A stretch of DNA of 64,000 nucleotides. Origin: Lysinibacillus xylanilyticus. Lineage in GTDB: Bacteria > Bacillota > Bacilli > Bacillales_A > Planococcaceae. Shown piece by piece: positions 1-64,000 of this stretch. Within the stretch, counting starts at the first letter, position 1, and the number at the start of each line of letters is the position of its first letter. A program made the position numbers and the translations under genes. Location: positions 248,001 through 312,000 of the forward strand of contig NZ_MDDN01000001.1 of NCBI RefSeq assembly GCF_001708185.1. Direction: 5' to 3'. The notes under the pieces are model-generated. The model was not told the origin of the DNA. It did not search any database and saw only the letters and a list, made by a program, of their open reading frames with translations.

Positions 1-409
1 GGTGGGCCTTCGCAGCTAATACACCACTTTTATGAGAGCCTGCCATTGGATGCCCACCAATAAAAGTAATACCTAACTCACGTAATTCCCCGGCCTTTTG
101 CATAATCGTTTTTTTTGTACTACCTGTATCTGTTACGATTACTTTATTTTTTAACGGCCATGTTTTTAATTGTTCCATCCATTCAAGTGTTGCGTTGACA
201 GGAGTTCCAAAAATAATGACATCTATGTCGGCTGCAACTTTTTTCGGATCTGTCACAATATCATGAACAATATTTAACGTTTTCGCATGTTCACGTGTTT
301 TTGCATCCATATCATAGCCTATTATTTTTGTTTCAGGTGCCTTTTGTAATGCCAAGGCAATTGAGCCTCCAATTAGACCAAGCCCGATAACGAGCACATT
401 CCGTGTCAT
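1..409 (-). CDS. tyrA: Prephenate dehydrogenase, N-terminal part (cut by window edge)
   Basis: Tyrosine biosynthesis: NAD-dependent oxidative decarboxylation of prephenate to 4-hydroxyphenylpyruvate. About 136 N-terminal residues are visible. They begin MTRNVLVIGLGLIGGS, a Rossmann GxGxxG nucleotide-binding loop, and continue to the GGHPMAGSHKSG segment typical of TyrA. The 3' end lies beyond position 1, so the C-terminal part cannot be judged. The start ATG overlaps the hisC stop by 4 bp (ATGA), so the two genes are translationally coupled and tyrA is the next gene of the aro operon, as in B. subtilis. Confidence 0.93.
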   Translation of the reverse strand, partial: MTRNVLVIGLGLIGGSIALALQKAPETKIIGYDMDAKTREHAKTLNIVHDIVTDPKKVAADIDVIIFGTPVNATLEWMEQLKTWPLKNKVIVTDTGSTKKTIMQKAGELRELGITFIGGHPMAGSHKSGVLAAKAH

Positions 410-1506
410 GCAAAAACCCCTTGCTCTTTTAGGACGTTTTCAAGGTGACCTAACAACGCTTCATTTTGAGCCTCTGTTCCGATGGTCACACGGATAAACC
501 CAGGTAATCCTAACGCTTTTCCACTACGGATTATAAAGCCTCGCTTCATAAGCTCATTGAAAACAACATCACTATCAGTATTCGTATCAAAGAAAATAAA
601 GTTCGTATCAGAAGGGAAGTATTTTAAATTATATTTTTCACAGAATTCAATATATTGTTTTTTACCTTTTTCATTTGCTTCACGGCAAGCTTTTATAAAT
701 TCTTGGTCACTTATAGCAATTGTCGCAACTGCTTGACTTAAAATTGTATTATTAAATGGCGATCTTACTGGATCCAGCTTAGCAATTACTCCTGGTTGCC
801 CTATTGCATAACCAACTCGGAAAGAAGCAAGACCATATGCTTTTGAGAATGTACGCAATAATAGTACATTTGGATACTCGTCGATTAATGGTAGAGTATC
901 TTTGTGACCAGGATGCGTTACGTATTCGATATACGCTTCATCTAATACGACTAGTACATCACTTGGTACCTTAGCTAAAAATGCACGTAATTCAACATCA
1001 GGAATCACAACGCCCGTTGGATTATTTGGACTACAAACCCAAACAACCGATGTGTTATCATCAATGGCTGCTACCATTGCATCTAAATCATGCGCCCCTT
1101 CGATACAAGGAACTTTGCGTACCTCTGCCCCTTCAATTTCAGCATTATGCCAGTATTGAGAGAATGATGGGTCTGCCATGACTGTGTTCACACCAGGATA
1201 CAACAGTGCACGAGTAATAATTGCAATAATATCGTCAGAGCCGTTACCAAAAAGAAGCTGTGTTTCATTGACACCTAAATGATTTGCAACAGCCGTACGT
1301 AAATTTTGTGCATAGCCATCTGGATAGATCGCATGATTTGCTGAATTATTTTGTAAATAAGCTGTTATCTTAGGTGAGCATCCAAATGGGTTTTCATTAG
1401 ATGCTAATTTTACGACTTCTTGTAAGCCATATTCACGTTGTACTTCTTCAATTGGTTTACCAGGCTTATATGCTTGCATACCGTCCAGTTGTTGTTTCCA
1501 TTTCAT
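406..1506 (-). CDS. hisC: Histidinol-phosphate / aromatic aminotransferase HisC
   Basis: Class I/II PLP aminotransferase. In Bacilli this enzyme serves both histidine synthesis (histidinol phosphate) and the last step of Phe/Tyr synthesis, which explains its place between aroH and tyrA. Visible motifs are SNENPFG near the N-terminus, the SPNNPTG loop, DEAYIEY, and the PLP-lysine motif TFSKAYGLAS followed by RVGYAI. An upstream in-frame ATG at 1515 touches the GAGGAG ribosome site directly, so the ATG at 1506 (MKWKQQLDG), about 9 nt from GGAG, is preferred. This gives 366 residues, normal for HisC. It lies only about 18 bp after aroH, without the trp genes found here in B. subtilis. Confidence 0.95.
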   Translation of the reverse strand: MKWKQQLDGMQAYKPGKPIEEVQREYGLQEVVKLASNENPFGCSPKITAYLQNNSANHAIYPDGYAQNLRTAVANHLGVNETQLLFGNGSDDIIAIITRALLYPGVNTVMADPSFSQYWHNAEIEGAEVRKVPCIEGAHDLDAMVAAIDDNTSVVWVCSPNNPTGVVIPDVELRAFLAKVPSDVLVVLDEAYIEYVTHPGHKDTLPLIDEYPNVLLLRTFSKAYGLASFRVGYAIGQPGVIAKLDPVRSPFNNTILSQAVATIAISDQEFIKACREANEKGKKQYIEFCEKYNLKYFPSDTNFIFFDTNTDSDVVFNELMKRGFIIRSGKALGLPGFIRVTIGTEAQNEALLGHLENVLKEQGVFA

Positions 1507-1524
1507 CTCAAACATCTCCTCTAA

Positions 1525-1893
1525 TTATTTAGCTTGGGCTAAATCTGGTCTTAATTTCACTGCATCATTAAGATACAAGTGCTTTACATCTTTTTGTGCT
1601 ACTTCCACATTCGCATGTATTAATATACGAATGCAAAGTGGCAATGCGTTTGGCACGTCCATTTCATGCGTACACATAACAGGTACATATTGCCACCCGT
1701 CCATTAATCGAACTGCACGTGCTGGAAATGCTGACGTAATATCAGGTGTTGTGGATATAAGTATGGAAGCAATATCATCTACCTCTACATTATTTGCTGC
1801 TACCACTTCACGCACTAACCTTGCTGTCTCATCCCATACAAGCTCTGCCTTGTCAGATTCAATTGTAATTGCTCCTCTAAGTCCACGAATCAT
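1525..1893 (-). CDS. aroH: Chorismate mutase, AroH type
   Basis: Converts chorismate to prephenate, the branch to Phe and Tyr. A 122-residue protein starting MIRGLRGAITIESD, the size and start of the small trimeric AroH class rather than the AroQ helical class. The reading frame is open for 17 codons upstream, but those overlap aroB and lack the family match. The ATG at 1893 overlaps the aroB stop by 4 bp (ATGA), which argues for this start. Positioned between aroB and hisC in one minus-strand operon. Confidence 0.95.
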   Translation of the reverse strand: MIRGLRGAITIESDKAELVWDETARLVREVVAANNVEVDDIASILISTTPDITSAFPARAVRLMDGWQYVPVMCTHEMDVPNALPLCIRILIHANVEVAQKDVKHLYLNDAVKLRPDLAQAK

Positions 1894-2981
1894 ACAAGCA
1901 CCTCCGCTAATAGCTGTCGGAATTCGGCATCTACTTCTTTGCACTCCGCTAGATCAATTGGTCGCACAAAAGGTTTACCGATTTTTTCCAATAACACAAA
2001 TTGTAAAATACCATACTCTGCTTTTTTATCTTTCATTAGATACTCTGTTAACTGTTCAAAAGAATACTCTTTCACTGCTCCAAAAGGATAGCCATTTTTT
2101 AATGCAAATTGTAAAAACGCTGTAGTGAAATTACGAGTTAACTCACCGTATCGTTCACTTAATAATAAGCAATATACGAGCCCAATCATGACAGCCTCTC
2201 CATGCGCTACTTTTCCATAACCAGCAGCCGCTTCAATTGCATGCCCATAAGTATGGCCTAAGTTTAAAAATTTTCGCACGGATTGCTCGGTTTCATCCTC
2301 TGCTACAATTTGCGCCTTCACTTCTATACCTTTTTTAAGTTGCTTTGCTAATTCTTCTGTGCTGAAATGAATAACTGTCTCTTCAGCCATTAATTCCTCT
2401 AACCATGCTGCATTAGAAATCATCGCATGTTTTATCACTTCTGCTGTTCCCGAACGTACCTCGCGCTCAGGTAAGCTTTCGATAAATACGGTATCATATA
2501 TTACGCCTTCAGGTTGATAAAACGCACCAATCATATTCTTGCCTAGTGGATGATTAATAGCTGTTTTACCGCCTACCGCCGAGTCATGTGCTAAAATCGT
2601 CGTTGGGATTTGAATAAACGGTACCCCACGCATGTAAGTGGCAGCAACAAAGCCTGTTAAATCACCTACAGCACCTCCACCGAATGCAAAAATAAATGAT
2701 TTACGTGAGCATTTTTGTTCAAGTAAAAATGTTTGGGCCGCATTGTATTGTTCGAAGGTTTTACATGCCTCACCACCTGGTAAAACAAACACCTCAAAAT
2801 CATAAGGGAAATTCGCCTTGAAATAATCACCTTGTGCCACCCATACATTAGCATCCGTAAAAACAATGAGTTTATCGGCTTTTTGTAGCTGATCGTCAAA
2901 TGCTTTTACTGCTTCCGTTAAAAATTTATGCCCAAGGACAACCTCATATTGATGTGATTTCGTCGCTACTGGTACTCGCAT
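1890..2981 (-). CDS. aroB: 3-dehydroquinate synthase
   Basis: Second step of the shikimate pathway: cyclises DAHP to 3-dehydroquinate, using NAD and a divalent metal. 363 residues, the usual length. It shows the glycine-rich AFGGGAVGDLTGF segment, the substrate loop IPTTILAHDSAVGGKTAIN, and the metal-site histidines in GHTYGHAIEAA and VAHGEAV. Three bases separate it from the aroC stop, and it overlaps aroH, so it is the second gene of the operon. Confidence 0.97.
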   Translation of the reverse strand: MRVPVATKSHQYEVVLGHKFLTEAVKAFDDQLQKADKLIVFTDANVWVAQGDYFKANFPYDFEVFVLPGGEACKTFEQYNAAQTFLLEQKCSRKSFIFAFGGGAVGDLTGFVAATYMRGVPFIQIPTTILAHDSAVGGKTAINHPLGKNMIGAFYQPEGVIYDTVFIESLPEREVRSGTAEVIKHAMISNAAWLEELMAEETVIHFSTEELAKQLKKGIEVKAQIVAEDETEQSVRKFLNLGHTYGHAIEAAAGYGKVAHGEAVMIGLVYCLLLSERYGELTRNFTTAFLQFALKNGYPFGAVKEYSFEQLTEYLMKDKKAEYGILQFVLLEKIGKPFVRPIDLAECKEVDAEFRQLLAEVLV

Positions 2982-2984
2982 AAA

Positions 2985-4166
2985 TTAGAACCCCTTTGTA
3001 TAACGACGCTGTTCGTCGATTTGAGCTTTTAGTTGAGGTAATTGATCACTATGGAATTGTTCCAATATTGCATTCGCTATTTCCCAGGCAATAACATGCT
3101 CTGCAACTACTGATGCTGCCGGTACTGCACAGCTATCCGAGCGCTCTACACTAGCTTTAAATGGTTCTTTCGTTTCAATATCAACACTTTGTAACGGTTT
3201 ATATAACGTAGGGATTGGTTTCATCACACCACGTACGACAATAGGCATTCCTGTAGACATGCCACCTTCTAAACCACCCAGTCGATTTGTTGCACGAGTG
3301 TAGCCTTCTTCCTCTGACCAAATGATTTCATCATGTACTTCAGAGCCTTTACGACGTGCCATTTCAAATCCAATTCCAAATTCAACACCTTTAAACGCAT
3401 TGATAGATAGCATTGCAGCTGCTAGTTTTGAATCTAGCTTACGATCATAATGAACATATGAACCAACTCCAGCTGGCATTCCTTCAACGATCACTTCAAC
3501 AACGCCACCAATTGAGTCTCCCGCTTTTTTCGTTTCATCAATCGCTGCTACCATTTTTGCAGAAGCCTCTGGGTCAACACAATAGCAAGGGTCTGCTTCA
3601 ACAATGGCACGAATTTCATCTGCAGATTTCCCTTCTACTAAGGAAGAATCTGCCTTAATACCAACGATTTCTGTTACATGTGACACAATGGAAATACCTA
3701 ATTCATTTAATAGTGCCTTTGCAACAGAACCTACTGCTACTCGAACAGTTGTCTCACGTGCTGAAGAACGCTCTAACACATTGCGCAAATCACGGTGTCC
3801 GTATTTCATGCCACCTACTAAATCCGCATGCCCTGGACGTGGACGTGAAATTTGGCGTTTGATATCATCAGGATTCACATCTTCTGCCAATGGCTCTGCT
3901 CCCATAATTTTTGTCCAGTGCTTCCAGTCATCATTTGTGACTACGAGTGCTACGGGAGAACCAAGTGTCTGTCCGTGACGAACACCAGCAACTATTTCCA
4001 CTGTATCCGTTTCGATTTGCATCCGACGACCGCGTCCATGTCCTCCTTGGCGACGTTTTAAATCGTGGTTAATTTTTTCTGCTGTAATTGGTAATAGTGA
4101 TGGTAAGCCCTCAATAATTGTTGTTAGTTGGGGTCCGTGTGACTCTCCCGCTGTTAAGTAACGCAT
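2985..4166 (-). CDS. aroC: Chorismate synthase
   Basis: Final shikimate-pathway step: FMN-dependent conversion of EPSP to chorismate (called aroF in B. subtilis). 393 residues. Signatures include [13 protein letters not shown] at the start, [23 protein letters not shown], and the ERSSARETT loop. It is the first gene of the aroC-aroB-aroH-hisC-tyrA operon. The 350 bp upstream (4167-4516) hold the cheR terminator and AT-rich sequence. I see no T-box or TRAP-type (G/U)AG repeat leader there. Confidence 0.97.
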
Positions 4167-4402
4167 AAACGCTTTCTCCCTTCAACTCGCTAAAGTATGT
4201 ATTTTTCACTATAACATATATTCTCTAAAAAAACAGTCCTTTTGCAAATGTCATTAAAGTATCGCTTTAAATGTTCGCAAATTTCTAATTGTTCTAGCAA
4301 CTCTCAATCTTAAATGCGAATATTCTGAACGATTCGGGTAAAAAAACTTTTATCACTAGTAGATAGAAGCATTTAAAAAGGTTTATTTGATTTTAATAAA
4401 AA

Positions 4403-4435
4403 TACGCTTTTTGCTTATAACAAGCGAAAAGCGTA
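4403..4435 (-). terminator. Intrinsic terminator after cheR
   Basis: Imperfect inverted repeat, with TACGCTTTTTGCTT opposing AAGCGAAAAGCGTA. On the minus strand it is followed by a T-rich stretch. It sits about 80 bp past the cheR stop, inside the 350-bp cheR-aroC gap, which otherwise shows nothing recognisable. Confidence 0.7.
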
Positions 4436-4516
4436 CGATTATCTATATCTAAACCTTAAAATATGTACATGACATTCGCGTTGTCTACTGTACGATTGCT
4501 TTTCTTATATTATTAA

Positions 4517-5320
<804 letters not shown>

Positions 5321-5371
5321 TTATAGCGGAAAAGTGCCATTCCTGAAATAGTCTTTCACATGTAAACTAAG

Positions 5372-5611
5372 TTACTTAGTTGACTTGTGTTTTTCCTCTA
5401 ATAGTAAAACTTTCGAATGTTCTAATTCTAAGCGCATCTTTTCGGTTTCCATCGTGTATGATTCTAGTCTGAGCTTTTCTAGCTCTACTTCCTTTTCGAT
5501 AGCCTTTAATTTAATTTTTTGCTTTCTTGTGTTTGCATCAGTAAAAATACCTGCTAATGCAATTAATACGCCTCCCAAAATTGCAATCGTTGCAATTTCC
5601 AATACGTCCAC
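5372..5611 (-). CDS. Small membrane-anchored coiled-coil protein
   Basis: 79 residues, family not recognised. One N-terminal transmembrane helix (about residues 5-23, IATIAILGGVLIALAGIF) is followed by a charged helix rich in K, E and L (about 30-75), which looks like a coiled coil facing the cytoplasm. An upstream GGAAG sequence could be the ribosome site. It is flanked by cheR and by the acyl-CoA ligase terminator, on the same strand. The function cannot be inferred. Confidence 0.6.
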   Translation of the reverse strand: MDVLEIATIAILGGVLIALAGIFTDANTRKQKIKLKAIEKEVELEKLRLESYTMETEKMRLELEHSKVLLLEEKHKSTK

Positions 5612-5724
5612 TTCCTTTCATTACTAATGATTATACGGCAAAATGGAAAAAATAGTTTCATTTTTCTATTCATTCTTGCATTAATTTAACTATAATATTC
5701 TCTTTGAAATTCACACATAAAAAA

Positions 5725-5749
5725 TGAAGGTAGTTAGTCACCACCTTCA
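5725..5749 (-). terminator. Terminator of the acyl-CoA ligase operon
   Basis: TGAAGGT/ACCTTCA stem followed on the minus strand by TTTTTT, 11 bp after the ligase stop. Confidence 0.8.
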
Positions 5750-5759
5750 AAGATTCAGT

Positions 5760-7385
5760 CTAAACCTCAACTCGATAATCCTTTAGCTCTTCTCTCAATT
5801 TTATCTTCATGAATTTTCCTACAGAGGTTTTCGGTACCTCATCTAAAAACACAACATCATCAGGAATCCATGTTTTATGGAATTGTGATCGTAAATCATC
5901 TAATAGCTCTGATTTCGTAATAGAATCCTTAAATTCAGGTTTTGGTACAACACATGCAAGAGGTCGTTCAATCCATTTTTCATGCGGAATTGCTATAACT
6001 GCGGCCTCAAACACTTTAGGATGTGACATCAAAGCATTTTCAAGTTCCACTGAAGAAATCCATTCTCCACCGCTTTTAATTAAATCCTTTGTACGATCTG
6101 TTATTTTTATATAACCATCTTCTGTCATTACCGCAATATCTCCCGTGTAGAGCCAGCCATCTTTGAAGGCTTCTGTAGTTCGCTCATCGTTGTAGTATTC
6201 TCCAGCAATCCACGGGCCCTTAATTGTTAGTTCTCCCATTGTTTTGCCATCCCAAGGTACTTCACCATTTTCATTGACCACCCGTGTTTCAATGAGTGGC
6301 ACCGTTAGCCCCTGTGTAATACGAACATCCATTTTCTCATCGTTTGTATAATCTTGCATATGTGTTAAATACGTCGATACGCTAACAAGTGGCGATGTCT
6401 CGGTCATACCAAAGCCCGTCATGTATGGAATCTTAAGCTCCTCCTCAAAGCCACGCACTAGACCGAGCGGTGAGGCGGAACCACCACATACAATCAACCG
6501 TATTGAAGACAAATCACGAGGATTTTTGCGTTGCTCCTGTAATACACCAAGCCAAATCGTAGGTACTCCTGCAGTCAACGTGACCTTATATGTTTCAAAT
6601 AAATCCAGTAGTAACTGTGGTGTAAACATTGGTCCTGGTAGCACCTGTGTAGCACCAAATAATACACCAGCAAACGGAAACCCCCACGCATTCGCATGGA
6701 ACATTGGTACGACAGGTAGTACTACATCTGCCTCGCTTATACCAACACCCTCGGAGAGTCCCGCTACCATACTATGAAGGACAATACTACGATGAGTATA
6801 CACTACACCCTTTGGCATTCCTGTAGTCGCACTTGTGTAGCACATTCCAGCAGGTGTATTTTCATCTAGATCCTCTGGAAATTTAAAATCATCATTTGCC
6901 GCTGCAAGTAATGCCTCATAAGAAAGAGCATTCGGTAATGGAATGTTTTCTATCACGATATCATCTCCCATTACGATAAAATGCTTTACTGATTTAAGCT
7001 GTGAGACGATTGGTGCTATAAGAGGAACTAAATTATCGTCAATTAACAATATTTCATCTTCGGCATGATTAATGACATAAGCAATATGCTCAGGCGATAA
7101 TCGAATATTAATCATATGCAATACAGCTCCTGCGCACGGAACTGCAAAATATGCTTCTAAATGGCGATGATGGTTCCAAGCAAAAGTACCCACCTTCATA
7201 CCTCGCTCCATCCCCAGCTTTGTAAGGGCATCTGCTAATTTACGAGTCCGTTTTACATATTCTTTATAAGTAATCTCGTGAATTGTTGTAGGGCTTGTCC
7301 GCGAATATATTTTTTTCGCATGGAAAAATCGTTCTGCTCGATCCAAAAAACTAGTTAATAATAAAGGTGTATCCATCATATGCAT
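5760..7385 (-). CDS. Medium/long-chain fatty acid-CoA ligase
   Basis: ANL-superfamily adenylating enzyme that activates fatty acids to acyl-CoA with ATP. 541 residues. The P-loop motif TSATTGMPKGVVYTHRS lies near residue 185. The GFGMTET motif follows, then the A8 region YTGDIAVMTEDGYIKITDRTKD with SGGEWISS, and a C-terminal PKTSVGKFMK lysine loop. The start ATG at 7385 has AAAGGGG at good spacing. It follows a thiolase and a dehydrogenase on the same strand, consistent with fatty-acid degradation. The preferred chain length cannot be read from sequence. Confidence 0.9.
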   Translation of the reverse strand: MHMMDTPLLLTSFLDRAERFFHAKKIYSRTSPTTIHEITYKEYVKRTRKLADALTKLGMERGMKVGTFAWNHHRHLEAYFAVPCAGAVLHMINIRLSPEHIAYVINHAEDEILLIDDNLVPLIAPIVSQLKSVKHFIVMGDDIVIENIPLPNALSYEALLAAANDDFKFPEDLDENTPAGMCYTSATTGMPKGVVYTHRSIVLHSMVAGLSEGVGISEADVVLPVVPMFHANAWGFPFAGVLFGATQVLPGPMFTPQLLLDLFETYKVTLTAGVPTIWLGVLQEQRKNPRDLSSIRLIVCGGSASPLGLVRGFEEELKIPYMTGFGMTETSPLVSVSTYLTHMQDYTNDEKMDVRITQGLTVPLIETRVVNENGEVPWDGKTMGELTIKGPWIAGEYYNDERTTEAFKDGWLYTGDIAVMTEDGYIKITDRTKDLIKSGGEWISSVELENALMSHPKVFEAAVIAIPHEKWIERPLACVVPKPEFKDSITKSELLDDLRSQFHKTWIPDDVVFLDEVPKTSVGKFMKIKLREELKDYRVEV

Positions 7386-7629
7386 AATAACGTTCCCCTT
7401 TGTTCTTAAATTTTCTTAAATCTCCCAAGTCGGACTACTGATACCAACAAAATATACGAAACAAAATATGTTGAAGAACCTAATCTTTTTTCTCACTATC
7501 CGCAAACACCTTTCTACATTCGAGCACCATGAAGGTAATCACAAGAAGATGGTTTTTGCGTTCGTTCATCCACTAAGCTTTGTGCAAGGTCTTGCTTTTT
7601 AGTAGGAGTTGCGCCCTTCTGGATATCCC

Positions 7630-8391
7630 CTATTTTGGCTGCATTCGGATTGCGCCGTCTAAACGAATGACTTCACCATTTAATAAACCGTTTTGGATAA
7701 TACTTTCGACCAATAGCGCATATTCAGATGGTTTCCCAAGTCGTTTAGGGAACGGAGTCATTTGGGCAAGCGCAATTCTTGCTGGCTCTGGTAACGATGC
7801 AAACATTGGTGTTTCTACTATTCCTGGAGCAATAGTCATAACACGTACACCAATTTCAGCAAGCTCTCTAGCAATTGGCAAGGTCATCGCTGCCACACCA
7901 CCTTTTGAGGCACTATATGCCGCTTGTCCTATTTGCCCATCAAATGCTGCCACAGATGCAGTATTAATAATAACGCCACGCTGACCATCCTCATTTGGCT
8001 CATTATGTTGCATTTTCTCAGCTGCAAGGCGAATAACATTGAAAGTGCCAATTAAATTTACAGAAATGACCTTTTCAAATAATCCAAGTGCATGTACACC
8101 ACGCTTTGAAAGTACTTTTTTTGCATCAGCAATTCCCGCACAATTCACTGTGACGTTAATGGACCCAAATTTCGCCACTGCTTGCTCTAGCCCTGCCGCT
8201 ACATCAGCTTCTTTTGTGACATCAACACGTGCGTACTGGACATTCTCCCCTAACTCCTCAACTAATGCATGTCCTCGCTCGTCATTTAGATCAAAAATTA
8301 TTGCTTTGCCACCCTCTGCAACAATTTTACGAACAGTCGCCTCTCCCAAACCAGATGCTCCCCCTGTTACAACTGCTATTACTTCATTCAT
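7630..8391 (-). CDS. Short-chain dehydrogenase, 3-hydroxyacyl-CoA dehydrogenase type
   Basis: NAD(P)-dependent SDR, 253 residues. N-terminal [11 protein letters not shown] cofactor loop, NCAG segment, active-site Ser in [10 protein letters not shown], and catalytic YSASK. The pattern (including [10 protein letters not shown] and the C-terminal LDGAIRM) resembles the HSD10 / 3-hydroxy-2-methylbutyryl-CoA dehydrogenase group, which oxidises 3-hydroxyacyl-CoA in beta-oxidation or branched amino acid breakdown. The ATG at 8391 sits after AAAGGGG. A TTG further upstream is less likely. It lies 15 bp after the thiolase stop, so the two are co-transcribed. A gap of 244 bp separates it from the ligase. 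Confidence 0.88.
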
Positions 8392-8406
8392 TAAACACAA
8401 CCCCTT

Positions 8407-9555
8407 TTACATTTTTTCAATAATAGTGGCATTCGCCATCCCCATACCTTCACATATAGCAAGTAAACCGTAGCGTAAATTTTCTCGCTCCATCCGATAC
8501 AGCATCGTTGTTAACAATTTTGTACCCGACGCTCCTAATGGATGCCCTAAAGCAATTGCTCCACCATCTGGATTTAATTTATTTGGATCTGCACCAGTTT
8601 CATGCAACCAAACAAGTGGTACAGGTGCAAAAGCTTCGTTCACTTCATACGTATCAATTTCTTCAATCGTAAGACCTGACCGTTCTAATGCTTGTCTAGT
8701 TGCCTCAATTGGACCCGTTAACATTAACATCGGATCTGAGCCAACGACCACTCTAGTAACAATTTTAGCAAGCGGTCGTATACCAAGCTCCTGTGCCTTT
8801 TCTAAAGACATAACAACTACAGCAGAGGCACCATCACTCATTTGACTTGCGTTTCCAGCTGTTATTACCCCATCTTCCTGGAAGACAGTTTTTAGTCCAT
8901 TTAATTTATCAACTGTCGTTTCTGCCCGAGGTCCCTCGTCAACAGAAAACGTGGTAACTGAGCCGTCTTCTTGTGTAACGTGAACAGGCAATATTTCCTT
9001 TTCAAAACGCCCCGCCTCAATAGCAGCTAATGCTCGTCTATGACTATTGTAAGCATAATTATTTAGCTGTTCCTTCGACAAGCTCCATTTTTCCGCTATT
9101 TTCTCGGCGGATAACCCTTGATGTATAATTGTATAGTTATCTTGCAAGCGTTTACCTGCATGAGAACCCTTCATGTTAGAACCCATTGGTACCCTCGTCA
9201 TGCTTTCAACCCCACCAGCTATGACAATGTCCATATCGCCTGCTAAAATGGCCTGTGCTGCAAAATGTACAGCCTGCTGACTTGAACCACATTGACGATC
9301 AATTGTCACACCTGGGACAGTCTCTGGAAAACCTGCCATTAACAATGCTGTACGGGCTATATTTGCTCCCTGCTCAGCTGTTTGCGTCACACAGCCAAAA
9401 ATTACATCCTCCACTTGTTCCTTTCCAATCCCAGCTCGATGGACAACCTCTTGCAGCACATCAGCAGCTAAATCGTCAGCACGAACATTGCTTAACGCCC
9501 CTTTACTCCTGCCAACTGCTGTACGAACAGCCGCTACGATTACCACTTCTCTCAT
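8407..9555 (-). CDS. Acetyl-CoA acetyltransferase (thiolase)
   Basis: Thiolase family, 382 residues, cleaving or condensing 3-ketoacyl-CoA with CoA. The acyl-accepting cysteine is in DRQCGSSQQAVHF. NEAFAPV and the histidine motif GHPLGASG are intact, and the C-terminal cysteine is in CEGMGMANATI, where the more usual CxGxG variant reads Cys-Gly/Glu-Gly-Gly. The frame is open further upstream, but the ATG at 9555 (MREVVIVAAVRT) has AAAGGGG at proper spacing. First gene of the trio thiolase-SDR-ligase. Confidence 0.92.
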   Translation of the reverse strand: MREVVIVAAVRTAVGRSKGALSNVRADDLAADVLQEVVHRAGIGKEQVEDVIFGCVTQTAEQGANIARTALLMAGFPETVPGVTIDRQCGSSQQAVHFAAQAILAGDMDIVIAGGVESMTRVPMGSNMKGSHAGKRLQDNYTIIHQGLSAEKIAEKWSLSKEQLNNYAYNSHRRALAAIEAGRFEKEILPVHVTQEDGSVTTFSVDEGPRAETTVDKLNGLKTVFQEDGVITAGNASQMSDGASAVVVMSLEKAQELGIRPLAKIVTRVVVGSDPMLMLTGPIEATRQALERSGLTIEEIDTYEVNEAFAPVPLVWLHETGADPNKLNPDGGAIALGHPLGASGTKLLTTMLYRMERENLRYGLLAICEGMGMANATIIEKM

Positions 9556-9637
9556 AATTAAAACCCCTTTGCTCCATTGATTCTCATTCCCTATCATCCA
9601 TCACGATAAAGTCTATTTGGGCGCGATGAAATATATA

Positions 9638-9653
9638 CTGATATAATTATCAG
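9638..9653. promoter_or_regulatory. Palindrome upstream of the thiolase, possible operator
   Basis: Perfect inverted repeat CTGATATAATTATCAG, lying 83 bp upstream of the thiolase ATG and just downstream of a TATAAT-like hexamer on the minus strand (9656-9661). The position fits a repressor site over the promoter. No regulator can be named: it does not match the B. subtilis FadR box as I know it. Confidence 0.35.
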
Positions 9654-9792
9654 AATATTATAGCATTTATTTTACATGAATAAGAAGATATTAACAATTT
9701 TAATAGACTAGCATGTTGCTATTTTCTAGTTAGTCGTCCATCCACCGCGTGTATATTAGCCGTTCATCTCATAAACCAGAGCATAAAAAAAA

Positions 9793-9822
9793 AAGCAATC
9801 TCAAAGTAAATTGAGATTGCTT
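9793..9822 (-). terminator. Original ndk terminator, now separated from ndk
   Basis: A perfect 12-bp stem AAGCAATCTCAA/TTGAGATTGCTT with a 6-nt loop, followed on the minus strand by ten T residues. It adjoins the left copy of the ndk 3' end, so it is the ancestral ndk terminator displaced by the 11.6-kb insertion. Confidence 0.85.
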
Positions 9823-9958
9823 AATCTATTTGCTAATTAAGCTAAATCTTCACCGAAGAATAAGCCAATTTCGCGCTCTGCAGAAGCAAGAGAGTCAGAA
9901 CCGTGGATGATGTTGTGAGAAACAGTTGTTGCATAGTCACCACGGATTGTACCTGGGT
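9820..9958. repeat. Left 139-bp direct repeat: remnant of ndk 3' end (attL-like)
   Basis: Identical over 139 bp to 21430-21568. It contains the last 40 or so codons of ndk, including the stop and 17 bp past it. Identity stops at ACCTGGGT. This is the signature of site-specific integration into the 3' end of a host gene, where the element supplies a replacement end for the right-hand copy. Confidence 0.93.
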
Positions 9959-10148
9959 AGCTACCAAGAAAAGAGACTTTAACTATTGTCTCTGAAATCA
10001 CTAACATCAAGAGTTCTGCGAGTAAAACGAAAAAAACTAAATTAGAACTAAGTTTTTTTACCTTCTTAACTCCAAACTATACACAATTTCAGCCATTTCA
10101 ACAAGTATTTCAACGATAACAAAAGAGCGATTATTCACATCTTTTTTT

Positions 10149-10226
10149 CTATTTATTTAATATTTTTTCTTTTTGCTTATTAAATTCTTCTTCCGTCAAT
10201 ATCCCAGCTTCTTTTAATCGAAAAGC
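10149..10226 (-). pseudogene. Remnant of a SHOCT-domain protein
   Basis: A minus-strand reading frame ends with RLKEAGILTEEEFNKQKEKI and a stop. That is the typical C-terminal SHOCT motif (short helix, GIxTxEEF). No start codon or upstream domain is visible: the frame is interrupted within about 10 codons. It lies in the 459-bp gap between the left repeat and the next gene, where nothing else is recognisable apart from a weak hairpin near 10040-10065. Confidence 0.55.
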
Positions 10227-10417
10227 TCCTTAAGCTCTTAAAGAGTGTTTTATTAAAATAGGAAGTAACACATCTTCCTATTGCACCTTTAGCTCCCACT
10301 CATCTCAAAATAAAAAACGAGATAAATCCTTAGTTTACCCCGCTTTGCTACTCTTATACTATTGCTCCCTTAACACTTGAGCTTGCTCTGTATGCTCTTT
10401 GGAACGCTTTTCTTACC

Positions 10418-11161
10418 TCATATTTCATGTATCTCACAATAAAGTCGTTCAGGAAGCTCATCCCAAAAACTCTGTAACGCTTCCTTATACTTAATGAAAT
10501 CTGAATCACTAACGTTCAATACTTGCTCATTTAGCACTGTTCTATAAACTTTTAATAAGTTATTCTCAGTTATTTCAGATTTAAAGAAATCAGGTCTCAG
10601 CTCTTCTAATTCTGTTGCAGAACCACCATCACCATGTTTAATAACATTGGCTAACAATCTCAATTCATTTATATCTGACCATCTCGTCATTTTCTCTAGG
10701 TCTTGTCCAAAATCTGCAAACTCTTCTTTAATAGCATTTATCCCACGTGTACAATAATTTTTAAAATCAATTTCTTGACCTTTCTCATTACATAGCGTTA
10801 CTCCTGAATGTGTAATTTCATCATATAAGAACTTCCTCACTTGTTGTTCCCAAAACTGATACATTGTAGAAATCCACATCAACTGACTATTATACTTAAC
10901 TAAAGAAACAGCTTCATAATATTCCAAGCCTTTTTCAAATGCAGAATCTGCAAAATCAGCTTCATCATGTCTATCAGGGTCAAAATACTGTCCTAACTCT
11001 TCATAATGACTTTGTGCCATCTCATTAGATTCTTCTTCCAAGTTATTAAAAACTAAAGCAACTTTATTAAAGTAAACATCGATGTAATAATCATAAGGTT
11101 TTTGAAATCTTTCACGCAACTTTTGATATAAGTACAACTGTGCTGTTGCCATCATCTCCAC
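10418..11161 (-). CDS. Hypothetical cargo protein, possible HEPN-like helical protein
   Basis: 247 residues, family not recognised. Acidic and predicted mostly helical, without signal peptide or membrane segment. A segment ELRLLANVIKHGDGGS near residue 170 resembles the N-x-x-KHG signature seen in some HEPN-type and abortive-infection proteins; this is inference only. The start could be GTG 11161 or the following ATGs at 11155/11152, all behind AGGTGGAG. It lies alone near the left end of the element, a common position for defence or fitness cargo. Confidence 0.7.
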   Translation of the reverse strand: MEMMATAQLYLYQKLRERFQKPYDYYIDVYFNKVALVFNNLEEESNEMAQSHYEELGQYFDPDRHDEADFADSAFEKGLEYYEAVSLVKYNSQLMWISTMYQFWEQQVRKFLYDEITHSGVTLCNEKGQEIDFKNYCTRGINAIKEEFADFGQDLEKMTRWSDINELRLLANVIKHGDGGSATELEELRPDFFKSEITENNLLKVYRTVLNEQVLNVSDSDFIKYKEALQSFWDELPERLYCEIHEI

Positions 11162-11279
11162 CTACTTTAACATAATTAAGAAGAGAGCCTATTTCAGCTC
11201 TCTCAGTCTTTATTCATTAGTGGCTCACCGCCAAAGTTAACTTATGGAGAGTTGACCCTAACTCAGAAGTTTCACTTGG

Positions 11280-11378
11280 CTAGCGTGTTGGATACGAGCG
11301 GTAATGCTCTCGAACATATTCTAAACGTCCCTTGCGGAAACGCTTATATGGTCTTACCTTTACAGCTTTATGTACCAT
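11280..11378 (-). CDS. 32-residue basic micro-protein
   Basis: A short ORF, MVHKAVKVRPYKRFRKGRLE then YVREHYRSYPTR, preceded by an excellent ribosome site AGGAGGTG with 6-nt spacing. Highly basic (about one third Arg/Lys/His). Short basic proteins with a VRPYKR-like N-terminus occur in Bacillus plasmids and phages, but the function is unknown to me. It stands apart from its neighbours, between the DUF2971 gene and the 247-residue gene. Confidence 0.6.
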   Translation of the reverse strand: MVHKAVKVRPYKRFRKGRLEYVREHYRSYPTR

Positions 11379-11520
11379 GCTAACACCTCCTAATTAGTTA
11401 AGGCGGTGAGTTGCTTTTATTTTACAATTTTATGGTAATGTAGTATATAATACTTTTTTGATATTGCATAGTAATATTAACCGTGTGTCGACAGCTCTGT
11501 ATAAAATAATGATTTTAAAG

Positions 11521-12309
11521 TTACCGAATAAGTAGTGAACTCTTTTGGATTGTGGCTTCAGGATTATACTTTTCAACTAAATCCTCAATTATTGTAATTT
11601 GAGCATATGACGTCTTAGGACCACAAAGTATCTCCATATCCTCAAAGGCTTCTCTAGCTATATGTAAATCTACATATGCTAAATTTTTTCGAACATATAT
11701 CCATTCGTGAACTAAATCCTTAATTTTATTTTCTAATTGAAAGCTCTCTAATTCTCTCATTGAAAACGGAAGTGAATGTATTCGATACCTTAATTCTTTT
11801 TGAAATTCCCATACTTTCCTTTTAAATTTCCCTATCCCACTTCTATTTACGGAAAAACTCAAATTATCGCCATTTTCTACCGAGTTTGTTGCTTGAGGAT
11901 ATAGTAGACTTCTATCGTTTGTGTATGTCACTTCTATAAGTTCTGCTTTATATGGCATAAATATTACATTGTTTTGATTTTGTAATTCTAATAATCCCTT
12001 AGAATATTCAATATCTTCCTTTTGAATATTTTCATCTTTCTCCTTAATTTCCGTATCGAATATATTCCGTTTCATACGAATCCTTACACCCGCCATATTA
12101 GGTGTATATAAGTTCCATAAAGGAATAGATTCTTCGCTTTCAGCAGTCCAACTACTTACGTATGTATATCTTCCAAACTTACCTATATCTGATGTTTCTC
12201 CTTCCTCTAAATCATCCATATTGGCTAAACTTGATAATCTAAACGTTCGGTTTTTTAAAATCAAGGCTAAGGATTCAAGACTTGTGTAATGATAAATATA
12301 ATCAGACAT
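11521..12309 (-). CDS. DUF2971 family protein
   Basis: 262 residues. The N-terminus DYIYHYTSLESLALILKNRTFRLSS and the following SWTAESEESIPLWNLY...GVRI block are the hallmarks of DUF2971, a family often found on mobile elements and in defence neighbourhoods but without a settled biochemical role. No transmembrane segment. The ATG at 12309 follows GGAGG. Base composition is clearly AT-richer than the flanking chromosome. The 470 bp on its promoter side up to the resolvase show no credible gene. Confidence 0.8.
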   Translation of the reverse strand: MSDYIYHYTSLESLALILKNRTFRLSSLANMDDLEEGETSDIGKFGRYTYVSSWTAESEESIPLWNLYTPNMAGVRIRMKRNIFDTEIKEKDENIQKEDIEYSKGLLELQNQNNVIFMPYKAELIEVTYTNDRSLLYPQATNSVENGDNLSFSVNRSGIGKFKRKVWEFQKELRYRIHSLPFSMRELESFQLENKIKDLVHEWIYVRKNLAYVDLHIAREAFEDMEILCGPKTSYAQITIIEDLVEKYNPEATIQKSSLLIR

Positions 12310-12780
12310 AATGCTACCTCCTCTAAAAAAATCAATTCACAATAATATGTTACATGATAATCCAATTTTTACATAATAAAAACATAGCCCATAACACCTC
12401 AAAGGTCTTGTTGCTCTTAGTCATTACAGTTATACCTTCCCTCGTGTCACTTCATTTTCCTTTTGGTGTGCGTGTAGTAGGTAGCCCCGATTCATCATTC
12501 GCCATCATTAAATTATCGGAAAATACCCCCCTCTATTCCCACACTCTGTAGCGTTCCAATCGTCCATCTTACACGCTTCTGACCATCACTGACCAATGTA
12601 TCAACTCGACCTCTAGAGAGAGAGCGAGATAGCCTGCAATCCCCCTCTAGCAAGCCATCTATCACTCTGTACTCGCACTCAAAATAAAACGATGATTTTA
12701 CGGCTTCACGATAGCAACAAACGAAGCGGGTTAAAATCATATAAATCAAGGGATAAATCCCGAAGGATACGTTTAGGTAA

Positions 12781-13350
12781 CTACTGTGATTCCTGTGCTT
12801 TGCGTTTCTTTGCTTCACGTTTTAAGGTACTCATGCTAATTCCTGTTGCTTCTTCAACCTGCGAGAATGAATGAGTTTCTTTCATTTTCATAGCATGGTC
12901 AAGCTGTGCCTTTGTGTATGTAGGCTTACGACCTTCACGATAGTTGGGGTTCTGCTTTGCTATTGCTTTACCTTCCTGTGTACGCTCAACAATCATGTCA
13001 CGCTCGAACTCTGCAAAAGCAAAGAAAACAGTACGAATTAGTTTTGAAGTTGGTCTGTTATCCATGATACCCATATTAAGGATATTCACTCTAACCCCCT
13101 TTTCTATTAGTCCTTTGACCAAATCACTTCCTTGTGAAGCTGAACGAGCAATACGGTCTAACTTAGTAACCATTAGTGTATCGCCTTCCTGTAGCACCTC
13201 TAAAAGCTCATTGAGTTGTGGTCTATCAGTTTTAGTACCTGTAAACTTCTCTTGATATATTTTTGTTGCTCCTTCTTTTTCTAATGCTTGAATCTGCGCT
13301 TCTAGGTCTTGTCCAACTGTTGATACACGAGCATATCCATATACTGTCAT
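12781..13350 (-). CDS. Serine recombinase, resolvase/invertase family
   Basis: Small serine recombinase of 189 residues that cuts and rejoins DNA through a serine. The N-terminal catalytic domain shows [16 protein letters not shown] with nucleophile Ser10, [13 protein letters not shown], and the RT...[13 protein letters not shown] helix. A C-terminal helix-turn-helix follows (about 150-185, [20 protein letters not shown]). The start is ATG 13350 with GAGGAA; upstream codons in frame lack support. Such enzymes resolve plasmid multimers, which fits the plasmid-like element. A candidate binding region lies just upstream. Confidence 0.92.
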
Positions 13351-13378
13351 TTCAGTTCCTCTTCTCACGTTCACTTGC

Positions 13379-13459
13379 GACACTTAATTATGACACCGTT
13401 TGATACCTTGATGTTACAGCATCGGACTTTCGGTGTCAATACTTAAAAAGTTACGACAC
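13379..13459. promoter_or_regulatory. Candidate resolvase site (res) upstream of the serine recombinase
   Basis: Four GACAC pentamers occur in 81 bp: direct at 13379, 13392 and 13455, and inverted (GTGTC) at 13433. GACACCG and CGGTGTC form an inverted pair. The arrangement between the resolvase and a divergent gene is where res sites usually lie. No exact match to a known res consensus was found. Confidence 0.4.
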
Positions 13460-13536
13460 CTAAAACGATATAAATTACAAATTACAAAACATCCATATTT
13501 GTATATAATTACTGTAATTAAAGGAGGCATCTATCA

Positions 13537-14148
13537 ATGAATCTCAAACATCAGCTATTTAAAATATTCTTTACATTCGAGGTAAAGGAAGCTCATTATC
13601 AACTAAGTTTTATTGGATTATCTTTTGTCATTCTAGGAATTATCCATTCCTTCGATATAGTAACATTAAGTCAAATGACTATAATCGGACTAACTATATC
13701 AGGTATTTTTTTTGTACTTGGTGACTTTTGTCAGCATTTCATAGACAATTATGCATACAACCCGAAAAAAGTTATAGCTTATAAGGATTGCACTCGCATC
13801 CAAAACAGATGGAAAGTTTGTAAATTCTTTTGTCTTTTAATAGCTATTTTGTCACTTATCATAGCACCATACATTAAATTAAATGTATCTGTAGACAAAC
13901 TCGAAGTTTTAAGCACCTCTTTGTCTTTAGTTGCTATTGGATTAACTATATTAAATGTTAGCTTATACAATAATAGAAAACTTGAATCACTTTATGAAGA
14001 CTTAGCAGATTCTTACGCAGAATCACTAAAACTAAAAGCAGAACTAATTGATTTAAAGGCAGATACATCTTTAGAAGAAAATGACTCTAAAAACATATTG
14101 GAGAGTGACAATAATACAAGTCCACCACATGAACGAGGAAATATCTGA
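13537..14148 (+). CDS. Four-helix membrane protein with C-terminal coiled coil
   Basis: 203 residues, family not recognised. Four hydrophobic segments are visible: about 24-41 (LSFIGLSFVILGIIHSF), 48-64, 93-113 (FFCLLIAILSLIIA) and 130-146 (LSLVAIGLTILNV). A soluble C-terminal helix rich in E, K and L follows (about 150-190). AAAGGAGG precedes the ATG and a TATAAT-like hexamer lies about 30 bp upstream. It is divergent from the resolvase and 617 bp upstream of the RelA/SpoT gene on the same strand. Four-helix proteins with a coiled tail occur as membrane effectors in nucleotide-signalling defence systems, but nothing here proves that role. Confidence 0.7.
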   Translation: MNLKHQLFKIFFTFEVKEAHYQLSFIGLSFVILGIIHSFDIVTLSQMTIIGLTISGIFFVLGDFCQHFIDNYAYNPKKVIAYKDCTRIQNRWKVCKFFCLLIAILSLIIAPYIKLNVSVDKLEVLSTSLSLVAIGLTILNVSLYNNRKLESLYEDLADSYAESLKLKAELIDLKADTSLEENDSKNILESDNNTSPPHERGNI

Positions 14149-14765
14149 ACAACTTTTAACTAATTTTACAATTCTTACAAGTGCTTTCACACGCATCGAG
14201 AATCGAAAATATCTATAGTCGTTCATCTCGATTGCATTGAGAGCTGTTTACCGAATAAACACCGACCCTTATTTGCTAAACACCTCATAAGCTCTTCGCA
14301 ACTTCCCAATTACATATCAGCTAAAGGCTCACTATGCTCCATAACAAATTGCCTTTAGTTGCCTCTCCTCATCATTTAGATTCTTTTGTAGCTTCGTAAT
14401 GGTCATTGAAATCGTTACCAATAGAGTTTGTACCCAAACGGTATCATACTCCTCTCGATACTCGCTATCGTAAAGACCCTAGTTCTTCCATGAAATTATC
14501 TATATACCATCACATGCTTTAGATGATGTTACCTTTACCCTTATGTACCGCTTCGATATGGCTTACTATTCAATTTGAGCATTATATAGAAATTTTCCCA
14601 TGAAATGCTGCGCTTTATTGTTGAATAGATTTCTAAGTTACTTAGAGGCTCTCGTGTCGGTTGGAAGTAACAGTCTCATGATTCTGTTACATATGCACCC
14701 TCTTGAAATTCCCTCTATAATGAATTAAAGTTAAATATATCTAAATTCAAAGGAGGCAATTCCTT
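14149..14765. other. 617-bp gap with a decayed ORF fragment
   Basis: No intact gene. On the minus strand (14332-14480) a frame of about 48 codons without a start reads like protein (SEYREEYDTVWVQTLL, then LQKNLNDEERQLKAIC) and ends in TAG. A preceding short frame (MEELGSL) is in another register, as if frameshifted. The remainder, including the promoter region of the RelA/SpoT gene, shows nothing recognisable. Confidence 0.4.
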
Positions 14766-15785
14766 TTGGTTGCAATTGCACTTGATAAAAATAACGACAT
14801 TAAAGCAATAGAAGATGAATATTCACAGCGACTCAACATTTACAAGCAGCTTGCAGATGAAGGAAAACATACATTACAACACGCTCTACTAGAAACAAAC
14901 ATTAAAATACATACCATTCTATCAAGAGTTAAAGAAATAGAATCTTTCTTAGGAAAAGTAAAGAGAAAAGAACTTGAGAAGCCTTTTGAAGAAATAAATG
15001 ACATTGTAGGTATAAGAATTGTTTGTCTATTTTTATCAGATATAGAAAAAATCGAAAAAGTTATAGCTGATAATTTTGAAGTTATTTCAATAGACAATAA
15101 AATCAGCAATATTGAAAATTCGAATATGTTCGGTTACATGTCTGCACATTATATTGTCAAATTCAAGGAAGAGTTCACAGGTCCTAGATATGATTCCATC
15201 AAGAATATGATTTTCGAAATTCAAGTTAGAACAATTTCAATGGATGCTTGGGCAAATATCTCTCATTTCTTAGAGTATAAGAATGAGAATGACATTCCTC
15301 TAGAACTTAAGCGTGACTTTAATGCCCTCAGTGGACTATTCTACGTCGCAGATACTCATTTCGAAATGTTCTATAAACAAAGTCAGACAAACAAACAAAT
15401 TGTTCTAGAAAAAGTAGATGAAATAATTCACAAAAAAGTAGAACACACAATTGAACAACAGCTTAACTTAGATAGTTTAACTGCGTATTTACATACCAAG
15501 TTCCCTGATAGACGAAATGCTAAAAGTGAAGATATTTCTCAATTAATAACAGAGTTGATTGAATGTGACTATAAAACAGTAGAAAGTGTTGATAGAATAG
15601 TCGAAAACAACTTTGAAACTTTTTTAAAATACGAAGAATTGTATCACCCTAATTTCCAATCTTTTTATGCTGATGTTGGTGTCATAAGAATATTGTTCTC
15701 TCTAGCAGATGAAAATTATAGGAAATATTCAAATATGGTTATTAAAAATTATGAAGATTTTGTAAATAAAACAAACAACTCATAA
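14766..15785 (+). CDS. RelA/SpoT-domain nucleotide synthetase with C-terminal extension
   Basis: 339 residues. The synthetase domain of the small alarmone synthetase class occupies about 10-190. It shows ILSRVKEIESFLGK (donor-binding basic patch, 51-64), DIVGIRI (79-85), FGYMSAHY (122-129), and EIQVRTISMDAWA (151-163). The usual Glu of the WAxxEH motif is Ser here (NISHFLEYK), so activity or substrate may differ. No hydrolase (HD) domain is present. Residues 200-339 form an unassigned helical extension. The start is TTG behind a perfect AAAGGAGG. Known relatives make (p)ppGpp or act as toxins (toxSAS) that modify tRNA or make ppApp. A mobile-element copy without a hydrolase suggests a stress or anti-phage role, by inference. 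Confidence 0.85.
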   Translation: MVAIALDKNNDIKAIEDEYSQRLNIYKQLADEGKHTLQHALLETNIKIHTILSRVKEIESFLGKVKRKELEKPFEEINDIVGIRIVCLFLSDIEKIEKVIADNFEVISIDNKISNIENSNMFGYMSAHYIVKFKEEFTGPRYDSIKNMIFEIQVRTISMDAWANISHFLEYKNENDIPLELKRDFNALSGLFYVADTHFEMFYKQSQTNKQIVLEKVDEIIHKKVEHTIEQQLNLDSLTAYLHTKFPDRRNAKSEDISQLITELIECDYKTVESVDRIVENNFETFLKYEELYHPNFQSFYADVGVIRILFSLADENYRKYSNMVIKNYEDFVNKTNNS

Positions 15786-15869
15786 CATTTTAAGGACTTT
15801 TAGCTTTTTTTGCTGTTAAGTCCTTTTATATTTATGCTTATTTTGAACTTAACCTGATTAATACAGGCT

Positions 15870-16493
15870 CTATGCTTCTTTAAAGATTTTAATAAGCCTT
15901 GTACCATTGTTCTCATAAGATAACTCAAAATTGAATCTGTTGAGCTTTGCAACATGCTTGATTTCAGCTAACAGCTTGTGTTTGCTTTTGCGCTTCTTAT
16001 ACTCGTTAATTTTATTAATATCACGCTGAATAGCTTTGAATGACCGCATGAGCATAGCAGAACAACCTACCATTTCATCTAGGTCAACAATGAATAGCAA
16101 GGCTTCCAAACGACTACTAATGATGGCATGAGCTTGTTCATCATTGGAAGCAAATGAACTGAACATGATTTCATCAGTGGCGAAGGATAAACGAGCTTCT
16201 AAGCGATTAGCAAAGGCATAATCAGATTCACCATTACTTGAATTGCTACTGCTTGATTCCTCTCGCTCGTTCCTATCATAGTTAGCTAGTAGTTTTGCAC
16301 CTGCTCTATTAGAATATTTCAACGAGCCTGTATAATCTGTGACTCTATGCTCTAAGTCTGCGAAACGTGTTCCCTTGACATTCAAATGATGTTTGATAAT
16401 CACACTGTTATCTTTATTGCTAAGGAAATCAAAGGCTATATGAGCGTTTTTGACGCACCATTTGTCACAATATAGATTAATGATTTCTAGCAA
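15870..16493 (-). CDS. Hypothetical protein, possibly truncated replication-type protein
   Basis: 207 residues from a TTG start, family not firmly recognised. A segment LLANYDRNERE...YAFANRLEARLSF (about 75-103) resembles the Y-(D/N)-K...R-(F/L)-E-x-R-L core of some plasmid Rep proteins. The frame stays open 23 codons upstream of the TTG to a TGA at 16563-16565, and those codons (ITFHRTFYEADNVGYLLEII) read naturally into the protein but have no good start or ribosome site. N-terminal truncation or an upstream frameshift is therefore possible. Last gene of a minus-strand run below the 254-residue HNH-like gene. The 149-bp gap upstream has no gene. Confidence 0.5.
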   Translation of the reverse strand: MLEIINLYCDKWCVKNAHIAFDFLSNKDNSVIIKHHLNVKGTRFADLEHRVTDYTGSLKYSNRAGAKLLANYDRNEREESSSSNSSNGESDYAFANRLEARLSFATDEIMFSSFASNDEQAHAIISSRLEALLFIVDLDEMVGCSAMLMRSFKAIQRDINKINEYKKRKSKHKLLAEIKHVAKLNRFNFELSYENNGTRLIKIFKEA

Positions 16494-16642
16494 GTAACCA
16501 ACATTATCAGCTTCATAGAACGTTCTGTGAAAGGTTATTCTTGCTGTGTAAGATATTTCCCTTCAACTCGAACGAGATAGCACCTCTCAAAAGAAAGGCG
16601 CTAAAATAATCTAAGAGTTATACTTTTTTCTTGTTACGACTT

Positions 16643-17407
16643 TTACCGCAACTCAATATAGTTTCCCTCTAGAATCTTTGCTATCTGCTTCTTTTCACGT
16701 TCTGCTCGTACTTCGGGTCTCTCGTAAGTGATACCATAAGCTTCACATTGAGCTTTGTATTCTTCTTCACTGTTGGTTGGCTCTAAGGTTTTGACAGGCA
16801 TAGATAGAACTGTTCGATTAGTTGTAGTTACATTACCTTGCTCATCAACCACAAATTCACTATATGGCTTTTTGGTCATATTCTTTACTTTGGTATAACC
16901 TATACCTAAGAATCTCTCTAAAGCTCTATTACTCTCAAACATTTGGAAGCCATTAGTTCCTTGTTCCGCAACCATTAGTGCAATGGGCTTCTTCTTGTCA
17001 TTGTCTGAAAGCTCACGATTTTCTTTTTGAGACTTCATGCGAATGTTGCCACGTTCATAATGTTTTGAAGAGTCAATTCTATCAATCGTTGGCTTTGCGT
17101 CTTCTTTGGCTTTTTCATCTTTTATCTGTTGCATTACCTTTGTTTGCTCTTGCCATTTTTCCCATTCATCAGGTAATTCTGTGATGAAATAGATTGCCAT
17201 ATCTAACGGTGAATCAAATCTAAATTCAATACCTTTATAAGCAGGTTTCTGCTTTGGTGTAGGTCTTGTGTCTTCTTCTCTCTTTAGGCATGAATTAGTA
17301 AGAATACAAGTAGCTTCCTCCTGACTTTCACTAACGTGACCTAATTCTAATAACTCTAGGTAGAGCTTCTCAGCTTGAATTTTTCTTGCGCTTTTGTTTT
17401 TTGTCAT
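16643..17407 (-). CDS. HNH-like phage/plasmid protein
   Basis: 254 residues. The central block PTIDRIDSSKHYERGNIRMK...ENREL (about 105-135) is the second half of an HNH-type endonuclease fold common in phage proteins (DRIDxxxxYxxxNIRWxxxxxN). A long charged linker precedes it, and a basic C-terminal region with EVRAEREKKQIAKILEG ends the protein. I cannot place the zinc cysteines and catalytic His with confidence, so nuclease activity is uncertain. The ATG at 17407 follows GGAG. It lies 21 bp after the stop of the 59-residue gene, so they form one transcript. Confidence 0.65.
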   Translation of the reverse strand: MTKNKSARKIQAEKLYLELLELGHVSESQEEATCILTNSCLKREEDTRPTPKQKPAYKGIEFRFDSPLDMAIYFITELPDEWEKWQEQTKVMQQIKDEKAKEDAKPTIDRIDSSKHYERGNIRMKSQKENRELSDNDKKKPIALMVAEQGTNGFQMFESNRALERFLGIGYTKVKNMTKKPYSEFVVDEQGNVTTTNRTVLSMPVKTLEPTNSEEEYKAQCEAYGITYERPEVRAEREKKQIAKILEGNYIELR

Positions 17408-17428
17408 TGTAATTTCTCCATTCTCTTG

Positions 17429-17608
17429 TTAGATAGTTGTAGTTTCAATTTCAGCATGTTCTACAAACAGGCTAGTTTCCTCCTGTCTGTCACTAATCAA
17501 CGTGATTGCCTCAATCTGTTGGGAATACATTGTTTGAAATAGCTGTAACTCTGTTTCTTTCATTAACAAATCAATTGTTAATGTTACAATTTGCTTTTTC
17601 TCTGTCAT
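17429..17608 (-). CDS. 59-residue protein, unknown
   Basis: A short intact ORF starting MTEKKQIVTLTIDLLMKE and ending HAEIETTTI, with ribosome site GGAGG at 7-nt spacing and a stop 21 bp before the HNH-like gene. Acidic, probably a helix-rich small adaptor; no family recognised. The strong ribosome site and tight spacing argue that it is translated as the first gene of a short operon with the HNH-like protein. Confidence 0.6.
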   Translation of the reverse strand: MTEKKQIVTLTIDLLMKETELQLFQTMYSQQIEAITLISDRQEETSLFVEHAEIETTTI

Positions 17609-17786
17609 TTTTCATCCTCCAATAAGAATATTTGTTTGTGTGTGTGCTTACCTTGATAACCATAATATTCAAAATAATCTTCTATTACTATTCTATTAAT
17701 AAAAAACTTTCGTGGTATAATAGGAGATAGGAGGAGAAGGTAAAAGTAACATAATAATATGTAATTGATTAAATGAGACTACGAAA

Positions 17787-17812
17787 AAGCACACCACCCT
17801 AATGATGTGCTT
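17787..17812 (-). terminator. Terminator-like hairpin downstream of rep
   Basis: AAGCACA/TGTGCTT stem followed on the minus strand by TTTTT. It lies 260 bp past the replication gene, beyond the repeat region. A TATAAT-like hexamer near 17710 on the plus strand could be a separate promoter. Confidence 0.5.
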
Positions 17813-17926
17813 TGCAGATTCTTCGAATCGATTTCAGTATAACTTCACATATACTATTACTAGCATACCTTTACTACTCCATATATACTGTCCCACTCCC
17901 TAGCTGTATAGCTGTTAAGGGCTAGA

Positions 17927-18078
17927 AGTAATAATACATATAAGTGGAATCATCATGTCTATGATTCAACGATTTGAGGTTGCATCACATTCAGATAATC
18001 ATACACATACTACACTACCCACCATACTGCATTTAAAGGCAGGTAGTAATAATACATATAAATAGAATCATCATGTCT
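17927..18078. repeat. Pair of 34-bp direct repeats, iteron-like
   Basis: Copies at 17927-17960 and 18045-18078 match at 32 of 34 positions (core AGTAATAATACATATAA, then GAATCATCATGTCT), spaced 118 bp. The second copy overlaps the last codons of the replication gene. Direct repeats beside rep suggest initiator-binding iterons or the origin. The surrounding 17609-18070 gap has no gene. Confidence 0.6.
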
Positions 18079-19360
18079 CATTCTTGAGTTGTGATTTCAT
18101 TCTACTAATTGTTCGTGGATGCACACTTAGCAGTTCTGCAAGGTCATTGTTCTTCAAATGTGGTTGTTCCAATATTAACCTAGACATAGCATTAAGACGG
18201 TCATTAGCAAGTTTTTTTCTATCAGTTTGATACTCCTCTTTAGGACGTACACCCTTCTCACGTCTCTTAGCTTCCTTACGCTTCTGCTCTCGTTCCTTTT
18301 TGACTTGCTTACTAATAATTGTTGCAAGCTGTCTCTGCTGTTCTAACGTGATATTCAAATCAGCAATCAGTGTAGCATTAGTCATTTTATATGCCACTTG
18401 GTTCACTGAATTTATTGCTCCTCTTATTCTCGTATCAGGCAATGGTTTATAGAACCTTGCGTTGATGCGTTGCAAATTTCGTTCAATCACCTTATCATCC
18501 ATCCCTACTGCTTTACCGCAAATAGCATAGTTGAACAATAAAGTCTTGCGGTTCACTACAGGTTGAATTTCAAGAAGCTTCTCAAAATCTTTCAAACGTG
18601 CTTGATTCAAGCTATATTCTGTCAATAAATGACTAACGGCTTTTTTGTCTCCCTCTTTCTTCTTAGTCTTTGGAGCAACGGCTTCCTCATTTATCACTTT
18701 CGGTTTACTAAGAAGCTCAGGTAAAAGAAACTCCTTCATTTCTCCAATTGAGTAACGAGCATCTCTTAAATACTCTGCTCGTATAATACCACCTGTTTTT
18801 GACGAAATGCTTCCTGCTAAACGAAAAATCTGCGTGACCGATTTCGCTTTACTATCAGAATGAAGGTGTTGGAATCGTTTGTATATTTCGTTCTGCATAT
18901 GCCCCCACAACTTGAGATAATTGTCATACTTCATATACTCCATTAACCAAATAAGCTGTAGACCACGCCCACTGTGAATGATAATATTTGGTGACAATAT
19001 GACTTCATTAGCTATCATTTCATCAATTTGATAACGTGCCTCAATCAAATCAATTTTCGGTTTCGCTTTATAGAAATCTAAATCTGTATAGAGTGCATTA
19101 AGTCTTACACAGTCTTCTGAGACTCTCTTATAGCTCTTAAAAGTGTTTAAGGAAAAATACACATCCTTCCCTAACCATTCACTCTGAGGAATCTCATAAT
19201 AGATTGCTTTACCTATTCTACTCACCATCTTAGGTCGTTCTTCTCTAAGTTGGAATAGTTGGGCAAATCTCTCATTATCTCCATGTACAAATTGAAGTAA
19301 ATCAATAGCAGATATTACATGGGGGTTTGTGTCAAAACAATTGTGGGTAAAGTGATACAT
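18071..19360 (-). CDS. Plasmid-type replication protein with primase-polymerase-like motifs
   Basis: 429 residues. The N-terminal half carries a pattern of archaeo-eukaryotic primase (PrimPol) domains: acidic LYTDLDFYK (91-98), SGRGLQLIWLM (130-140, the sGrGh/H motif region), and then HSDSKAKSVTQIFRLAGS (167-183). A middle helical region (260-330) and a long basic KEREQKRKEAKRREK stretch follow. The C-terminus is a helix-turn-helix (about 400-425, NNDLAELLSVHPRTISRMKS). Together this suggests a plasmid replication initiator/primase. It is expressed from its own promoter through a 230-nt leader with a terminator hairpin, and is followed by iteron-like repeats. The family assignment is inferred from motifs only. 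Confidence 0.72.
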   Translation of the reverse strand: MYHFTHNCFDTNPHVISAIDLLQFVHGDNERFAQLFQLREERPKMVSRIGKAIYYEIPQSEWLGKDVYFSLNTFKSYKRVSEDCVRLNALYTDLDFYKAKPKIDLIEARYQIDEMIANEVILSPNIIIHSGRGLQLIWLMEYMKYDNYLKLWGHMQNEIYKRFQHLHSDSKAKSVTQIFRLAGSISSKTGGIIRAEYLRDARYSIGEMKEFLLPELLSKPKVINEEAVAPKTKKKEGDKKAVSHLLTEYSLNQARLKDFEKLLEIQPVVNRKTLLFNYAICGKAVGMDDKVIERNLQRINARFYKPLPDTRIRGAINSVNQVAYKMTNATLIADLNITLEQQRQLATIISKQVKKEREQKRKEAKRREKGVRPKEEYQTDRKKLANDRLNAMSRLILEQPHLKNNDLAELLSVHPRTISRMKSQLKNET

Positions 19361-19409
19361 TATAATTTCTTCCTTTTCCTAATTAGTTTATTAGGTACTC
19401 GGAGCCAAC

Positions 19410-19477
19410 AAAAAAGGTAGACAACACTAATCAGACCTTCTTATCTCTAAGAAAAGTCCAATTTAGTATTGTCTACC
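19410..19477 (-). terminator. Attenuator hairpin in the leader of the replication gene
   Basis: GGTAGACAACACTAA (19416-19430) pairs with TTAGTATTGTCTACC (19463-19477), 14 of 15 positions, enclosing an inner hairpin TTCTTA-TCTC-TAAGAA. On the minus strand it is followed directly by TTTTTT (19415-19410). It lies between the rep promoter and the rep start (19360), so it would stop transcription before rep unless prevented. Confidence 0.75.
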
Positions 19478-19595
19478 ACTGCATGTTAGTAGAATGTTAT
19501 TGGTTTCAAATAATGCCTTTAAGGCTCAGTTAAAGTTTAGATTTCATTGTTAATATAAAGTTTCATAAAATGGCTTCAAGTGCCTTAATGCAGTA

Positions 19596-19624
19596 TTATA
19601 CAAGAATAATAACTTTTTGACAAC
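19596..19624 (-). promoter_or_regulatory. Sigma-A promoter of the replication gene
   Basis: Minus strand TTGTCA (19624-19619), 17-bp spacer, TATAAT (19601-19596). The start would be near 19589, giving a leader of about 230 nt that contains the attenuator hairpin. Confidence 0.7.
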
Positions 19625-20293
19625 TCTTTCTAATTATCTAAAACACGAAGCTAGTGTTGAGGACAACGGCTTGGTGCAATAATGACTGCCTATGTTTCAG
19701 AAACTAATTAAATAGAATCTAAAAAATAGACAGCCATTGCCACATGAATCCTTCATTTGAGGTATCCGTATATGTATGCCCTTGCTTAAATGCGCTCTCT
19801 CGAACAATACATCTACTAATCTACTTCTGCCCCCGATAGTTCTTGTAATCCTTATATTCACCTTCTGCAAATATCGTAAATGCTTATTCTACTGTTATGA
19901 GAAACTCGGCAACAATTACAATGTGTGATGTATCCTGTGTAGCCGTAGCCACTCAGACCTTCCACTCCTAGCCGTTAATGGTCGCTAACACCATTCACAC
20001 CCAAAGCGAAACAAGGAACGCTTATAGAGGGTGCTAGACGTTTGTGTGCGATGGGAACGTCATAACCTGTCAAGTTTAGTTGCAATTGGTGTTACTAGGT
20101 TTCCACCAACGAGCCAACATGACCTCATGCTACCTAAAAAAGACAATAGAAAACTAGACCTTTGCATTTCCACTTTTTTTGAAGTAGAATGAAGGCATGT
20201 TAAACGCTCATATTTAGTTGTATTTGTCGTATGGCTAAAAGCGTTGGAGGGTAGCATTGCGAGTGCTAACCCTCTATTTTATTGCTTACTTCT
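19625..20293. other. 669-bp gap between rep promoter and integrase
   Basis: No credible ORF. One inverted repeat, GAGGGTAGCA/TGCTAACCCTC (20247-20274), followed by T-rich sequence on the plus strand, lies just beyond the integrase stop and may be a terminator. Nothing else recognisable. Confidence 0.4.
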
Positions 20294-21330
20294 CTATAAG
20301 AACTCACGTAAATTTCGTGCCACGTTATTTACATTTAATCCCAAATATTTGGATGTTGTTGACAAATCCGAGTGGGCTAATGCATGAGATACTAAATTTA
20401 TATCTGCACCTCGCTTCACCAAATTTTGAGCGTATAATCTTCGAATCGAATGAGGATTAACATTCTTTAAATTCCACTTTTTACTGTATACCCATAAATT
20501 TTTTGCAATTAAATTTGAAGGTGAAACTGTATTTGAAATTGGTACGCCAATGTTTGAAAGAAAAATATAATCATTCTTTTCTCTATGTTCCTTCCTGACT
20601 CCATCGTTTATTGAAATCAACTCCCTTAATAAAGTACACATTTCATCATCTAAAGGAAGAATCAATGGTCTATGCGCCTTCATTATTTCTCCCTGTAATT
20701 TCAAGAGCATATTATCAAAATCAATATTTTGCTCTCTCAACAAACCCAATGTTTTAATTCGGATACCTGTTTTATATAAAAGTAAAATCGCTATGCTATC
20801 ACGTAATCCCGAATACGTTGATTTATCTAAAAGTGATAATAAGAGTGTCAGTTCTCTCTCCGTAGTAGCTTCTTTAACGCTTGTATTTACTTTTATTTTG
20901 ATGTTTTTCCAAAACATCGATTCATACCAGCCATTATCGTGACACTTGCTTAAAACGGCTTTAATTTGCTTTAAACGACCATGCAAAGACGTGTCCTTCA
21001 CATTTTCAAAACTTGATAAATATTGATAAATTTTTTCATTGTTGATTTCGTAGAGATATTCAACTTTAGTACCTCAACAAAACGTTTAAAATTATAATTA
21101 TAACTATCAATTGTCCTTGGTCTTAATCCATTTAGTCGCCATTGTTGATTTAAAATTTTTAATGCGTGTTTAATTGTTATATTTCTGTTGTCCAATTCAT
21201 CAAAAGTATCAATTTTAACTATTGAGTTATTGATTTTTTTCACCATTTCTTTCTTTGGTTCTTTTTCGGCTTTGATAGTCAATAAGCTTAAATCAATGTT
21301 TGCGTTAACTTTATTGAATGATTTTGACAA
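20294..21330 (-). pseudogene. int: Tyrosine integrase split by a frameshift
   Basis: Site-specific recombinase for the element. The 5' part (21330-20998) encodes an N-terminal region with the SAM-like core-binding domain, and the 3' part (21001-20294) the catalytic domain. The catalytic part has Arg81 (TGIRIKTL), Lys108, HSIRR (184-188), His210 (ALAHSDL) and Tyr219 (TSKYL) all present. Near 21055-21063 the reading frame changes: shifting by -1 restores a continuous protein (YLYEINNEKI...SSFENV) into the GTG-start second ORF. The likely ancestor is one protein of about 345 residues. Alternative: two proteins with coupled translation (ATGTGA overlap), which is less likely because the restored linker is typical integrase sequence. 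It lies just inside the right repeat, same strand as ndk. Confidence 0.85.
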
Positions 21331-21342
21331 ACAAAAAACCCC

Positions 21343-21360
21343 CTAACATTTTTTTGTTAG
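21343..21360 (-). terminator. Weak hairpin between ndk and int
   Basis: CTAACA/TGTTAG stem with a T6 loop, followed on the minus strand by GGGG and TTTTTT. It is in the element downstream of the reconstituted ndk and 13 bp before the int start. It may terminate ndk transcripts in place of the displaced original terminator, or allow partial read-through into int. Confidence 0.45.
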
Positions 21361-21429
21361 AAGGTAAAAGTCACATCGGAAAATAGATGATTTTTTTATT
21401 TAGTTCTATCCGTAGTTTTTTTCGCTACT

Positions 21430-21568
21430 CTTAATCTATTTGCTAATTAAGCTAAATCTTCACCGAAGAATAAGCCAATTTCGCGCTCTGCAGAAGCAAG
21501 AGAGTCAGAACCGTGGATGATGTTGTGAGAAACAGTTGTTGCATAGTCACCACGGATTGTACCTGGGT
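21430..21568. repeat. Right 139-bp direct repeat inside ndk (attR-like)
   Basis: Identical to 9820-9958. It forms the 3' end of the intact ndk (codons from about 99 to the stop, plus 17 bp). No substitution has accumulated between the copies, which suggests either recent integration or selection on the coding copy. Confidence 0.93.
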
Positions 21569-21863
21569 TAGATTCTTCAGGTTTAGTTGCTCCCATCATT
21601 GTACGAGCAAGCTTGATTACATTTTCGCCTTCCCATACCATAGCGAATACAGGACCAGAAGTGATGAAATCAACTAATTCACCAAAGAATGGACGTTCAG
21701 CATGCTCAGCATAGTGCTTTTCTGCTAATTCTTTAGGAATTACCATTAATTTAGCACCTTTCATTACAAAACCGCGGCGTTCAAAACGATCTACGATATC
21801 TCCTACTACTTGACGTTCTACGCCATCCGGCTTAACCATTAAAAAAGTTTGTTCGATTGCCAT
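21447..21863 (-). CDS. ndk: Nucleoside diphosphate kinase
   Basis: Transfers gamma-phosphate between nucleoside tri- and diphosphates. 138 residues, beginning [18 protein letters not shown]; the active-site histidine is in the conserved [16 protein letters not shown] motif. The protein ends at FFGEDLA, about 10 residues shorter than the B. subtilis enzyme, but the displaced left copy ends identically, so this is the native end. The 3' third is contributed by the inserted element. First gene upstream is hepT, as in B. subtilis. Confidence 0.97.
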
Positions 21864-21949
21864 GTTTAAAACACTCCTTAAATTCGTCTAACAGGTTTTA
21901 CACCTACCGATAAATATTAACAAAAAATGAGCATTTGTACAACAAAAAG

Positions 21950-22924
21950 CTAGAATTTACGCTTGCCCATAAATAAGGCGACATCACGCAATTTTTTCTT
22001 AACAGGATGTTTTGGTAATGCATCTATTTCCTGTAATGCCTTTTTCAAATATTTATCACTCATTTTATTAGCTTGTTCAATCGCGTCAGATTTACGCACA
22101 TACCGCAACATTTTTTGACGTTCTGTCTCGGTCAATGTCCCTGCAAATACTTTTACTAAATAAGGTTGCATCTCTGGATCATCTTTTAATAAAAGAATCG
22201 GTAATGTAATATTGCCCTGCAATAAATCGCTGCCTGCTGGCTTTCCTAATTCTTTATCAGTCGCCATAATATCTAAAACATCATCGATAATTTGGAAGCT
22301 CATGCCAACAAAGTAGCCGAAGCGTTTCAAATGTCTCACTGTTTTGGCATCAACACCTGCCGCTACAGCACCAAGCTCACAACTAGAAGAAATCAGCAAT
22401 GCCGTTTTTCGTTTGATTCTTCTAAAATAATCCTTTAAACCTTGATCTAATCTAAACTTATCTTCGATTTGAATGACTTCACCGTTACAAATTTCCACCA
22501 TTGTACGTGCTAAAATTTGATGAACTAATGGGTCTTCAAGCTTTGTAATATATTCAAGTGCACGTGCAAAAATAAAATCGCCCGTGTACATCGCTACTCT
22601 ATTATTCCATTGTGATTTGACAGTCGGGCGTCCTCTTCGCATATTGGAATCATCAATTACATCATCATGCACTAGTGACGCCATATGAATAAGCTCTACA
22701 GGCACAGCTACATCTTTCATCTTATCGATATCATATTCGCCAAATTTCGCGCCAAGCAACACAAAAATTGGTCGTATCCGTTTACCACCAGCTTGCAATA
22801 AATGGAGAGAAGCATCATTGATCAAATCTGAAGAAGAGTTCACCGCTTTTTCTAACTCTTTTTCAATAATATCGATATCTGATTTCAAATCGGAATAGAG
22901 TAGTTTCAACTTCATCTTTTCCAC
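21950..22924 (-). CDS. hepT: Heptaprenyl diphosphate synthase, catalytic component II
   Basis: Trans-prenyltransferase making the menaquinone side chain with HepS. 324 residues. First aspartate-rich motif LVHDDVIDDSNMRRGRPT near residue 88, second motif FQIIDDVLDIMATDKELGKP near 213. The GTG at 22924 sits 9 nt behind GGAAGG and is favoured over the ATG three codons later. It lies 19 bp after menG. Confidence 0.95.
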   Translation of the reverse strand: MEKMKLKLLYSDLKSDIDIIEKELEKAVNSSSDLINDASLHLLQAGGKRIRPIFVLLGAKFGEYDIDKMKDVAVPVELIHMASLVHDDVIDDSNMRRGRPTVKSQWNNRVAMYTGDFIFARALEYITKLEDPLVHQILARTMVEICNGEVIQIEDKFRLDQGLKDYFRRIKRKTALLISSSCELGAVAAGVDAKTVRHLKRFGYFVGMSFQIIDDVLDIMATDKELGKPAGSDLLQGNITLPILLLKDDPEMQPYLVKVFAGTLTETERQKMLRYVRKSDAIEQANKMSDKYLKKALQEIDALPKHPVKKKLRDVALFMGKRKF

Positions 22925-22943
22925 GTGTGAAAACCTTCCCCCA

Positions 22944-23648
22944 TTAACGTACCTTTTTAAAGCCTATATGCATTGCCGCAGCACCGCCACTGTATGCTTT
23001 GTACGTTACTTTTTCTAAACCTGCCTGCTCAAACAATGCCGCTAACTTCTTCATACCTGGGAAATCATTTGCTGATTCCTGTAGCCAAGAATATTCTTTA
23101 TAGCTTTTCGCAAATATTTTACCAAATATCGGCATTATATATTTAAAATAAAAACGGAATAATTGTCGATAGCCCGGAATTTCAGATTGCGAAGTTTCTA
23201 AACAAACAACTATTCCACCTGGTTTTACAACACGATGCATTTCCTTCAGTACTTGTAAATAATCTGGTACATTACGAAGACCAAAACCAATCGTTACATA
23301 ATCAAATGTATTGTCTGGAAAAGGTAATTCCATAGCATTTCCATGTATTAGTTCAATCTGTGGATAAGGCTTTACCTTTTGCTCGCCAACCTTTAACATG
23401 TTTTGACTAAAGTCTAGCCCCTTAACTTCTCCGCCTTCACCCACAGCCTCAGCTAAGGCAATTGTCCAATCTGCCGTACCACAGCAAACATCTAGTGCCT
23501 TCGCTCCAGGTTTTACTGCCATATGCTTCATCGTATCATTGCGCCAGCCAACATGCATCTGGAAACTGATTACACCATTCATTTTGTCATAGTTTTCCGA
23601 AATACTTTCAAATACTTCGTGCACGTGCTCTTCTTTCGTTTTAGCCAT
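22944..23648 (-). CDS. menG: Demethylmenaquinone methyltransferase
   Basis: SAM-dependent C-methylation of demethylmenaquinone, the last menaquinone step (also called ubiE/menH). 234 residues. AdoMet motif [17 protein letters not shown], then [15 protein letters not shown] and the [19 protein letters not shown] block. Lies between hepS and hepT as in B. subtilis, with spacings of 15 and 19 bp, so it is co-expressed with the side-chain synthase. Confidence 0.96.
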
Positions 23649-23663
23649 TTTGAAAAACCTCTC

Positions 23664-24431
23664 TTATCCATTAGTAGAAGCAATGGATGCCTCTACACGT
23701 GCTTGTAGAGCCTGTTTTACATCACTTTGTAAAAACGATGCATTTTCTATCACCTGTAACAGCTCTGTTTTTAATTGCACAATTTTGTTCTGGATGACGT
23801 CGTTATATGTCAATCCAGCATATCTCGCACTTTCTTCAAGGGCCCTACTCATTGAAGTTACTTGCCCACGTCGATATGTCGCCCATTCTCTCTCTAAACG
23901 CAAGATTAATAAACTCTTCTCCATAATTGGAATATATTCACTAAACGAATAGAGCTCAAAAAATTTTGAGATTAATCCTGATTCAATATTACTTATTGAG
24001 TCAAACCATTGTTCGATTGTACGTTTTTCTGTCTCATATACTTTAATTTGGTGTTCACAACGTGCCACAATCCCTTGCGACAAACTTCGAATCAATGCGA
24101 CATTTCCTGACATCGCTAATATTTCATAATAACGGCCACTATAAAAGTCACCAGCTAAAACGGTTAGCTGCTGTTCTTTTGATGTGGCATCAAATTCTTT
24201 TATATGATCGTGCGTCGCTAAGGCTGCGTACACAATCCCAACAGTGATAGCAGCTTCTCTTTGCTCTTGTTGCCACTCTTCACCATTCAAAAAGGGAACT
24301 AACAAGTAAAATAATTGATTTTCATCGAGCACAGGTACCCCTGTATATTTTTGCAAAGTTCTATGACGAACATCCATGAAAATCTCTGTTTTTAACTGTG
24401 CAATTGAATTTTGAATGTATGTTGCATTCAT
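23664..24431 (-). CDS. hepS: Heptaprenyl diphosphate synthase component I
   Basis: Non-catalytic chain-length-determining partner of HepT. 255 residues, close to the B. subtilis protein (251). It is helical and lacks aspartate-rich motifs; recognised mainly by the DHIKEF...TVLAGDFYSGRYYEILA block (about 100-130) and by its position before menG and hepT. Start ATG at 24431 behind GGAGTAAGG. The 364 bp upstream contain a palindrome but no gene. Confidence 0.93.
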   Translation of the reverse strand: MNATYIQNSIAQLKTEIFMDVRHRTLQKYTGVPVLDENQLFYLLVPFLNGEEWQQEQREAAITVGIVYAALATHDHIKEFDATSKEQQLTVLAGDFYSGRYYEILAMSGNVALIRSLSQGIVARCEHQIKVYETEKRTIEQWFDSISNIESGLISKFFELYSFSEYIPIMEKSLLILRLEREWATYRRGQVTSMSRALEESARYAGLTYNDVIQNKIVQLKTELLQVIENASFLQSDVKQALQARVEASIASTNG

Positions 24432-24572
24432 AGACCTTACTCCATTTCACTTTCAAATACGTTAGTCGCATTCATAACCTAACGCTTGCTTACTGAGTCA
24501 TTATAGCATACGCGACGATTCGGAATAAAAAATTTTTGCTGCATTCAACATGATAGGCAGTAGCGCTTCACC

Positions 24573-24600
24573 AATCAATTATGCCTAGGCATAATTGATT
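24573..24600. repeat. 28-bp perfect palindrome
   Basis: Arms AATCAATTATGCCT and its exact complement, centred on CCTAGG. It lies in the hepS-mtrB gap. Closely related palindromes occur at 37340-37362 and 43383-43404. No T-run follows on either strand, so it is not a simple terminator. Confidence 0.75.
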
Positions 24601-24795
24601 CGATGATGTGAAGTTCTTCGCCAGAGTTCCTCTATTTCAGCAAATGTTTAAACACCTGTTAAAATATATTAAAAAATTTATCTTAAATCCCACTGCCTAA
24701 AAATCGAATCAAAGACATTACTAGTTTTACACATCTATTCGATTAATATGTGTCATCATAACTTTCACAAAGTACTTCAAATAGATTATTCTCTA

Positions 24796-25014
24796 TTACT
24801 TTTTAGCCTCGCTATTAATGACACCATGAGCCGTATGAATCTGCGCTTTTCCGCGAATTTTCATGGCGGATGTGTGTTCAGTAAATTGAGCAATCATAAC
24901 TTCGCCCGCGTCTAATTTTTCAGAGTGATGAAACTTTGTATCTGTACCTCGTGTTAAACCGATGACGTGCACGCCATCTTCCTCTGCTTGAATAACAATA
25001 TAATCTTGTGCCAT
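24796..25014 (-). CDS. mtrB: trp RNA-binding attenuation protein (TRAP)
   Basis: Tryptophan-activated RNA-binding ring protein that represses trp operon expression by binding (G/U)AG repeats. 72 residues from [12 protein letters not shown] at 25014 behind AAGGAG; the frame is open 9 codons upstream but without support. Core [23 protein letters not shown] and the RNA-contacting SAMKIRG (Lys and Arg) are conserved. It pairs with folE (mtrA) 63 bp upstream, as in the B. subtilis mtrAB operon. No trp genes are in this window. Confidence 0.96.
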
Positions 25015-25077
25015 TGTCTGTACGCTCCTTAAATCCGACAAATTCTTAGTCCATCATAACATAATTACACTTGCAAT

Positions 25078-25647
25078 TTAAGACATTTGAATAAATGATA
25101 ATACTTCTCTACGTTTCACTTCGTCTTCTTCGTAAATGCCGCGTGCAACAGATGTCACAGTTTTAGATCCTGGCTTCTTAAGTCCTCGCATAGTCATACA
25201 CATATGTTCTGCTTCAATCACTACATAGACACCTTTAGGAGTGAGCATTTCCATAATTGTATCTGCCACTGAAGAAGTAATACGTTCTTGTAATTGCGGA
25301 CGACGAGCAATGGTTTCTACTGCACGTCCTAATTTACTTAGTCCTGCAACAATGCCGTCGTTTGGTATGTATGCTACATGAGCTTTTCCGTAAAAAGGAA
25401 CTAGATGATGCTCACACATTGAATAAAACGGAATATCCTTTACAAGTACTAACTCCTCATGATCTTCATGAAACACTGTTTTAAAATAATCTTTTGCGTC
25501 TTCATGTAAGCCACTAAACATTTCCGCATACATTTTTGCAACACGTTTCGGTGTATCGAGTAAACCTTCACGATTTACATCTTCACCTACCGCTTCTAAA
25601 ATCATTTTGACTGCTTCCTCTATTTTCAATAAATCAATATTTGACAT
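25078..25647 (-). CDS. folE: GTP cyclohydrolase I
   Basis: First step of folate synthesis: GTP to 7,8-dihydroneopterin triphosphate. 189 residues. Zinc-binding [10 protein letters not shown] and EHMCMTMRG (Cys-His-Cys), [20 protein letters not shown], and C-terminal [10 protein letters not shown]. Upstream neighbour is hbs, downstream mtrB. The 337-bp gap to hbs (25648-25984) contains the hbs terminator and AT-rich sequence only. Confidence 0.97.
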
Positions 25648-25927
25648 CCGAAAAAACCTCCTGCGTATCTATACATTACACATTTCTTTATGCATCGTAG
25701 CATATCCAATAGGTAAGCGCAAAACGACTTACTTGATTCAAAAGAAATTCAACGCTATATGAGCAAAATAGCCACTAAATGACTTCTAGCTAGGGGCACA
25801 TTTTATAATTGTGCATATGATAACTATAATACTCAATTCACGACCGAACATCTCTTATAAAATTAATTCTTGCATCTTTTTATGTACTAAAACTTATTAT
25901 GCATACTTTTTCAGCGTGACGTTAAAA

Positions 25928-25964
25928 AGAGCAGTCTTCATGTTATTTACATGAAGACTGCTCT
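25928..25964 (-). terminator. hbs terminator
   Basis: Perfect 15-bp stem AGAGCAGTCTTCATG and its complement, 7-nt loop, with a T-rich run on the minus strand, 21 bp after the HU stop. Confidence 0.9.
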
Positions 25965-25984
25965 ATGTAACTACTAGACGTGTA

Positions 25985-26257
25985 TTATTTTACAGCATCT
26001 TTAAGCGCTTTACCTGGTTTGAAAGCAGGTACCTTGCTAGCAGCGATTTCGATTTCTTTACCAGTTTGTGGGTTACGACCTTTACGAGCCGCACGTTCAC
26101 GTACTTCAAAGTTACCAAAACCAATTAATTGTACTTTGTCACCCTTTGCAAGAGCATCTTGAATTGTATCAAATACAGCTTCAACTGCTTTAGAAGCGTC
26201 TTTTTTAGAAAGACCTGCAGCTTCAGCAACAGAGTTTACTAATTCTGTTTTATTCAC
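25985..26257 (-). CDS. hbs: DNA-binding protein HU
   Basis: Histone-like nucleoid protein of 90 residues. [20 protein letters not shown] start, [21 protein letters not shown] beta-arm region, and [14 protein letters not shown] end match the Bacillus HU. The GTG at 26266 overlaps AGGAGGTG, so the true start is the GTG at 26257, which gives the canonical N-terminus and correct spacing. Confidence 0.97.
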
Positions 26258-26390
26258 ACCATTCACCTCCTCTCAAAGGGTCATGAATCAATTCTGTAAA
26301 AAGAGTAACACATAGAAAACCGCTACGCAACTGTATTCATTCATGATTATAACCAAAAAATAAGTTTTTCACCCAAAAAATAAAAATAAC

Positions 26391-26420
26391 AGGACTTTTC
26401 GCATAAAAACGAAAAGACCT
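26391..26420 (-). terminator. spoIVA terminator
   Basis: AGGACTTTTCG/CGAAAAGACCT stem (one mismatch) followed by T-rich sequence on the minus strand, about 40 bp past the spoIVA stop. Confidence 0.7.
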
Positions 26421-26456
26421 GCACCAATTTTTTGCTCTTTTTTTTAATTTTCAACA

Positions 26457-27935
26457 CTATAAAATAAATGTTACTAATCCTCTATCACCCTCGTTCACCA
26501 TTCGTTCAATTGTTTGACGCATGCGTTTTTTGGCTGTAGATGGGACAGCATCCATTTTATAGCGAATTCCTTCTTTTAACACTTCATGCAATGGCGTTCC
26601 AAAAAGCTGTGTACTCCATAAAGCTTCACGATCATGTAAATAAGCATGATTTAAATCTTTAAGTAATTGTTGACTATGGAATTCTGAGCCTATTAATGGC
26701 GCAAATTCTGATTCCATATCTACTCGAATGATATGATAAGATGGTGCCTTCGCTTTCATACGCACACCAAAAAAATTATTTTGCTTAATAAGCTCTGGGG
26801 CTGTTGGTTCAAATTCCTGCATCATCGGCAATGTTACGCCATAGCCAGTCGAATCCGCTTCATGAATGGCAGTTTTAAAGCGTTTTTGCGCCTCTTTTGC
26901 TTCTGCTGCCTCTTTAATAAAGAGTAGCCAATCCCGCTTCGTCTCTATTGGTTCTTCTAGCCATTCATTGCAAACCGACTTATAAAGCTCACCTTGTAAT
27001 GACACTCGAATGACCGCGGTACCAACTCCAGCATCTACATGTACCACTTCGCTTTGGTCAATAAAATCGATGGCTTTAAAGGCATCTGACGCCTGTTGCA
27101 CATCTCGAATTTTCATAACAGATGATAATACTTCTTCCATCGAATCAATTAGTGCTACATTCAATGGATGTGTTGCATCTAAAACATCTAACCAATCTGG
27201 TTTCTCAACCTCAATTGTTCGGATTGGAAATTCAAATAACGCTTCTTGCAAAATATACTGAATATCAGATGTGCGCATTTGATCAATTGAAGTAGCAATC
27301 ACTGGGACATTATAGCGCTCAAATAGCTCATTTCGAAGCTGTACCGTTTCTTCCCTTGCCGGCATTTGGCAATTCAACACAATAACGAAAGGTTTTCCTA
27401 TGTCCGCTAGTTGTTCAACAATTTCCTCTTCGGCCTTCTCTGCTGCACGACGACTTATACCATTCACCGTACCATCCGTTGTGACAACAATTCCAATATT
27501 AGCATGGTCACGAATAACTTTATCTGTTCCTATTTTCGCCGCTTCCTGAAATGGAATAGGCTCAGTGTGCCAAGGTGTATGCACATATTTCGGCCCATTT
27601 TCATCCTCATATCCCTTTGTACCTTCAATGACATAACCAACACAATCTGCTAAACGAATTTGGAACGTCATTTCATCTTCACCGACCGCAATACGTGTTG
27701 CTTGAGCAGGCACAAACTTCGGCTCAGCAGTCATTATGACTGGCCCCGGCGAGCTTTGTGGCATCTCGTCTTGTGCGCGCATTCTTTCTGTTTCATCCAC
27801 AATATTCGGTAACACGACCGATTCCATAACCTTTTTTACAAATGTTGATTTACCTACACGTACTGGACCGACAACACCAATATAAACATCGCCATTTGTG
27901 CGCTCTGCAATTTCTCTAAATACTGCTTCACTCAA
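26457..27935 (-). CDS. spoIVA: Stage IV sporulation protein A, coat morphogenetic ATPase
   Basis: ATPase that polymerises on the outer forespore membrane and anchors the basement layer of the spore coat. 492 residues, the same length as in B. subtilis. N-terminal P-loop GVVGPVRVGKSTF (about 20-32), the sensor threonine region, and the C-terminal block KKRMRQTIERMVNEGDRGLVTFIL. Mother-cell expression (sigma-E) is expected from the family; I did not identify the promoter. Its presence indicates an endospore former. Confidence 0.98.
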   Translation of the reverse strand: MSEAVFREIAERTNGDVYIGVVGPVRVGKSTFVKKVMESVVLPNIVDETERMRAQDEMPQSSPGPVIMTAEPKFVPAQATRIAVGEDEMTFQIRLADCVGYVIEGTKGYEDENGPKYVHTPWHTEPIPFQEAAKIGTDKVIRDHANIGIVVTTDGTVNGISRRAAEKAEEEIVEQLADIGKPFVIVLNCQMPAREETVQLRNELFERYNVPVIATSIDQMRTSDIQYILQEALFEFPIRTIEVEKPDWLDVLDATHPLNVALIDSMEEVLSSVMKIRDVQQASDAFKAIDFIDQSEVVHVDAGVGTAVIRVSLQGELYKSVCNEWLEEPIETKRDWLLFIKEAAEAKEAQKRFKTAIHEADSTGYGVTLPMMQEFEPTAPELIKQNNFFGVRMKAKAPSYHIIRVDMESEFAPLIGSEFHSQQLLKDLNHAYLHDREALWSTQLFGTPLHEVLKEGIRYKMDAVPSTAKKRMRQTIERMVNEGDRGLVTFIL

Positions 27936-27995
27936 GGTTTCTGCCTCCTTTATCTACGCTTTTTCACTATATGCGAGCTGGTAGATAAATATGAA

Positions 27996-28023
27996 AAGCC
28001 CCTCACAATAATGTAAGGGGCTT
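27996..28023 (-). terminator. Terminator between the lipoprotein gene and spoIVA
   Basis: AAGCCCCT/AGGGGCTT stem with 12-nt loop followed by TTTT on the minus strand, directly after the lipoprotein stop. Confidence 0.8.
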
Positions 28024-28029
28024 ATCGAT

Positions 28030-28821
28030 TTATTCTTTTTTAGATTGGGCTTCTGCCTCTTTTTCAGCTTGTTCTATAGCCTTTTCTCGAGCTTTTTTTG
28101 CATCACTATTATAAGCATCCATAAAGTAAACTGGCTCACCATTTTCATCTACTGTATAGGGTACAGAATATGCGGGTACTACTGGATATTTATCGACAAG
28201 TAGCTGACGAATGTCATCTCCAGGCTTTACATCAGGCTTGTCTTTTTTTAGTAGTTGACCTAAATCGATTGAATAGTCAACATGTATTTCGCCATCACCT
28301 GTCATAAACATTGGCAATTCGGCACCAGAATAGGGACTTTTCACGGTTACGTCTTCTTTATATCCCAATTCTTCAAAGTTAATTTGATATACATTATCTG
28401 AAGTTGCATCCTTTATCGGTAAATATTGGGTAGACATTTTACGAATATTAATTTCACGAATACGTTCTGCAGCATTTAAATCTACCAATTTTACTTTAGC
28501 TTCATTCTCAGGATCCCAAATAATATACTGGAAAATACCACCTTTTTCATAGGCATTCCCAGGAATTTGTGCAAGATATTTAGGCACTAGTTTATCAAAA
28601 TCAATTAAATATTTTATATATATATCAGTATCTAGCTCACTATTTTTAATTGGAACTAATCCACCAGTTGCTTCACGGTATTCGTCAACAGCACGCTGAA
28701 CCGCTGCTAATTGGTCAACATCAGGCACTAATTTTGCCTTTTTTTCATCTTCTGGATATACGCAACCAACTAAAAGTACTGCTGATGCTATTACCAAAAG
28801 AAAAGCACTTAGTTTTTTCAT
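28030..28821 (-). CDS. yphF: Lipoprotein, YphF-like
   Basis: 263 residues with a signal peptide and lipobox (SAVLLVGCVYPED, Cys20), so membrane-anchored and exported. The mature part has no recognised catalytic motif; the C-terminal tail is highly charged (AREKAIEQAEKEAEAQSKKE). Position between a DUF2768 protein and spoIVA corresponds to yphF in B. subtilis, which is the main reason for the name. Function unknown. Confidence 0.8.
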   Translation of the reverse strand: MKKLSAFLLVIASAVLLVGCVYPEDEKKAKLVPDVDQLAAVQRAVDEYREATGGLVPIKNSELDTDIYIKYLIDFDKLVPKYLAQIPGNAYEKGGIFQYIIWDPENEAKVKLVDLNAAERIREINIRKMSTQYLPIKDATSDNVYQINFEELGYKEDVTVKSPYSGAELPMFMTGDGEIHVDYSIDLGQLLKKDKPDVKPGDDIRQLLVDKYPVVPAYSVPYTVDENGEPVYFMDAYNSDAKKAREKAIEQAEKEAEAQSKKE

Positions 28822-28843
28822 GTCACTTCCACCTCATTATTTT

Positions 28844-29056
28844 TTATGCTGGCCATGTGGCAACAATTAGTACCATTAAAAATGTGCCAAGCCCAAACAG
28901 TATGTATGCAGATAAATTTACGATTGTACGTAAAAAAACGTTGGAAACCTTATTACGACCTAAATAAATTAAACCGACTGATATAATCATAAAACCGATA
29001 CAATAAAATGATACCCACATTACATCAAGCGCAGGCAAATGTGCTAACGGACCCAT
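28844..29056 (-). CDS. yphE: Small membrane protein, DUF2768 (YphE-like)
   Basis: 70 residues, almost entirely two transmembrane helices (about 10-29 and 46-67) joined by YLGRNKVSNVFLRT. It lies 22 bp upstream of the lipoprotein gene on the same strand, and by position corresponds to B. subtilis yphE, next to gpsA and der. Function unknown. Confidence 0.75.
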   Translation of the reverse strand: MGPLAHLPALDVMWVSFYCIGFMIISVGLIYLGRNKVSNVFLRTIVNLSAYILFGLGTFLMVLIVATWPA

Positions 29057-29149
29057 TCAAGACAACCACCTTTCTTCTATGTCAGAAAACAATCAAAATA
29101 TATTAGGTGTGTTGATTAACCATTTTTATCCACCCGAATTAAAGCAGAG

Positions 29150-29310
29150 CAAGGTTTCCTGCGGGCGAGCGTCGAGTCGCTTCCTCCGCTAGTGGAACGA
29201 AGACTAAGTGCGTCACGTTCTGTGACAATGCCTTCGTGACCAACATCGTGTTGGCCTCAGGGTCTCGTCTGTCTCGCTTTCCCGCGGGAGTCGAGTAGCC
29301 CTACACTACA
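29150..29310. repeat. GC-rich intergenic repeat element
   Basis: A GC-rich stretch in an AT-rich genome, within the 532-bp yphE-gpsA gap. It begins with GCGGGCGAGCGTCGAGTCGC, ends with CCCGCGGGAGTCGAG, and contains at 29213-29246 a 34-bp module that recurs at 51942-51975 with 30 of 34 identities. No ORF. I recall similar sequences scattered in intergenic regions of Bacillus relatives. Confidence 0.65.
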
Positions 29311-29515
29311 ATCAGTTAAAAACGAGAATATATTAGCAAAATAGCAACAAAAAAAACCTTTTATCGCTCAATAATAAACCTATTTTTTCCTAATCAACAC
29401 GCCTGAAAGTATATTATACTATGTGCTTTCGCTAAAAAGAAATAGTTGTCCAGTAACTATCATCAAATGGACAACCTTTTTAACGGTATAGATTATTCAG
29501 CTAAAAGCGCACAAT

Positions 29516-29546
29516 AAGGTGTCTCAGTTACTCTCTGAGACACCTT
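29516..29546 (-). terminator. gpsA terminator
   Basis: Perfect 12-bp stem AAGGTGTCTCAG/CTGAGACACCTT, 42 bp after the gpsA stop. T-run short on the minus strand, so it may act in both directions. A second inverted repeat GTTGTCC/GGACAAC followed by TTTTT on the plus strand lies at 29445-29480. Confidence 0.7.
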
Positions 29547-29588
29547 ATATATGTCCATTTTATGACAAAACTAATTAAATTTATATTA

Positions 29589-30605
29589 TTAGTGCATCAT
29601 GTCATCAATTTCTCGCTTTTTCATACGCATCATTAATGCGTCAACTGCTACTTTCGGTTCTATATCATTAAATAAAACACTATAGAGCTCCGTTGATATT
29701 GGCATAGCAACGTCATATTTCTCTGCTAGTTGATAGGCAGCTTTAGTTGTGCGAACGCCCTCAACGACCATGCCCATTTGGTCGAGTACCTCTGGTAATT
29801 TCATGCCTTGCCCCAGTAAATTACCTGCGCGCCAATTACGCGAGTGCACGCTTGTACACGTTACAATCAAATCTCCCATACCAGTGAGCCCTGCGAATGT
29901 AAATGGATTTCCTCCCATTTTGACACCAAGGCGTGTAATTTCAGCCAATCCTCTAGTAATGAGTGCAGCTTTGGCATTATCTCCATAATTTAAACCATCT
30001 GTAATACCGGCAGCTAATGCGATGACGTTTTTCAACGCACCACCTATTTCTACACCGACCACATCCTCATTTGTATAGACACGGAAAAATTGATTCATAA
30101 ATAAATCCTGAACCTTTTCAGCAGCTTCAATATTAGCACAAGCCACTGTCACTGTTGTAGGATGATGCAGAACAACTTCTTCTGCATGACTTGGGCCTGA
30201 AAGTACAACAACTTCTTCTACAAATTCAGCCGGGAGACTTTCTATTAAAATTTCTGAAATTCGTTTTAACGAATCAGGCTCAATCCCCTTCGAAACATGA
30301 ACAAACAATACTTTTTTATCAAGTGCTGCTGTCATTTTTTCACACACTTCACGAATGGCCTTCGTAGGAACAGCCACGACAATTATCTCCGAATGAGCAA
30401 CTGCCTCAGCAATATCACTTGTTGCATGCAAATTTGCAGGCAATATCGTTTCCGGCAAATACTTCCTGTTCGTATGCAGGTTGTTAATTTCTTCAGCCTG
30501 ATCAGTTCGGTGAGTCCATAAAAGCGTATCATGCCCATTTTCTGCAAGTACCATCGCTAGTGCTGTCCCCCATGAGCCTGCCCCTAACACACAAACTTTT
30601 TCCAT
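29589..30605 (-). CDS. gpsA: NAD(P)H-dependent glycerol-3-phosphate dehydrogenase
   Basis: Makes sn-glycerol-3-phosphate from DHAP for phospholipid synthesis. 338 residues. N-terminal cofactor loop LGAGSWGTALAMVLAENGH, the SGPSHAEEV motif, catalytic Lys in GGALKNVIALAAGITDGL, and GLTGMGDLIVTC. 190 bp downstream of der, as in B. subtilis. Its product feeds acyltransferases such as the PlsY homologue at 41208-41768. Confidence 0.97.
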   Translation of the reverse strand: MEKVCVLGAGSWGTALAMVLAENGHDTLLWTHRTDQAEEINNLHTNRKYLPETILPANLHATSDIAEAVAHSEIIVVAVPTKAIREVCEKMTAALDKKVLFVHVSKGIEPDSLKRISEILIESLPAEFVEEVVVLSGPSHAEEVVLHHPTTVTVACANIEAAEKVQDLFMNQFFRVYTNEDVVGVEIGGALKNVIALAAGITDGLNYGDNAKAALITRGLAEITRLGVKMGGNPFTFAGLTGMGDLIVTCTSVHSRNWRAGNLLGQGMKLPEVLDQMGMVVEGVRTTKAAYQLAEKYDVAMPISTELYSVLFNDIEPKVAVDALMMRMKKREIDDMMH

Positions 30606-30743
30606 TCAAAATCCTCCCTTATTAAGAAAAGATAATTCCTTGTTAGCTACGATAAATACTAGAGAAAGGCTTACAATGCACTTGAACTCAAGCAACTTTA
30701 AAGTAGACATTAGAAAATTTATACTTTCCTCTCTTGTAAAAAG

Positions 30744-30775
30744 ACGCCACCCAACAATGAATGTCGGGTCGGCGT
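30744..30775 (-). terminator. der terminator
   Basis: Imperfect GC-rich stem (ACGCC..ACCC against GGGT..GGCGT) followed by TTTTT on the minus strand, 20 bp after the der stop. Confidence 0.7.
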
Positions 30776-30795
30776 ACTGTATGTGTATATTTTTC

Positions 30796-32106
30796 CTAAG
30801 CACGAGCACGGGAAATTAATCGAATTGGCGTTCCTTCAAAATCAAATGTTTCTCGAATACGGTTTTCTAAGAAACGTTCGTAAGAGAAATGCATTAATTC
30901 TGGTTCATTGACAAATACCACGAACGTCGGTGGTTGTATCGCAACTTGAGTTGCATAGTAAATACGAAGGCGGCGGCCTTTATCAGCTGGCGCTGGGTTA
31001 CGCGCCACAGCATCCTCAATCACTTCATTAAGAATAGATGATTGAATACGCATTGCATGGTTTTCACTTACACGCTGTATAATCGGTAAAATTTGATGTA
31101 CACGCTGTTTAGTATTAGCCGATACAAAAATAATTGGCGCATAATCTAAGAATAAGAAATGTTCACGAATTTGTTGAGTAAAGACGTTCATTGTTTTCTC
31201 GTCTTTTTCAATCGCATCCCACTTATTCACAACAATGATAACAGCTTTCCCAGCTTCGTGTGCATAGCCTGCAATTTTTTTATCTTGCTCTTGAATGCCT
31301 TCTTCTGCATTTAGAACGACTAAAACAACATCAGAGCGTTCAATTGCACGTAGCGCACGCAATACAGAGTATTTCTCTGTTGTTTCGTACACTTTCCCTT
31401 TTTTTCTCATACCTGCAGTATCAATAATGACATATTCTTGGCCATCATACGCGTAAGGTGTGTCAATAGCATCTCGAGTAGTACCAGCGATGTTACTAAC
31501 AATAACGCGATCTTGGCCTAAAAATGCATTGACTAATGAAGATTTCCCAACATTAGGACGACCAATTAACGAGAATTTAATGACCTCGTCTCCATATTGC
31601 TCTTCATCTTCTTTTGGGAAGTGTTTTGCACATTCATCTAATAAATCCCCTAAACCTAAGCCGTGAGAACCTGAAATAGGCCAAGGCTCACCAAAGCCAA
31701 GCGCATAGAAGTCATAGATCATTTCGCGCATGTCTGGGTTGTCAATTTTATTCACTGCTAAAACGACTGGTTTTTTTGTTTTGTATAAAATTTTTGCTAC
31801 TTGCTCGTCTGCAGCTGTTACACCTTCACGTCCGTTTGTCATAAAAATAATAACGTCTGCTTCATCAATGGCGATTTCTGCTTGTTGACGAATCTGCTCT
31901 AAGAACGGCTCGTCCCCAATCTCGATACCACCTGTATCAATAATATTAAAGTCATGTGTTAACCACTCTGCCGAACTATAAATACGGTCGCGTGTTACCC
32001 CTGGAATATCTTCCACAATCGATACACGTTCTCCAACGATACGATTAAAAATCGTCGACTTACCTACGTTCGGACGACCTACGATGGCTACTACTGGTTT
32101 CGTCAT
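30796..32106 (-). CDS. der: Ribosome biogenesis GTPase Der
   Basis: Essential GTPase with two tandem G domains, acting in 50S subunit assembly. 436 residues. Two P-loops ([12 protein letters not shown] near residue 10, [12 protein letters not shown] near 183), two DTGG/DTAG switch motifs, two NKID/NKWD motifs, and a C-terminal KH-like domain ending RLISRARA. Also known as EngA. Confidence 0.98.
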
Positions 32107-32267
32107 CTGTACTTCATCCTTCCAACTTCTTGTCTTTCGCTATTATACACGAAAAATGCCATTATATCATATCATATCCATAATAGTGCGCGCTATGTAC
32201 TGTTCTATCCATCTCTTTTTAAATTTTTTCGTCATTTCCCTCTTCTACTCGTTGCCTCCATAAAAAA

Positions 32268-32296
32268 AAGCAAGGACACAAACTGTATCCTCGCTT
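32268..32296 (-). terminator. Terminator of the S1-protein gene
   Basis: 13-bp stem AAGCAAGGACACA/TGTATCCTCGCTT (GU pairs) with 3-nt loop, followed by eight T residues on the minus strand, 8 bp past the stop. Confidence 0.85.
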
Positions 32297-32303
32297 GTCA
32301 AGT

Positions 32304-33440
32304 TTATTTAAAGTTTTTTAGTTTATCGCCAATAACATCACCGAAAGAGAAGCCTGTGTTTTCTTCTGGTAATTTATAGTCGATTACTTCCTCGGCATCA
32401 GGATTTTCAAGTAAATCCTTAATACTTAATGCTAAGCGGCCATCTTCAGCATTTACATCAAGCACTTTCACCTGTACTTCTTGTCCTTCTTTTAAAGCTT
32501 CGTGTGGCGTGTTAATATGCTTATGCGCGATTTGAGAAATATGCACTAAACCTTCAACACCTGGGAAAACTTCCACAAATGCTCCGAATGAAGTAAGACG
32601 TTTTACTTTTCCATCTAATACTGTACCTTTAGCAGCACGCTCTTCGATGTTCGACCAAGGACCAGGAATCGTGTCCTTAATAGATAACGAAATGCGCTCA
32701 TTTTCAGGATCTACAGAAAGGACTTTAACCGTCACTTCTTGCCCTTCTGATAAAACCTCGCTCACTTGACTCACATGCTCATGAGACACTTGTGAAATAT
32801 GCACAAGGCCATCAATACCACCAAGGTCGATGAATGCACCAAATGATGCGATACGTTGTACTTTACCGTCTAACACATCGCCAGTTTTAATTTGGGTAAT
32901 GACATTTTTCTTTTGAGAAGCTTTTTCCGCTTCCACTACAGCACGATGTGATAAAATTAAGCGATTTTTTTCTTTATCAAGCTCAACAATTTTAAAGCTA
33001 AGAGATCTGCCTTTATAGCCCTCAAAATCATCAACAAAGTAATCTTCTACAAGGGATGCTGGAACGAAGCCACGTACTCCTAAATCGACGACAAGTCCAC
33101 CTTTAACAATATCTTTTACTTCCGCCTCGAAAACTTCCTCAGCGTTGAATTGTTGCTCAAGTGTATCCCATGCTTTTAATGCATCTACTTTACGTTTTGA
33201 TAATACATAGTTTCCTTCTTCAACCTTTGTAATCACCAACTCCAACTCATCTCCAACAGAGATTATGTCAGACGCTTTTTCAATGTGTAAGCTTGATAAT
33301 TCACTTATTGGTATAATACCGTCAAATGGTGCACCTGGAATTGAAACAGTTACTGCTTTTTCATCAACCTGCTCTGCAATCCCTTTGACGATATCACCTT
33401 CGTTAAATGTTTGTTCTGCATAGTTCATTTCTTCAGACAT
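32304..33440 (-). CDS. rpsA: Ribosomal protein S1 homologue (YpfD-like)
   Basis: 378 residues with four S1 RNA-binding repeats, at about 15-85, 100-165, 185-255 and 270-340. The third and fourth are the clearest (GAFIDLGGIDGLVHISQVSHEHV and GAFVEVFPGVEGLVHISQIAHKH). Shorter than the six-repeat E. coli S1, as usual in Bacilli. Probably RNA binding or translation-associated. Lies between cmk and der on the same strand. Confidence 0.93.
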   Translation of the reverse strand: MSEEMNYAEQTFNEGDIVKGIAEQVDEKAVTVSIPGAPFDGIIPISELSSLHIEKASDIISVGDELELVITKVEEGNYVLSKRKVDALKAWDTLEQQFNAEEVFEAEVKDIVKGGLVVDLGVRGFVPASLVEDYFVDDFEGYKGRSLSFKIVELDKEKNRLILSHRAVVEAEKASQKKNVITQIKTGDVLDGKVQRIASFGAFIDLGGIDGLVHISQVSHEHVSQVSEVLSEGQEVTVKVLSVDPENERISLSIKDTIPGPWSNIEERAAKGTVLDGKVKRLTSFGAFVEVFPGVEGLVHISQIAHKHINTPHEALKEGQEVQVKVLDVNAEDGRLALSIKDLLENPDAEEVIDYKLPEENTGFSFGDVIGDKLKNFK

Positions 33441-33542
33441 ATGTAACCCTCCTTCGCATCTTCCCTTACTATTTTATTCGATTTTGAAGACAAAGACAAA
33501 AATAAATCCTTTAAATTCAAAAAATGTCTGAAATTTTTGGAT

Positions 33543-34217
33543 TTACTTCATTTTTTCTTGCGCTAATTTTAAAATGGCTTGTGCTGCATCATCAATTGAC
33601 AAGGCTGTCGTATCTAAAAATATGGCATCTGCTGCTTGAATTAGTGGTGATGCTTCACGCTCACTATCCATTTTATCGCGTAGAGCAATATCTTCTTGAA
33701 GTTTTTCAATGGAAGATTCAATTCCGCGCTTTTGATTGTCAATAAAACGACGTCTTGCTCTCTCTTCTACCGTTGCAGACATAAAGATTTTTAGTTCTGC
33801 ATTCTTTAACACATGCGTAGCAATATCGCGCCCATCCATAACAACACAACCATTAGCCGCAAGCTTTTGTTGCTGTGCTACTAATAGTTCACGCACTTTA
33901 GCATGAGCCGATACTTGTGAAACAGATGAAGTTACTTCATTTGATCGAATTTCTGCCGACACATTCTTCCCGTCCAAAAAGACAAGCTGTCCTTGAGGAG
34001 AAGGTTTTAATTCAATTGTGCTAGATGCTAACATTTCTGCTAATTTTTCTTCATCATCTAAATATATGTCTTGTTGCAGTGCTTTATACGTCACAGCACG
34101 ATACATTGCTCCAGTGTCGATATAAGTAAACCCGAGTGCCTCTGCAACAATTTTCGCGATTGTACTTTTACCAGCGCCAGCAGGTCCATCAATCGCAATT
34201 TGAATGTTTTTCTTCAT
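33543..34217 (-). CDS. cmk: Cytidylate kinase
   Basis: Phosphorylates CMP and dCMP. 224 residues. P-loop IDGPAGAGKST at residues 7-17, YIDTGAMYRAVTYKAL, MDGRDIATHVLKNAELKIFMSA, and the RRRFIDNQKRG lid region. Transcribed from a site upstream of the S1 gene, with about 100 bp between them. Confidence 0.97.
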   Translation of the reverse strand: MKKNIQIAIDGPAGAGKSTIAKIVAEALGFTYIDTGAMYRAVTYKALQQDIYLDDEEKLAEMLASSTIELKPSPQGQLVFLDGKNVSAEIRSNEVTSSVSQVSAHAKVRELLVAQQQKLAANGCVVMDGRDIATHVLKNAELKIFMSATVEERARRRFIDNQKRGIESSIEKLQEDIALRDKMDSEREASPLIQAADAIFLDTTALSIDDAAQAILKLAQEKMK

Positions 34218-34257
34218 ATTCTTCCCTACTTTCTATCACACCACATTGTATCATAAA

Positions 34258-34283
34258 AAAGCCCTCTTCTAGCAGAGGGCTTT
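34258..34283 (-). terminator. Terminator between ypfA and cmk
   Basis: AAAGCCCTC/GAGGGCTTT stem, 8-nt loop, with TTTTTT on the minus strand. It lies upstream of cmk and 132 bp past the PilZ-protein gene, whose transcript it should end. Confidence 0.8.
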
Positions 34284-34415
34284 CTTAAATAAAACGACTA
34301 ATCGATTTGAAGGATAACTTAACTGCATGAAGTGAAACTTACTCAATGGGGATTTTATGGGCAGTTCAGCTCCCACCTTAGTTCTTTGCATTCGCTACAT
34401 TTTCAGCGAAAAAAA

Positions 34416-35081
34416 TTAAGCATCAAAAGGGTTCGTTTCTTTACGACGATTGACTAACTGACGTTCAAAACAGAAACGAACAATATGCTGTTTGTCTACA
34501 TCATCTGTATCTGTTAACTGTATAGTTGCTATTTTTTTGTTATCGTTATCGTTTTCGGATATGCGAACAACCATCGCATCCGTGATTACGTATTTAACAT
34601 CTCCATTAGCAAACGGTAAAACGATCGTTAACTTAACCTCATCACCATCTTGGAAAGCAAATGCCCCTCTTAAGCCAACTGACAAACCACCTGCGCTAAT
34701 ATCTTCTGTTACTAGCTGATATTTGTGATCCTTAAATTGGATCGCTACATCCACTGGTGTTTCTACACGTACATATTCACGACGTTGAATTTTGATAAAG
34801 TCCTCTGCATTTGGACAGTGCAACATAATCATTGGTATATTGCCAGCTTTACGTCCAGTCACTTCTGTAATGAATGCAAATGATTGTTTGTCATCCGTAC
34901 GAAAAGATGCTCTAAATTCAGAACCATCTATTAGAAATGCTGTTTTCTTTGTAGCAACATTTGTTGGATAATCGATGTAAATAATATTGTCTTTTTGTTC
35001 TACAACTTTACAGCGGAATTTTTCAACACGCTCTGTATAAGTTGGTTCAAGTTCTAATTGTGTACCAATTTTTATTTCCAT
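34416..35081 (-). CDS. ypfA: PilZ-domain flagellar brake protein (YpfA/MotI-like)
   Basis: Binds cyclic di-GMP and, in B. subtilis, inhibits flagellar rotation. 221 residues. N-terminal YcgR-like beta domain (about 1-90), then PilZ with the c-di-GMP signature RREYVRVETPVDVAI and TEDISAGGLSVGL (RxxxR and DxSxxG). The ATG at 35081 has GAGGAGA behind it and is preferred to upstream codons. It lies upstream of the cmk operon and downstream of ypeB. Confidence 0.92.
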   Translation of the reverse strand: MEIKIGTQLELEPTYTERVEKFRCKVVEQKDNIIYIDYPTNVATKKTAFLIDGSEFRASFRTDDKQSFAFITEVTGRKAGNIPMIMLHCPNAEDFIKIQRREYVRVETPVDVAIQFKDHKYQLVTEDISAGGLSVGLRGAFAFQDGDEVKLTIVLPFANGDVKYVITDAMVVRISENDNDNKKIATIQLTDTDDVDKQHIVRFCFERQLVNRRKETNPFDA

Positions 35082-35168
35082 GAGCATCTCCTCGAACACA
35101 AATATATATATCTTCATTATCGCATGAGATGCCCATTTTGGCTATATGAACTGGTGTTTTTTATTAAA

Positions 35169-36452
35169 TTACGTTAAATATTCCACTTTTAAAACATTGT
35201 GATTTTCTGCATCAATAACAACCCTGAATGTTTCTTGTGTATTTTTATCACGAACCGCAATCACTTCATAACAAAGGCGTTGTTCAAATTGACCGTTATC
35301 TGTATAAATCTTTCTTACTTCCTCTACTTTCACATCATTATCGAAGAAAGTTTTCCAATCAATTGGTCTTGGGGTTTGTGGTTTAATCGTCTCTTCCTGA
35401 ATATATTCCATTGCATTAGCACCTAGTAACTCGCCTGTATCCTTTGCCAGTTTTAGTTGGACGCCATCTGCATAAATCAACGCATTGTCTCCAGGATGCA
35501 CACGTGCAAATGTCAAATGCCATGCTTGATGGTTTTCACGAGATTCCACAAATGCAACATCATTCATGCCAAGTTGTTTTAAATATTCCTCAGCCTTTTT
35601 CTTAATTTCATCTTGTGATAATCTTGCTTCATCTACTGGACGTTCCACTAAGTAGGATAGTAAATGTCCACCCTTTTCTGTTAAATCGACATATCCTAAA
35701 CGAATACCTTGGTGGAATTGGATATGATAAAACGGATATGGTGCAGTATCACTACTTTTCGTAACAGTAAATGTTGCATCTTTAATAATAGGGAATAAAT
35801 TTTTTACTTTTTCTAATGCCTCTTTTTCAGTAATGACCGAATCTTGTAATGCTTTAAGTTCTATTTTTTTCTGCCAATCAGATTCACTTAATGTAAGTGG
35901 GAAATCTTTTTCGCTGTAATCCTTTAATGTTTTTTGAACATTATCAAATGTTGTATTTGGCTTCTTATTATCTACTTGTTGCACCCAGACGTCCATATTT
36001 CCGTTATTTTTATAAAAATCTACTGTTGCGGCTGTCCATTCATCTGAAAGTGATTGTAAATTTGTAGAGACCTGTGGCATTTTTTCTTGCCAAGCTTGAT
36101 AATCTCCTGTTTTTTCTGTTCTCTTGGCTTCATCTCCCAGGCGCCCTAAGTAACTTAGCCACTGGTTCGAGACTTCTTGCCCGACAGGAATATTAGATAA
36201 AGAAGATCGAACTTCAGAGCTTAGTCGCCAAACAGAATCTAACTCATTGTTCATCGCTTGGTCATCCTGAAACAATAGTGATTGTGAAACAGCTTGTTGT
36301 AGTCCAGATAATTTCTCAGAAGCATCCGTTAAATTATTTGTGTACTGAGCTAGCACAGTACGTTGTAAACTAGTGTTTTCTTTGTGCATATGAATGCTAT
36401 ATGCCCCTAAACCAATAACTGCTACAGTAAGTATAACGAGCATAGTTCTCAT
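35169..36452 (-). CDS. ypeB: Germination protein YpeB
   Basis: Spore membrane protein required to localise and stabilise the cortex-lytic enzyme SleB. 427 residues. One N-terminal transmembrane helix (about 4-21), a long extended helical region, and C-terminal PepSY-like repeats (KALEKVKNLFPIIKDATF and later repeats ending in VIDAENHNVLKVEYL). It starts 15 bp after sleB, matching the conserved sleB-ypeB operon. Confidence 0.95.
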   Translation of the reverse strand: MRTMLVILTVAVIGLGAYSIHMHKENTSLQRTVLAQYTNNLTDASEKLSGLQQAVSQSLLFQDDQAMNNELDSVWRLSSEVRSSLSNIPVGQEVSNQWLSYLGRLGDEAKRTEKTGDYQAWQEKMPQVSTNLQSLSDEWTAATVDFYKNNGNMDVWVQQVDNKKPNTTFDNVQKTLKDYSEKDFPLTLSESDWQKKIELKALQDSVITEKEALEKVKNLFPIIKDATFTVTKSSDTAPYPFYHIQFHQGIRLGYVDLTEKGGHLLSYLVERPVDEARLSQDEIKKKAEEYLKQLGMNDVAFVESRENHQAWHLTFARVHPGDNALIYADGVQLKLAKDTGELLGANAMEYIQEETIKPQTPRPIDWKTFFDNDVKVEEVRKIYTDNGQFEQRLCYEVIAVRDKNTQETFRVVIDAENHNVLKVEYLT

Positions 36453-36467
36453 TTATTTTCCTCCTTT

Positions 36468-37286
36468 CTATGAACAGAAAATGTGTTCTCCAATTTGTTT
36501 AATTTGAGGTCTTGACCAAATCCACTTACTTGTAGCTGTTTTCGGATTAAAATAATAAAGTGCATTTTCTGAAGGATCCCATCCATTCATAGCGTCAATT
36601 ACGGCTTCTTTTGCACGTTCGTTTGGTTCAAGCCAAATTTGCCCATCTGCCACCGCTGTAAACGCCAAAGGTTGGAAGATAATACCTGAAATTGTATTTG
36701 GGAATTCAGGACTTTCCAGACGATTTAAAATAACAGCAGCTACTGCTACCTGACCTTCATAAGGCTCTCCTCTTGCTTCACCATAAACCGCATTCGCTAT
36801 TAACTGTACGTCTTTTTCAGTATACTTTGGAGGTACTTGAGTTTTAGTGCCATTATTATTACTACTACCACTACTTTTACCACCACCACCACCGCCAGTG
36901 TTTGTTTTTACTTGCTGTTCAAGTGGCTTGCCTCCATAATAGGTAAATTGATTACCTGCATTTAATTGAGCTTTAACCCAGCCTTCATCGTAATCTGAAT
37001 TGCCAGATAAAGCTTTTTTTGTATTAGCGCCGGCTACCCCATCCACTGGTAAACCATATTTCTCTTGGAAGTTCCGTAAAGCCCAATATGTGTTATAGCC
37101 AAATTTACCATCAATTTTACTTTTATAAAATCCTAAGTATTGTAGCCTTGCTTGCAGTTCAATTACATCATCTCCATAAGCACCACGAGAAATCTGTTGC
37201 TCGGTAAATGCAATGGCGTCATTTTGTGGAATAGCGAATATACTAATCCCCAACATCAAAGCAAAAATTAAGCTTACTAAGCGCAT
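36468..37286 (-). CDS. sleB: Spore cortex-lytic enzyme SleB
   Basis: Lytic transglycosylase that degrades cortex peptidoglycan during germination. 272 residues from ATG 37286 (MRLVSLIFALMLGISIFA), chosen because AAAGGAG lies 8 nt upstream. Signal peptide, then a peptidoglycan-binding type 1 domain (about 35-95, SRGAYGDDVIELQARLQYLG). A Gly/Ser/Asn-rich linker follows, and then a Hydrolase_2 domain with catalytic Glu in NAVYGEARGEPYEGQVAVAAV. Ends HIFCS. In operon with ypeB; sigma-G control is known for the family but was not verified here. Confidence 0.95.
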   Translation of the reverse strand: MRLVSLIFALMLGISIFAIPQNDAIAFTEQQISRGAYGDDVIELQARLQYLGFYKSKIDGKFGYNTYWALRNFQEKYGLPVDGVAGANTKKALSGNSDYDEGWVKAQLNAGNQFTYYGGKPLEQQVKTNTGGGGGGKSSGSSNNNGTKTQVPPKYTEKDVQLIANAVYGEARGEPYEGQVAVAAVILNRLESPEFPNTISGIIFQPLAFTAVADGQIWLEPNERAKEAVIDAMNGWDPSENALYYFNPKTATSKWIWSRPQIKQIGEHIFCS

Positions 37287-37339
37287 GATCATCACTCCTT
37301 TTTTCATAGCTTGAAACAAACAACTCATTTTATACATAT

Positions 37340-37362
37340 CAATTTTGCCTCGGCAAAAATTG
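37340..37362. repeat. Palindromic repeat, second copy
   Basis: CAATTTTGCC-TC-GGCAAAAATTG (one extra A in the right arm), 53 bp upstream of the sleB start. Related to the 28-bp palindrome at 24573-24600 and to 43383-43404. Confidence 0.55.
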
Positions 37363-37488
37363 CGTCTAGAATCGTGCGAAGGCTTTAGCTTCTTTCAGCA
37401 ATGTCGACAGGTACAGCTGTTTGGACACCTGCTGAAAAGTAACTTAAATCTATATTCATCTCACCACCTATCGAGAAGGAAGATTCCT

Positions 37489-37597
37489 GTAGCTGACGCT
37501 TTGCTTTCGCTACGAAAAAACATTTGTAGCTGACGTTTCACTTTCGCTACGAAAACATTTGTAGCTGACGTTTCACTTTCGCTACGAAAACACATTT
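37489..37597. repeat. Three tandem copies of a 37-bp repeat
   Basis: Units of 37, 35 and 37 bp, each starting GTAGCTGACG and ending ACATTT, at 37489-37525, 37526-37560 and 37561-37597. The reverse complement of the first unit matches the unit of the array at 52097-52244 at 30 of 37 positions. It lies between sleB and prsW with no spacers, so it is not a CRISPR. Confidence 0.85.
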
Positions 37598-37609
37598 GCT
37601 GAAAGAAGT

Positions 37610-37655
37610 AAAAAAAGAAAAGCGCAGAAATCTTTTTTTAGATTTCTACGCTTTA
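37610..37655 (-). terminator. prsW terminator overlapping its stop codon
   Basis: A stem of about 15 bp (AAAGCGCAGAAATCT against AGATTTCTACGCTTT) with a T-rich loop; the right arm overlaps the TAA stop. The minus strand then continues with a T-run. Confidence 0.85.
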
Positions 37656-38327
37656 TATTTTTTTATGCATATGCAAATGTTGCACAAGGTGATAATGAGC
37701 AAGTTTGACTTTTCTAAGCCCAAACCACCACAAAAATAGCATAAACGGTATCATTAAATATACCCAATACCCTTTGAATGATAAAATTGTATTATAAAGA
37801 ATGTGTAATACTACCGGTGCACAAAGCGCCATAGCAATCATTTCTGTCGTCTTTGCATGCTTCGAGAATTTGGCACGTCCATAATAATAACCCATTACAA
37901 CGCCAAATAATGCATGACTTGATACGGGTAATAATGCTCGCATAAATGCCGTATCTAATCCGAACGAAAATAAGTAGAGAACATTTTCAATCGTGGCAAA
38001 ACCAAGAGATACACTTGCACCATAGAGTATGCCATCATACGGATCATCAAATTCGACATGATTGTAGATTGCGATTAAAAGAACAAACCATTTAAAAAAT
38101 TCTTCAACGACACTAGAAAAAACTACATCTTGTAGATAAAGAGATCGAAAAATCCCTTCCTCTGTTAAAACATATTGTAAAAACAAGATTGGGAACGTTA
38201 AAAATGCGCCATACAAAAACGTTTGAAGTAAGGTTCTTCTTGGCTCCGTTGCCATCTGATTGCGCAAATAGAAGTAACTAAAAAGCGCTAGACCGGGAGC
38301 AATGGCAGCTGATAATAAAATGATCAT
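37653..38327 (-). CDS. prsW: Intramembrane protease PrsW
   Basis: Site-1 protease that cleaves the anti-sigma factor RsiW to release sigma-W under envelope stress. 224 residues with about seven transmembrane helices. Catalytic glutamates in SVVEEFFKWF (EExxxK motif), then LGFATIENVLYLF and SSHALFGVVMGYYYG. The ATG at 38327 follows AAAGGAG. A sigma-W-like promoter controlling the flotillin genes is found at 55720-55746 in this same window. Confidence 0.93.
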   Translation of the reverse strand: MIILLSAAIAPGLALFSYFYLRNQMATEPRRTLLQTFLYGAFLTFPILFLQYVLTEEGIFRSLYLQDVVFSSVVEEFFKWFVLLIAIYNHVEFDDPYDGILYGASVSLGFATIENVLYLFSFGLDTAFMRALLPVSSHALFGVVMGYYYGRAKFSKHAKTTEMIAMALCAPVVLHILYNTILSFKGYWVYLMIPFMLFLWWFGLRKVKLAHYHLVQHLHMHKKI

Positions 38328-38593
38328 GTTGCCGGCTCCTTTCAAAAATCAATTTCGCCTTGACATAATTATGATCAAATTTTAAATTATGTTAGCACAA
38401 TTCAAAATCTGTGACATCGTCTTGAGGCTTTAGACCAACATAAAGTTGGATAATTTGGCGTTTTCCTAGGATGAAATTCCTTAGCCCAAGTTCTCAGTCA
38501 ATTAGTGGAGACCACTAAAAAAATACATTCACATATTTTAGGTGGAAAACTTCTGTAGTATTAAGCTTTCGTTTTCAACAAAAAATAGCTATT

Positions 38594-38621
38594 GAATAAA
38601 CATAAACTGCTATTATTATAC
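38594..38621 (+). promoter_or_regulatory. Probable ansA promoter
   Basis: TTGAAT followed after about 16 bp by TATTAT, some 45 bp upstream of the ansA start, in the 318-bp prsW-ansA gap. Nothing else is recognisable in that gap. Confidence 0.45.
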
Positions 38622-38664
38622 CATGTAATGACATAAAACTTTTTAAAAGGAGACATTATTTTTT

Positions 38665-39633
38665 ATGAAAAAAACAATTTTATTAATTCATACCGGTGGA
38701 ACAATATCTATGGCGATGACGGATGAAGGTGCCGTTATACCAAACAAGGAAAACCCTTTAATGAAGGAAAGCAACAAACTCGACACGCTTGCCACAATTA
38801 TTGAAATGGAGGCTTTTAACCTCCCATCGCCACATATTACGCCAAAAGAAATGCTTAAGTTACGTAACCTCATTATCGAAAAAGTTTCAGAGGAGCAAAT
38901 TGATGGCATTGTCATCACCCATGGTACCGATACATTAGAAGAAACAGCCTATTTTTTAGAATTAACAACTGATTTATCAATTCCTATTGTACTAACTGGT
39001 GCAATGCGCTCCTCCAATGAACTAGGTGCAGATGGAATTTACAATTTAGTGGAAGCTGTACGAGTAGCTGTTGATCAGGAAGCACGTGAAAAAGGTGTGC
39101 TAGTTGTGATGAATGACGAAGTTCATCTTGCCGTAAATACAACCAAAACAAGCACCAGCTCTGTAAATACATTCCAATCACCACAGTATGGACCAATTGG
39201 ACTTATTACAAAAACACGTATTTTATTCCATCATGCACCGATTCGTCGTCAATATGTAGATATTCATGCATTATCAAAACGCGTAGCCATGTTAAAAGTT
39301 TATGCTGGCATGGAGGTTGATCTACTTGAAGTAGTGCTCGCATGCAAATATGATGGTGTCGTTTTAGAAGGACTCGGACAAGGCAATGTTCCTCCATCAG
39401 TTGTTAAAGGCATCGAAAGCTTAATAGAAAGAGGAATTCCTGTTGTATTAGTCTCTCGTTGCTTTAATGGTATTACCGAGGGCGTATATGGCTACGTAGG
39501 TGGTGGTAAAATGCTCGAAGATTTAGGAGCCATATTTGCAACTGGTATTAATGGTCAAAAAGCGCGATTAAAATTATTAATTGGGCTTAACAAAACAGGA
39601 ACTCCTCTTGATTTAAAGGAATTTTTCATGTAA
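38665..39633 (+). CDS. ansA: L-asparaginase, type I-like
   Basis: Hydrolyses asparagine to aspartate and ammonia. 322 residues, cytoplasmic (no signal peptide). Both catalytic threonine motifs are present: IHTGGTISM at 8-16 and ITHGTDTLEETAYFLE near 90 (Thr-Asp pair), with the downstream Lys in the TGAMRSSNELGADG region. Alone on the plus strand, with AAAAGGAG as ribosome site. In B. subtilis the position near prsW/sleB also carries an asparaginase. Confidence 0.94.
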   Translation: MKKTILLIHTGGTISMAMTDEGAVIPNKENPLMKESNKLDTLATIIEMEAFNLPSPHITPKEMLKLRNLIIEKVSEEQIDGIVITHGTDTLEETAYFLELTTDLSIPIVLTGAMRSSNELGADGIYNLVEAVRVAVDQEAREKGVLVVMNDEVHLAVNTTKTSTSSVNTFQSPQYGPIGLITKTRILFHHAPIRRQYVDIHALSKRVAMLKVYAGMEVDLLEVVLACKYDGVVLEGLGQGNVPPSVVKGIESLIERGIPVVLVSRCFNGITEGVYGYVGGGKMLEDLGAIFATGINGQKARLKLLIGLNKTGTPLDLKEFFM

Positions 39634-39661
39634 AGCTAATGTATTCAATCTTCACTTTAAC

Positions 39662-41203
39662 TTATGCATCTTCAACTTGCTTATAATAACTTAAGATATT
39701 ATGTAAACGTTCGATTGCTAACTCAAAATCTGGCTGGATAACAGCAAGCTGTATAAAATTTCTTCGTCGTAAATATTGGCTATCTGCATGAACATATAAC
39801 CCATTTAACTTTAAATCGCTCTGTAGATTTGCCAAAGCTTTAGGAAGTTGTAAAGTAATTAACATAGGATATTGTCTAGTTGAAACTTGATAGTGCATAA
39901 ATGGTAGCTGCAGCAATGTATTAAAGCGTTGCTGTAGCTGTCCATATCTTTCTGGATATGCTTGTAATGCTGTTTCAACATTTGCTACAAGTACTGCTGG
40001 TAACGTAAACGGAATCGCACCTTGCTGGTAATTAGCTAAATCTAGATAAGCTGGTAATGTTGTTGAAGATTTAACAATGTTTTGCGAAAACACGAAAGCC
40101 AAGCCACTAAGCGCACCAATAGCTTTTCCACTTACCGCAGTTGCTAAGTAACAATCTTCTAAAGTAAATGGCATTGCTCCGAACGAACTAATGCAATCAA
40201 CGCAAAGCTTTGTATCATAACGTTTAGTCAGCTGTAAAATCCCCTTTAAGTCATTGCAAGTACCAGTCGACGTTTCTCCATGTACTACCAGAAGCCATTG
40301 ATAAGATCCCTTTTGTAAATAAGACTCCAAAATATTTATAGCAAACGTACTGCCCCAATCTTCTTCAACCACATCAAAATCCAATGACCATCTCTCAGCT
40401 TGCCTCCGAAGACGTTCTCCAAATTCACCATTTATTAAAATAAGTCCATGTCCTAATTGTTGAGCCTTCAATTGCCCTAGCATCACCTCATTAGCCAATG
40501 TCCCAGTTCCTACAATTGTAGCTACATGTTCTGCTCCTGATAATTGAAGCAACTTATTTCTCATCTGCTCAAATAGTGATTGAAAGCCCAACGAACGATG
40601 AGAAAGCTCAGAATAATTGAATGGTTCGTTTTGTTTCACTGGTCCTGGATAAAATGTATGGCACTCCTTCGCAAGTCTTTGCTGCAAAGACGTTTCAAAT
40701 TGCTGTCTTGTTAATACCATGGGTAAAAATAAAGCATCCTCTGTCCCTGTTGCAGGTGCAAATTGGGTAAAACCCATTTGCTTATAAAGTTTCTCTTCAC
40801 GGGTAGTCCCTGAGATTACGGCTGCCGAATAACCTTTTTCGTATGCAAAAGCAGTTAATGCCTGTGTCAATTTCAGTAGTACTCTTCCTGTTCGATATGC
40901 CTTTTTCACAGCTAGCAATCGAATTTCACATAGCTTAGTACTAATCTCCTTTGATAAATACTGCTCAACCTTTCCTATCTTTTCATCAATTGAAAACGGT
41001 CTCTGATCTCTAAAGGCAAGCATCCCTATAAGTTCTAATTCTTTATAAACAACGATATACGTATTTTCATGATGAAATCGATCCATTTTTTTTCTAGCGG
41101 AATTAGGTTGATGCTGTGGAATTTCTTCGACAAAGGTTTCATAATTTAATCGTGCAATTTCCTCAAACTCCGCTTCCGTATGTGCAATTTTACACCAATA
41201 CAT
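39662..41203 (-). CDS. GNAT acyltransferase fused to a class V aminotransferase
   Basis: 513 residues in two parts. About 1-165 is a GNAT-like domain (IRLLAVKKAYRTGRVLLKLTQAL, then EEKLYKQMGF) resembling N-acyl amino acid synthase or autoinducer-synthase-type GNATs. About 180-513 is a fold-type I class V PLP aminotransferase (CHTFYPGPVKQNEPF, GTGTLANEVML, VHGETSTGT, PLP aspartate in LCVDCISSFGAMPF, and the PLP lysine in AVSGKAIGALSG). The start overlaps the plsY stop region, and its ribosome site GGAAG lies inside plsY, so they are translationally coupled. Substrates are unknown. An acyl-amino compound or aminated lipid precursor is a reasonable guess, not shown. Confidence 0.8.
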   Translation of the reverse strand: MYWCKIAHTEAEFEEIARLNYETFVEEIPQHQPNSARKKMDRFHHENTYIVVYKELELIGMLAFRDQRPFSIDEKIGKVEQYLSKEISTKLCEIRLLAVKKAYRTGRVLLKLTQALTAFAYEKGYSAAVISGTTREEKLYKQMGFTQFAPATGTEDALFLPMVLTRQQFETSLQQRLAKECHTFYPGPVKQNEPFNYSELSHRSLGFQSLFEQMRNKLLQLSGAEHVATIVGTGTLANEVMLGQLKAQQLGHGLILINGEFGERLRRQAERWSLDFDVVEEDWGSTFAINILESYLQKGSYQWLLVVHGETSTGTCNDLKGILQLTKRYDTKLCVDCISSFGAMPFTLEDCYLATAVSGKAIGALSGLAFVFSQNIVKSSTTLPAYLDLANYQQGAIPFTLPAVLVANVETALQAYPERYGQLQQRFNTLLQLPFMHYQVSTRQYPMLITLQLPKALANLQSDLKLNGLYVHADSQYLRRRNFIQLAVIQPDFELAIERLHNILSYYKQVEDA

Positions 41204-41207
41204 ATCA

Positions 41208-41768
41208 TCACTTCCTTCTCCCTAAAGCTTCGTTAATATTCGGCATATGCTTCATAATTATAAAGATTATTGTTCCTAGTATTGGTATGTATAACAGTAA
41301 TTGATCGGTATAAACAATTGCTCCACCATATAAAACAAAGCCACCTAACATACTAAGCGTTAAACTTCTCGTTACACTAAGCGTAATAGCTGTCCCTACA
41401 ACCATCATTAAAAATAAGTTTGGTGACAATGCCAGACCTACACCTATAAAAGTTGCTACCCCTTTTCCCCCTTTAAATTTCAGCCAAAATGGAAACAAAT
41501 GACCAAACATAACTAAACAAGCACCTAGAACTATTTCCCATTCTTCAAAATGCCATAAATGTCCTACACCAACAACAAGCACACCCTTTAAAGAATCCCC
41601 TAAAAAGGTCCATATAAATGCAGCTTTCCCAATAATATTGCCAGCATTTCGAGCACCTAAGTTTCTACTCTTTTGTTCCTGTAAATTAACACCATACGCT
41701 TTTCCAACGAAATATGCCGTCATAAAGTTCCCTACGATATAACTAAATATCCAGTATAAACCAAGCAT
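41208..41768 (-). CDS. plsY: Glycerol-3-phosphate acyltransferase, PlsY family
   Basis: Membrane acyltransferase using acyl-phosphate to acylate glycerol-3-phosphate. 186 residues, five or so transmembrane helices. All three PlsY motifs: SRNLGARNAGN (about 34-44), FKGGKGVAT (about 99-107), and the C-terminal KHMPNINEALGRRK. It is the first gene of a two-gene operon with the GNAT-aminotransferase fusion. Whether it is the housekeeping copy or a paralogue devoted to a special lipid cannot be told from this window. Confidence 0.88.
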   Translation of the reverse strand: MLGLYWIFSYIVGNFMTAYFVGKAYGVNLQEQKSRNLGARNAGNIIGKAAFIWTFLGDSLKGVLVVGVGHLWHFEEWEIVLGACLVMFGHLFPFWLKFKGGKGVATFIGVGLALSPNLFLMMVVGTAITLSVTRSLTLSMLGGFVLYGGAIVYTDQLLLYIPILGTIIFIIMKHMPNINEALGRRK

Positions 41769-41847
41769 TCATTCACACCTTTTTAATTAACTTCGATGAA
41801 ATTTTGTCTCATTACCATTACATGGGTTAGATTTCCGATCCTACTGG

Positions 41848-42200
41848 GCACTTTTCTGTGGCGTCCGATGAGTTGCGTATGCTCTACTTTCCGTCGCTTG
41901 GGCTCTTTTATCCGTCACCCTGGACCTTCTTTCCGTCGCTTCGACTCTTTCATCCGTCACCTGGACCTTCTTTCCGTCGCTTCGACCTCTTTCCGTCGCT
42001 TGGGCTCTTTTATCCGTCGCCATGACCCTTCTTTCCGTCGCTCTGGCTCTTCTATCCGTCGCTACGACTCTTTCATCCGTCACCCTGGACCTTCTTTCCG
42101 TCGCTTCGACCTCTTTCCGTCGCTCTGGCTCTTCTTTCCATCGCTTCGACTCTTTCATCCGTCGCCATGACCTTCTTTCCGTCGCTTTCTCTCTTCTTCT
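41848..42200. repeat. Degenerate 21-bp tandem repeat tract
   Basis: About 15 consecutive units of about 21 bp, alternating TTTCCGTCGCTTxGxCTCTT and ATCCGTCxCCxTGACCTTCT. The minus strand is an open frame of 121 codons (41841-42206) encoding heptads of the type ATERRSR-VTDERVV-ATDRRAR, and the plus strand is open too. The only start is a TTG without ribosome site directly after the ypdA terminator, so translation is doubtful. It fills the 487-bp plsY-ypdA gap. Confidence 0.8.
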
Positions 42201-42217
42201 ATCCAACTTCTTAAAAA

Positions 42218-42249
42218 AAGCTGTATAAGCTTACATGCCTATACAGCTT
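42218..42249 (-). terminator. ypdA terminator
   Basis: AAGCTGTATA/TATACAGCTT stem, 12-nt loop, TTTTTTT on the minus strand, 7 bp after the ypdA stop. Confidence 0.9.
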
Positions 42250-42255
42250 CTATTG

Positions 42256-43221
42256 CTATTTTGCTCTTTTGGCAATTGTCTTTGCAATACAATCACCATG
42301 GAAACGGCCATTTTCAATAAAAATTTCATTGGCATTATTTCCAGCTGCAATAACTCCAGCAATGAATAATCCTTCCACATTTGTTTCCATAGTTTCTGCA
42401 TTAAAGAAAGGACGACCCGTTTCATAATCAATTGAGACACCCATTGCTCGAATAAATGAATGATCAGGGTGATAGCCTGTCATCGCAAAAACAAAATCAT
42501 TTTTTACAGTTTTTTTGCTACCATCAATTTCTACTACAACCTCATGCTCACGGATTTCCAGTATATTTGTATTGAAATGCATTTGGACTTCTCCATTTCG
42601 TACTACTCCTTCAAATTCTGGTAAAACCCATGGCTTGATGCTAGGTGAATACTCACTACCACGATAGACAACAGTGACGCGAGCCCCAGCCTTATTCAAC
42701 TCAAGCGCCGCATCCACTGCCGAATTTTTTCCACCTATTACAAGAACATCAGTATCAAAAAATTCATGTCCCTCTTTAAAGTAATGGAAGACTTTCGGCA
42801 ATTTCTCACCTGGAATGTTTAAATAATTTGGATGGTCATAGTAGCCTGTGGCGATCACAACATAAGGTGTTGCATAAACCTCTTTGTTTGTCGTTACTGT
42901 AAACTCCGCTCCATTTTTCACAACGCTATTTACTTTCTCGAAGCGGTTTACTTGAATATCCTTCAAACGCACAACTTCTCGATAATAAACTAGTGCTTGA
43001 TTCCGCTTAGGTTTACGTCCTTCAATGATAAAAGGCACATCACCAATAGCTAAACGTTCACTCGTACTAAAAAAAGTTTGATGCGTAGGATAATTGTAAA
43101 TCGCATTTACGATATTTCCTTTTTCAATGACAATTGGCTTTAATCCAATATTTTGCAAGGCTATTGCCGCCGCTAAACCACAGGGACCTCCTCCAACAAT
43201 AATTGCATCTACTTGCTGCAT
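42256..43221 (-). CDS. ypdA: Bacillithiol disulfide reductase YpdA (Bdr)
   Basis: FAD/NADPH thioredoxin-reductase-like enzyme that keeps bacillithiol reduced. 321 residues. N-terminal FAD motif IIVGGGPCGLAAAIALQ (with the conserved Cys of the GGGPCG loop, and no CxxC pair), second dinucleotide motif VLVIGGKNSAVDAALEL, and the C-terminal GLFIAGVIAAGNNANEIFIENGR. This matches YpdA rather than TrxB. Implies a bacillithiol-using cell. Confidence 0.93.
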   Translation of the reverse strand: MQQVDAIIVGGGPCGLAAAIALQNIGLKPIVIEKGNIVNAIYNYPTHQTFFSTSERLAIGDVPFIIEGRKPKRNQALVYYREVVRLKDIQVNRFEKVNSVVKNGAEFTVTTNKEVYATPYVVIATGYYDHPNYLNIPGEKLPKVFHYFKEGHEFFDTDVLVIGGKNSAVDAALELNKAGARVTVVYRGSEYSPSIKPWVLPEFEGVVRNGEVQMHFNTNILEIREHEVVVEIDGSKKTVKNDFVFAMTGYHPDHSFIRAMGVSIDYETGRPFFNAETMETNVEGLFIAGVIAAGNNANEIFIENGRFHGDCIAKTIAKRAK

Positions 43222-43382
43222 TTCTTGACACTCCTATCAACTTTGTATCAGCGATTTGCTAATACTTTACTTTTAACTTCTTTCAGAAGAAGTCTCCCAT
43301 CTCTATAGACGGTGAGATGAATACAGGTTTAACGGAAATCGGAAAGGAGTTCTTTATGCATGCACAAAGCCGATTCCGGACG

Positions 43383-43404
43383 CAATTATGCCAAGGCATA
43401 ATTG
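43383..43404. repeat. Palindromic repeat, third copy
   Basis: CAATTATGCC-AA-GGCATAATTG, perfect 10-bp arms, in the ypdA-ypbG gap. The arms match the core of the palindrome at 24573-24600. Confidence 0.7.
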
Positions 43405-43472
43405 ATTAATCGGGCTTTTACCGAATAAATCCTTATCGTTCCATTATACGCCTTCTATCGAGTTTTGGTTGT

Positions 43473-44228
43473 TCATTTACCCGAAATTTCAATGTCAATA
43501 ATATGACATTGTGGCCTCGCACCAAGTCGGAAAGGTAACAATGTCGTACCATAACCGTTACTTACTAAAGTCATCACACCCTCACGCTCTCGATATGAGC
43601 CATTTGGATGCACACCGTATGGGCCAATTCTAATTTGACCTCCGTGTAAATGCCCACCAATCATTAAATCTGCTCTAAATTTTGCACGGACTCTTGCGAA
43701 AACGCCTGGGTTATGCGAAATAAAGACAACTAAGTCTTTCTCTCCCACCTTTGCAAATGCTTCATCAAAGCTATATTTCTTTGTAGACGTATCTTCAATT
43801 GCACTTAGCCAAAAGCGGTTTTTTTTAGGCAGTAATACTGCATCATTGGCTACGATCTGAACACCATGCTCCTGTAAAATACCTTGTAGCCGCTCCTCGC
43901 CTACTTCTCTGTCATTATTTCCCCATACAAAATAAGTCGGTCCTAAAGGAGTCAATAATTTTAAATTGTCATGAATACGCTCAATAGGGGTGCGTCCATC
44001 CGCAAAATCTCCACCAATAATAACCGCGTCAAATTGGCCATCTAACTGCTCAATCATCTGGTGGTTAATTTTTCGTAAGTGTGTATCCGAAATAAAAAAC
44101 AGTCTAATCTTTTCCCGCTCACCCTTTAATTGCAATTGATGATGTAAAACATTGTTCTCATGTGCCACCTTTAACATATAAAGCAGGAACGCGATGACTA
44201 CTAAAACGAATAGTCCAATATAAATCAT
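43473..44228 (-). CDS. ypbG: Membrane-anchored metallophosphoesterase (YpbG-like)
   Basis: 251 residues: one N-terminal transmembrane helix (about 2-19) and a calcineurin-like phosphoesterase domain. Metal ligands are in FISDTHLR, GGDFADG, WGNNDRE, FISHNPG and GGHLHGGQ, complete for the family. Substrate unknown. Lies next to the LysM protein ypbE-like gene, with a 159-bp gap, matching the ypbG-ypbE order of B. subtilis. Confidence 0.88.
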   Translation of the reverse strand: MIYIGLFVLVVIAFLLYMLKVAHENNVLHHQLQLKGEREKIRLFFISDTHLRKINHQMIEQLDGQFDAVIIGGDFADGRTPIERIHDNLKLLTPLGPTYFVWGNNDREVGEERLQGILQEHGVQIVANDAVLLPKKNRFWLSAIEDTSTKKYSFDEAFAKVGEKDLVVFISHNPGVFARVRAKFRADLMIGGHLHGGQIRIGPYGVHPNGSYREREGVMTLVSNGYGTTLLPFRLGARPQCHIIDIEISGK

Positions 44229-44387
44229 TCCCTAACATCTCCTTATGAAAGCAAAAAGACGATTCGTTATAATGAAGAATCGCCTTTCACTAAATCAGAC
44301 GTACGCCTCAACTTTATTTGTTGTTGACGTTTGTCCTTTATTTTATACTAGAAAAACATCATTGCCAAAGAATGACACCTGCTTTTC

Positions 44388-45164
44388 TTATGGTAGTTTA
44401 ATAACTTGCCCAACCATTACATCATTTGAAGACATACCGTTTGCTGCACGGATTTTCGCTAGGGTTGCTTCACTTCCATCACCGTAGTGATTCAATGCAA
44501 TACGATATAGATTTTCATTTGCCTTTACAGTATGGGTACTTGCTTTTGCAGTTTGTTTCTCTTGTTCTGCTTTACGTGCTTCCTCGGCTTTACGTGCTTG
44601 CTCAGCTTTTTTAGCTTCTTCGGCTTTTCTTGCCGCTTCAGCTTGTGCTATTCTAGCTTGCTCAGCTTTTCTAGCTTCCTCGGCTTTTCTAGCTTCTTCG
44701 GCCTTCCTAGCTTCTTCAGCCTTTTTAGCATCTTCAGCTGCCTTTTTTTCAGCTGCTAATTTCTCAGCATCTTTCTTAGACTGATCTTTAGCTTTGTCTT
44801 CTTTTTCAGCTTTGTCTTTGTTTGCTTTATCGTCTTCTTTGTTTTTGTCAGCTACTTCAGCTTTATTTCCAGACTTATCAATTTCTACAATTGTATCCGT
44901 AGAATTTTTTTCAGCCTCTTCAATTGTTTCACCCGGTTCATAGAATTTTAAAAAATAGATTAATATTGATAATGGAATTAAGATAAAGATGACAAAAAGA
45001 ATCGTCATTAATGGCGTTTTTCTTTTTGTTTTTTTCGGCTTTTTATTATTGCCCCCATTTTTATTCATTCTTGAAACTCTAGATAAATCTTGCTGCTCTG
45101 TTTGCTCTTCTACAAAAGATTGACGATGCTCTTCGATTTTATCGCGATAATCTTCTTTACTCAT
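44388..45164 (-). CDS. ypbE: Membrane protein with C-terminal LysM domain (YpbE-like)
   Basis: 258 residues from ATG 45164 (MSKEDYRDKIEEHRQSF) behind GGAGGAAAGG. Cytoplasmic basic N-terminus (GNNKKPKKTKRK), one transmembrane helix (about 52-70), a long Lys/Glu/Ala coiled linker (KKAEEARKAEEARKAEEA repeats, codons slightly variable), and a C-terminal LysM (HTVKANENLYRIALNHYGDG ... VGQVIKLP) that should bind peptidoglycan outside the cell. The repeat linker could vary in length between strains. Confidence 0.9.
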   Translation of the reverse strand: MSKEDYRDKIEEHRQSFVEEQTEQQDLSRVSRMNKNGGNNKKPKKTKRKTPLMTILFVIFILIPLSILIYFLKFYEPGETIEEAEKNSTDTIVEIDKSGNKAEVADKNKEDDKANKDKAEKEDKAKDQSKKDAEKLAAEKKAAEDAKKAEEARKAEEARKAEEARKAEQARIAQAEAARKAEEAKKAEQARKAEEARKAEQEKQTAKASTHTVKANENLYRIALNHYGDGSEATLAKIRAANGMSSNDVMVGQVIKLP

Positions 45165-45249
45165 TCGCCTTTCCTCCAACCTTACTACGCTTTCTATCAT
45201 TCTATTATGACGAATTTTGCGCAAAAAGTAAATGACCGTCAATTATAGT

Positions 45250-46692
45250 CTAAAAGCCCATTAAAAGTTGCTTTAACCGACTTTTCCATGGAATCATTTC
45301 TATTTTCTTCTCTTCCTTCAAGCGCGCTTTATTGATTTCATCATAATTGATTCCACAATTTTCACAACAGTTTTCCGGTTTTTTCAACAATGTTTGCCCA
45401 AAATACCCGACTAGCTGCTTGCGAATACAGTCTTTTGTCTGAGTAATTTTTTGCATTTCATTGACAGCACGGTATTTTTCCAGTGCCAAATGATTTAGTC
45501 GTACTTTAACTTGTTCCATCGTTTCTTGTTGTAACCAATAATCAAGCACACGAAAAGCGGTCTCACTCAGCTCTCCGTTTTTCAGCATTTGCGATGGTTG
45601 TGTTTGTTGATATAGTAGTTCCTGATACCGATCGACATGACCAGATGTTGGCAAATCGCCTGTTACAACAAATTTTGCAAGTTCTACGTCATCATCACAA
45701 TAAAGTAAAACTGCAAGCGCCGGGTGACCATCACGCCCCGCTCGACCAATCTCCTGCATATAATTTTCTACATTGGCAGGCATCGTTTCATGAATGACCT
45801 GACGAATATCCGACTTATTGATCCCCATCCCAAACGCATTTGTTGCCACAATCCAGTCGAGTTCCCCGTCAATAAATTGTTGCTGAATAAACTGGCGATC
45901 CTCAGCACCAAAGCCTGCATGATAAGCAGCCGCTCGTATGCCTGCCTGGATTAGTACCTCACTATATTGTTCAGCACGCTTTCGCGAGGACATATATAAA
46001 ATACCTGGTCCTGCTGTCTCTTTTATATGCTGTATAATCCAGTGTGCTTTATCTTCCCTATCCTCAAATACAACACGACCGAGATGAATATTAGATCGAT
46101 CCACATTATATAAAAACTCAAAAGGTGAATCTAACGACAATGTATCCCGTATATCATTGACTACTTTATTCGTCGCAGTCGCTGATAAAGCTAAAACAGG
46201 TGGACGATTTGCTTGTGAAAACCACTGTCCAATTCGTAAATAATCTGGTCGAAAATCAAAGCCCCACTGAGAAATACAGTGTGCCTCATCCACAACAATA
46301 AGACCTAACTGCATTTGTGAAAGCTTATCCTGAACTTGTTGCTGCAATAGCATTTCTGGTGACGTAAAAATAAAACGAAACTGCGCTAAAAAATGTAATA
46401 CATAACGTTTCTCACTTATGGTTAAAAATGAATTTAAAGCAACTACCCTCTTTTCACCAAAGCGTTTTAACTCCTCTACCTGATCCTGCATTAGCGAAAG
46501 CAGTGGAGAAACAATTAATACCGGCTTCTGCAAGATATACCCTGGCAACTGATAACAAAGTGATTTACCCATTCCTGTCGGTAATAGAGCAATAACATCT
46601 TTTCCTTCTAGGATTGCTTCAATAACCTCTTTTTGCCCTGGACGAAAAGCTGTATAACCAAATTGCTTTGCCAATATTTGTTCAAGTTCCAT
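45250..46692 (-). CDS. recS: RecQ-family ATP-dependent DNA helicase RecS
   Basis: 3'-5' SF2 helicase in repair and replication restart. 480 residues, shorter than RecQ because there is no HRDC domain. Motif I LLPTGMGKSLCYQLP, motif II VVDEAHCISQWGFDFRPDY, motif III ALSATA, motif VI QEIGRAGRDGHPA, then a zinc-binding region with CCENCG. Directly follows ypbB with no gap (TAAATG junction), as in the B. subtilis ypbB-recS pair. Confidence 0.94.
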   Translation of the reverse strand: MELEQILAKQFGYTAFRPGQKEVIEAILEGKDVIALLPTGMGKSLCYQLPGYILQKPVLIVSPLLSLMQDQVEELKRFGEKRVVALNSFLTISEKRYVLHFLAQFRFIFTSPEMLLQQQVQDKLSQMQLGLIVVDEAHCISQWGFDFRPDYLRIGQWFSQANRPPVLALSATATNKVVNDIRDTLSLDSPFEFLYNVDRSNIHLGRVVFEDREDKAHWIIQHIKETAGPGILYMSSRKRAEQYSEVLIQAGIRAAAYHAGFGAEDRQFIQQQFIDGELDWIVATNAFGMGINKSDIRQVIHETMPANVENYMQEIGRAGRDGHPALAVLLYCDDDVELAKFVVTGDLPTSGHVDRYQELLYQQTQPSQMLKNGELSETAFRVLDYWLQQETMEQVKVRLNHLALEKYRAVNEMQKITQTKDCIRKQLVGYFGQTLLKKPENCCENCGINYDEINKARLKEEKKIEMIPWKSRLKQLLMGF

Positions 46693-47721
46693 TTATACTT
46701 CTCCTTTCGCGAGGACAAGCTTTAACTGGAAATAACTCATACCTTCAACCACTTCATGCAATGTTTTTAATTTTTTTGTTTGATATTGTTTCGATGCCTG
46801 CCAAACTTTTTCCGCTTCCTTATAAGAGACGAATGGACCAATCGAAAAGTTTGGTTCATACATGGCTAATTCTACAAAATGATCCTCAATGGTACTTTGT
46901 TTTAGCTTTCTTATTTGCATAATCTGTTCAATCGAATAGCCCTGCTCATATAAATGCGCTGTTTGCTGAGCTGAATCGGTTAATAACGCCTTTACTCTTA
47001 TTTCCTCTGCTATTTTTCCAAGTAACGGATAATCAGTTGTTTGATGGACTTCATTTAAAAATACATGTAGCAATTCTATAAACGCTAATTGACAATCTAA
47101 AATTGCTTCCTTTCGTTCACTAGCAAGTTGCTGCCATGTCCATCCTGGCAAACCATAGCCACTCAATCGATAGAGGACAAGCTGTTTGTTGGCTTCAGAT
47201 AAAGATAACTCAGAAAGCACGTTTTCGCATTCCTCCAGTAATTGCTGCTGTAAATGCCCATCTTGATAATTATGTTCAAGTAAAAATGTACGAACCCAAG
47301 ACTGAATATTCGTATCCCTACTTATTGGAGAAAAGGAACGTAATCCAGCACGCTGATAGGATAAACTTTGTACAATTAATGACAATCTCGCAAAAAATAT
47401 ATGCTCATTTCCCCTATAGTGCCACCCATCAAATAAAAAATCAGGTGTTTGCTCCGCTTGCTGTAAACCTAACTTTTTCATGGAATAGTGACCAGATTCT
47501 TGCATTATTAACCAACTATTCTGCAAAAATAAGGATACAGCTTCATCAAATGTCGCTCGCGATAACTTAGGTAATAGCCCGAAATATTTATGTAGCTGAA
47601 ATAACCCAATGTCTTGAATCGTCTGTCCTGAGCGCTTTCCTCTCAATACATGATAAGCTGCAGAAATCGACCGTTCGTTATTGAGTTTTTGAAAGATTTG
47701 CAATAAAATTTGATGAAACAT
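46693..47721 (-). CDS. ypbB: YpbB-like protein with helicase-associated HTH domain
   Basis: 342 residues from ATG 47721 (MFHQILLQIFQKLNNERS), which follows GGAGG; the frame is open further upstream without support. The C-terminal HTH (about 255-300, GYSIEQIMQIRKLKQSTIEDHFVELA) is the RQC-like/helicase-associated HTH_40 type seen in RecQ proteins. Encoded immediately before recS, so it may supply the DNA-binding part that the short RecS lacks; this is inference. Divergent from the ferredoxin gene. Confidence 0.88.
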   Translation of the reverse strand: MFHQILLQIFQKLNNERSISAAYHVLRGKRSGQTIQDIGLFQLHKYFGLLPKLSRATFDEAVSLFLQNSWLIMQESGHYSMKKLGLQQAEQTPDFLFDGWHYRGNEHIFFARLSLIVQSLSYQRAGLRSFSPISRDTNIQSWVRTFLLEHNYQDGHLQQQLLEECENVLSELSLSEANKQLVLYRLSGYGLPGWTWQQLASERKEAILDCQLAFIELLHVFLNEVHQTTDYPLLGKIAEEIRVKALLTDSAQQTAHLYEQGYSIEQIMQIRKLKQSTIEDHFVELAMYEPNFSIGPFVSYKEAEKVWQASKQYQTKKLKTLHEVVEGMSYFQLKLVLAKGEV

Positions 47722-47825
47722 AGACGCAAATTCCTCCAATTTAATAGTATTTATGTTGAAAAGTAAGATAAACATCTTTAAAATGAGTATGAAGCTTTGT
47801 AGGAACATGTAAAAGGAGAGAATGA

Positions 47826-48077
<252 letters not shown>

Positions 48078-48099
48078 TTTGTAACTCTATTCGTACACT

Positions 48100-48125
48100 G
48101 AAGGCATCCTTAACTGGGTGCCTTC
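48100..48125 (+). terminator. fer terminator
   Basis: GAAGGCA..CC/GGGTGCCTTC stem followed by a T-rich stretch, 23 bp after the ferredoxin stop. Confidence 0.7.
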
Positions 48126-48240
48126 TTACTTAATTAGAATCTTCACGTTGAAACACAAAAGAAACACAACGCTTAAATTTAGTTGATTATATAGTTGATT
48201 TCCCTACTCAGAATATATATAAACTCTATTGGAGGAATGA

Positions 48241-48837
48241 ATGATAATGTTTAATCAATTAGAAACAAATCATAGCTTATACCATATTGACGAAGACCAG
48301 ATGAATCAATTTAAAAATCTTGCAGCAAAATGGCAATCTATTTTCCCTAATTTTCAATCTAAGTGTATGAATGCATTAGATTCTTGGGCTGTTATTTTAA
48401 ATTGCTGGTTCTTTTTAAAATCACATCAAAAAGATAGTCTTTTTTTAAATTCTTCAAAGGCAATGCACTATTCAATTAACATTTTTTTAATAGAAGAGCT
48501 CAAAAAGATTCAAATTATTCATAAAATTATCGAGAGAAATGATGATGATTTATTCTACTTCGTCGCTTTCCAACTAGGCAATGATATTGACCTCTGGGCC
48601 TATAACATATTCGGTCAAAATGATGCTGCAGATCTTATAGATCAAATAATCCAGCAACCCTATTTTCTAGCACATTTGAATGATGATCTTCTATCTAGTG
48701 ACAAAACATTTCATAAAGTTCAAACAAGAGCCATCAAAATTATGGCACAGGCTATTCGTACGCAAAACTGCTTTATGATTGCAGTACATAACGCAGTCTA
48801 CAGCGGCTTAGATATGTATGAGGTAGCACAAATTTAA
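48241..48837 (+). CDS. Hypothetical protein of 198 residues
   Basis: Family not recognised. Soluble, helical, rich in Asn, Gln, His and Trp; no signal or membrane segment. Motifs that stand out: LDSWAVILNCWFFLKSHQK (about 45-63) and LGNDIDLWAYNIFGQNDAADLID. GGAGG precedes the ATG at 48241; a second ATG two codons later is equally possible. Flanked by fer and fabI and with its own terminator, so a single-gene unit. Confidence 0.7.
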   Translation: MIMFNQLETNHSLYHIDEDQMNQFKNLAAKWQSIFPNFQSKCMNALDSWAVILNCWFFLKSHQKDSLFLNSSKAMHYSINIFLIEELKKIQIIHKIIERNDDDLFYFVAFQLGNDIDLWAYNIFGQNDAADLIDQIIQQPYFLAHLNDDLLSSDKTFHKVQTRAIKIMAQAIRTQNCFMIAVHNAVYSGLDMYEVAQI

Positions 48838-48851
48838 ATACAACTATTGGA

Positions 48852-48877
48852 TTCGTCTCTAAGTAAGTGGAGATGAA
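48852..48877 (+). terminator. Terminator of the 198-residue gene
   Basis: TTCGTCTC/GAGATGAA stem (one GU) followed by nine T residues. Confidence 0.85.
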
Positions 48878-48929
48878 TTTTTTTTTGTGCCTATCCTAGT
48901 AACGTCGGACACTCTTTTTTATCTTATTA

Positions 48930-48976
48930 TTGCATCCATTATTTATGTATGATAAGATTTTAGTAGTTGGTACTAA
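48930..48976 (+). promoter_or_regulatory. fabI promoter with FapR operator
   Basis: TTGCAT (48930-48935), 17-bp spacer, TAAGAT (48953-48958), then TTAGTAGTTGGTACTAA (48960-48976), an inverted repeat TTAGTA-N5-TACTAA that matches the FapR box of Bacilli. Placed over the transcription start, it should let FapR repress fabI until malonyl-CoA rises. Confidence 0.85.
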
Positions 48977-49010
48977 TAACAGATATTATTTCATAAAGGG
49001 GTTCTTATAA

Positions 49011-49793
49011 ATGATGGATAATTTATTACAATTAAAAGATAAGAATATTGTTGTAATGGGTGTGGCAAACGACCGAAGTATTGCTTGGGGTATTGCAAAA
49101 CGTTTATTTGACGTAGGTGCAAATGTCATTTTCACATATCGTCAAGAACGTTCATTAAAAAAATTACAAAAACAATTAGAAAATATCGGACAATCTGATT
49201 CACTAATCGTACAATGTGACGTCAATAGCGACGAAAGCACAAAAGCAGCCTTCAATGAAATCGGTACAAAAGTAGGCGTGATCCATGGTATTGTGCACTC
49301 TGTAGCATTTGCCAATGCTGAGGATTTACACAACCGCTTCTTAGATACAACTCGTGACGGCTATGCGTTTGCACAAGATACTAGTGCATATTCTCTTATT
49401 TCAGCAGCGAAAGCCGCACATCCTTATATGACTGAAGGCGGTTCTATCGTGACAATGAGTTACTTAGGAGCAGAACGCGTGCTTGATGGCTACAACGTCA
49501 TGGGCGTAGCGAAAGCTGCATTAGAGGCTTCTATGCGCTACCTTGCTGCAGATATTGGTAAAGATAATATTCGTGTCAATGCGATCTCAGCAGGAGCGAT
49601 TCGCACACTTGCTGCAAAAGGAGTTCCTTCATTTAACACAATTTTACACAAAATCGAGGAAACAGCTCCATTAAAACGTAATGTTCAACAAGACGAAGTA
49701 GCAGATATGACAATTGTGATGCTATCTCACCTATCTCGTGGTGTGACAGGTGAAACAATTTACATCGACGCTGGCTACCATATTATGGGTTAA
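49011..49793 (+). CDS. fabI: Enoyl-ACP reductase FabI
   Basis: NAD(P)H-dependent last step of fatty-acid elongation. 260 residues. Divergent SDR: cofactor segment VMGVANDRSIAWGIAK, catalytic pair in SYLGAERVLDGYNVMGVAKAAL (Tyr-x6-Lys), and C-terminal GVTGETIYIDAGYHIMG. Controlled by the FapR box 35 bp upstream. ATG at 49011 or 49014 behind AAAGGGG. Confidence 0.96.
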   Translation: MMDNLLQLKDKNIVVMGVANDRSIAWGIAKRLFDVGANVIFTYRQERSLKKLQKQLENIGQSDSLIVQCDVNSDESTKAAFNEIGTKVGVIHGIVHSVAFANAEDLHNRFLDTTRDGYAFAQDTSAYSLISAAKAAHPYMTEGGSIVTMSYLGAERVLDGYNVMGVAKAALEASMRYLAADIGKDNIRVNAISAGAIRTLAAKGVPSFNTILHKIEETAPLKRNVQQDEVADMTIVMLSHLSRGVTGETIYIDAGYHIMG

Positions 49794-49798
49794 CTACA

Positions 49799-49838
49799 AA
49801 GAAGCATGGAAGATCATCCTTGATCTCTCATGCTTCTT
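49799..49838. terminator. Bidirectional terminator between fabI and the cyclophilin gene
   Basis: Outer stem AAGAAGCATG/CATGCTTCTT and inner stem AGATCA/TGATCT, 6 bp past the fabI stop and between convergent genes. Confidence 0.8.
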
Positions 49839-49864
49839 CGTCTTCATACTGGTTGTCACATCAG

Positions 49865-50539
49865 TTATTTTAGTTTCTTTGGAGCTGGGTAATCAAAGCC
49901 CTTTGTATCCACTTCCACCTTTTTCATTTGCTGATCTTCTAATGGTTTATCTGAACCATCTCGTTCAGCAGCAACAATAGCATCTACCGTTTCCATCCCC
50001 TCGATTACTTTCCCAAAGGCAGCATATTGGCCATCAAGATGTGAGGCTTCCTCTACCATAATGAAAAATTGAGATCCCGCAGAATTCGGATCACCCGAAC
50101 GAGCCATTGAAATGACACTGCGTTCATGCTTCAAATCATTTTTAAAACCATTTGAAGAAAACTCACCTTCAATCGAATAGTCTGGACCACCTGTACCATT
50201 ACCTGAAGGATCTCCACCTTGAATCATAAAATCAGGGATAACCCGATGGAAAATAAGACCATCATAAAAACCTTCTTCCACTAAGGAAATAAAATTAGCA
50301 ACCGTATTCGGCGCTGCAGAAGGCTCTAATTCAATAACGATTTTTTCTCCATTATTCATCGTGATCGTCACAATTGGATTTTCCTTCACATTTGATGAAT
50401 AATCCACTTTTTCTTCTGATTCCTTTTCCTTACTTCCCTCTGATTGCCCACTTTCTTTAGCTGCTCCACAGCCTGTCAAAACAAAGGCTACAGCTAGCAA
50501 AGCAAAGACAAATGAAAATCCTTTATAACGCGTGAACAT
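49865..50539 (-). CDS. Secreted lipoprotein peptidyl-prolyl isomerase, cyclophilin type
   Basis: 224 residues. Signal peptide with lipobox VLTGCGAAK (Cys about 24), a Ser/Glu/Lys-rich spacer, then a cyclophilin domain (about 60-215) with FHRVIPDFMIQGGDPSGNGTGG and GSQFFIMV. It should fold proteins at the outer face of the membrane. Most like PpiA-type cyclophilins but exported, in contrast to the cytoplasmic PpiB. Confidence 0.92.
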   Translation of the reverse strand: MFTRYKGFSFVFALLAVAFVLTGCGAAKESGQSEGSKEKESEEKVDYSSNVKENPIVTITMNNGEKIVIELEPSAAPNTVANFISLVEEGFYDGLIFHRVIPDFMIQGGDPSGNGTGGPDYSIEGEFSSNGFKNDLKHERSVISMARSGDPNSAGSQFFIMVEEASHLDGQYAAFGKVIEGMETVDAIVAAERDGSDKPLEDQQMKKVEVDTKGFDYPAPKKLK

Positions 50540-50613
50540 ATTCTTTCAACTCCTCTTTATAACCATTTTACTCATTATAAGACTATCAAATAGTTTACGA
50601 CAAATCATTCTTC

Positions 50614-51819
50614 TTAAAGCCCCGCTGCAATACGTTGTTTGGCAATAATACCCTTTAATAAAAATGACAGTAAGCATGCAACGATTAAAAATAAAGTAAT
50701 CATCGCAATAACGCCTCCCCAGCCGTAATGCATCCAGAATATTCCCCCTACTGTTCCTCCAACACTTGAACCAAAATAATAGAAAAATAAATAGAGAGAA
50801 GATGCTTGTGCCTTATCATGAGTGGCTCGTTTACTCACCCAACCACTAGCAATCGAGTGCGCCGCAAAGAAACCAAACGTAAAGATTGTAATCCCTATAA
50901 TTTTCAAACTAAGTAGCCCGATTAATGTAAGTATTGCCCCTGTTAACATGATAGCAATGGACAATAACAACATTTTTTGGCGGCCATATTGATCCGCTAG
51001 ACTACCAAACCAAGCGGAGCTAAAAGTACCTACTAAGTAAATAACAAAAATCCACCCAACAATTGTGGCACTTAAATTATAAGGTGGTGCCATTAATTTA
51101 AAGCCAATGTAGTTATAAAGAGTCACAAAGCTTCCCATTAATACAAAGCCAATACCAAAAAGACATAGCATGGATGGGTCCTTTACATGTTGGATAAGTG
51201 ATGTCGTCAATGCTTTTATTTGCAATGGACGTGCTGTAAAATGCTTAGAGTTAGGTAGCATCCAGATAAATAACACACTAATCATAAGACTGATGACACC
51301 GAGAACAATCATCCCCACTTGCCACGTGTAAAGGTCTGTTAGTGTCCCTATGATAACTCGTCCACTAAGCCCCCCAACCGAATTACCACTTATGTACAAG
51401 CCCATCGCTATACCTAAACTAGAAGGATGCATTTCCTCCCCTAAATAAGCCATTGCAATTGCTGGCAAGCCTGCAAAGACAACTCCCTGTATCACTCGCA
51501 ACACTAAAATCGTTTCAAAATTAGGAGAAAAGGCAAGTGCAAGCGTAAGAATAGATGCCGCAAAAATAGAAATCGTCATCAAAGATTTCCTACCCCGTGC
51601 CTCTGATAAGGAGCCAACAATAATCATACTGATCGATAGCGCAAAGGTTGTCACAGAAAGTGATAAACTCGCAACTGCTGGTGAAACATGAAACTCCTTT
51701 GCAAATGTTGGTAGTAGCGGTTGTGTCACATATAAGTTTGCGAAAGTTATAAACCCTGCTAAAAATAAAGCCCAATTAGCTTTATGAAAGGCCTTCGTTC
51801 CTCTTTGAATAGTATCCAT
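50614..51819 (-). CDS. MFS efflux transporter, YnfM-like
   Basis: 401 residues from ATG 51819 (MDTIQRGTKAFHKANW) behind AAGGAGA. Twelve hydrophobic segments. Typical MFS motif A after helix 2 (GSLSEARGRKSLM) and motif in GSLADQYGRQKML after helix 8. Closest to the YnfM-type proton-linked exporters; substrate not predictable. Convergent partner is the cyclophilin gene on the same strand, with its own ribosome site. Confidence 0.85.
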   Translation of the reverse strand: MDTIQRGTKAFHKANWALFLAGFITFANLYVTQPLLPTFAKEFHVSPAVASLSLSVTTFALSISMIIVGSLSEARGRKSLMTISIFAASILTLALAFSPNFETILVLRVIQGVVFAGLPAIAMAYLGEEMHPSSLGIAMGLYISGNSVGGLSGRVIIGTLTDLYTWQVGMIVLGVISLMISVLFIWMLPNSKHFTARPLQIKALTTSLIQHVKDPSMLCLFGIGFVLMGSFVTLYNYIGFKLMAPPYNLSATIVGWIFVIYLVGTFSSAWFGSLADQYGRQKMLLLSIAIMLTGAILTLIGLLSLKIIGITIFTFGFFAAHSIASGWVSKRATHDKAQASSLYLFFYYFGSSVGGTVGGIFWMHYGWGGVIAMITLFLIVACLLSFLLKGIIAKQRIAAGL

Positions 51820-51941
51820 TTCTCTCTCCTTACGTACAGCGAGTTCTACTATTATTTTAATACAATATTTTTTAAAACACACGATAGAGTTGTCAAAAAA
51901 TAGACATATTTATCCCTATTGCTTGGACTGCTGTTTCAACA

Positions 51942-51975
51942 TCACGTCCTGTGATAACGCCTACGTGACCAACAT
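51942..51975. repeat. 34-bp module shared with the 29-kb repeat
   Basis: 30 of 34 positions match 29213-29246 (both begin TCACGT and end CGTGACCAACAT). Followed at 51985-52017 by CGCTGACGCT and GCTTTTGCAC, the inverse of the GTGCAAAAGCGAAGCGTCAG block at 52075-52094, so the region can form a large hairpin. Confidence 0.7.
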
Positions 51976-52096
51976 TGGTGCTGTCGCTGACGCTGCGTTT
52001 GCACTACGCTTTTGCACAAAAAAACATTTGTTGCCCCAAGCGGCGCATCGAACGCCCCAAGGAAGCTTTGCTCTGTGCAAAAGCGAAGCGTCAGCG

Positions 52097-52244
52097 GCAA
52101 ATGTTTTATCTGCGCGAAAGCGAAGCGTCAGCGGCAAATGTTTTATCTGCGCGAAAGCGAAGCGTCAGCGGCAAATGTTTTATCTGCGCGAAAGCGAAGC
52201 GTCAGCGGCAAATGTTTTATCTGCGCGAAAGCGAAGCGTCAGCG
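52097..52244. repeat. Four perfect tandem copies of a 37-bp unit
   Basis: Units start at 52097, 52134, 52171 and 52208, each GCAAATGTTTTATCTGCGCG then AAAGCGAAGCGTCAGCG, with no mismatches and no spacers. All three plus-strand frames stay open through the array because 37 is not a multiple of 3, giving spurious ORFs. Same family as 37489-37597. Confidence 0.9.
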
Positions 52245-52589
52245 GGAAAGCGCCAAGTCGGAACGGAAATCAACCACACGTTTTGGTTAAGAGCCAATAC
52301 TTCGTTTTCCTTTCAAAGATTCTTTAAAGAATCAACACCTCACCTTATTCAACAACAATTTTCTACAGTTTACTTAAATATTGTCACATTATTTTTAAGA
52401 AAATTTAAAATTATATCTATTTCGAATTGGCAGTTATTGTGATACAGTGAAAGTAATCATTTAGAAATCATTGGTAATACGACCTCCGATGACTATACTA
52501 TTTTCGTTGCACATACTTGGAGGAATTTCCACGAAGATTATCGAGGCATTCACTCTATCAGTTCCGTATATCCACCTTGCATGAAAAGA

Positions 52590-52949
52590 AGAGGCAATAG
52601 TGGCTGTCGTTGAGAAGGAAGATGAAACAGTTGTAAAATATTTAGCTGGCAGGCGAGTCGAGTCAGGTTATCAAGATGGATAAAAAGTCAATGCTAATGA
52701 CCAAAATGTTTTCATCGTTGCCTTTAAAGGACAAAATACGGATGTCGTTATACCAAAGAATGTCAACGGAGTCGCCTCAAAGCCTTCTAATTTCCAATCC
52801 ATAAAAATGGTAAAGTCGTAGGTGCCCTAGCATTTGGACTACCAATGAATGAACAGGCACAGCTCATTCAAGATTTAAGTGAAATGATTGAAGTGTTAAC
52901 CGTTCTGAATCGTGAGATGCAAGGCTTTATGCATGATTCCTTAAAATAA
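52590..52949 (+). pseudogene. Degraded sensory (methyl-accepting chemotaxis-like) protein fragment
   Basis: Plus-strand pieces VAVVEKEDETVVKYLAGRRV then, after an in-frame TAA, NANDQNVFIVAFKGQNTDVV. After a frameshift come KNGKVVGALAFGLPMNEQAQ and LIQDLSEMIEVLTVLNREM, to a stop at 52949. The last part resembles the end of the small PAS/Cache-like sensor domain in some Bacilli chemoreceptors. At least one stop and one frameshift break it. The stretch 52250-52590 shows no intact gene. Confidence 0.5.
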
Positions 52950-52965
52950 TAACGAGGTGAAAATA

Positions 52966-53529
52966 TTGCAAATTACAATTGATCAGCAATTATCTTTACG
53001 TACCCTAACATTAGAAGATGCCAAAACAGTTTTTGCATTAACAGATGCATCACGAGTATATTTACGGGAATGGTTGCCGTGGCTAGATATTACAAGAGAA
53101 GTAGCTGACACAACGGCTTATATTGAAGGTTGTATAAAAGGACATGAAGCTAAAAGCAGCCTTTCTCTTGTCATCATTTTTCAAAATGAAATCGTTGGGA
53201 TAGCGGGCTTTAATACGATCAATCATCATAATAAAATTGCTGCTATTGGCTATTGGCTCAGTGAAGGGGCTCAAGGACATGGTCTTATGACGAGGACCGT
53301 ACAGGCTTTATTGCAGTATGCTTTTGAAGAGTTACAGCTCAATAAAGTCGAAATTCGTGCTGCTGTGGGCAACACAAAAAGCCGGGCCATCCCTGAACGA
53401 CTAGGCTTTACAAAAGAAGGCACGATTCGTGAAGCAGAATGGCTTTACGATCATTATGTTGACCATGCTGCATACGGCATACTCGCTAGTGAGTGGAAAC
53501 AAGTTAATGAGGACTATTCTTGCTCTTAA
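52966..53529 (+). CDS. Ribosomal-protein-serine acetyltransferase-like GNAT (RimL/YdaF type)
   Basis: 187 residues. GNAT acetyl-CoA domain: IGYWLSEGAQGHGLMTRTVQALL (motif A) and AVGNTKSRAIPERLGFTKEG (motif B), the same pattern as RimL/YdaF proteins, which acetylate protein N-termini or serine. The GTG at 52957 overlaps the ribosome site GAGGTGA, so TTG 52966 is the better start. Follows directly after the pseudogene. Confidence 0.85.
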   Translation: MQITIDQQLSLRTLTLEDAKTVFALTDASRVYLREWLPWLDITREVADTTAYIEGCIKGHEAKSSLSLVIIFQNEIVGIAGFNTINHHNKIAAIGYWLSEGAQGHGLMTRTVQALLQYAFEELQLNKVEIRAAVGNTKSRAIPERLGFTKEGTIREAEWLYDHYVDHAAYGILASEWKQVNEDYSCS

Positions 53530-53535
53530 CCGATA

Positions 53536-53570
53536 AATAGCCACCTGATGACACTCATCAGGTGGCTATT
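53536..53570. terminator. Bidirectional terminator between the GNAT and floT
   Basis: Perfect 15-bp stem AATAGCCACCTGATG and complement, 5-nt loop, between convergent genes. Confidence 0.9.
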
Positions 53571-53574
53571 GTTA

Positions 53575-55140
53575 TTATTGTTCAACTGTTTCTTTCATCT
53601 CTTTTTGTGTTTTATCAGCTGTAACGGGTTCTTGCTTTTTTTCTAAGCCAGCCGCTATTTGCTCTAACTCCGGGCGCAATGTATGCTTACCTGCATAGCT
53701 TTCAATTAGTTCCTTCACGTCAATGCCCGAAGTTTCTTTCAATGATTCTTGTAATGTTGACATTAAATTAGTTGCGTAAGCGGTTACTTTATTGGCACCG
53801 CCGCTTCCTTCTCCTCCACCAGTATCGACAACTGTAATCTTATCGATATTGCCAAGTGGACTCGCTAGCTCTTTCGCATATTCTGGCATCATACGTACAA
53901 TCATATCAAGGACAGCTGCTTGACCATAGTATTCGAAGGCTTCTGCAATTTTTCGTTTCGCCTCTGCTTCCGCAAGACCACGAAGGCGAATAATATCTGC
54001 ATCAGTTTCCCCTTTGGCACGCTCAGCATCTGCTTTAGCAAGACCATCCAAACGAATTTTTTCCGCTTCAGCTTGTGCCAATGATTCAATACGGTATTTC
54101 TCCGCATCTGCCTGCGCTAGTTCACGCATTTTGGCCGCTGCTGCATTTTGCTCGACAGCGTAACGATCCGCGTCAGCCTTTTTCTTAACTTCTGAATCGT
54201 ATTGCTTCTCACGACGTAAAATCTCTTTTTCTTCTAACTCTATTTGTTTTTGACGTTCAATAATACGAATTTGCATTTCCTGTTCGGTTACTTCCTGCTT
54301 TGCACGCGCCGTTTCTAACTCATACGCTTGGTCTGCACGCGCTTTTGCGATGTCTTGTTCACGACGGAATTCAGCCACTTTTAACTGATTTTCTTTTTCC
54401 GCTTCTGCAATTTCTGTTGCACGTTCAAGCTCAGCCTTTTGTGCCTCCTTCGATGCTTCAGCACGCTTAATACGTGTTTCTTTTTCAGCGTCGGCAGTTG
54501 CAATATCTGCGTCACGTTTAACTTGTGCAATTCTTGGCTTACCAAGCGATTCTAAGTAGCCATTTTTATCGCGTACATCTTTAATCGTAAAGGAAACGAT
54601 TGTCAGCCCCATCTTCGCCAAATCTTGAGATGCAACACGTTGTACTTCTTGAGAAAATTTATCCCGATTTTTATAAATTTCTTCAACCGTCATTGAACCT
54701 AAGATCGAACGCAAATGACCTTCCAACACTTCACGCGCTTCATTTTCACGGTCTTCCTTTTGCTTCCCTAAAAACTGCTCTGCTGCCGTTGCAATTTCTG
54801 AAATAGAACCACCAATTTTAATGATTGCCGTTCCATCTGCCATCACTGGTACACCTTGCTCCGTGTATACTTCAGGTGTTGTCACATCAAGCTTACTAGA
54901 CAATAAGCTTAATGGCTGTGCTTGCTGAAAAATTGGGAATACAAATGTACCGCCACCACGAATAATTTTTATGCGATTTCCTGACTCATCTTTATGTACA
55001 TTTTTTGAGCCAAGATAGCTACCTGTCACAATAAGTGCCTCATCAGGACCCGCTGTTTTATACTTTGTCACATACAGTGCAACTAGTGCGATTAATATAA
55101 AAGCTACGATCCCTATAACAATCAAAATCTCCATTGGCAT
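53575..55140 (-). CDS. floT: Flotillin-like protein FloT
   Basis: Scaffold of functional membrane microdomains. 521 residues: N-terminal membrane helix (about 4-24), SPFH domain (about 35-220, with KDVRDKNGYLESLGKPRIAQVKRDA), then a long EA-rich coiled coil (about 220-420, many AEAEK/ADAEK repeats), and a Gly-rich C-terminal region with GGGEGSGGANK. ATG 55140 follows AAAGGAGA. Downstream partner of the NfeD gene in the yuaF-yuaG arrangement. Confidence 0.96.
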   Translation of the reverse strand: MPMEILIVIGIVAFILIALVALYVTKYKTAGPDEALIVTGSYLGSKNVHKDESGNRIKIIRGGGTFVFPIFQQAQPLSLLSSKLDVTTPEVYTEQGVPVMADGTAIIKIGGSISEIATAAEQFLGKQKEDRENEAREVLEGHLRSILGSMTVEEIYKNRDKFSQEVQRVASQDLAKMGLTIVSFTIKDVRDKNGYLESLGKPRIAQVKRDADIATADAEKETRIKRAEASKEAQKAELERATEIAEAEKENQLKVAEFRREQDIAKARADQAYELETARAKQEVTEQEMQIRIIERQKQIELEEKEILRREKQYDSEVKKKADADRYAVEQNAAAAKMRELAQADAEKYRIESLAQAEAEKIRLDGLAKADAERAKGETDADIIRLRGLAEAEAKRKIAEAFEYYGQAAVLDMIVRMMPEYAKELASPLGNIDKITVVDTGGGEGSGGANKVTAYATNLMSTLQESLKETSGIDVKELIESYAGKHTLRPELEQIAAGLEKKQEPVTADKTQKEMKETVEQ

Positions 55141-55155
55141 ATACGTATCTCTCCT

Positions 55156-55695
55156 TTATAAAAATTTCTTCTCATAGGATCTTACAAAAAGTGTTCCTTC
55201 CTTGACTTCTACAATAAGAACTGTCGTATCATAATCGATAGCCTCATTGTCAAAGCCTGTTGCTCGCTTGGAAATCATCCCACTTGTCGTTTCAATCACA
55301 ACCTCTCCAAAACCATCTCTAGGAATCGGAACAATAACCTTCCCAAGCTGACCACCAAGTGATTCTTCCGTATAAGCTAAAGAAACATCAGCCGATCTTA
55401 GTGGGACAAGAACAAACAAATAAAATAGTGCACTTAAAATAACTCCGATGATGCAAGCAGCAACGATATTCCAAACGCTAGGGAATAAGGCTAACTTTTC
55501 TAAAATAAATCCTGCTGCTGACATCAACGTAATGAAAGATAGAATGACACTTGGATTAAAAATCGGCAGCCCTTCTCCAATGCCCTCGACAGCATCGCCA
55601 AAAAACATAAATAAGAGCGTTGCAAGGCCAGCGAAAATTAATACCACTAAAAAGATCTGCTCAAGTGAATAGCCAAATAGCGTCAAGTTGTTCAC
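55156..55695 (-). CDS. yuaF: NfeD-like membrane protein (YuaF)
   Basis: 179 residues. Three or four hydrophobic segments (about 10-30, 45-62, 75-98) then a soluble OB-fold domain (about 110-179, GQLGKVIVPIPRDGFGEVVIET). NfeD proteins are paired with flotillins; here 15 bp separate it from floT. A sigma-W-like promoter lies 25 bp upstream. Confidence 0.92.
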   Translation of the reverse strand: MNNLTLFGYSLEQIFLVVLIFAGLATLLFMFFGDAVEGIGEGLPIFNPSVILSFITLMSAAGFILEKLALFPSVWNIVAACIIGVILSALFYLFVLVPLRSADVSLAYTEESLGGQLGKVIVPIPRDGFGEVVIETTSGMISKRATGFDNEAIDYDTTVLIVEVKEGTLFVRSYEKKFL

Positions 55696-55719
55696 CCCTT
55701 TTCATTGTGTTACCTACTA

Positions 55720-55746
55720 TACGATTGTACTCAATAGAAAGTTTCA
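55720..55746 (-). promoter_or_regulatory. Sigma-W-type promoter of yuaF-floT
   Basis: Minus strand TGAAAC (55746-55741), 17-bp spacer, CGTA (55723-55720). This matches the ECF sigma-W consensus, and the B. subtilis yuaF operon is a known sigma-W target. Confidence 0.8.
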
Positions 55747-55863
55747 TAATTTTTAATATTTTAAAAATTTTCGGGTGAGTAGTTTTAAGTTAGTAATTTT
55801 GGATTCTCTTCAAACAGAACCATGTTACAATTAAATGAATACTGGCAACTAAGGAGATATTGC

Positions 55864-56247
55864 ATGAAGCTTTCAACTATTTTAAACTTTTGTATTCTTG
55901 TATTTTTCACCTTACTTTTCGTCAATGATTTTTTCCCGTACACTACACTAGCTGAGGTATTGTCTAAACAAATCATCCTTCTTATATTAATCGCTCTTGT
56001 CATCATACAAATCGCGTCAGACAAGGGAAAATATAAAAAGCTTTCTAAAAAAGCATATGTTGGCTTAACAGTATATACGGTCGGGCTTTGGATTGTTTTA
56101 ACATTACTTGGCGGAGAATCGCAATTAGGTTTATCCTATAACAGCCCTTTTTTTTATTTGATCGTGCTGTTACTTGCGCTTGATTTACTACGTGTTTATC
56201 GTCAATCAAAGCGTGAGCAGTCTGAGGAAAAAGCAAAGCAGGAATAA
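55864..56247 (+). CDS. Small membrane protein, unknown
   Basis: 127 residues from ATG 55864 (MKLSTILNFCILVFFTLLF) behind AAGGAGA. Four hydrophobic segments (about 5-20, 35-52, 66-83, 95-112) and a basic-acidic cytoplasmic tail (RQSKREQSEEKAKQE). Family not recognised. Divergent from yuaF, ended by a strong hairpin at 56371-56420. Confidence 0.75.
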   Translation: MKLSTILNFCILVFFTLLFVNDFFPYTTLAEVLSKQIILLILIALVIIQIASDKGKYKKLSKKAYVGLTVYTVGLWIVLTLLGGESQLGLSYNSPFFYLIVLLLALDLLRVYRQSKREQSEEKAKQE

Positions 56248-56370
56248 ATACATTAGAATTCCTTGTCACTTTATGTCGTTCTATCCGTCACTTGGATTCT
56301 GCGGGTACAAAGTGACGCTTTCCTCCCCCCTATACATTGTATCGATACCCAAAATAGAACTGAAATTAAA

Positions 56371-56420
56371 AGCATGTCAACGATTGGAATTGATTCAAAG
56401 TTCCAATCAGTAGACATGCT
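56371..56420 (+). terminator. Terminator of the 127-residue gene
   Basis: AGCATGTC/GACATGCT and inner GATTGGAA/TTCCAATC stems followed by TTTTTTT on the plus strand. Confidence 0.8.
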
Positions 56421-56656
56421 TTTTTTGATTCTATGTGACTTGAATGCATGCACGATCTTTTAAACTATAGCAGTAGATTCGTTTTAAAAAAGGGATTGTA
56501 TGTTATGAATGGGTGTTTTCTTTAGGATTGTTGTTATTCAACGAATGGTGCATGTTAGTAGAAGAAGGATTATGTAATTAACAGTACTTCGAAAAAGTTA
56601 TATATAGTAATTTTTTATTTTATTTGATATCTTTTTTAGAATGACACCTTAAAGGA

Positions 56657-57011
56657 ATGACCAATATGAAACTAATGAAACGATTTATTTTAAATCGCCC
56701 TGCAGGAAAATGACTTGCCTATTTTTATGGTATGGTTGCTACGCGACAAAAATGACGACTTGTTACTATTCGAAGACGAAGACGGCTATCCATTTTTACT
56801 ACCTGTTTGGCCAACTTGAAGCTTTGCTGAAATGGTGGCTGCCAATTTTGATGAGTCATTTGAAGCGTTCAACATGCCACTTGCGAATTTTTTAGACGAT
56901 TTAGTTGTTGATATTGAAAATGACGTTGGTGCCATATCGATTTTTCCAAACGAAAACGATACAATTATTCAAACTCGTGATGAAATAAAGGAAATGATTC
57001 GTGATTTATAA
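56657..57011 (+). pseudogene. Broken DUF2750-type gene
   Basis: The frame from 56724 to the TAA at 57009-57011 encodes WLLRDKNDDLLLFEDEDGYP, FLLPVWPT, an in-frame TGA, then SFAEMVAANFDESFEAFNMP and DDLVVDIENDVGAISIFPNE. This matches the layout of DUF2750 proteins. The probable start ATG (56657, after AAAGGA) is in a different register, so there is also a frameshift. At least two lesions. The 56421-56656 part of the gap shows nothing. Confidence 0.65.
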
Positions 57012-57149
57012 TAAGCAGGATACTCCCCGTTAAACGGAGAACCCTATCATAAGCACGTTAAATTCTTTAGTAAAAATTGAATTTTTTATTGAACTGAGCA
57101 GTTTAATTCTTAAACCATTATGAGTAAAAACATTAAGGGGGAAACTACT

Positions 57150-57716
<567 letters not shown>

Positions 57717-57923
57717 ATTTTTTTTGCATAGACAGATAAATTTGAATTTAGAACAGTTCAGCTGTAGAAAGGCTTTAATTCCATATTTAATGTAAGGCTA
57801 AAAATATGTTAGTGAGGTATTCAAAATAATGAAGAAAGTAGTAGTACCTCCTAAGCCTTTTTTCTATAAAGGTGGAGAGAAGGCCGTTTTATTGTTACAT
57901 TCTATACAACCGTGCTATTGAAA

Positions 57924-57950
57924 GTGGGGCTAGCTCATAGCTAACCCCAC
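57924..57950. terminator. Hairpin between DUF4256 gene and the coiled-coil gene
   Basis: GTGGGG(C/T)TAGCT stem with 3-nt loop. T-run weak on both strands; it lies between convergent genes and probably ends one or both. Confidence 0.55.
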
Positions 57951-57984
57951 CTCAAACCGCACTATATAGGCATTAACAAAGACT

Positions 57985-58719
57985 TTAAGATTCTAATACA
58001 TTTAAAATAGCATCGAGTTCATTAACAGCAAGATCTAGACGTTCCTTTGCCTCGATATTTTGCTGTTTTAATTGACTAAACTCTAACAAATTTTTCTCAT
58101 GCTTTAATTTGATAGAAGACAAACGCTCAATTCGTGATTCTACCTTTTCAATCGCTTGCTCACAAACTGCTGTCCATAATTTTTCTGAGTGCTGCATTTC
58201 TGTTGTTGATGGGTTGTGTTGACGTATAATTCGTCCATATACCGCTTCAATTTGTTCAATTAATTCTGAGTAAAAATGTCGCTCTACACGAGTTGTTTGG
58301 AATGTTGGATGCTCTACCTCTTTTGCATATGGGGTAATTTGGCGTAGTAGCTTCCCAGCATTTTCACCGAAACCATGCGATAAATTCAGTACATTCATTA
58401 ACTGTAATAGTAAACGAATTTCTTCTAGATTAATAAGCTGCGAATCAATGTTTTCCTTTAGCTTTAAGGACTCCATAAAGCGTCGATCAAAGTGCTCAAT
58501 TTCACCATTGCGTTGCTCTACTAAATGTTCACTTGCATTGTCTTTTAAGCTTTTAATATAGCGAATTGCGTGGCTTTTTAGCTCTTCTGTTGACAGCAAG
58601 TTGTCATTGTCTTGTTGTGGCTTTCCTCGTTGAACATACGCAAATGCATCCATTTTTTTGGGCCATTGTGCTGCTGGGGTTTCTTCTGAGACATTATAGC
58701 GTATATAAATTCCGTGCAT
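57985..58719 (-). CDS. Coiled-coil protein, unknown
   Basis: 244 residues from ATG 58719 (MHGIYIRYNVSEETPAAQW) behind GGAGG. An N-terminal section of about 50 residues, then long amphipathic helices with repeated Glu/Lys/Leu patterns (about 60-130 and 165-240, such as IERLSSIKLKHEKNLLEFSQ). No family recognised and no membrane segment. It stands alone; the upstream gap 58720-59042 has no gene. Confidence 0.7.
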   Translation of the reverse strand: MHGIYIRYNVSEETPAAQWPKKMDAFAYVQRGKPQQDNDNLLSTEELKSHAIRYIKSLKDNASEHLVEQRNGEIEHFDRRFMESLKLKENIDSQLINLEEIRLLLQLMNVLNLSHGFGENAGKLLRQITPYAKEVEHPTFQTTRVERHFYSELIEQIEAVYGRIIRQHNPSTTEMQHSEKLWTAVCEQAIEKVESRIERLSSIKLKHEKNLLEFSQLKQQNIEAKERLDLAVNELDAILNVLES

Positions 58720-59042
58720 TCCATATCCTCCAAGTCCATTAAACAAGTATCTCTAAAGACAATAAATCGAATACGCTATTTTTTCAAGTAAAAAACTTTT
58801 AAAGATTGAAAATCCTTCTTTTGAACAATAATCCAAAAATTCCGAATAGTCGATACTAATCAGAATTACTCCATTTATCATCATAGCAATTTTACCATTT
58901 TCCACTATGACAAGCTATGTTTGTACCCGGTTTCGAATTTGATATGACGGAGCTGATTGCAAACTATATTTTAAAACATCCATCCATTCATACAACATGT
59001 AATGACAATTAGCAAGTAACGCTCTAGCTTTTAATATAAAAA

Positions 59043-59108
59043 AATTTCGCTCTTTTCCTATGGGAGAATCCACCTTGGATCACAGTCCCATAGGAGTATG
59101 GCGAAATT
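59043..59108 (-). terminator. Terminator of the ABC-F/GNAT operon
   Basis: Long structure: outer AATTTCGC/GCGAAATT and inner CCTATGGGA/TCCCATAGG stems, followed by TTTTTTT on the minus strand, 12 bp past the GNAT stop. Confidence 0.85.
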
Positions 59109-59119
59109 GTTTATCTTCA

Positions 59120-59911
59120 TTAAGAATCTTGTCTTATTTGCTTAATGCTTTTTCCCTCAGTAAAGGCATGAATGGATTCTACTTTGCCTACTGATTTGAA
59201 ATTTGCCTTGTCATAGACTTTTGCAACCTGTTCATTGATAGGCAAAATCCAGAGATATTCTAACCCCTGCTTTATCGACTCTTGCTGTATATGCTGCAGA
59301 ATATATCCAATCAAACCTCGACCTCGATGGCTTTCAAGTGTTGCTACACTCTCGACTCTCCCTTGATTTCCTGAGACGAAAATATTGGCAGTACAGCAAG
59401 CTGTGCCATCCAATCTTAATAAATAGTAAGTAAAATACTGTGAATGATAAGTTTCCTCAAAGGCTTTTTTGATTAATGCAGGCTCCCCAAATGTAGAAAT
59501 ACTCATTTCTACAGCTAATGCTTCCTCCATATTGGCATTTGTTACACGTTCAATTTGTATTGCTGGATTATGTGGTAATTGTAAGTATTCACCGTTCCAA
59601 CACTGTACATCATCATTAAAACTTTCATATTGAAAGCCATGATTCTCTAGCACTTCTATACATGACTGATTTTCCTCCACGTTGTATAAATACAATCTTG
59701 GAATCAGAGATTTTGACTGATAGAAATTTTTGATTTTCTTTAAAAACATATCTGGATCGGTAATCTTCTTCCAAATGTGTGCATGATTAGCGTCATAATA
59801 TGTCGGCATTTCCTTATTATAAAATAATACTCCTTCGTGACATGTCTCCATCTCACTAAAACTTTTAATATAATCAATATCTAACTGCATGATGTGCTCA
59901 ATTTTTTGCAT
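59120..59911 (-). CDS. GNAT-family acetyltransferase
   Basis: 263 residues from ATG 59911 (MQKIEHIMQLDIDYIKSF) behind GGAGG. C-terminal GNAT fold with acetyl-CoA loop VESVATLESHRGRGLIGYIL (about 185-205) and YLWILPINEQVAKVYDKANF. The N-terminal half is a degenerate GNAT-like repeat. Its start overlaps the end of the ABC-F gene by 14 bp, so translation is coupled. Substrate unknown; the pairing with an ABC-F protein hints at an antibiotic-response operon. Confidence 0.8.
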   Translation of the reverse strand: MQKIEHIMQLDIDYIKSFSEMETCHEGVLFYNKEMPTYYDANHAHIWKKITDPDMFLKKIKNFYQSKSLIPRLYLYNVEENQSCIEVLENHGFQYESFNDDVQCWNGEYLQLPHNPAIQIERVTNANMEEALAVEMSISTFGEPALIKKAFEETYHSQYFTYYLLRLDGTACCTANIFVSGNQGRVESVATLESHRGRGLIGYILQHIQQESIKQGLEYLWILPINEQVAKVYDKANFKSVGKVESIHAFTEGKSIKQIRQDS

Positions 59912-61703
59912 TTTTTGTTCCTCCCTCAATCCATTTTCCATATAAATCCTCTAGCTGCTGTTCAAGCTTTTGCCGTTGCTCCTTGGCAAGTGTCGGCTCC
60001 TTTAATTTTATTTCAAGCTTTTCAATCTGATCTTCAATGGGTAACTCTTTTTTAGCAGCGTAGGTCTTTTCAGGTGCTTCCTTTATAACCGGTTCTTTAA
60101 CTATTTCTAAGCGTTTTTGCCTTGCCCATTCATAATGGCCTTCAAATACTTGAATCGTTTCATGCTCAATCCATGCAACTTTTGTAAAAATCTTTTGTAA
60201 GAAATAACGGTCATGCGAGACACCAATAATGGTCCCTTCAAAGGACTCTAATGTATCCTCCAATACCTCTCTCGCTTCAATGTCTAAATGATTGGTCGGC
60301 TCATCTAGCATTAATAAATTAATATCTTCATGCATTAACTGTGCTAGACGTAAGCGCATTTTTTCGCCCCCACTTAAATCCTTCACTTTTTTAAAAACGT
60401 CATAGCCATAAAATAAGAATTGAGCAAGAATATGACGTGCCTCTGCCTCTGACACAGCGACAATCTCACGGAAAGCATCTATTAAACGAATGGCAGGATT
60501 TTTATGCTCAAATTGCTGTGAAAGGTAGCCAATTTTCACACTGCTGCCGACATGACAGATCCCCTTATTAGGCTCAACTTCGCCTAGCATCATTTTTAAC
60601 AACGTTGATTTCCCACTACCATTACCACCTACAATCGCCAGTCGTTCTCCGAAATAAACCGCTAAATTACTTTCCTTAAATAATGGTTTCTCAAATGCAT
60701 GGCTAATGCCCTTCAATTGTACAACCTCTTTACCACTACGCTCAGCCATCGTTAAGGCTAGATTCATTTTCTTTTTCGTTGTAGGCTTCTTCACACGCTC
60801 TATACGGGCTAATGCTTTTTCCATACTTTTAGCACGTCGATGTAAGGCAGCATTCGGCGGATTCGCTTCATTTGCCCATTGCTTTAAACGTTTGATCGTT
60901 TCTTGCATTTTTTTAATTTTCTTTTGCTGTTCTTCGTATTGAGCAAATTGCTGTTCAACCTTAGCTTCTTTTTGTTCAACAAATGCATCGTAATTGCCAC
61001 TATACGCAAAGGCCTCTCCATCTTCAATTTCAATTATTTTTTGAGCCATTTGATTCATAAAATGACGATCATGTGATACGACAATAACAATTCCTGCAAA
61101 GTTTCGAACATAGTTTTCAAGCCATTCAATTGCCTGCATATCTAAATGATTCGTTGGTTCATCTAATAGCAAAATAGAAGGATTACTTAAAAGGATTTGC
61201 CCAAGCATCACCTTTGTTTTCTCCCCACCACTTAAGCTAGTAAATGGTTGCTCAAGCAATGGCGTAATACCTAAACCATTGGCAATCATCGCTAATTGCG
61301 CATCAATTTCATAGCCACCCTGTAGCATAAACCGTTCCTGCACATGACCATATTGCTGAAGTATTTTATCTGTTACAGCCAACTGCATCTCTTGCTCAAG
61401 CTTTGTCATTGTTGCCTTTAATGCATAGATTCCCGCAAATGCTTCCTCCAGCACTTCCTTTACTGTGAGCATAGGATAATCCGGAATTTGATGTAAATAA
61501 CCAATCGTCGCTTCTTTACTTTTTATGATTCGTCCCTTATCTGGCATATCCAACCCAGCTAGTAACTGTAATAAAGTCGTTTTCCCACTGCCATTCACAC
61601 CAACAACGGCAACATGCTCGCCTGTATTTACTTCTAATTGAAGCCCTTCAAATAATACGCTTCCACCCATAATTTTTTGTATTTGTTCAGCCTTAATTTG
61701 CAT
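59898..61703 (-). CDS. ABC-F family ATPase (ribosome-associated, possible antibiotic resistance)
   Basis: 601 residues from ATG 61703 (MQIKAEQIQKIMGGSVLF) behind GGAGG. Two ABC domains without membrane helices. Walker A GVNGSGKTTLL and GGNGSGKSTLL; signature LSGGEKTKVML and LSGGEKMRLRL; Walker B LLLDEPTNHLD and LMLDEPTNHLD. The inter-domain linker (about 240-320, ANEANPPNAALHRRAKSMEK) is the P-site tRNA interaction motif region. ABC-F proteins act on the ribosome; some (Vga/Lsa/VmlR/Msr) protect against antibiotics. A leader ORF and terminator upstream point to drug-induced attenuation, supporting a resistance-type role, but the subgroup is not certain. Confidence 0.88.
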   Translation of the reverse strand: MQIKAEQIQKIMGGSVLFEGLQLEVNTGEHVAVVGVNGSGKTTLLQLLAGLDMPDKGRIIKSKEATIGYLHQIPDYPMLTVKEVLEEAFAGIYALKATMTKLEQEMQLAVTDKILQQYGHVQERFMLQGGYEIDAQLAMIANGLGITPLLEQPFTSLSGGEKTKVMLGQILLSNPSILLLDEPTNHLDMQAIEWLENYVRNFAGIVIVVSHDRHFMNQMAQKIIEIEDGEAFAYSGNYDAFVEQKEAKVEQQFAQYEEQQKKIKKMQETIKRLKQWANEANPPNAALHRRAKSMEKALARIERVKKPTTKKKMNLALTMAERSGKEVVQLKGISHAFEKPLFKESNLAVYFGERLAIVGGNGSGKSTLLKMMLGEVEPNKGICHVGSSVKIGYLSQQFEHKNPAIRLIDAFREIVAVSEAEARHILAQFLFYGYDVFKKVKDLSGGEKMRLRLAQLMHEDINLLMLDEPTNHLDIEAREVLEDTLESFEGTIIGVSHDRYFLQKIFTKVAWIEHETIQVFEGHYEWARQKRLEIVKEPVIKEAPEKTYAAKKELPIEDQIEKLEIKLKEPTLAKEQRQKLEQQLEDLYGKWIEGGTKNAKN

Positions 61704-61746
61704 CGTTTTTTCCTCCAATGAAACGTGCGAAAAACATCTTTAGACA

Positions 61747-61779
61747 CAAAAAAGACTGCTCGATTAACAAGCAGTCTTT
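61747..61779 (-). terminator. Attenuator terminator upstream of the ABC-F gene
   Basis: Perfect 10-bp stem AAAGACTGCT/AGCAGTCTTT, 9-nt loop, then TTTTTT on the minus strand. It ends 44 nt before the ABC-F ATG and starts about 27 nt after the leader ORF stop. The 44-nt stretch contains a ribosome site but no evident promoter, so ABC-F should be expressed only by read-through. Confidence 0.85.
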
Positions 61780-61806
61780 TCCTCATTAGTTTGTGAAAAA
61801 GAATGG

Positions 61807-61947
61807 TTAATTCGCTACGTTTGTTATTTGATTTTGCTTAAAAATGGACAGACCTCTCCCGTTGTTCGCAAAATCGAAAGTAATAACATGTGCAAAATAC
61901 ATAGCTTTATCCTCTTTTACACCTGTTTTCGTAGCGTTTTTATTCAT
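61807..61947 (-). CDS. 46-residue leader peptide of the ABC-F operon
   Basis: Short ORF MNKNATKTGVKEDKAMYFAH continuing to FKQNQITNVAN, with a strong ribosome site GGAGGTGAAAAGGA at about 6-nt spacing. It lies between the operon promoter and the attenuator terminator. The position is that of ribosome-sensing uORFs in resistance operons. The product itself matches no family I know. It could also be a small functional protein. Confidence 0.7.
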   Translation of the reverse strand: MNKNATKTGVKEDKAMYFAHVITFDFANNGRGLSIFKQNQITNVAN

Positions 61948-61980
61948 TCCTTTTCACCTCCGTTCATCATAGTTAAACTT

Positions 61981-62010
61981 ATAATACCATAATTCAGGAA
62001 ATTTGGTAAA
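61981..62010 (-). promoter_or_regulatory. Promoter of the ABC-F leader
   Basis: Minus strand TTTACC (62010-62005), 18-bp spacer, TATTAT (61986-61981). Transcription should begin near 61974, about 27 nt before the leader ORF start. Confidence 0.5.
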
Positions 62011-62067
62011 TAAAAATTTTGTACATTTCAAATTTTTATAAATATACAAATATTTGTGTCAGTTTTT

Positions 62068-63096
62068 TTAAGCTTTCACTTTTCTCACAAACATTTTGAC
62101 AAACGGTACAAGGAAAATGGATACGACTAGTACTCTGAATAGCTGAAATGCAGTAACGATTGTCACATTCGCATGAACAGAAGCGGCGATAATCCCCATT
62201 TGATCAAGCCCTCCTGGTACGATACTTAAAAAACCTGTCTGAAAATCAAGACCATACAAATCCTTCATGATAAATGTTAAGCCGTATGCAGCGCCAATAA
62301 AGATGCCTGCTGATACAAATGCGTAAAACACATGCTTCTTCGATAAATGTAAATCCTCTTTTTTCAATAAAAGCCCAATGTAAATGCCAAGCATTAGTTG
62401 CGCAATATGAAGTAGTGACAACGGTAATTTTGGTACATCCATTCCTGCTATATTTAAGCCCATCAATAAAAACACTGGACCAAGCATATAGCCTGTTGGT
62501 ATTTTCACCTTTTGCGCCAGCCACCCCGCCACTCCACACACAGCGAGTAAACCTATAAGACTCCATGAATATGCTCCGTCTACTACAAACACATTTCCAC
62601 CAGAGCCTGACACCATTAATGGCACAAACCCGACGATTAAAAGAACCCGTAATATTTGAAAGAACGTAATAACAACCATATCCATATCCCCTTGCTCTTC
62701 AGCAAAGGCAACAACCTGTGACATTCCCCCAGGTACACAGCACGTCAACGCAGTCGCAAAATCTAAATCTGCACGCTTTGCTACTAAATAGCTGATGCAA
62801 AAAAACAGTAAAATGAATAGTACATTTAAAACGACCATACTCCCTAAAAATAGTTGAATATCCTGCACGGCTTCTGGTGTAAAAGCAAAACCAATAGAAT
62901 ACCCAGCGACAATTAAACCAAAATTACGAAAATATATATGCCATTTCAATTGTACTTTGGTCGATAACTGAACAATTAGTACCGCTGTTATAGCACCAAG
63001 CAACCATGGCATCGGAATATGTAAAAGTTGAAATAAAACAGCCCCTGTTAAACCAATACATAATGTAATAAACATGTGCTTATCAAAAATAAACAT
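62068..63096 (-). CDS. AbrB-family (ammonia monooxygenase-like) membrane protein
   Basis: 342 residues, nine to ten transmembrane helices arranged as two similar halves (PF05145-type). Signatures CVPGGMSQVVAFAEEQGDMD in the first half and SIVPGGLDQMGIIAASVHAN in the second. Often named AbrB or putative ammonia monooxygenase, although no enzymatic activity is established; a transport or regulatory role is possible. ATG behind GAGGGG. Separate from the ABC-F operon. Confidence 0.85.
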   Translation of the reverse strand: MFIFDKHMFITLCIGLTGAVLFQLLHIPMPWLLGAITAVLIVQLSTKVQLKWHIYFRNFGLIVAGYSIGFAFTPEAVQDIQLFLGSMVVLNVLFILLFFCISYLVAKRADLDFATALTCCVPGGMSQVVAFAEEQGDMDMVVITFFQILRVLLIVGFVPLMVSGSGGNVFVVDGAYSWSLIGLLAVCGVAGWLAQKVKIPTGYMLGPVFLLMGLNIAGMDVPKLPLSLLHIAQLMLGIYIGLLLKKEDLHLSKKHVFYAFVSAGIFIGAAYGLTFIMKDLYGLDFQTGFLSIVPGGLDQMGIIAASVHANVTIVTAFQLFRVLVVSIFLVPFVKMFVRKVKA

Positions 63097-63319
63097 AGAA
63101 GCAACCCCTCATGACTGAATAATTTTATTATGCCGTTAACTTGCCATTTTTTCTACTTCATCACTTTTTGCGAGGTTCTATATTGTTAAAAATGAACCTG
63201 TTATTCATGAAATTTAACCTCTTATCCAAGATATTCTCCAAGCCAAATTTTTCTATGCTACATTATTATTACCTGATTCAGTGTTTCTCCATAGCGGAGA
63301 TATGTAAAGGAGGCCTCCA

Positions 63320-63769
63320 ATGAAAATTCATTTAACAATCAATAGTGAGCTAGAAGAAACTGAGGTTCATATACATGCGAAGGAATACACCGAGCAAATT
63401 GAACGACTGATGAAGCAGCTACAAGCGTCCCAAACCACGATGCTAGATGGCTACTTTCAACAGGAAATTCATATGCTAAAAATTTCTGATATTTACTCCA
63501 TTTACGCAGAGGGTGCAAAGGTTTTTTTGCAGACGGAAGAACAGGAATTCGAAACGAAGCGTAAATTGTATGAGCTGGAAGCACAATTATCGAAGGACTT
63601 TGCCAGAGTCAGTAAATCGACACTCGTTAACATTAATAAAATTGCCTCTATTCAAATGGGGAAAATCGGTACAACAGAACTGATATTAGAAAACGATGTG
63701 TCCGTCCATGTTAGCCGCAAATATTTAAAAGAATTAAAACACCACTTAGGTATTGGGAGGGACTCATAA
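63320..63769 (+). CDS. LytTR-family DNA-binding regulator
   Basis: 149 residues. N-terminal region without a response-regulator receiver domain (about 1-45), then LytTR DNA-binding domain (about 48-146) with SDIYSIYAEGAKVFLQT, RVSKSTLVNINKIASI and SRKYLKELKHHLG. Followed 1 bp later by a DUF3021 membrane gene. LytTR-DUF3021 pairs are commonly two-gene regulatory units in Firmicutes in which the membrane protein is thought to control the regulator. AAAGGAGG ribosome site. Confidence 0.92.
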   Translation: MKIHLTINSELEETEVHIHAKEYTEQIERLMKQLQASQTTMLDGYFQQEIHMLKISDIYSIYAEGAKVFLQTEEQEFETKRKLYELEAQLSKDFARVSKSTLVNINKIASIQMGKIGTTELILENDVSVHVSRKYLKELKHHLGIGRDS

Positions 63770-63770
63770 T

Positions 63771-64000
63771 ATGAAATTTATTCGCATGATGATTATCGGA
63801 CTACTCATATCACTTAGCTCTTCCTACGTCTTAGTAACATTAAGCGTCATATCTAATAACGCTGTAATGTCAGGATCGGAATTACTTGAACAAATTATCA
63901 TCGCAGCCATACTTGGAGCTGTAATTGGTTTGCTGTCCATCATTTTTGATATCGAGCGTTTACCTTTTATTGCTCAGTTTATTTTACATGTAATTGCAGT
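63771..64000 (+). CDS. DUF3021 membrane protein, N-terminal part (cut by window edge)
   Basis: Begins MKFIRMMIIGLLISLSSSYVL one base after the LytTR stop. The visible 76 residues contain two hydrophobic helices and the segment LLSIIFDIERLPFIAQFILH characteristic of DUF3021. The 3' end is beyond 64000. Expected to work with the LytTR protein. Confidence 0.85.
   Translation, partial: MKFIRMMIIGLLISLSSSYVLVTLSVISNNAVMSGSELLEQIIIAAILGAVIGLLSIIFDIERLPFIAQFILHVIA

Follow-up and report, generated by a model that had tools for sequence, protein, structure and literature searches.

Genes and junctions of the ndk insert

The window, i.e., the whole 64,000-nucleotide stretch of Lysinibacillus xylanilyticus DNA analysed here, carries an 11.6-kb insert in the chromosome, bounded by ndk and a thiolase gene. 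A 139-nt repeat flanks the insert in two 100% identical copies (9820-9958 and 21430-21568, minus strand, spacing 11,610). The 4.76-Mb assembly contains no further match to the repeat and thus gives no sign of a free circle. The repeat takes in the last 122 nt of the ndk coding sequence, stop codon included, and 17 nt of 3' UTR. The ndk-proximal copy is the int-side attachment junction and lies in a full-length ndk (21447-21863, minus strand, 138 aa), the 3' part of which is element-restored, as seen from the open frame and the comparison with relatives. The distal copy continues into the ancestral 3' UTR of ndk and its terminator; this terminator (9793-9822, minus strand) is left at the far end of the element, and a similar hairpin follows ndk directly in many empty genomes. 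The repeat, the stranded terminator and the restored Ndk had all been proposed in the original prediction, and all three are borne out. A tRNA or tmRNA target in the window was ruled out, ARAGORN finding none in 64 kb.

Next to the restored ndk lies a tyrosine integrase gene in two pieces on the minus strand, an N-terminal piece of 110 aa where the frame is broken (20998-21330) and a catalytic piece of 235 aa (20294-21001; PF00589, E 8.7e-27). The replication and resolution genes of the original prediction are present in the interior; the integrase is not intact, which corrects that prediction. In five Lysinibacillus relatives (G002, G012, G016, G018, and G022) the integrase at ndk is a single open frame of 344-345 aa. 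Since its integrase is frameshifted, the window element is probably immobile, judging from the sequence.

Downstream of int, and beyond a non-coding region described below, a replication protein of 429 aa (18071-19360, minus strand) matches phrog_9432 and has plasmid Rep relatives of about 30% identity. It is followed on the same strand by an HNH-endonuclease-like protein (16643-17407; weak PHROG matches, best E 1.5e-4) and a protein without a match in profile or family searches (15870-16493). A RelA/SpoT-type protein (14766-15785; PF04607, PADLOC candidate PDC-S33) and a membrane protein (13537-14148; weak sub-threshold match to 8xMP) are on the plus strand, and a serine resolvase/invertase (12781-13383), a DUF2971 protein (11521-12309; PADLOC candidate PDC-S31) and a phage-type protein (10418-11161; phrog_19541) are on the minus strand. 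Among the 10 scanned frames (both parts of the integrase included), no relaxase or conjugation gene and no packaging or structural phage gene was recognised; the remaining frames are all shorter than 110 aa. The element had no megablast match as a known plasmid, and its RelA/SpoT gene was not confirmed in any viral contig.

Occupied and empty ndk sites

The ndk site is a recurrent insertion hotspot. An element end like that of the window follows ndk in 14 of 32 Lysinibacillus genomes (one of these diverged), and 10 of the 32 have a further ndk 3' match. Neither of the two observations named beforehand as refuting the original prediction turned up. Of the 18 genomes without an element end, none has a second ndk match, and 15 show an ndk-thiolase gap of 218-620 bp, i.e., an empty site. 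The interior genes are not native to the relatives as far as the two genes searched go: Rep was matched in two of the 32 genomes (its own and G017), and RelA/SpoT in three, the same two plus G020 (36% identity). Gene cargo varies from element to element at ndk. In the wider family, two matches to the C-terminal 41 aa of ndk occur in 9 of 261 genomes, and in all nine an ndk-clade integrase, whole or broken, adjoins ndk. An element in another genus (G042) has an integrase of 55-56% identity and a second copy 32.6 kb away, and its element/ndk boundary at the distal copy falls at the same ndk codon as in the nine Lysinibacillus copies that reach it. In 13 of 16 relatives examined, the target end occurred twice. 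This hotspot, the integrase frameshift and the conserved non-coding region beside int were all absent from the original prediction.

The ndk integrases of Lysinibacillus and of one other genus form one clade (support 100/100) within a family that also targets tmRNA, tRNA-Arg, and the biotin carboxylase gene (accC). Pattern matching gave no target label for eight integrases in the tree, of which ARAGORN placed six (L080, L091, and L121 at tRNA-Arg; L104, L114, and L123 at tmRNA); L090 and L108 stay unlabelled. Matches of the G018 integrase to phage and plasmid records were all below 60% identity. A single target switch within one integrase family makes the change of target open to direct study.

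The two repeat copies of the window are identical and so give no exact position for the exchange. In other genomes, the paired ndk 3' copies are often more alike than a purely element-borne origin of one of them would lead one to expect, a pattern that points to gene conversion or within-species reuse. The reciprocal allele pattern of G011 would put the exchange at ndk positions 363-375, not at the left edge.

The int leader hairpin and the structured region after int

Besides the ancestral terminator, the element supplies a second terminator-like hairpin in the int leader (21338-21365, minus strand), recognised by covariation, pattern search, and arm comparison. Its 3' arm is the int Shine-Dalgarno sequence, a T-run precedes the TTG start, and its 5' arm is the putative int-side arm-type site; the putative distal arm site, TTAAGAAGGTA (10059-10069, minus strand), is an inverted near-copy of this 5' arm and lies some 110 nt away from the repeat. 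Covariation in the hairpin amounts to 37 doubly changed cells versus 9.6 expected, a value reached in 0 of 500 shuffles, and the leader pattern gave 38 matches in 32 genomes versus 5 with the reversed pattern; 9 of 55 leaders fall outside the hairpin pattern, some through small variants. Over 22 elements, 192 of 220 letters match between paired arms, versus 149.4 +/- 3.0 (maximum 159) in shuffles. Please note that this comparison omits, of 13 distal-copy relatives, L111, where the leader was not matched, and L119, which has none, and that the arm alignment at ndk omits the truncated distal copy of G024. Element by element, at least 5% of shuffles equal the observed match in 7 of the 22 (worst L105, 116 of 200), and the first test, on the window only, rated the arms as weak, with a score of 36 against 25.7 +/- 4.8 in shuffles (maximum 46). 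From its sequence, the hairpin looks like a terminator, a Shine-Dalgarno lock, and an attachment arm in one.

The non-coding region after int is large and structured (19644-20212, minus strand, 569 nt, subtype A; first-model match 20121-20212), and its conserved structure is backed by compensatory change. Among 20 relatives, 91 pairs were scored, 49 of them doubly compensated, with 227 compensated cells versus 68 in shuffles; the fold comprises 16 predicted helices. A 65-aa frame after int was rejected as a gene, no long frame being kept across relatives; stop-free stretches on the int strand there reach 37-91 codons at most. The model seed omits the window and G018, of six aligned sequences (extra 3' insert); folded alone, the 5' domains of these two prefer another long hairpin, and within the domain one inner helix is paired in 61% only. 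With a covariance model, 33 copies were detected, spread over 27 of the 261 family genomes, and at all 30 loci examined the region lies on the int strand, downstream of a tyrosine recombinase, at 49-161 nt in 25 loci and 245-742 nt in five. Most pairs of these recombinases are less than 30% identical. That the region is alike while the adjoining recombinases are mostly so far apart suggests that selection acts on the RNA itself.

The region is not present in every ndk element: among seven with a long stretch of sequence available, the model matches G000, G018, and G011, aligns with G016 in part only (73%), and has no match in G002, G012, and G022. Rfam 15 holds no family for the region at gathering score, nor did E-value-mode scans return anything at or above gathering; the int-alpA motif was not listed in these scans. 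No match was found among phage records, and two weak plasmid matches (Paenibacillus, Brevibacillus; E 6e-3), with no annotated integrase within 2.5 kb, were left uncounted.

Nature of the element and of its two modules

Direct repeats at both junctions, empty sites in relatives and a tyrosine integrase (PF00589, broken in the window) at one end together describe an integrative element, and we are confident in reading it as a non-conjugative genomic island, site-specific at the ndk 3' end via its tyrosine integrase and carrying a leader hairpin and an RNA-like module. The ndk 3'-end copy of a circular form would recombine with the chromosomal ndk 3' end, presumably catalysed by the element's own integrase, and ndk is rebuilt because the element brings its own copy of the gene's 3' end, located on the integrase side. 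That the repeat is instead a segmental duplication or a product of homologous recombination, with no dedicated integrase target, could account for the near identity of copies within a genome, as expected from gene conversion; it is highly improbable, however: the shared junctions go most of the way to refuting it, with the distal boundary recurring at one ndk codon, and in addition a one-clade integrase, whole or broken, adjoins ndk and the arms are conserved. That the insert is the relic of a prophage or of a phage satellite and not a plasmid-like island would be in keeping with sister ndk elements that carry phage genes, i.e., terminase, portal, and major head protein in G016 (L. sphaericus 2362) and terminase in G042, and with IMG/VR contigs of 14.3 and 32.1 kb, the compared parts of which are 100% identical to the G016 and G042 elements. 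The window element itself lacks any recognised structural or packaging gene and the relatives of its Rep are more numerous and closer among plasmids than phages, and we regard such an origin as unlikely.

As to the hairpin, it would take over from the displaced terminator in ending ndk transcription, and probably also limits integrase synthesis and serves as an arm-type site, because its 3' arm is the Shine-Dalgarno sequence and its 5' arm an inverted copy of the far-end site. A single piece of DNA would thus replace the terminator of the entered gene and keep the integrase low. It is rather unlikely that the hairpin is a terminator for the target gene only, with no part in int expression or arm binding; in 8 of the 13 ndk genomes that show the exact pattern the hairpin is kept despite a broken or missing int, and no integrase was recognised at 5 of 10 accC sites with the leader, but this persistence is partly ascertainment, since the sites were found via the leader, and the 5' arm tends to vary together with its far-end counterpart between target classes. 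The structured region may be a new, apparently undescribed class of RNA; most likely it is transcribed together with int or following it, and acts in the life cycle of the element. We give about even chances to the fuller proposal, i.e., that this region of roughly 570-600 nt is an undescribed large structured RNA class that works together with the tyrosine recombinases of mobile elements and moves among unrelated integrases and elements because it aids integration, excision, integrase control, or transfer. Action as DNA (an origin, an attachment accessory, or a single-stranded fold) would suit its constant nearness to an integrase, and pairing rules alone cannot separate RNA from folded single-stranded DNA; yet the downstream position on the int strand at all 30 loci fits a 3' UTR or following transcript, and the region has pairing ends and many compensated helices including G-U variants, making a DNA role distinctly unlikely.

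OLE is a large ornate bacterial RNA, and the int-alpA RNA motif is a short motif beside integrase genes in other bacteria. By that description, int-alpA resembles our region in adjoining integrases and differs in being short and in its hosts. GOLLD and ROOL are large ornate RNAs found in phage genomes and said to lie often near tRNAs (PMC7567579, in its accessible text); with these and OLE (~600-800 nt) the region shares large size and an ornate fold, but it lies by tyrosine recombinases rather than near tRNAs and has no Rfam 15 gathering-score match. Its fixed place by tyrosine recombinases makes an RNA role testable, unlike that of most large orphan RNAs.

Tyrosine-integrase islands and prophages catalogued with TIGER/Islander rebuild the 3' end of tRNA, tmRNA, or protein genes, and 43.4% of islands lie in protein-coding sequence (PMC12424338). 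The ndk element resembles these islands in its gene 3'-end direct repeat, the integrase on the rebuilt-gene side and the empty sites in relatives. The main text of that study does not name ndk, nor does the word occur in the main text of PMC13239906 or in the accessible text of PMC12884075, and PMC4841242, in its accessible part, mentions ndk only as missing from a pathway. In keeping with the original prediction that ndk is an unusual target, it was not found as one in the literature searches made. According to the accessible text of PMC13239906, IME8 of Lysinibacillus sphaericus is likewise a site-specific island with tyrosine recombinases in the same genus, but it targets yolD, not ndk, and needs two integrases and Hp3. 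The ndk target is a new case of a known gene-end-rebuilding insertion, and ndk joins the list of genes that serve as rebuilt landing sites.

The ndk element and its insertion site

The identical 139-bp repeat of the ndk 3' end proposed to flank the element was borne out: the two copies (9820-9958 and 21430-21568 of the window) are 100% identical, and no third copy was matched across the 4.76-Mb assembly. The repeat consists of the final 122 nt of ndk, which include the stop codon, followed by 17 nt of 3' UTR. As the original prediction held, a full-length Ndk is restored, i.e., ndk is complete at 21447-21863 (minus strand), and the ancestral ndk terminator is found on the far side of the element (9822-9793, minus strand); a hairpin with a T-run carried by the element itself lies in the leader of int, the tyrosine integrase gene (21365-21338, minus strand). 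The predicted genes for integration, replication, resolution and cargo were all found between the copies: an integrase, a replication protein (Rep), an HNH-like protein, a RelA/SpoT-type enzyme, a membrane protein, a serine resolvase, a DUF2971 protein and two proteins of unknown function. However, the integrase is split into two frames, disrupted near codon 91; it is intact in five Lysinibacillus relatives. Unless a related integrase moves it in trans, the window element is probably immobile.

Two direct repeats of 46 nt (17915-17960 and 18033-18078, 87% identical) lie where rep ends and beyond it; they may be origin iterons, and the stretch holding them has a relative in the element of another Lysinibacillus genome, G017. 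The membrane protein (13537-14148) and, after it, the RelA/SpoT-type enzyme (14766-15785) are on one strand, opposite to the remaining genes, and look like a toxin or defence pair; by eye, no membrane-protein partner was seen among the listed neighbouring frames of the G017 RelA/SpoT homologue.

All 32 genus genomes have ndk. Reading the sequence 3' of it, we found the same element end in 14 (G000, the window's own, and G002, G007, G008, G011, G012, G013, G014, G016, G018, G022, G024, G028 and G030, that of G011 being diverged). Duplications of the ndk 3' end, which were suggested as a check in relatives, were indeed found: a further 3' match is present in 10/32 genus genomes, the window's own counted, and two C-terminus matches in 9 of the 261 family genomes, all nine carrying the ndk integrase, whole or broken; the C-terminus search misses G002 (site split between contigs) and G024 (distal copy truncated). 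The ndk-thiolase distance is 218-620 bp in 15 of the 18 genus genomes without the element end and 1.7-1.8 kb in two (G005 and G009), the count leaving aside G017, whose thiolase lies outside the stretch compared. Occupied gaps, leaving out the split site of G002, span 1.7-17.3 kb except in G022, where the thiolase start is ~49.5 kb from ndk, with two elements in tandem (L045-L046, L072), the second having a broken integrase and a junction of its own. G007 and G008, two species, hold 1.4-kb remnants at ndk (L043 and L044) flanked by both repeats and retaining of int the start alone; they are 99.4% identical across 1,401 nt and may represent a recent move by a mini-element that lacks an integrase.

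Targets of the integrase family and exchange of cargo

Integrase matches at E 1e-40 or better occur in 73/261 family genomes. Reading around 41 integrase genes, those at the ndk sites of Lysinibacillus excluded, we found as neighbouring targets ndk (in G042, which belongs to another genus and has the Lysinibacillus target), tmRNA, tRNA-Arg(TCT), a single tRNA-Ala and an accC-like biotin carboxylase gene; two of the integrases have no assigned target. In the integrase tree (47 rows), the seven ndk rows form one clade and the four accC rows another (support 100/100 for each), the two being joined at 91/91, a join to which a long-branch warning applies. Of 16 relatives checked, 13 have a second copy of the target end within 20 kb; none was found at that distance in L102, L114 and L120. 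At tRNA and tmRNA genes the second copy can be as short as 29-37 nt. At accC-like targets (L109 and L126, G016) the terminal residues of the rebuilt gene differ from the stranded ancestral end, so that the gene now ends in the tail of the element instead of that of the host. Near its tmRNA gene, the window's own genome holds another element with an integrase of this family (L098, contig C20).

When open frames of at least 60 aa were clustered in the 10 genomes with element sequence complete or nearly so, the integrase cluster was present in nine and absent from the G024 remnant; each of the other clusters inside the elements joins at most two genomes. Cargo includes a Septu-like pair (PADLOC PDC-M62) in G002, a SIR2 protein, a helicase and primase-like proteins in G022, and phage terminase, portal and head proteins in G016. 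The examined parts of two IMG/VR contigs (9,035 nt of a 14.3-kb contig and 6,044 nt of a 32.1-kb contig) match the G016 and G042 elements, respectively, at 100% identity. Identity to the G017 element, which sits at a biotin carboxylase gene with a different integrase, is 86% for the window Rep block and 76% for part of the RelA/SpoT gene: modules are swapped among elements that have different integrases. One accC element and an ndk element of G022 have in common a second, short tyrosine recombinase (193 aa; L149, 8424-9005).

The leader hairpin and putative arm sites

Of 55 leaders, 46 have a match to a hairpin directly 5' of the start of int. Across 34 distinct segments, 95.3% of cells pair vs 85.8 in shuffles and 37 cells are changed on both sides vs 9.6, values that none of 500 shuffles reach. 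In the 32 genus genomes the leader pattern occurs 38 times, vs five for the reversed control; of 30 matches examined, a target gene precedes 26 (12 ndk, 10 accC, three tmRNA, one tRNA-Arg) and four have no assigned target. Over 30 stretches (633 kb), we counted 305 open frames with a Shine-Dalgarno-like start, of which 10 have a T-run immediately after it; the whole Shine-Dalgarno is paired in six of these 10, and all six are integrases. Near the distal repeat lies an inverted counterpart of the hairpin 5' arm, at 108-112 nt in ndk and accC elements; pooled over 22 elements it agrees at 192/220 letters vs 149.4 +/- 3.0 in mononucleotide shuffles, and taken singly, at least 5% of shuffles do as well in 7/22.

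From the sequences, we propose that the integrase would join the element circle to ndk inside the common 3' end, leaving ndk rebuilt, and that the leader hairpin would terminate ndk transcripts and keep int low; the inverted arms are putative binding sites for the integrase or its helper.

An RNA-like region downstream of recombinase genes

Most of 19641-20290, in the int-Rep gap, is conserved in elements with different targets when compared against all loci examined. A covariance model was built from four diverged sequences of the ~87-nt 5' domain that have a like fold; searched without integrase information, it gave 33 matches in 27/261 family genomes. All 30 loci examined have a recombinase gene upstream, on the strand of the RNA-like region, 49-161 nt away in 25 and 245-742 nt in five (L195, L201, L204, L206 and L210), where small frames or a broken int intervene. 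PF00589 is present in 10/10 divergent upstream recombinases scanned. Three viral contigs found by pattern (L214-L216) have the same arrangement and seem to be repeats of genome loci. Of the pairs formed by the 30 upstream proteins of at least 230 aa (27 genome loci and the three viral contigs), 78% are <30% identical. The conserved stretch is ~570-600 nt, of subtype A in 20 loci (58-96% identical, median 74%), including the window (569 nt; 19644-20212, minus strand), and of subtype B in 10; L191 matches it in part. No long open frame exists on the int strand, the longest stop-free stretch being 37-91 codons.

The putative RNA may tune the integrase or excision, or it may act as do other large orphan RNAs linked to phages; we favour tuning of the integrase or excision because of the linkage to recombinases.

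Rfam 15 gave no match at gathering score in 8000-24000 and none at E 1 in 20000-20300; at E 10, 19450-20300 had nine matches, all below gathering and eight eukaryotic by name. Beyond the family, and under strict filters, RNA model R1 found only the window's own genome among 393 genomes of the class, and model R2 (E 0.01) the window's own genome and three weak matches (33-37 bits). No paper on ndk islands or on this RNA was found in the literature searched, which covered few subscription journals; please note that the RNA is undescribed with respect to Rfam 15 and that literature only.

The subtype A consensus structure (RNAalifold), in which the two ends pair together, has -55.9 kcal/mol and 91 pairs, 49 with compensatory double changes. 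Scored on the alignment it was derived from, 95.4% of 1801 cells pair vs 82.4 in shuffles, 227 cells are doubly changed vs 68.2 +/- 7.2, and covariation is 0.412 vs 0.172 (0/500 shuffles as high; <=0.081 with partners slid). Because structure and test used the same alignment, column shuffles were added, with a mean of -3.9 and a lowest value of -6.3 (n=15); for subtype B the consensus fold is -77.0, vs a mean of -1.1 and a lowest value of -6.5 (n=20). In the 5' domain, doubly changed cells number 28 over 32 aligned matches vs 8.8 in shuffles (0/500), and one inner helix is paired in just 61% of cells. On their own, the 5' domains of the window and G018 sequences, both of which bear an extra 3' insert, favour a different hairpin. 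The whole window copy of the RNA, folded alone, has a z of -3.1, with 0/100 shuffles as low.
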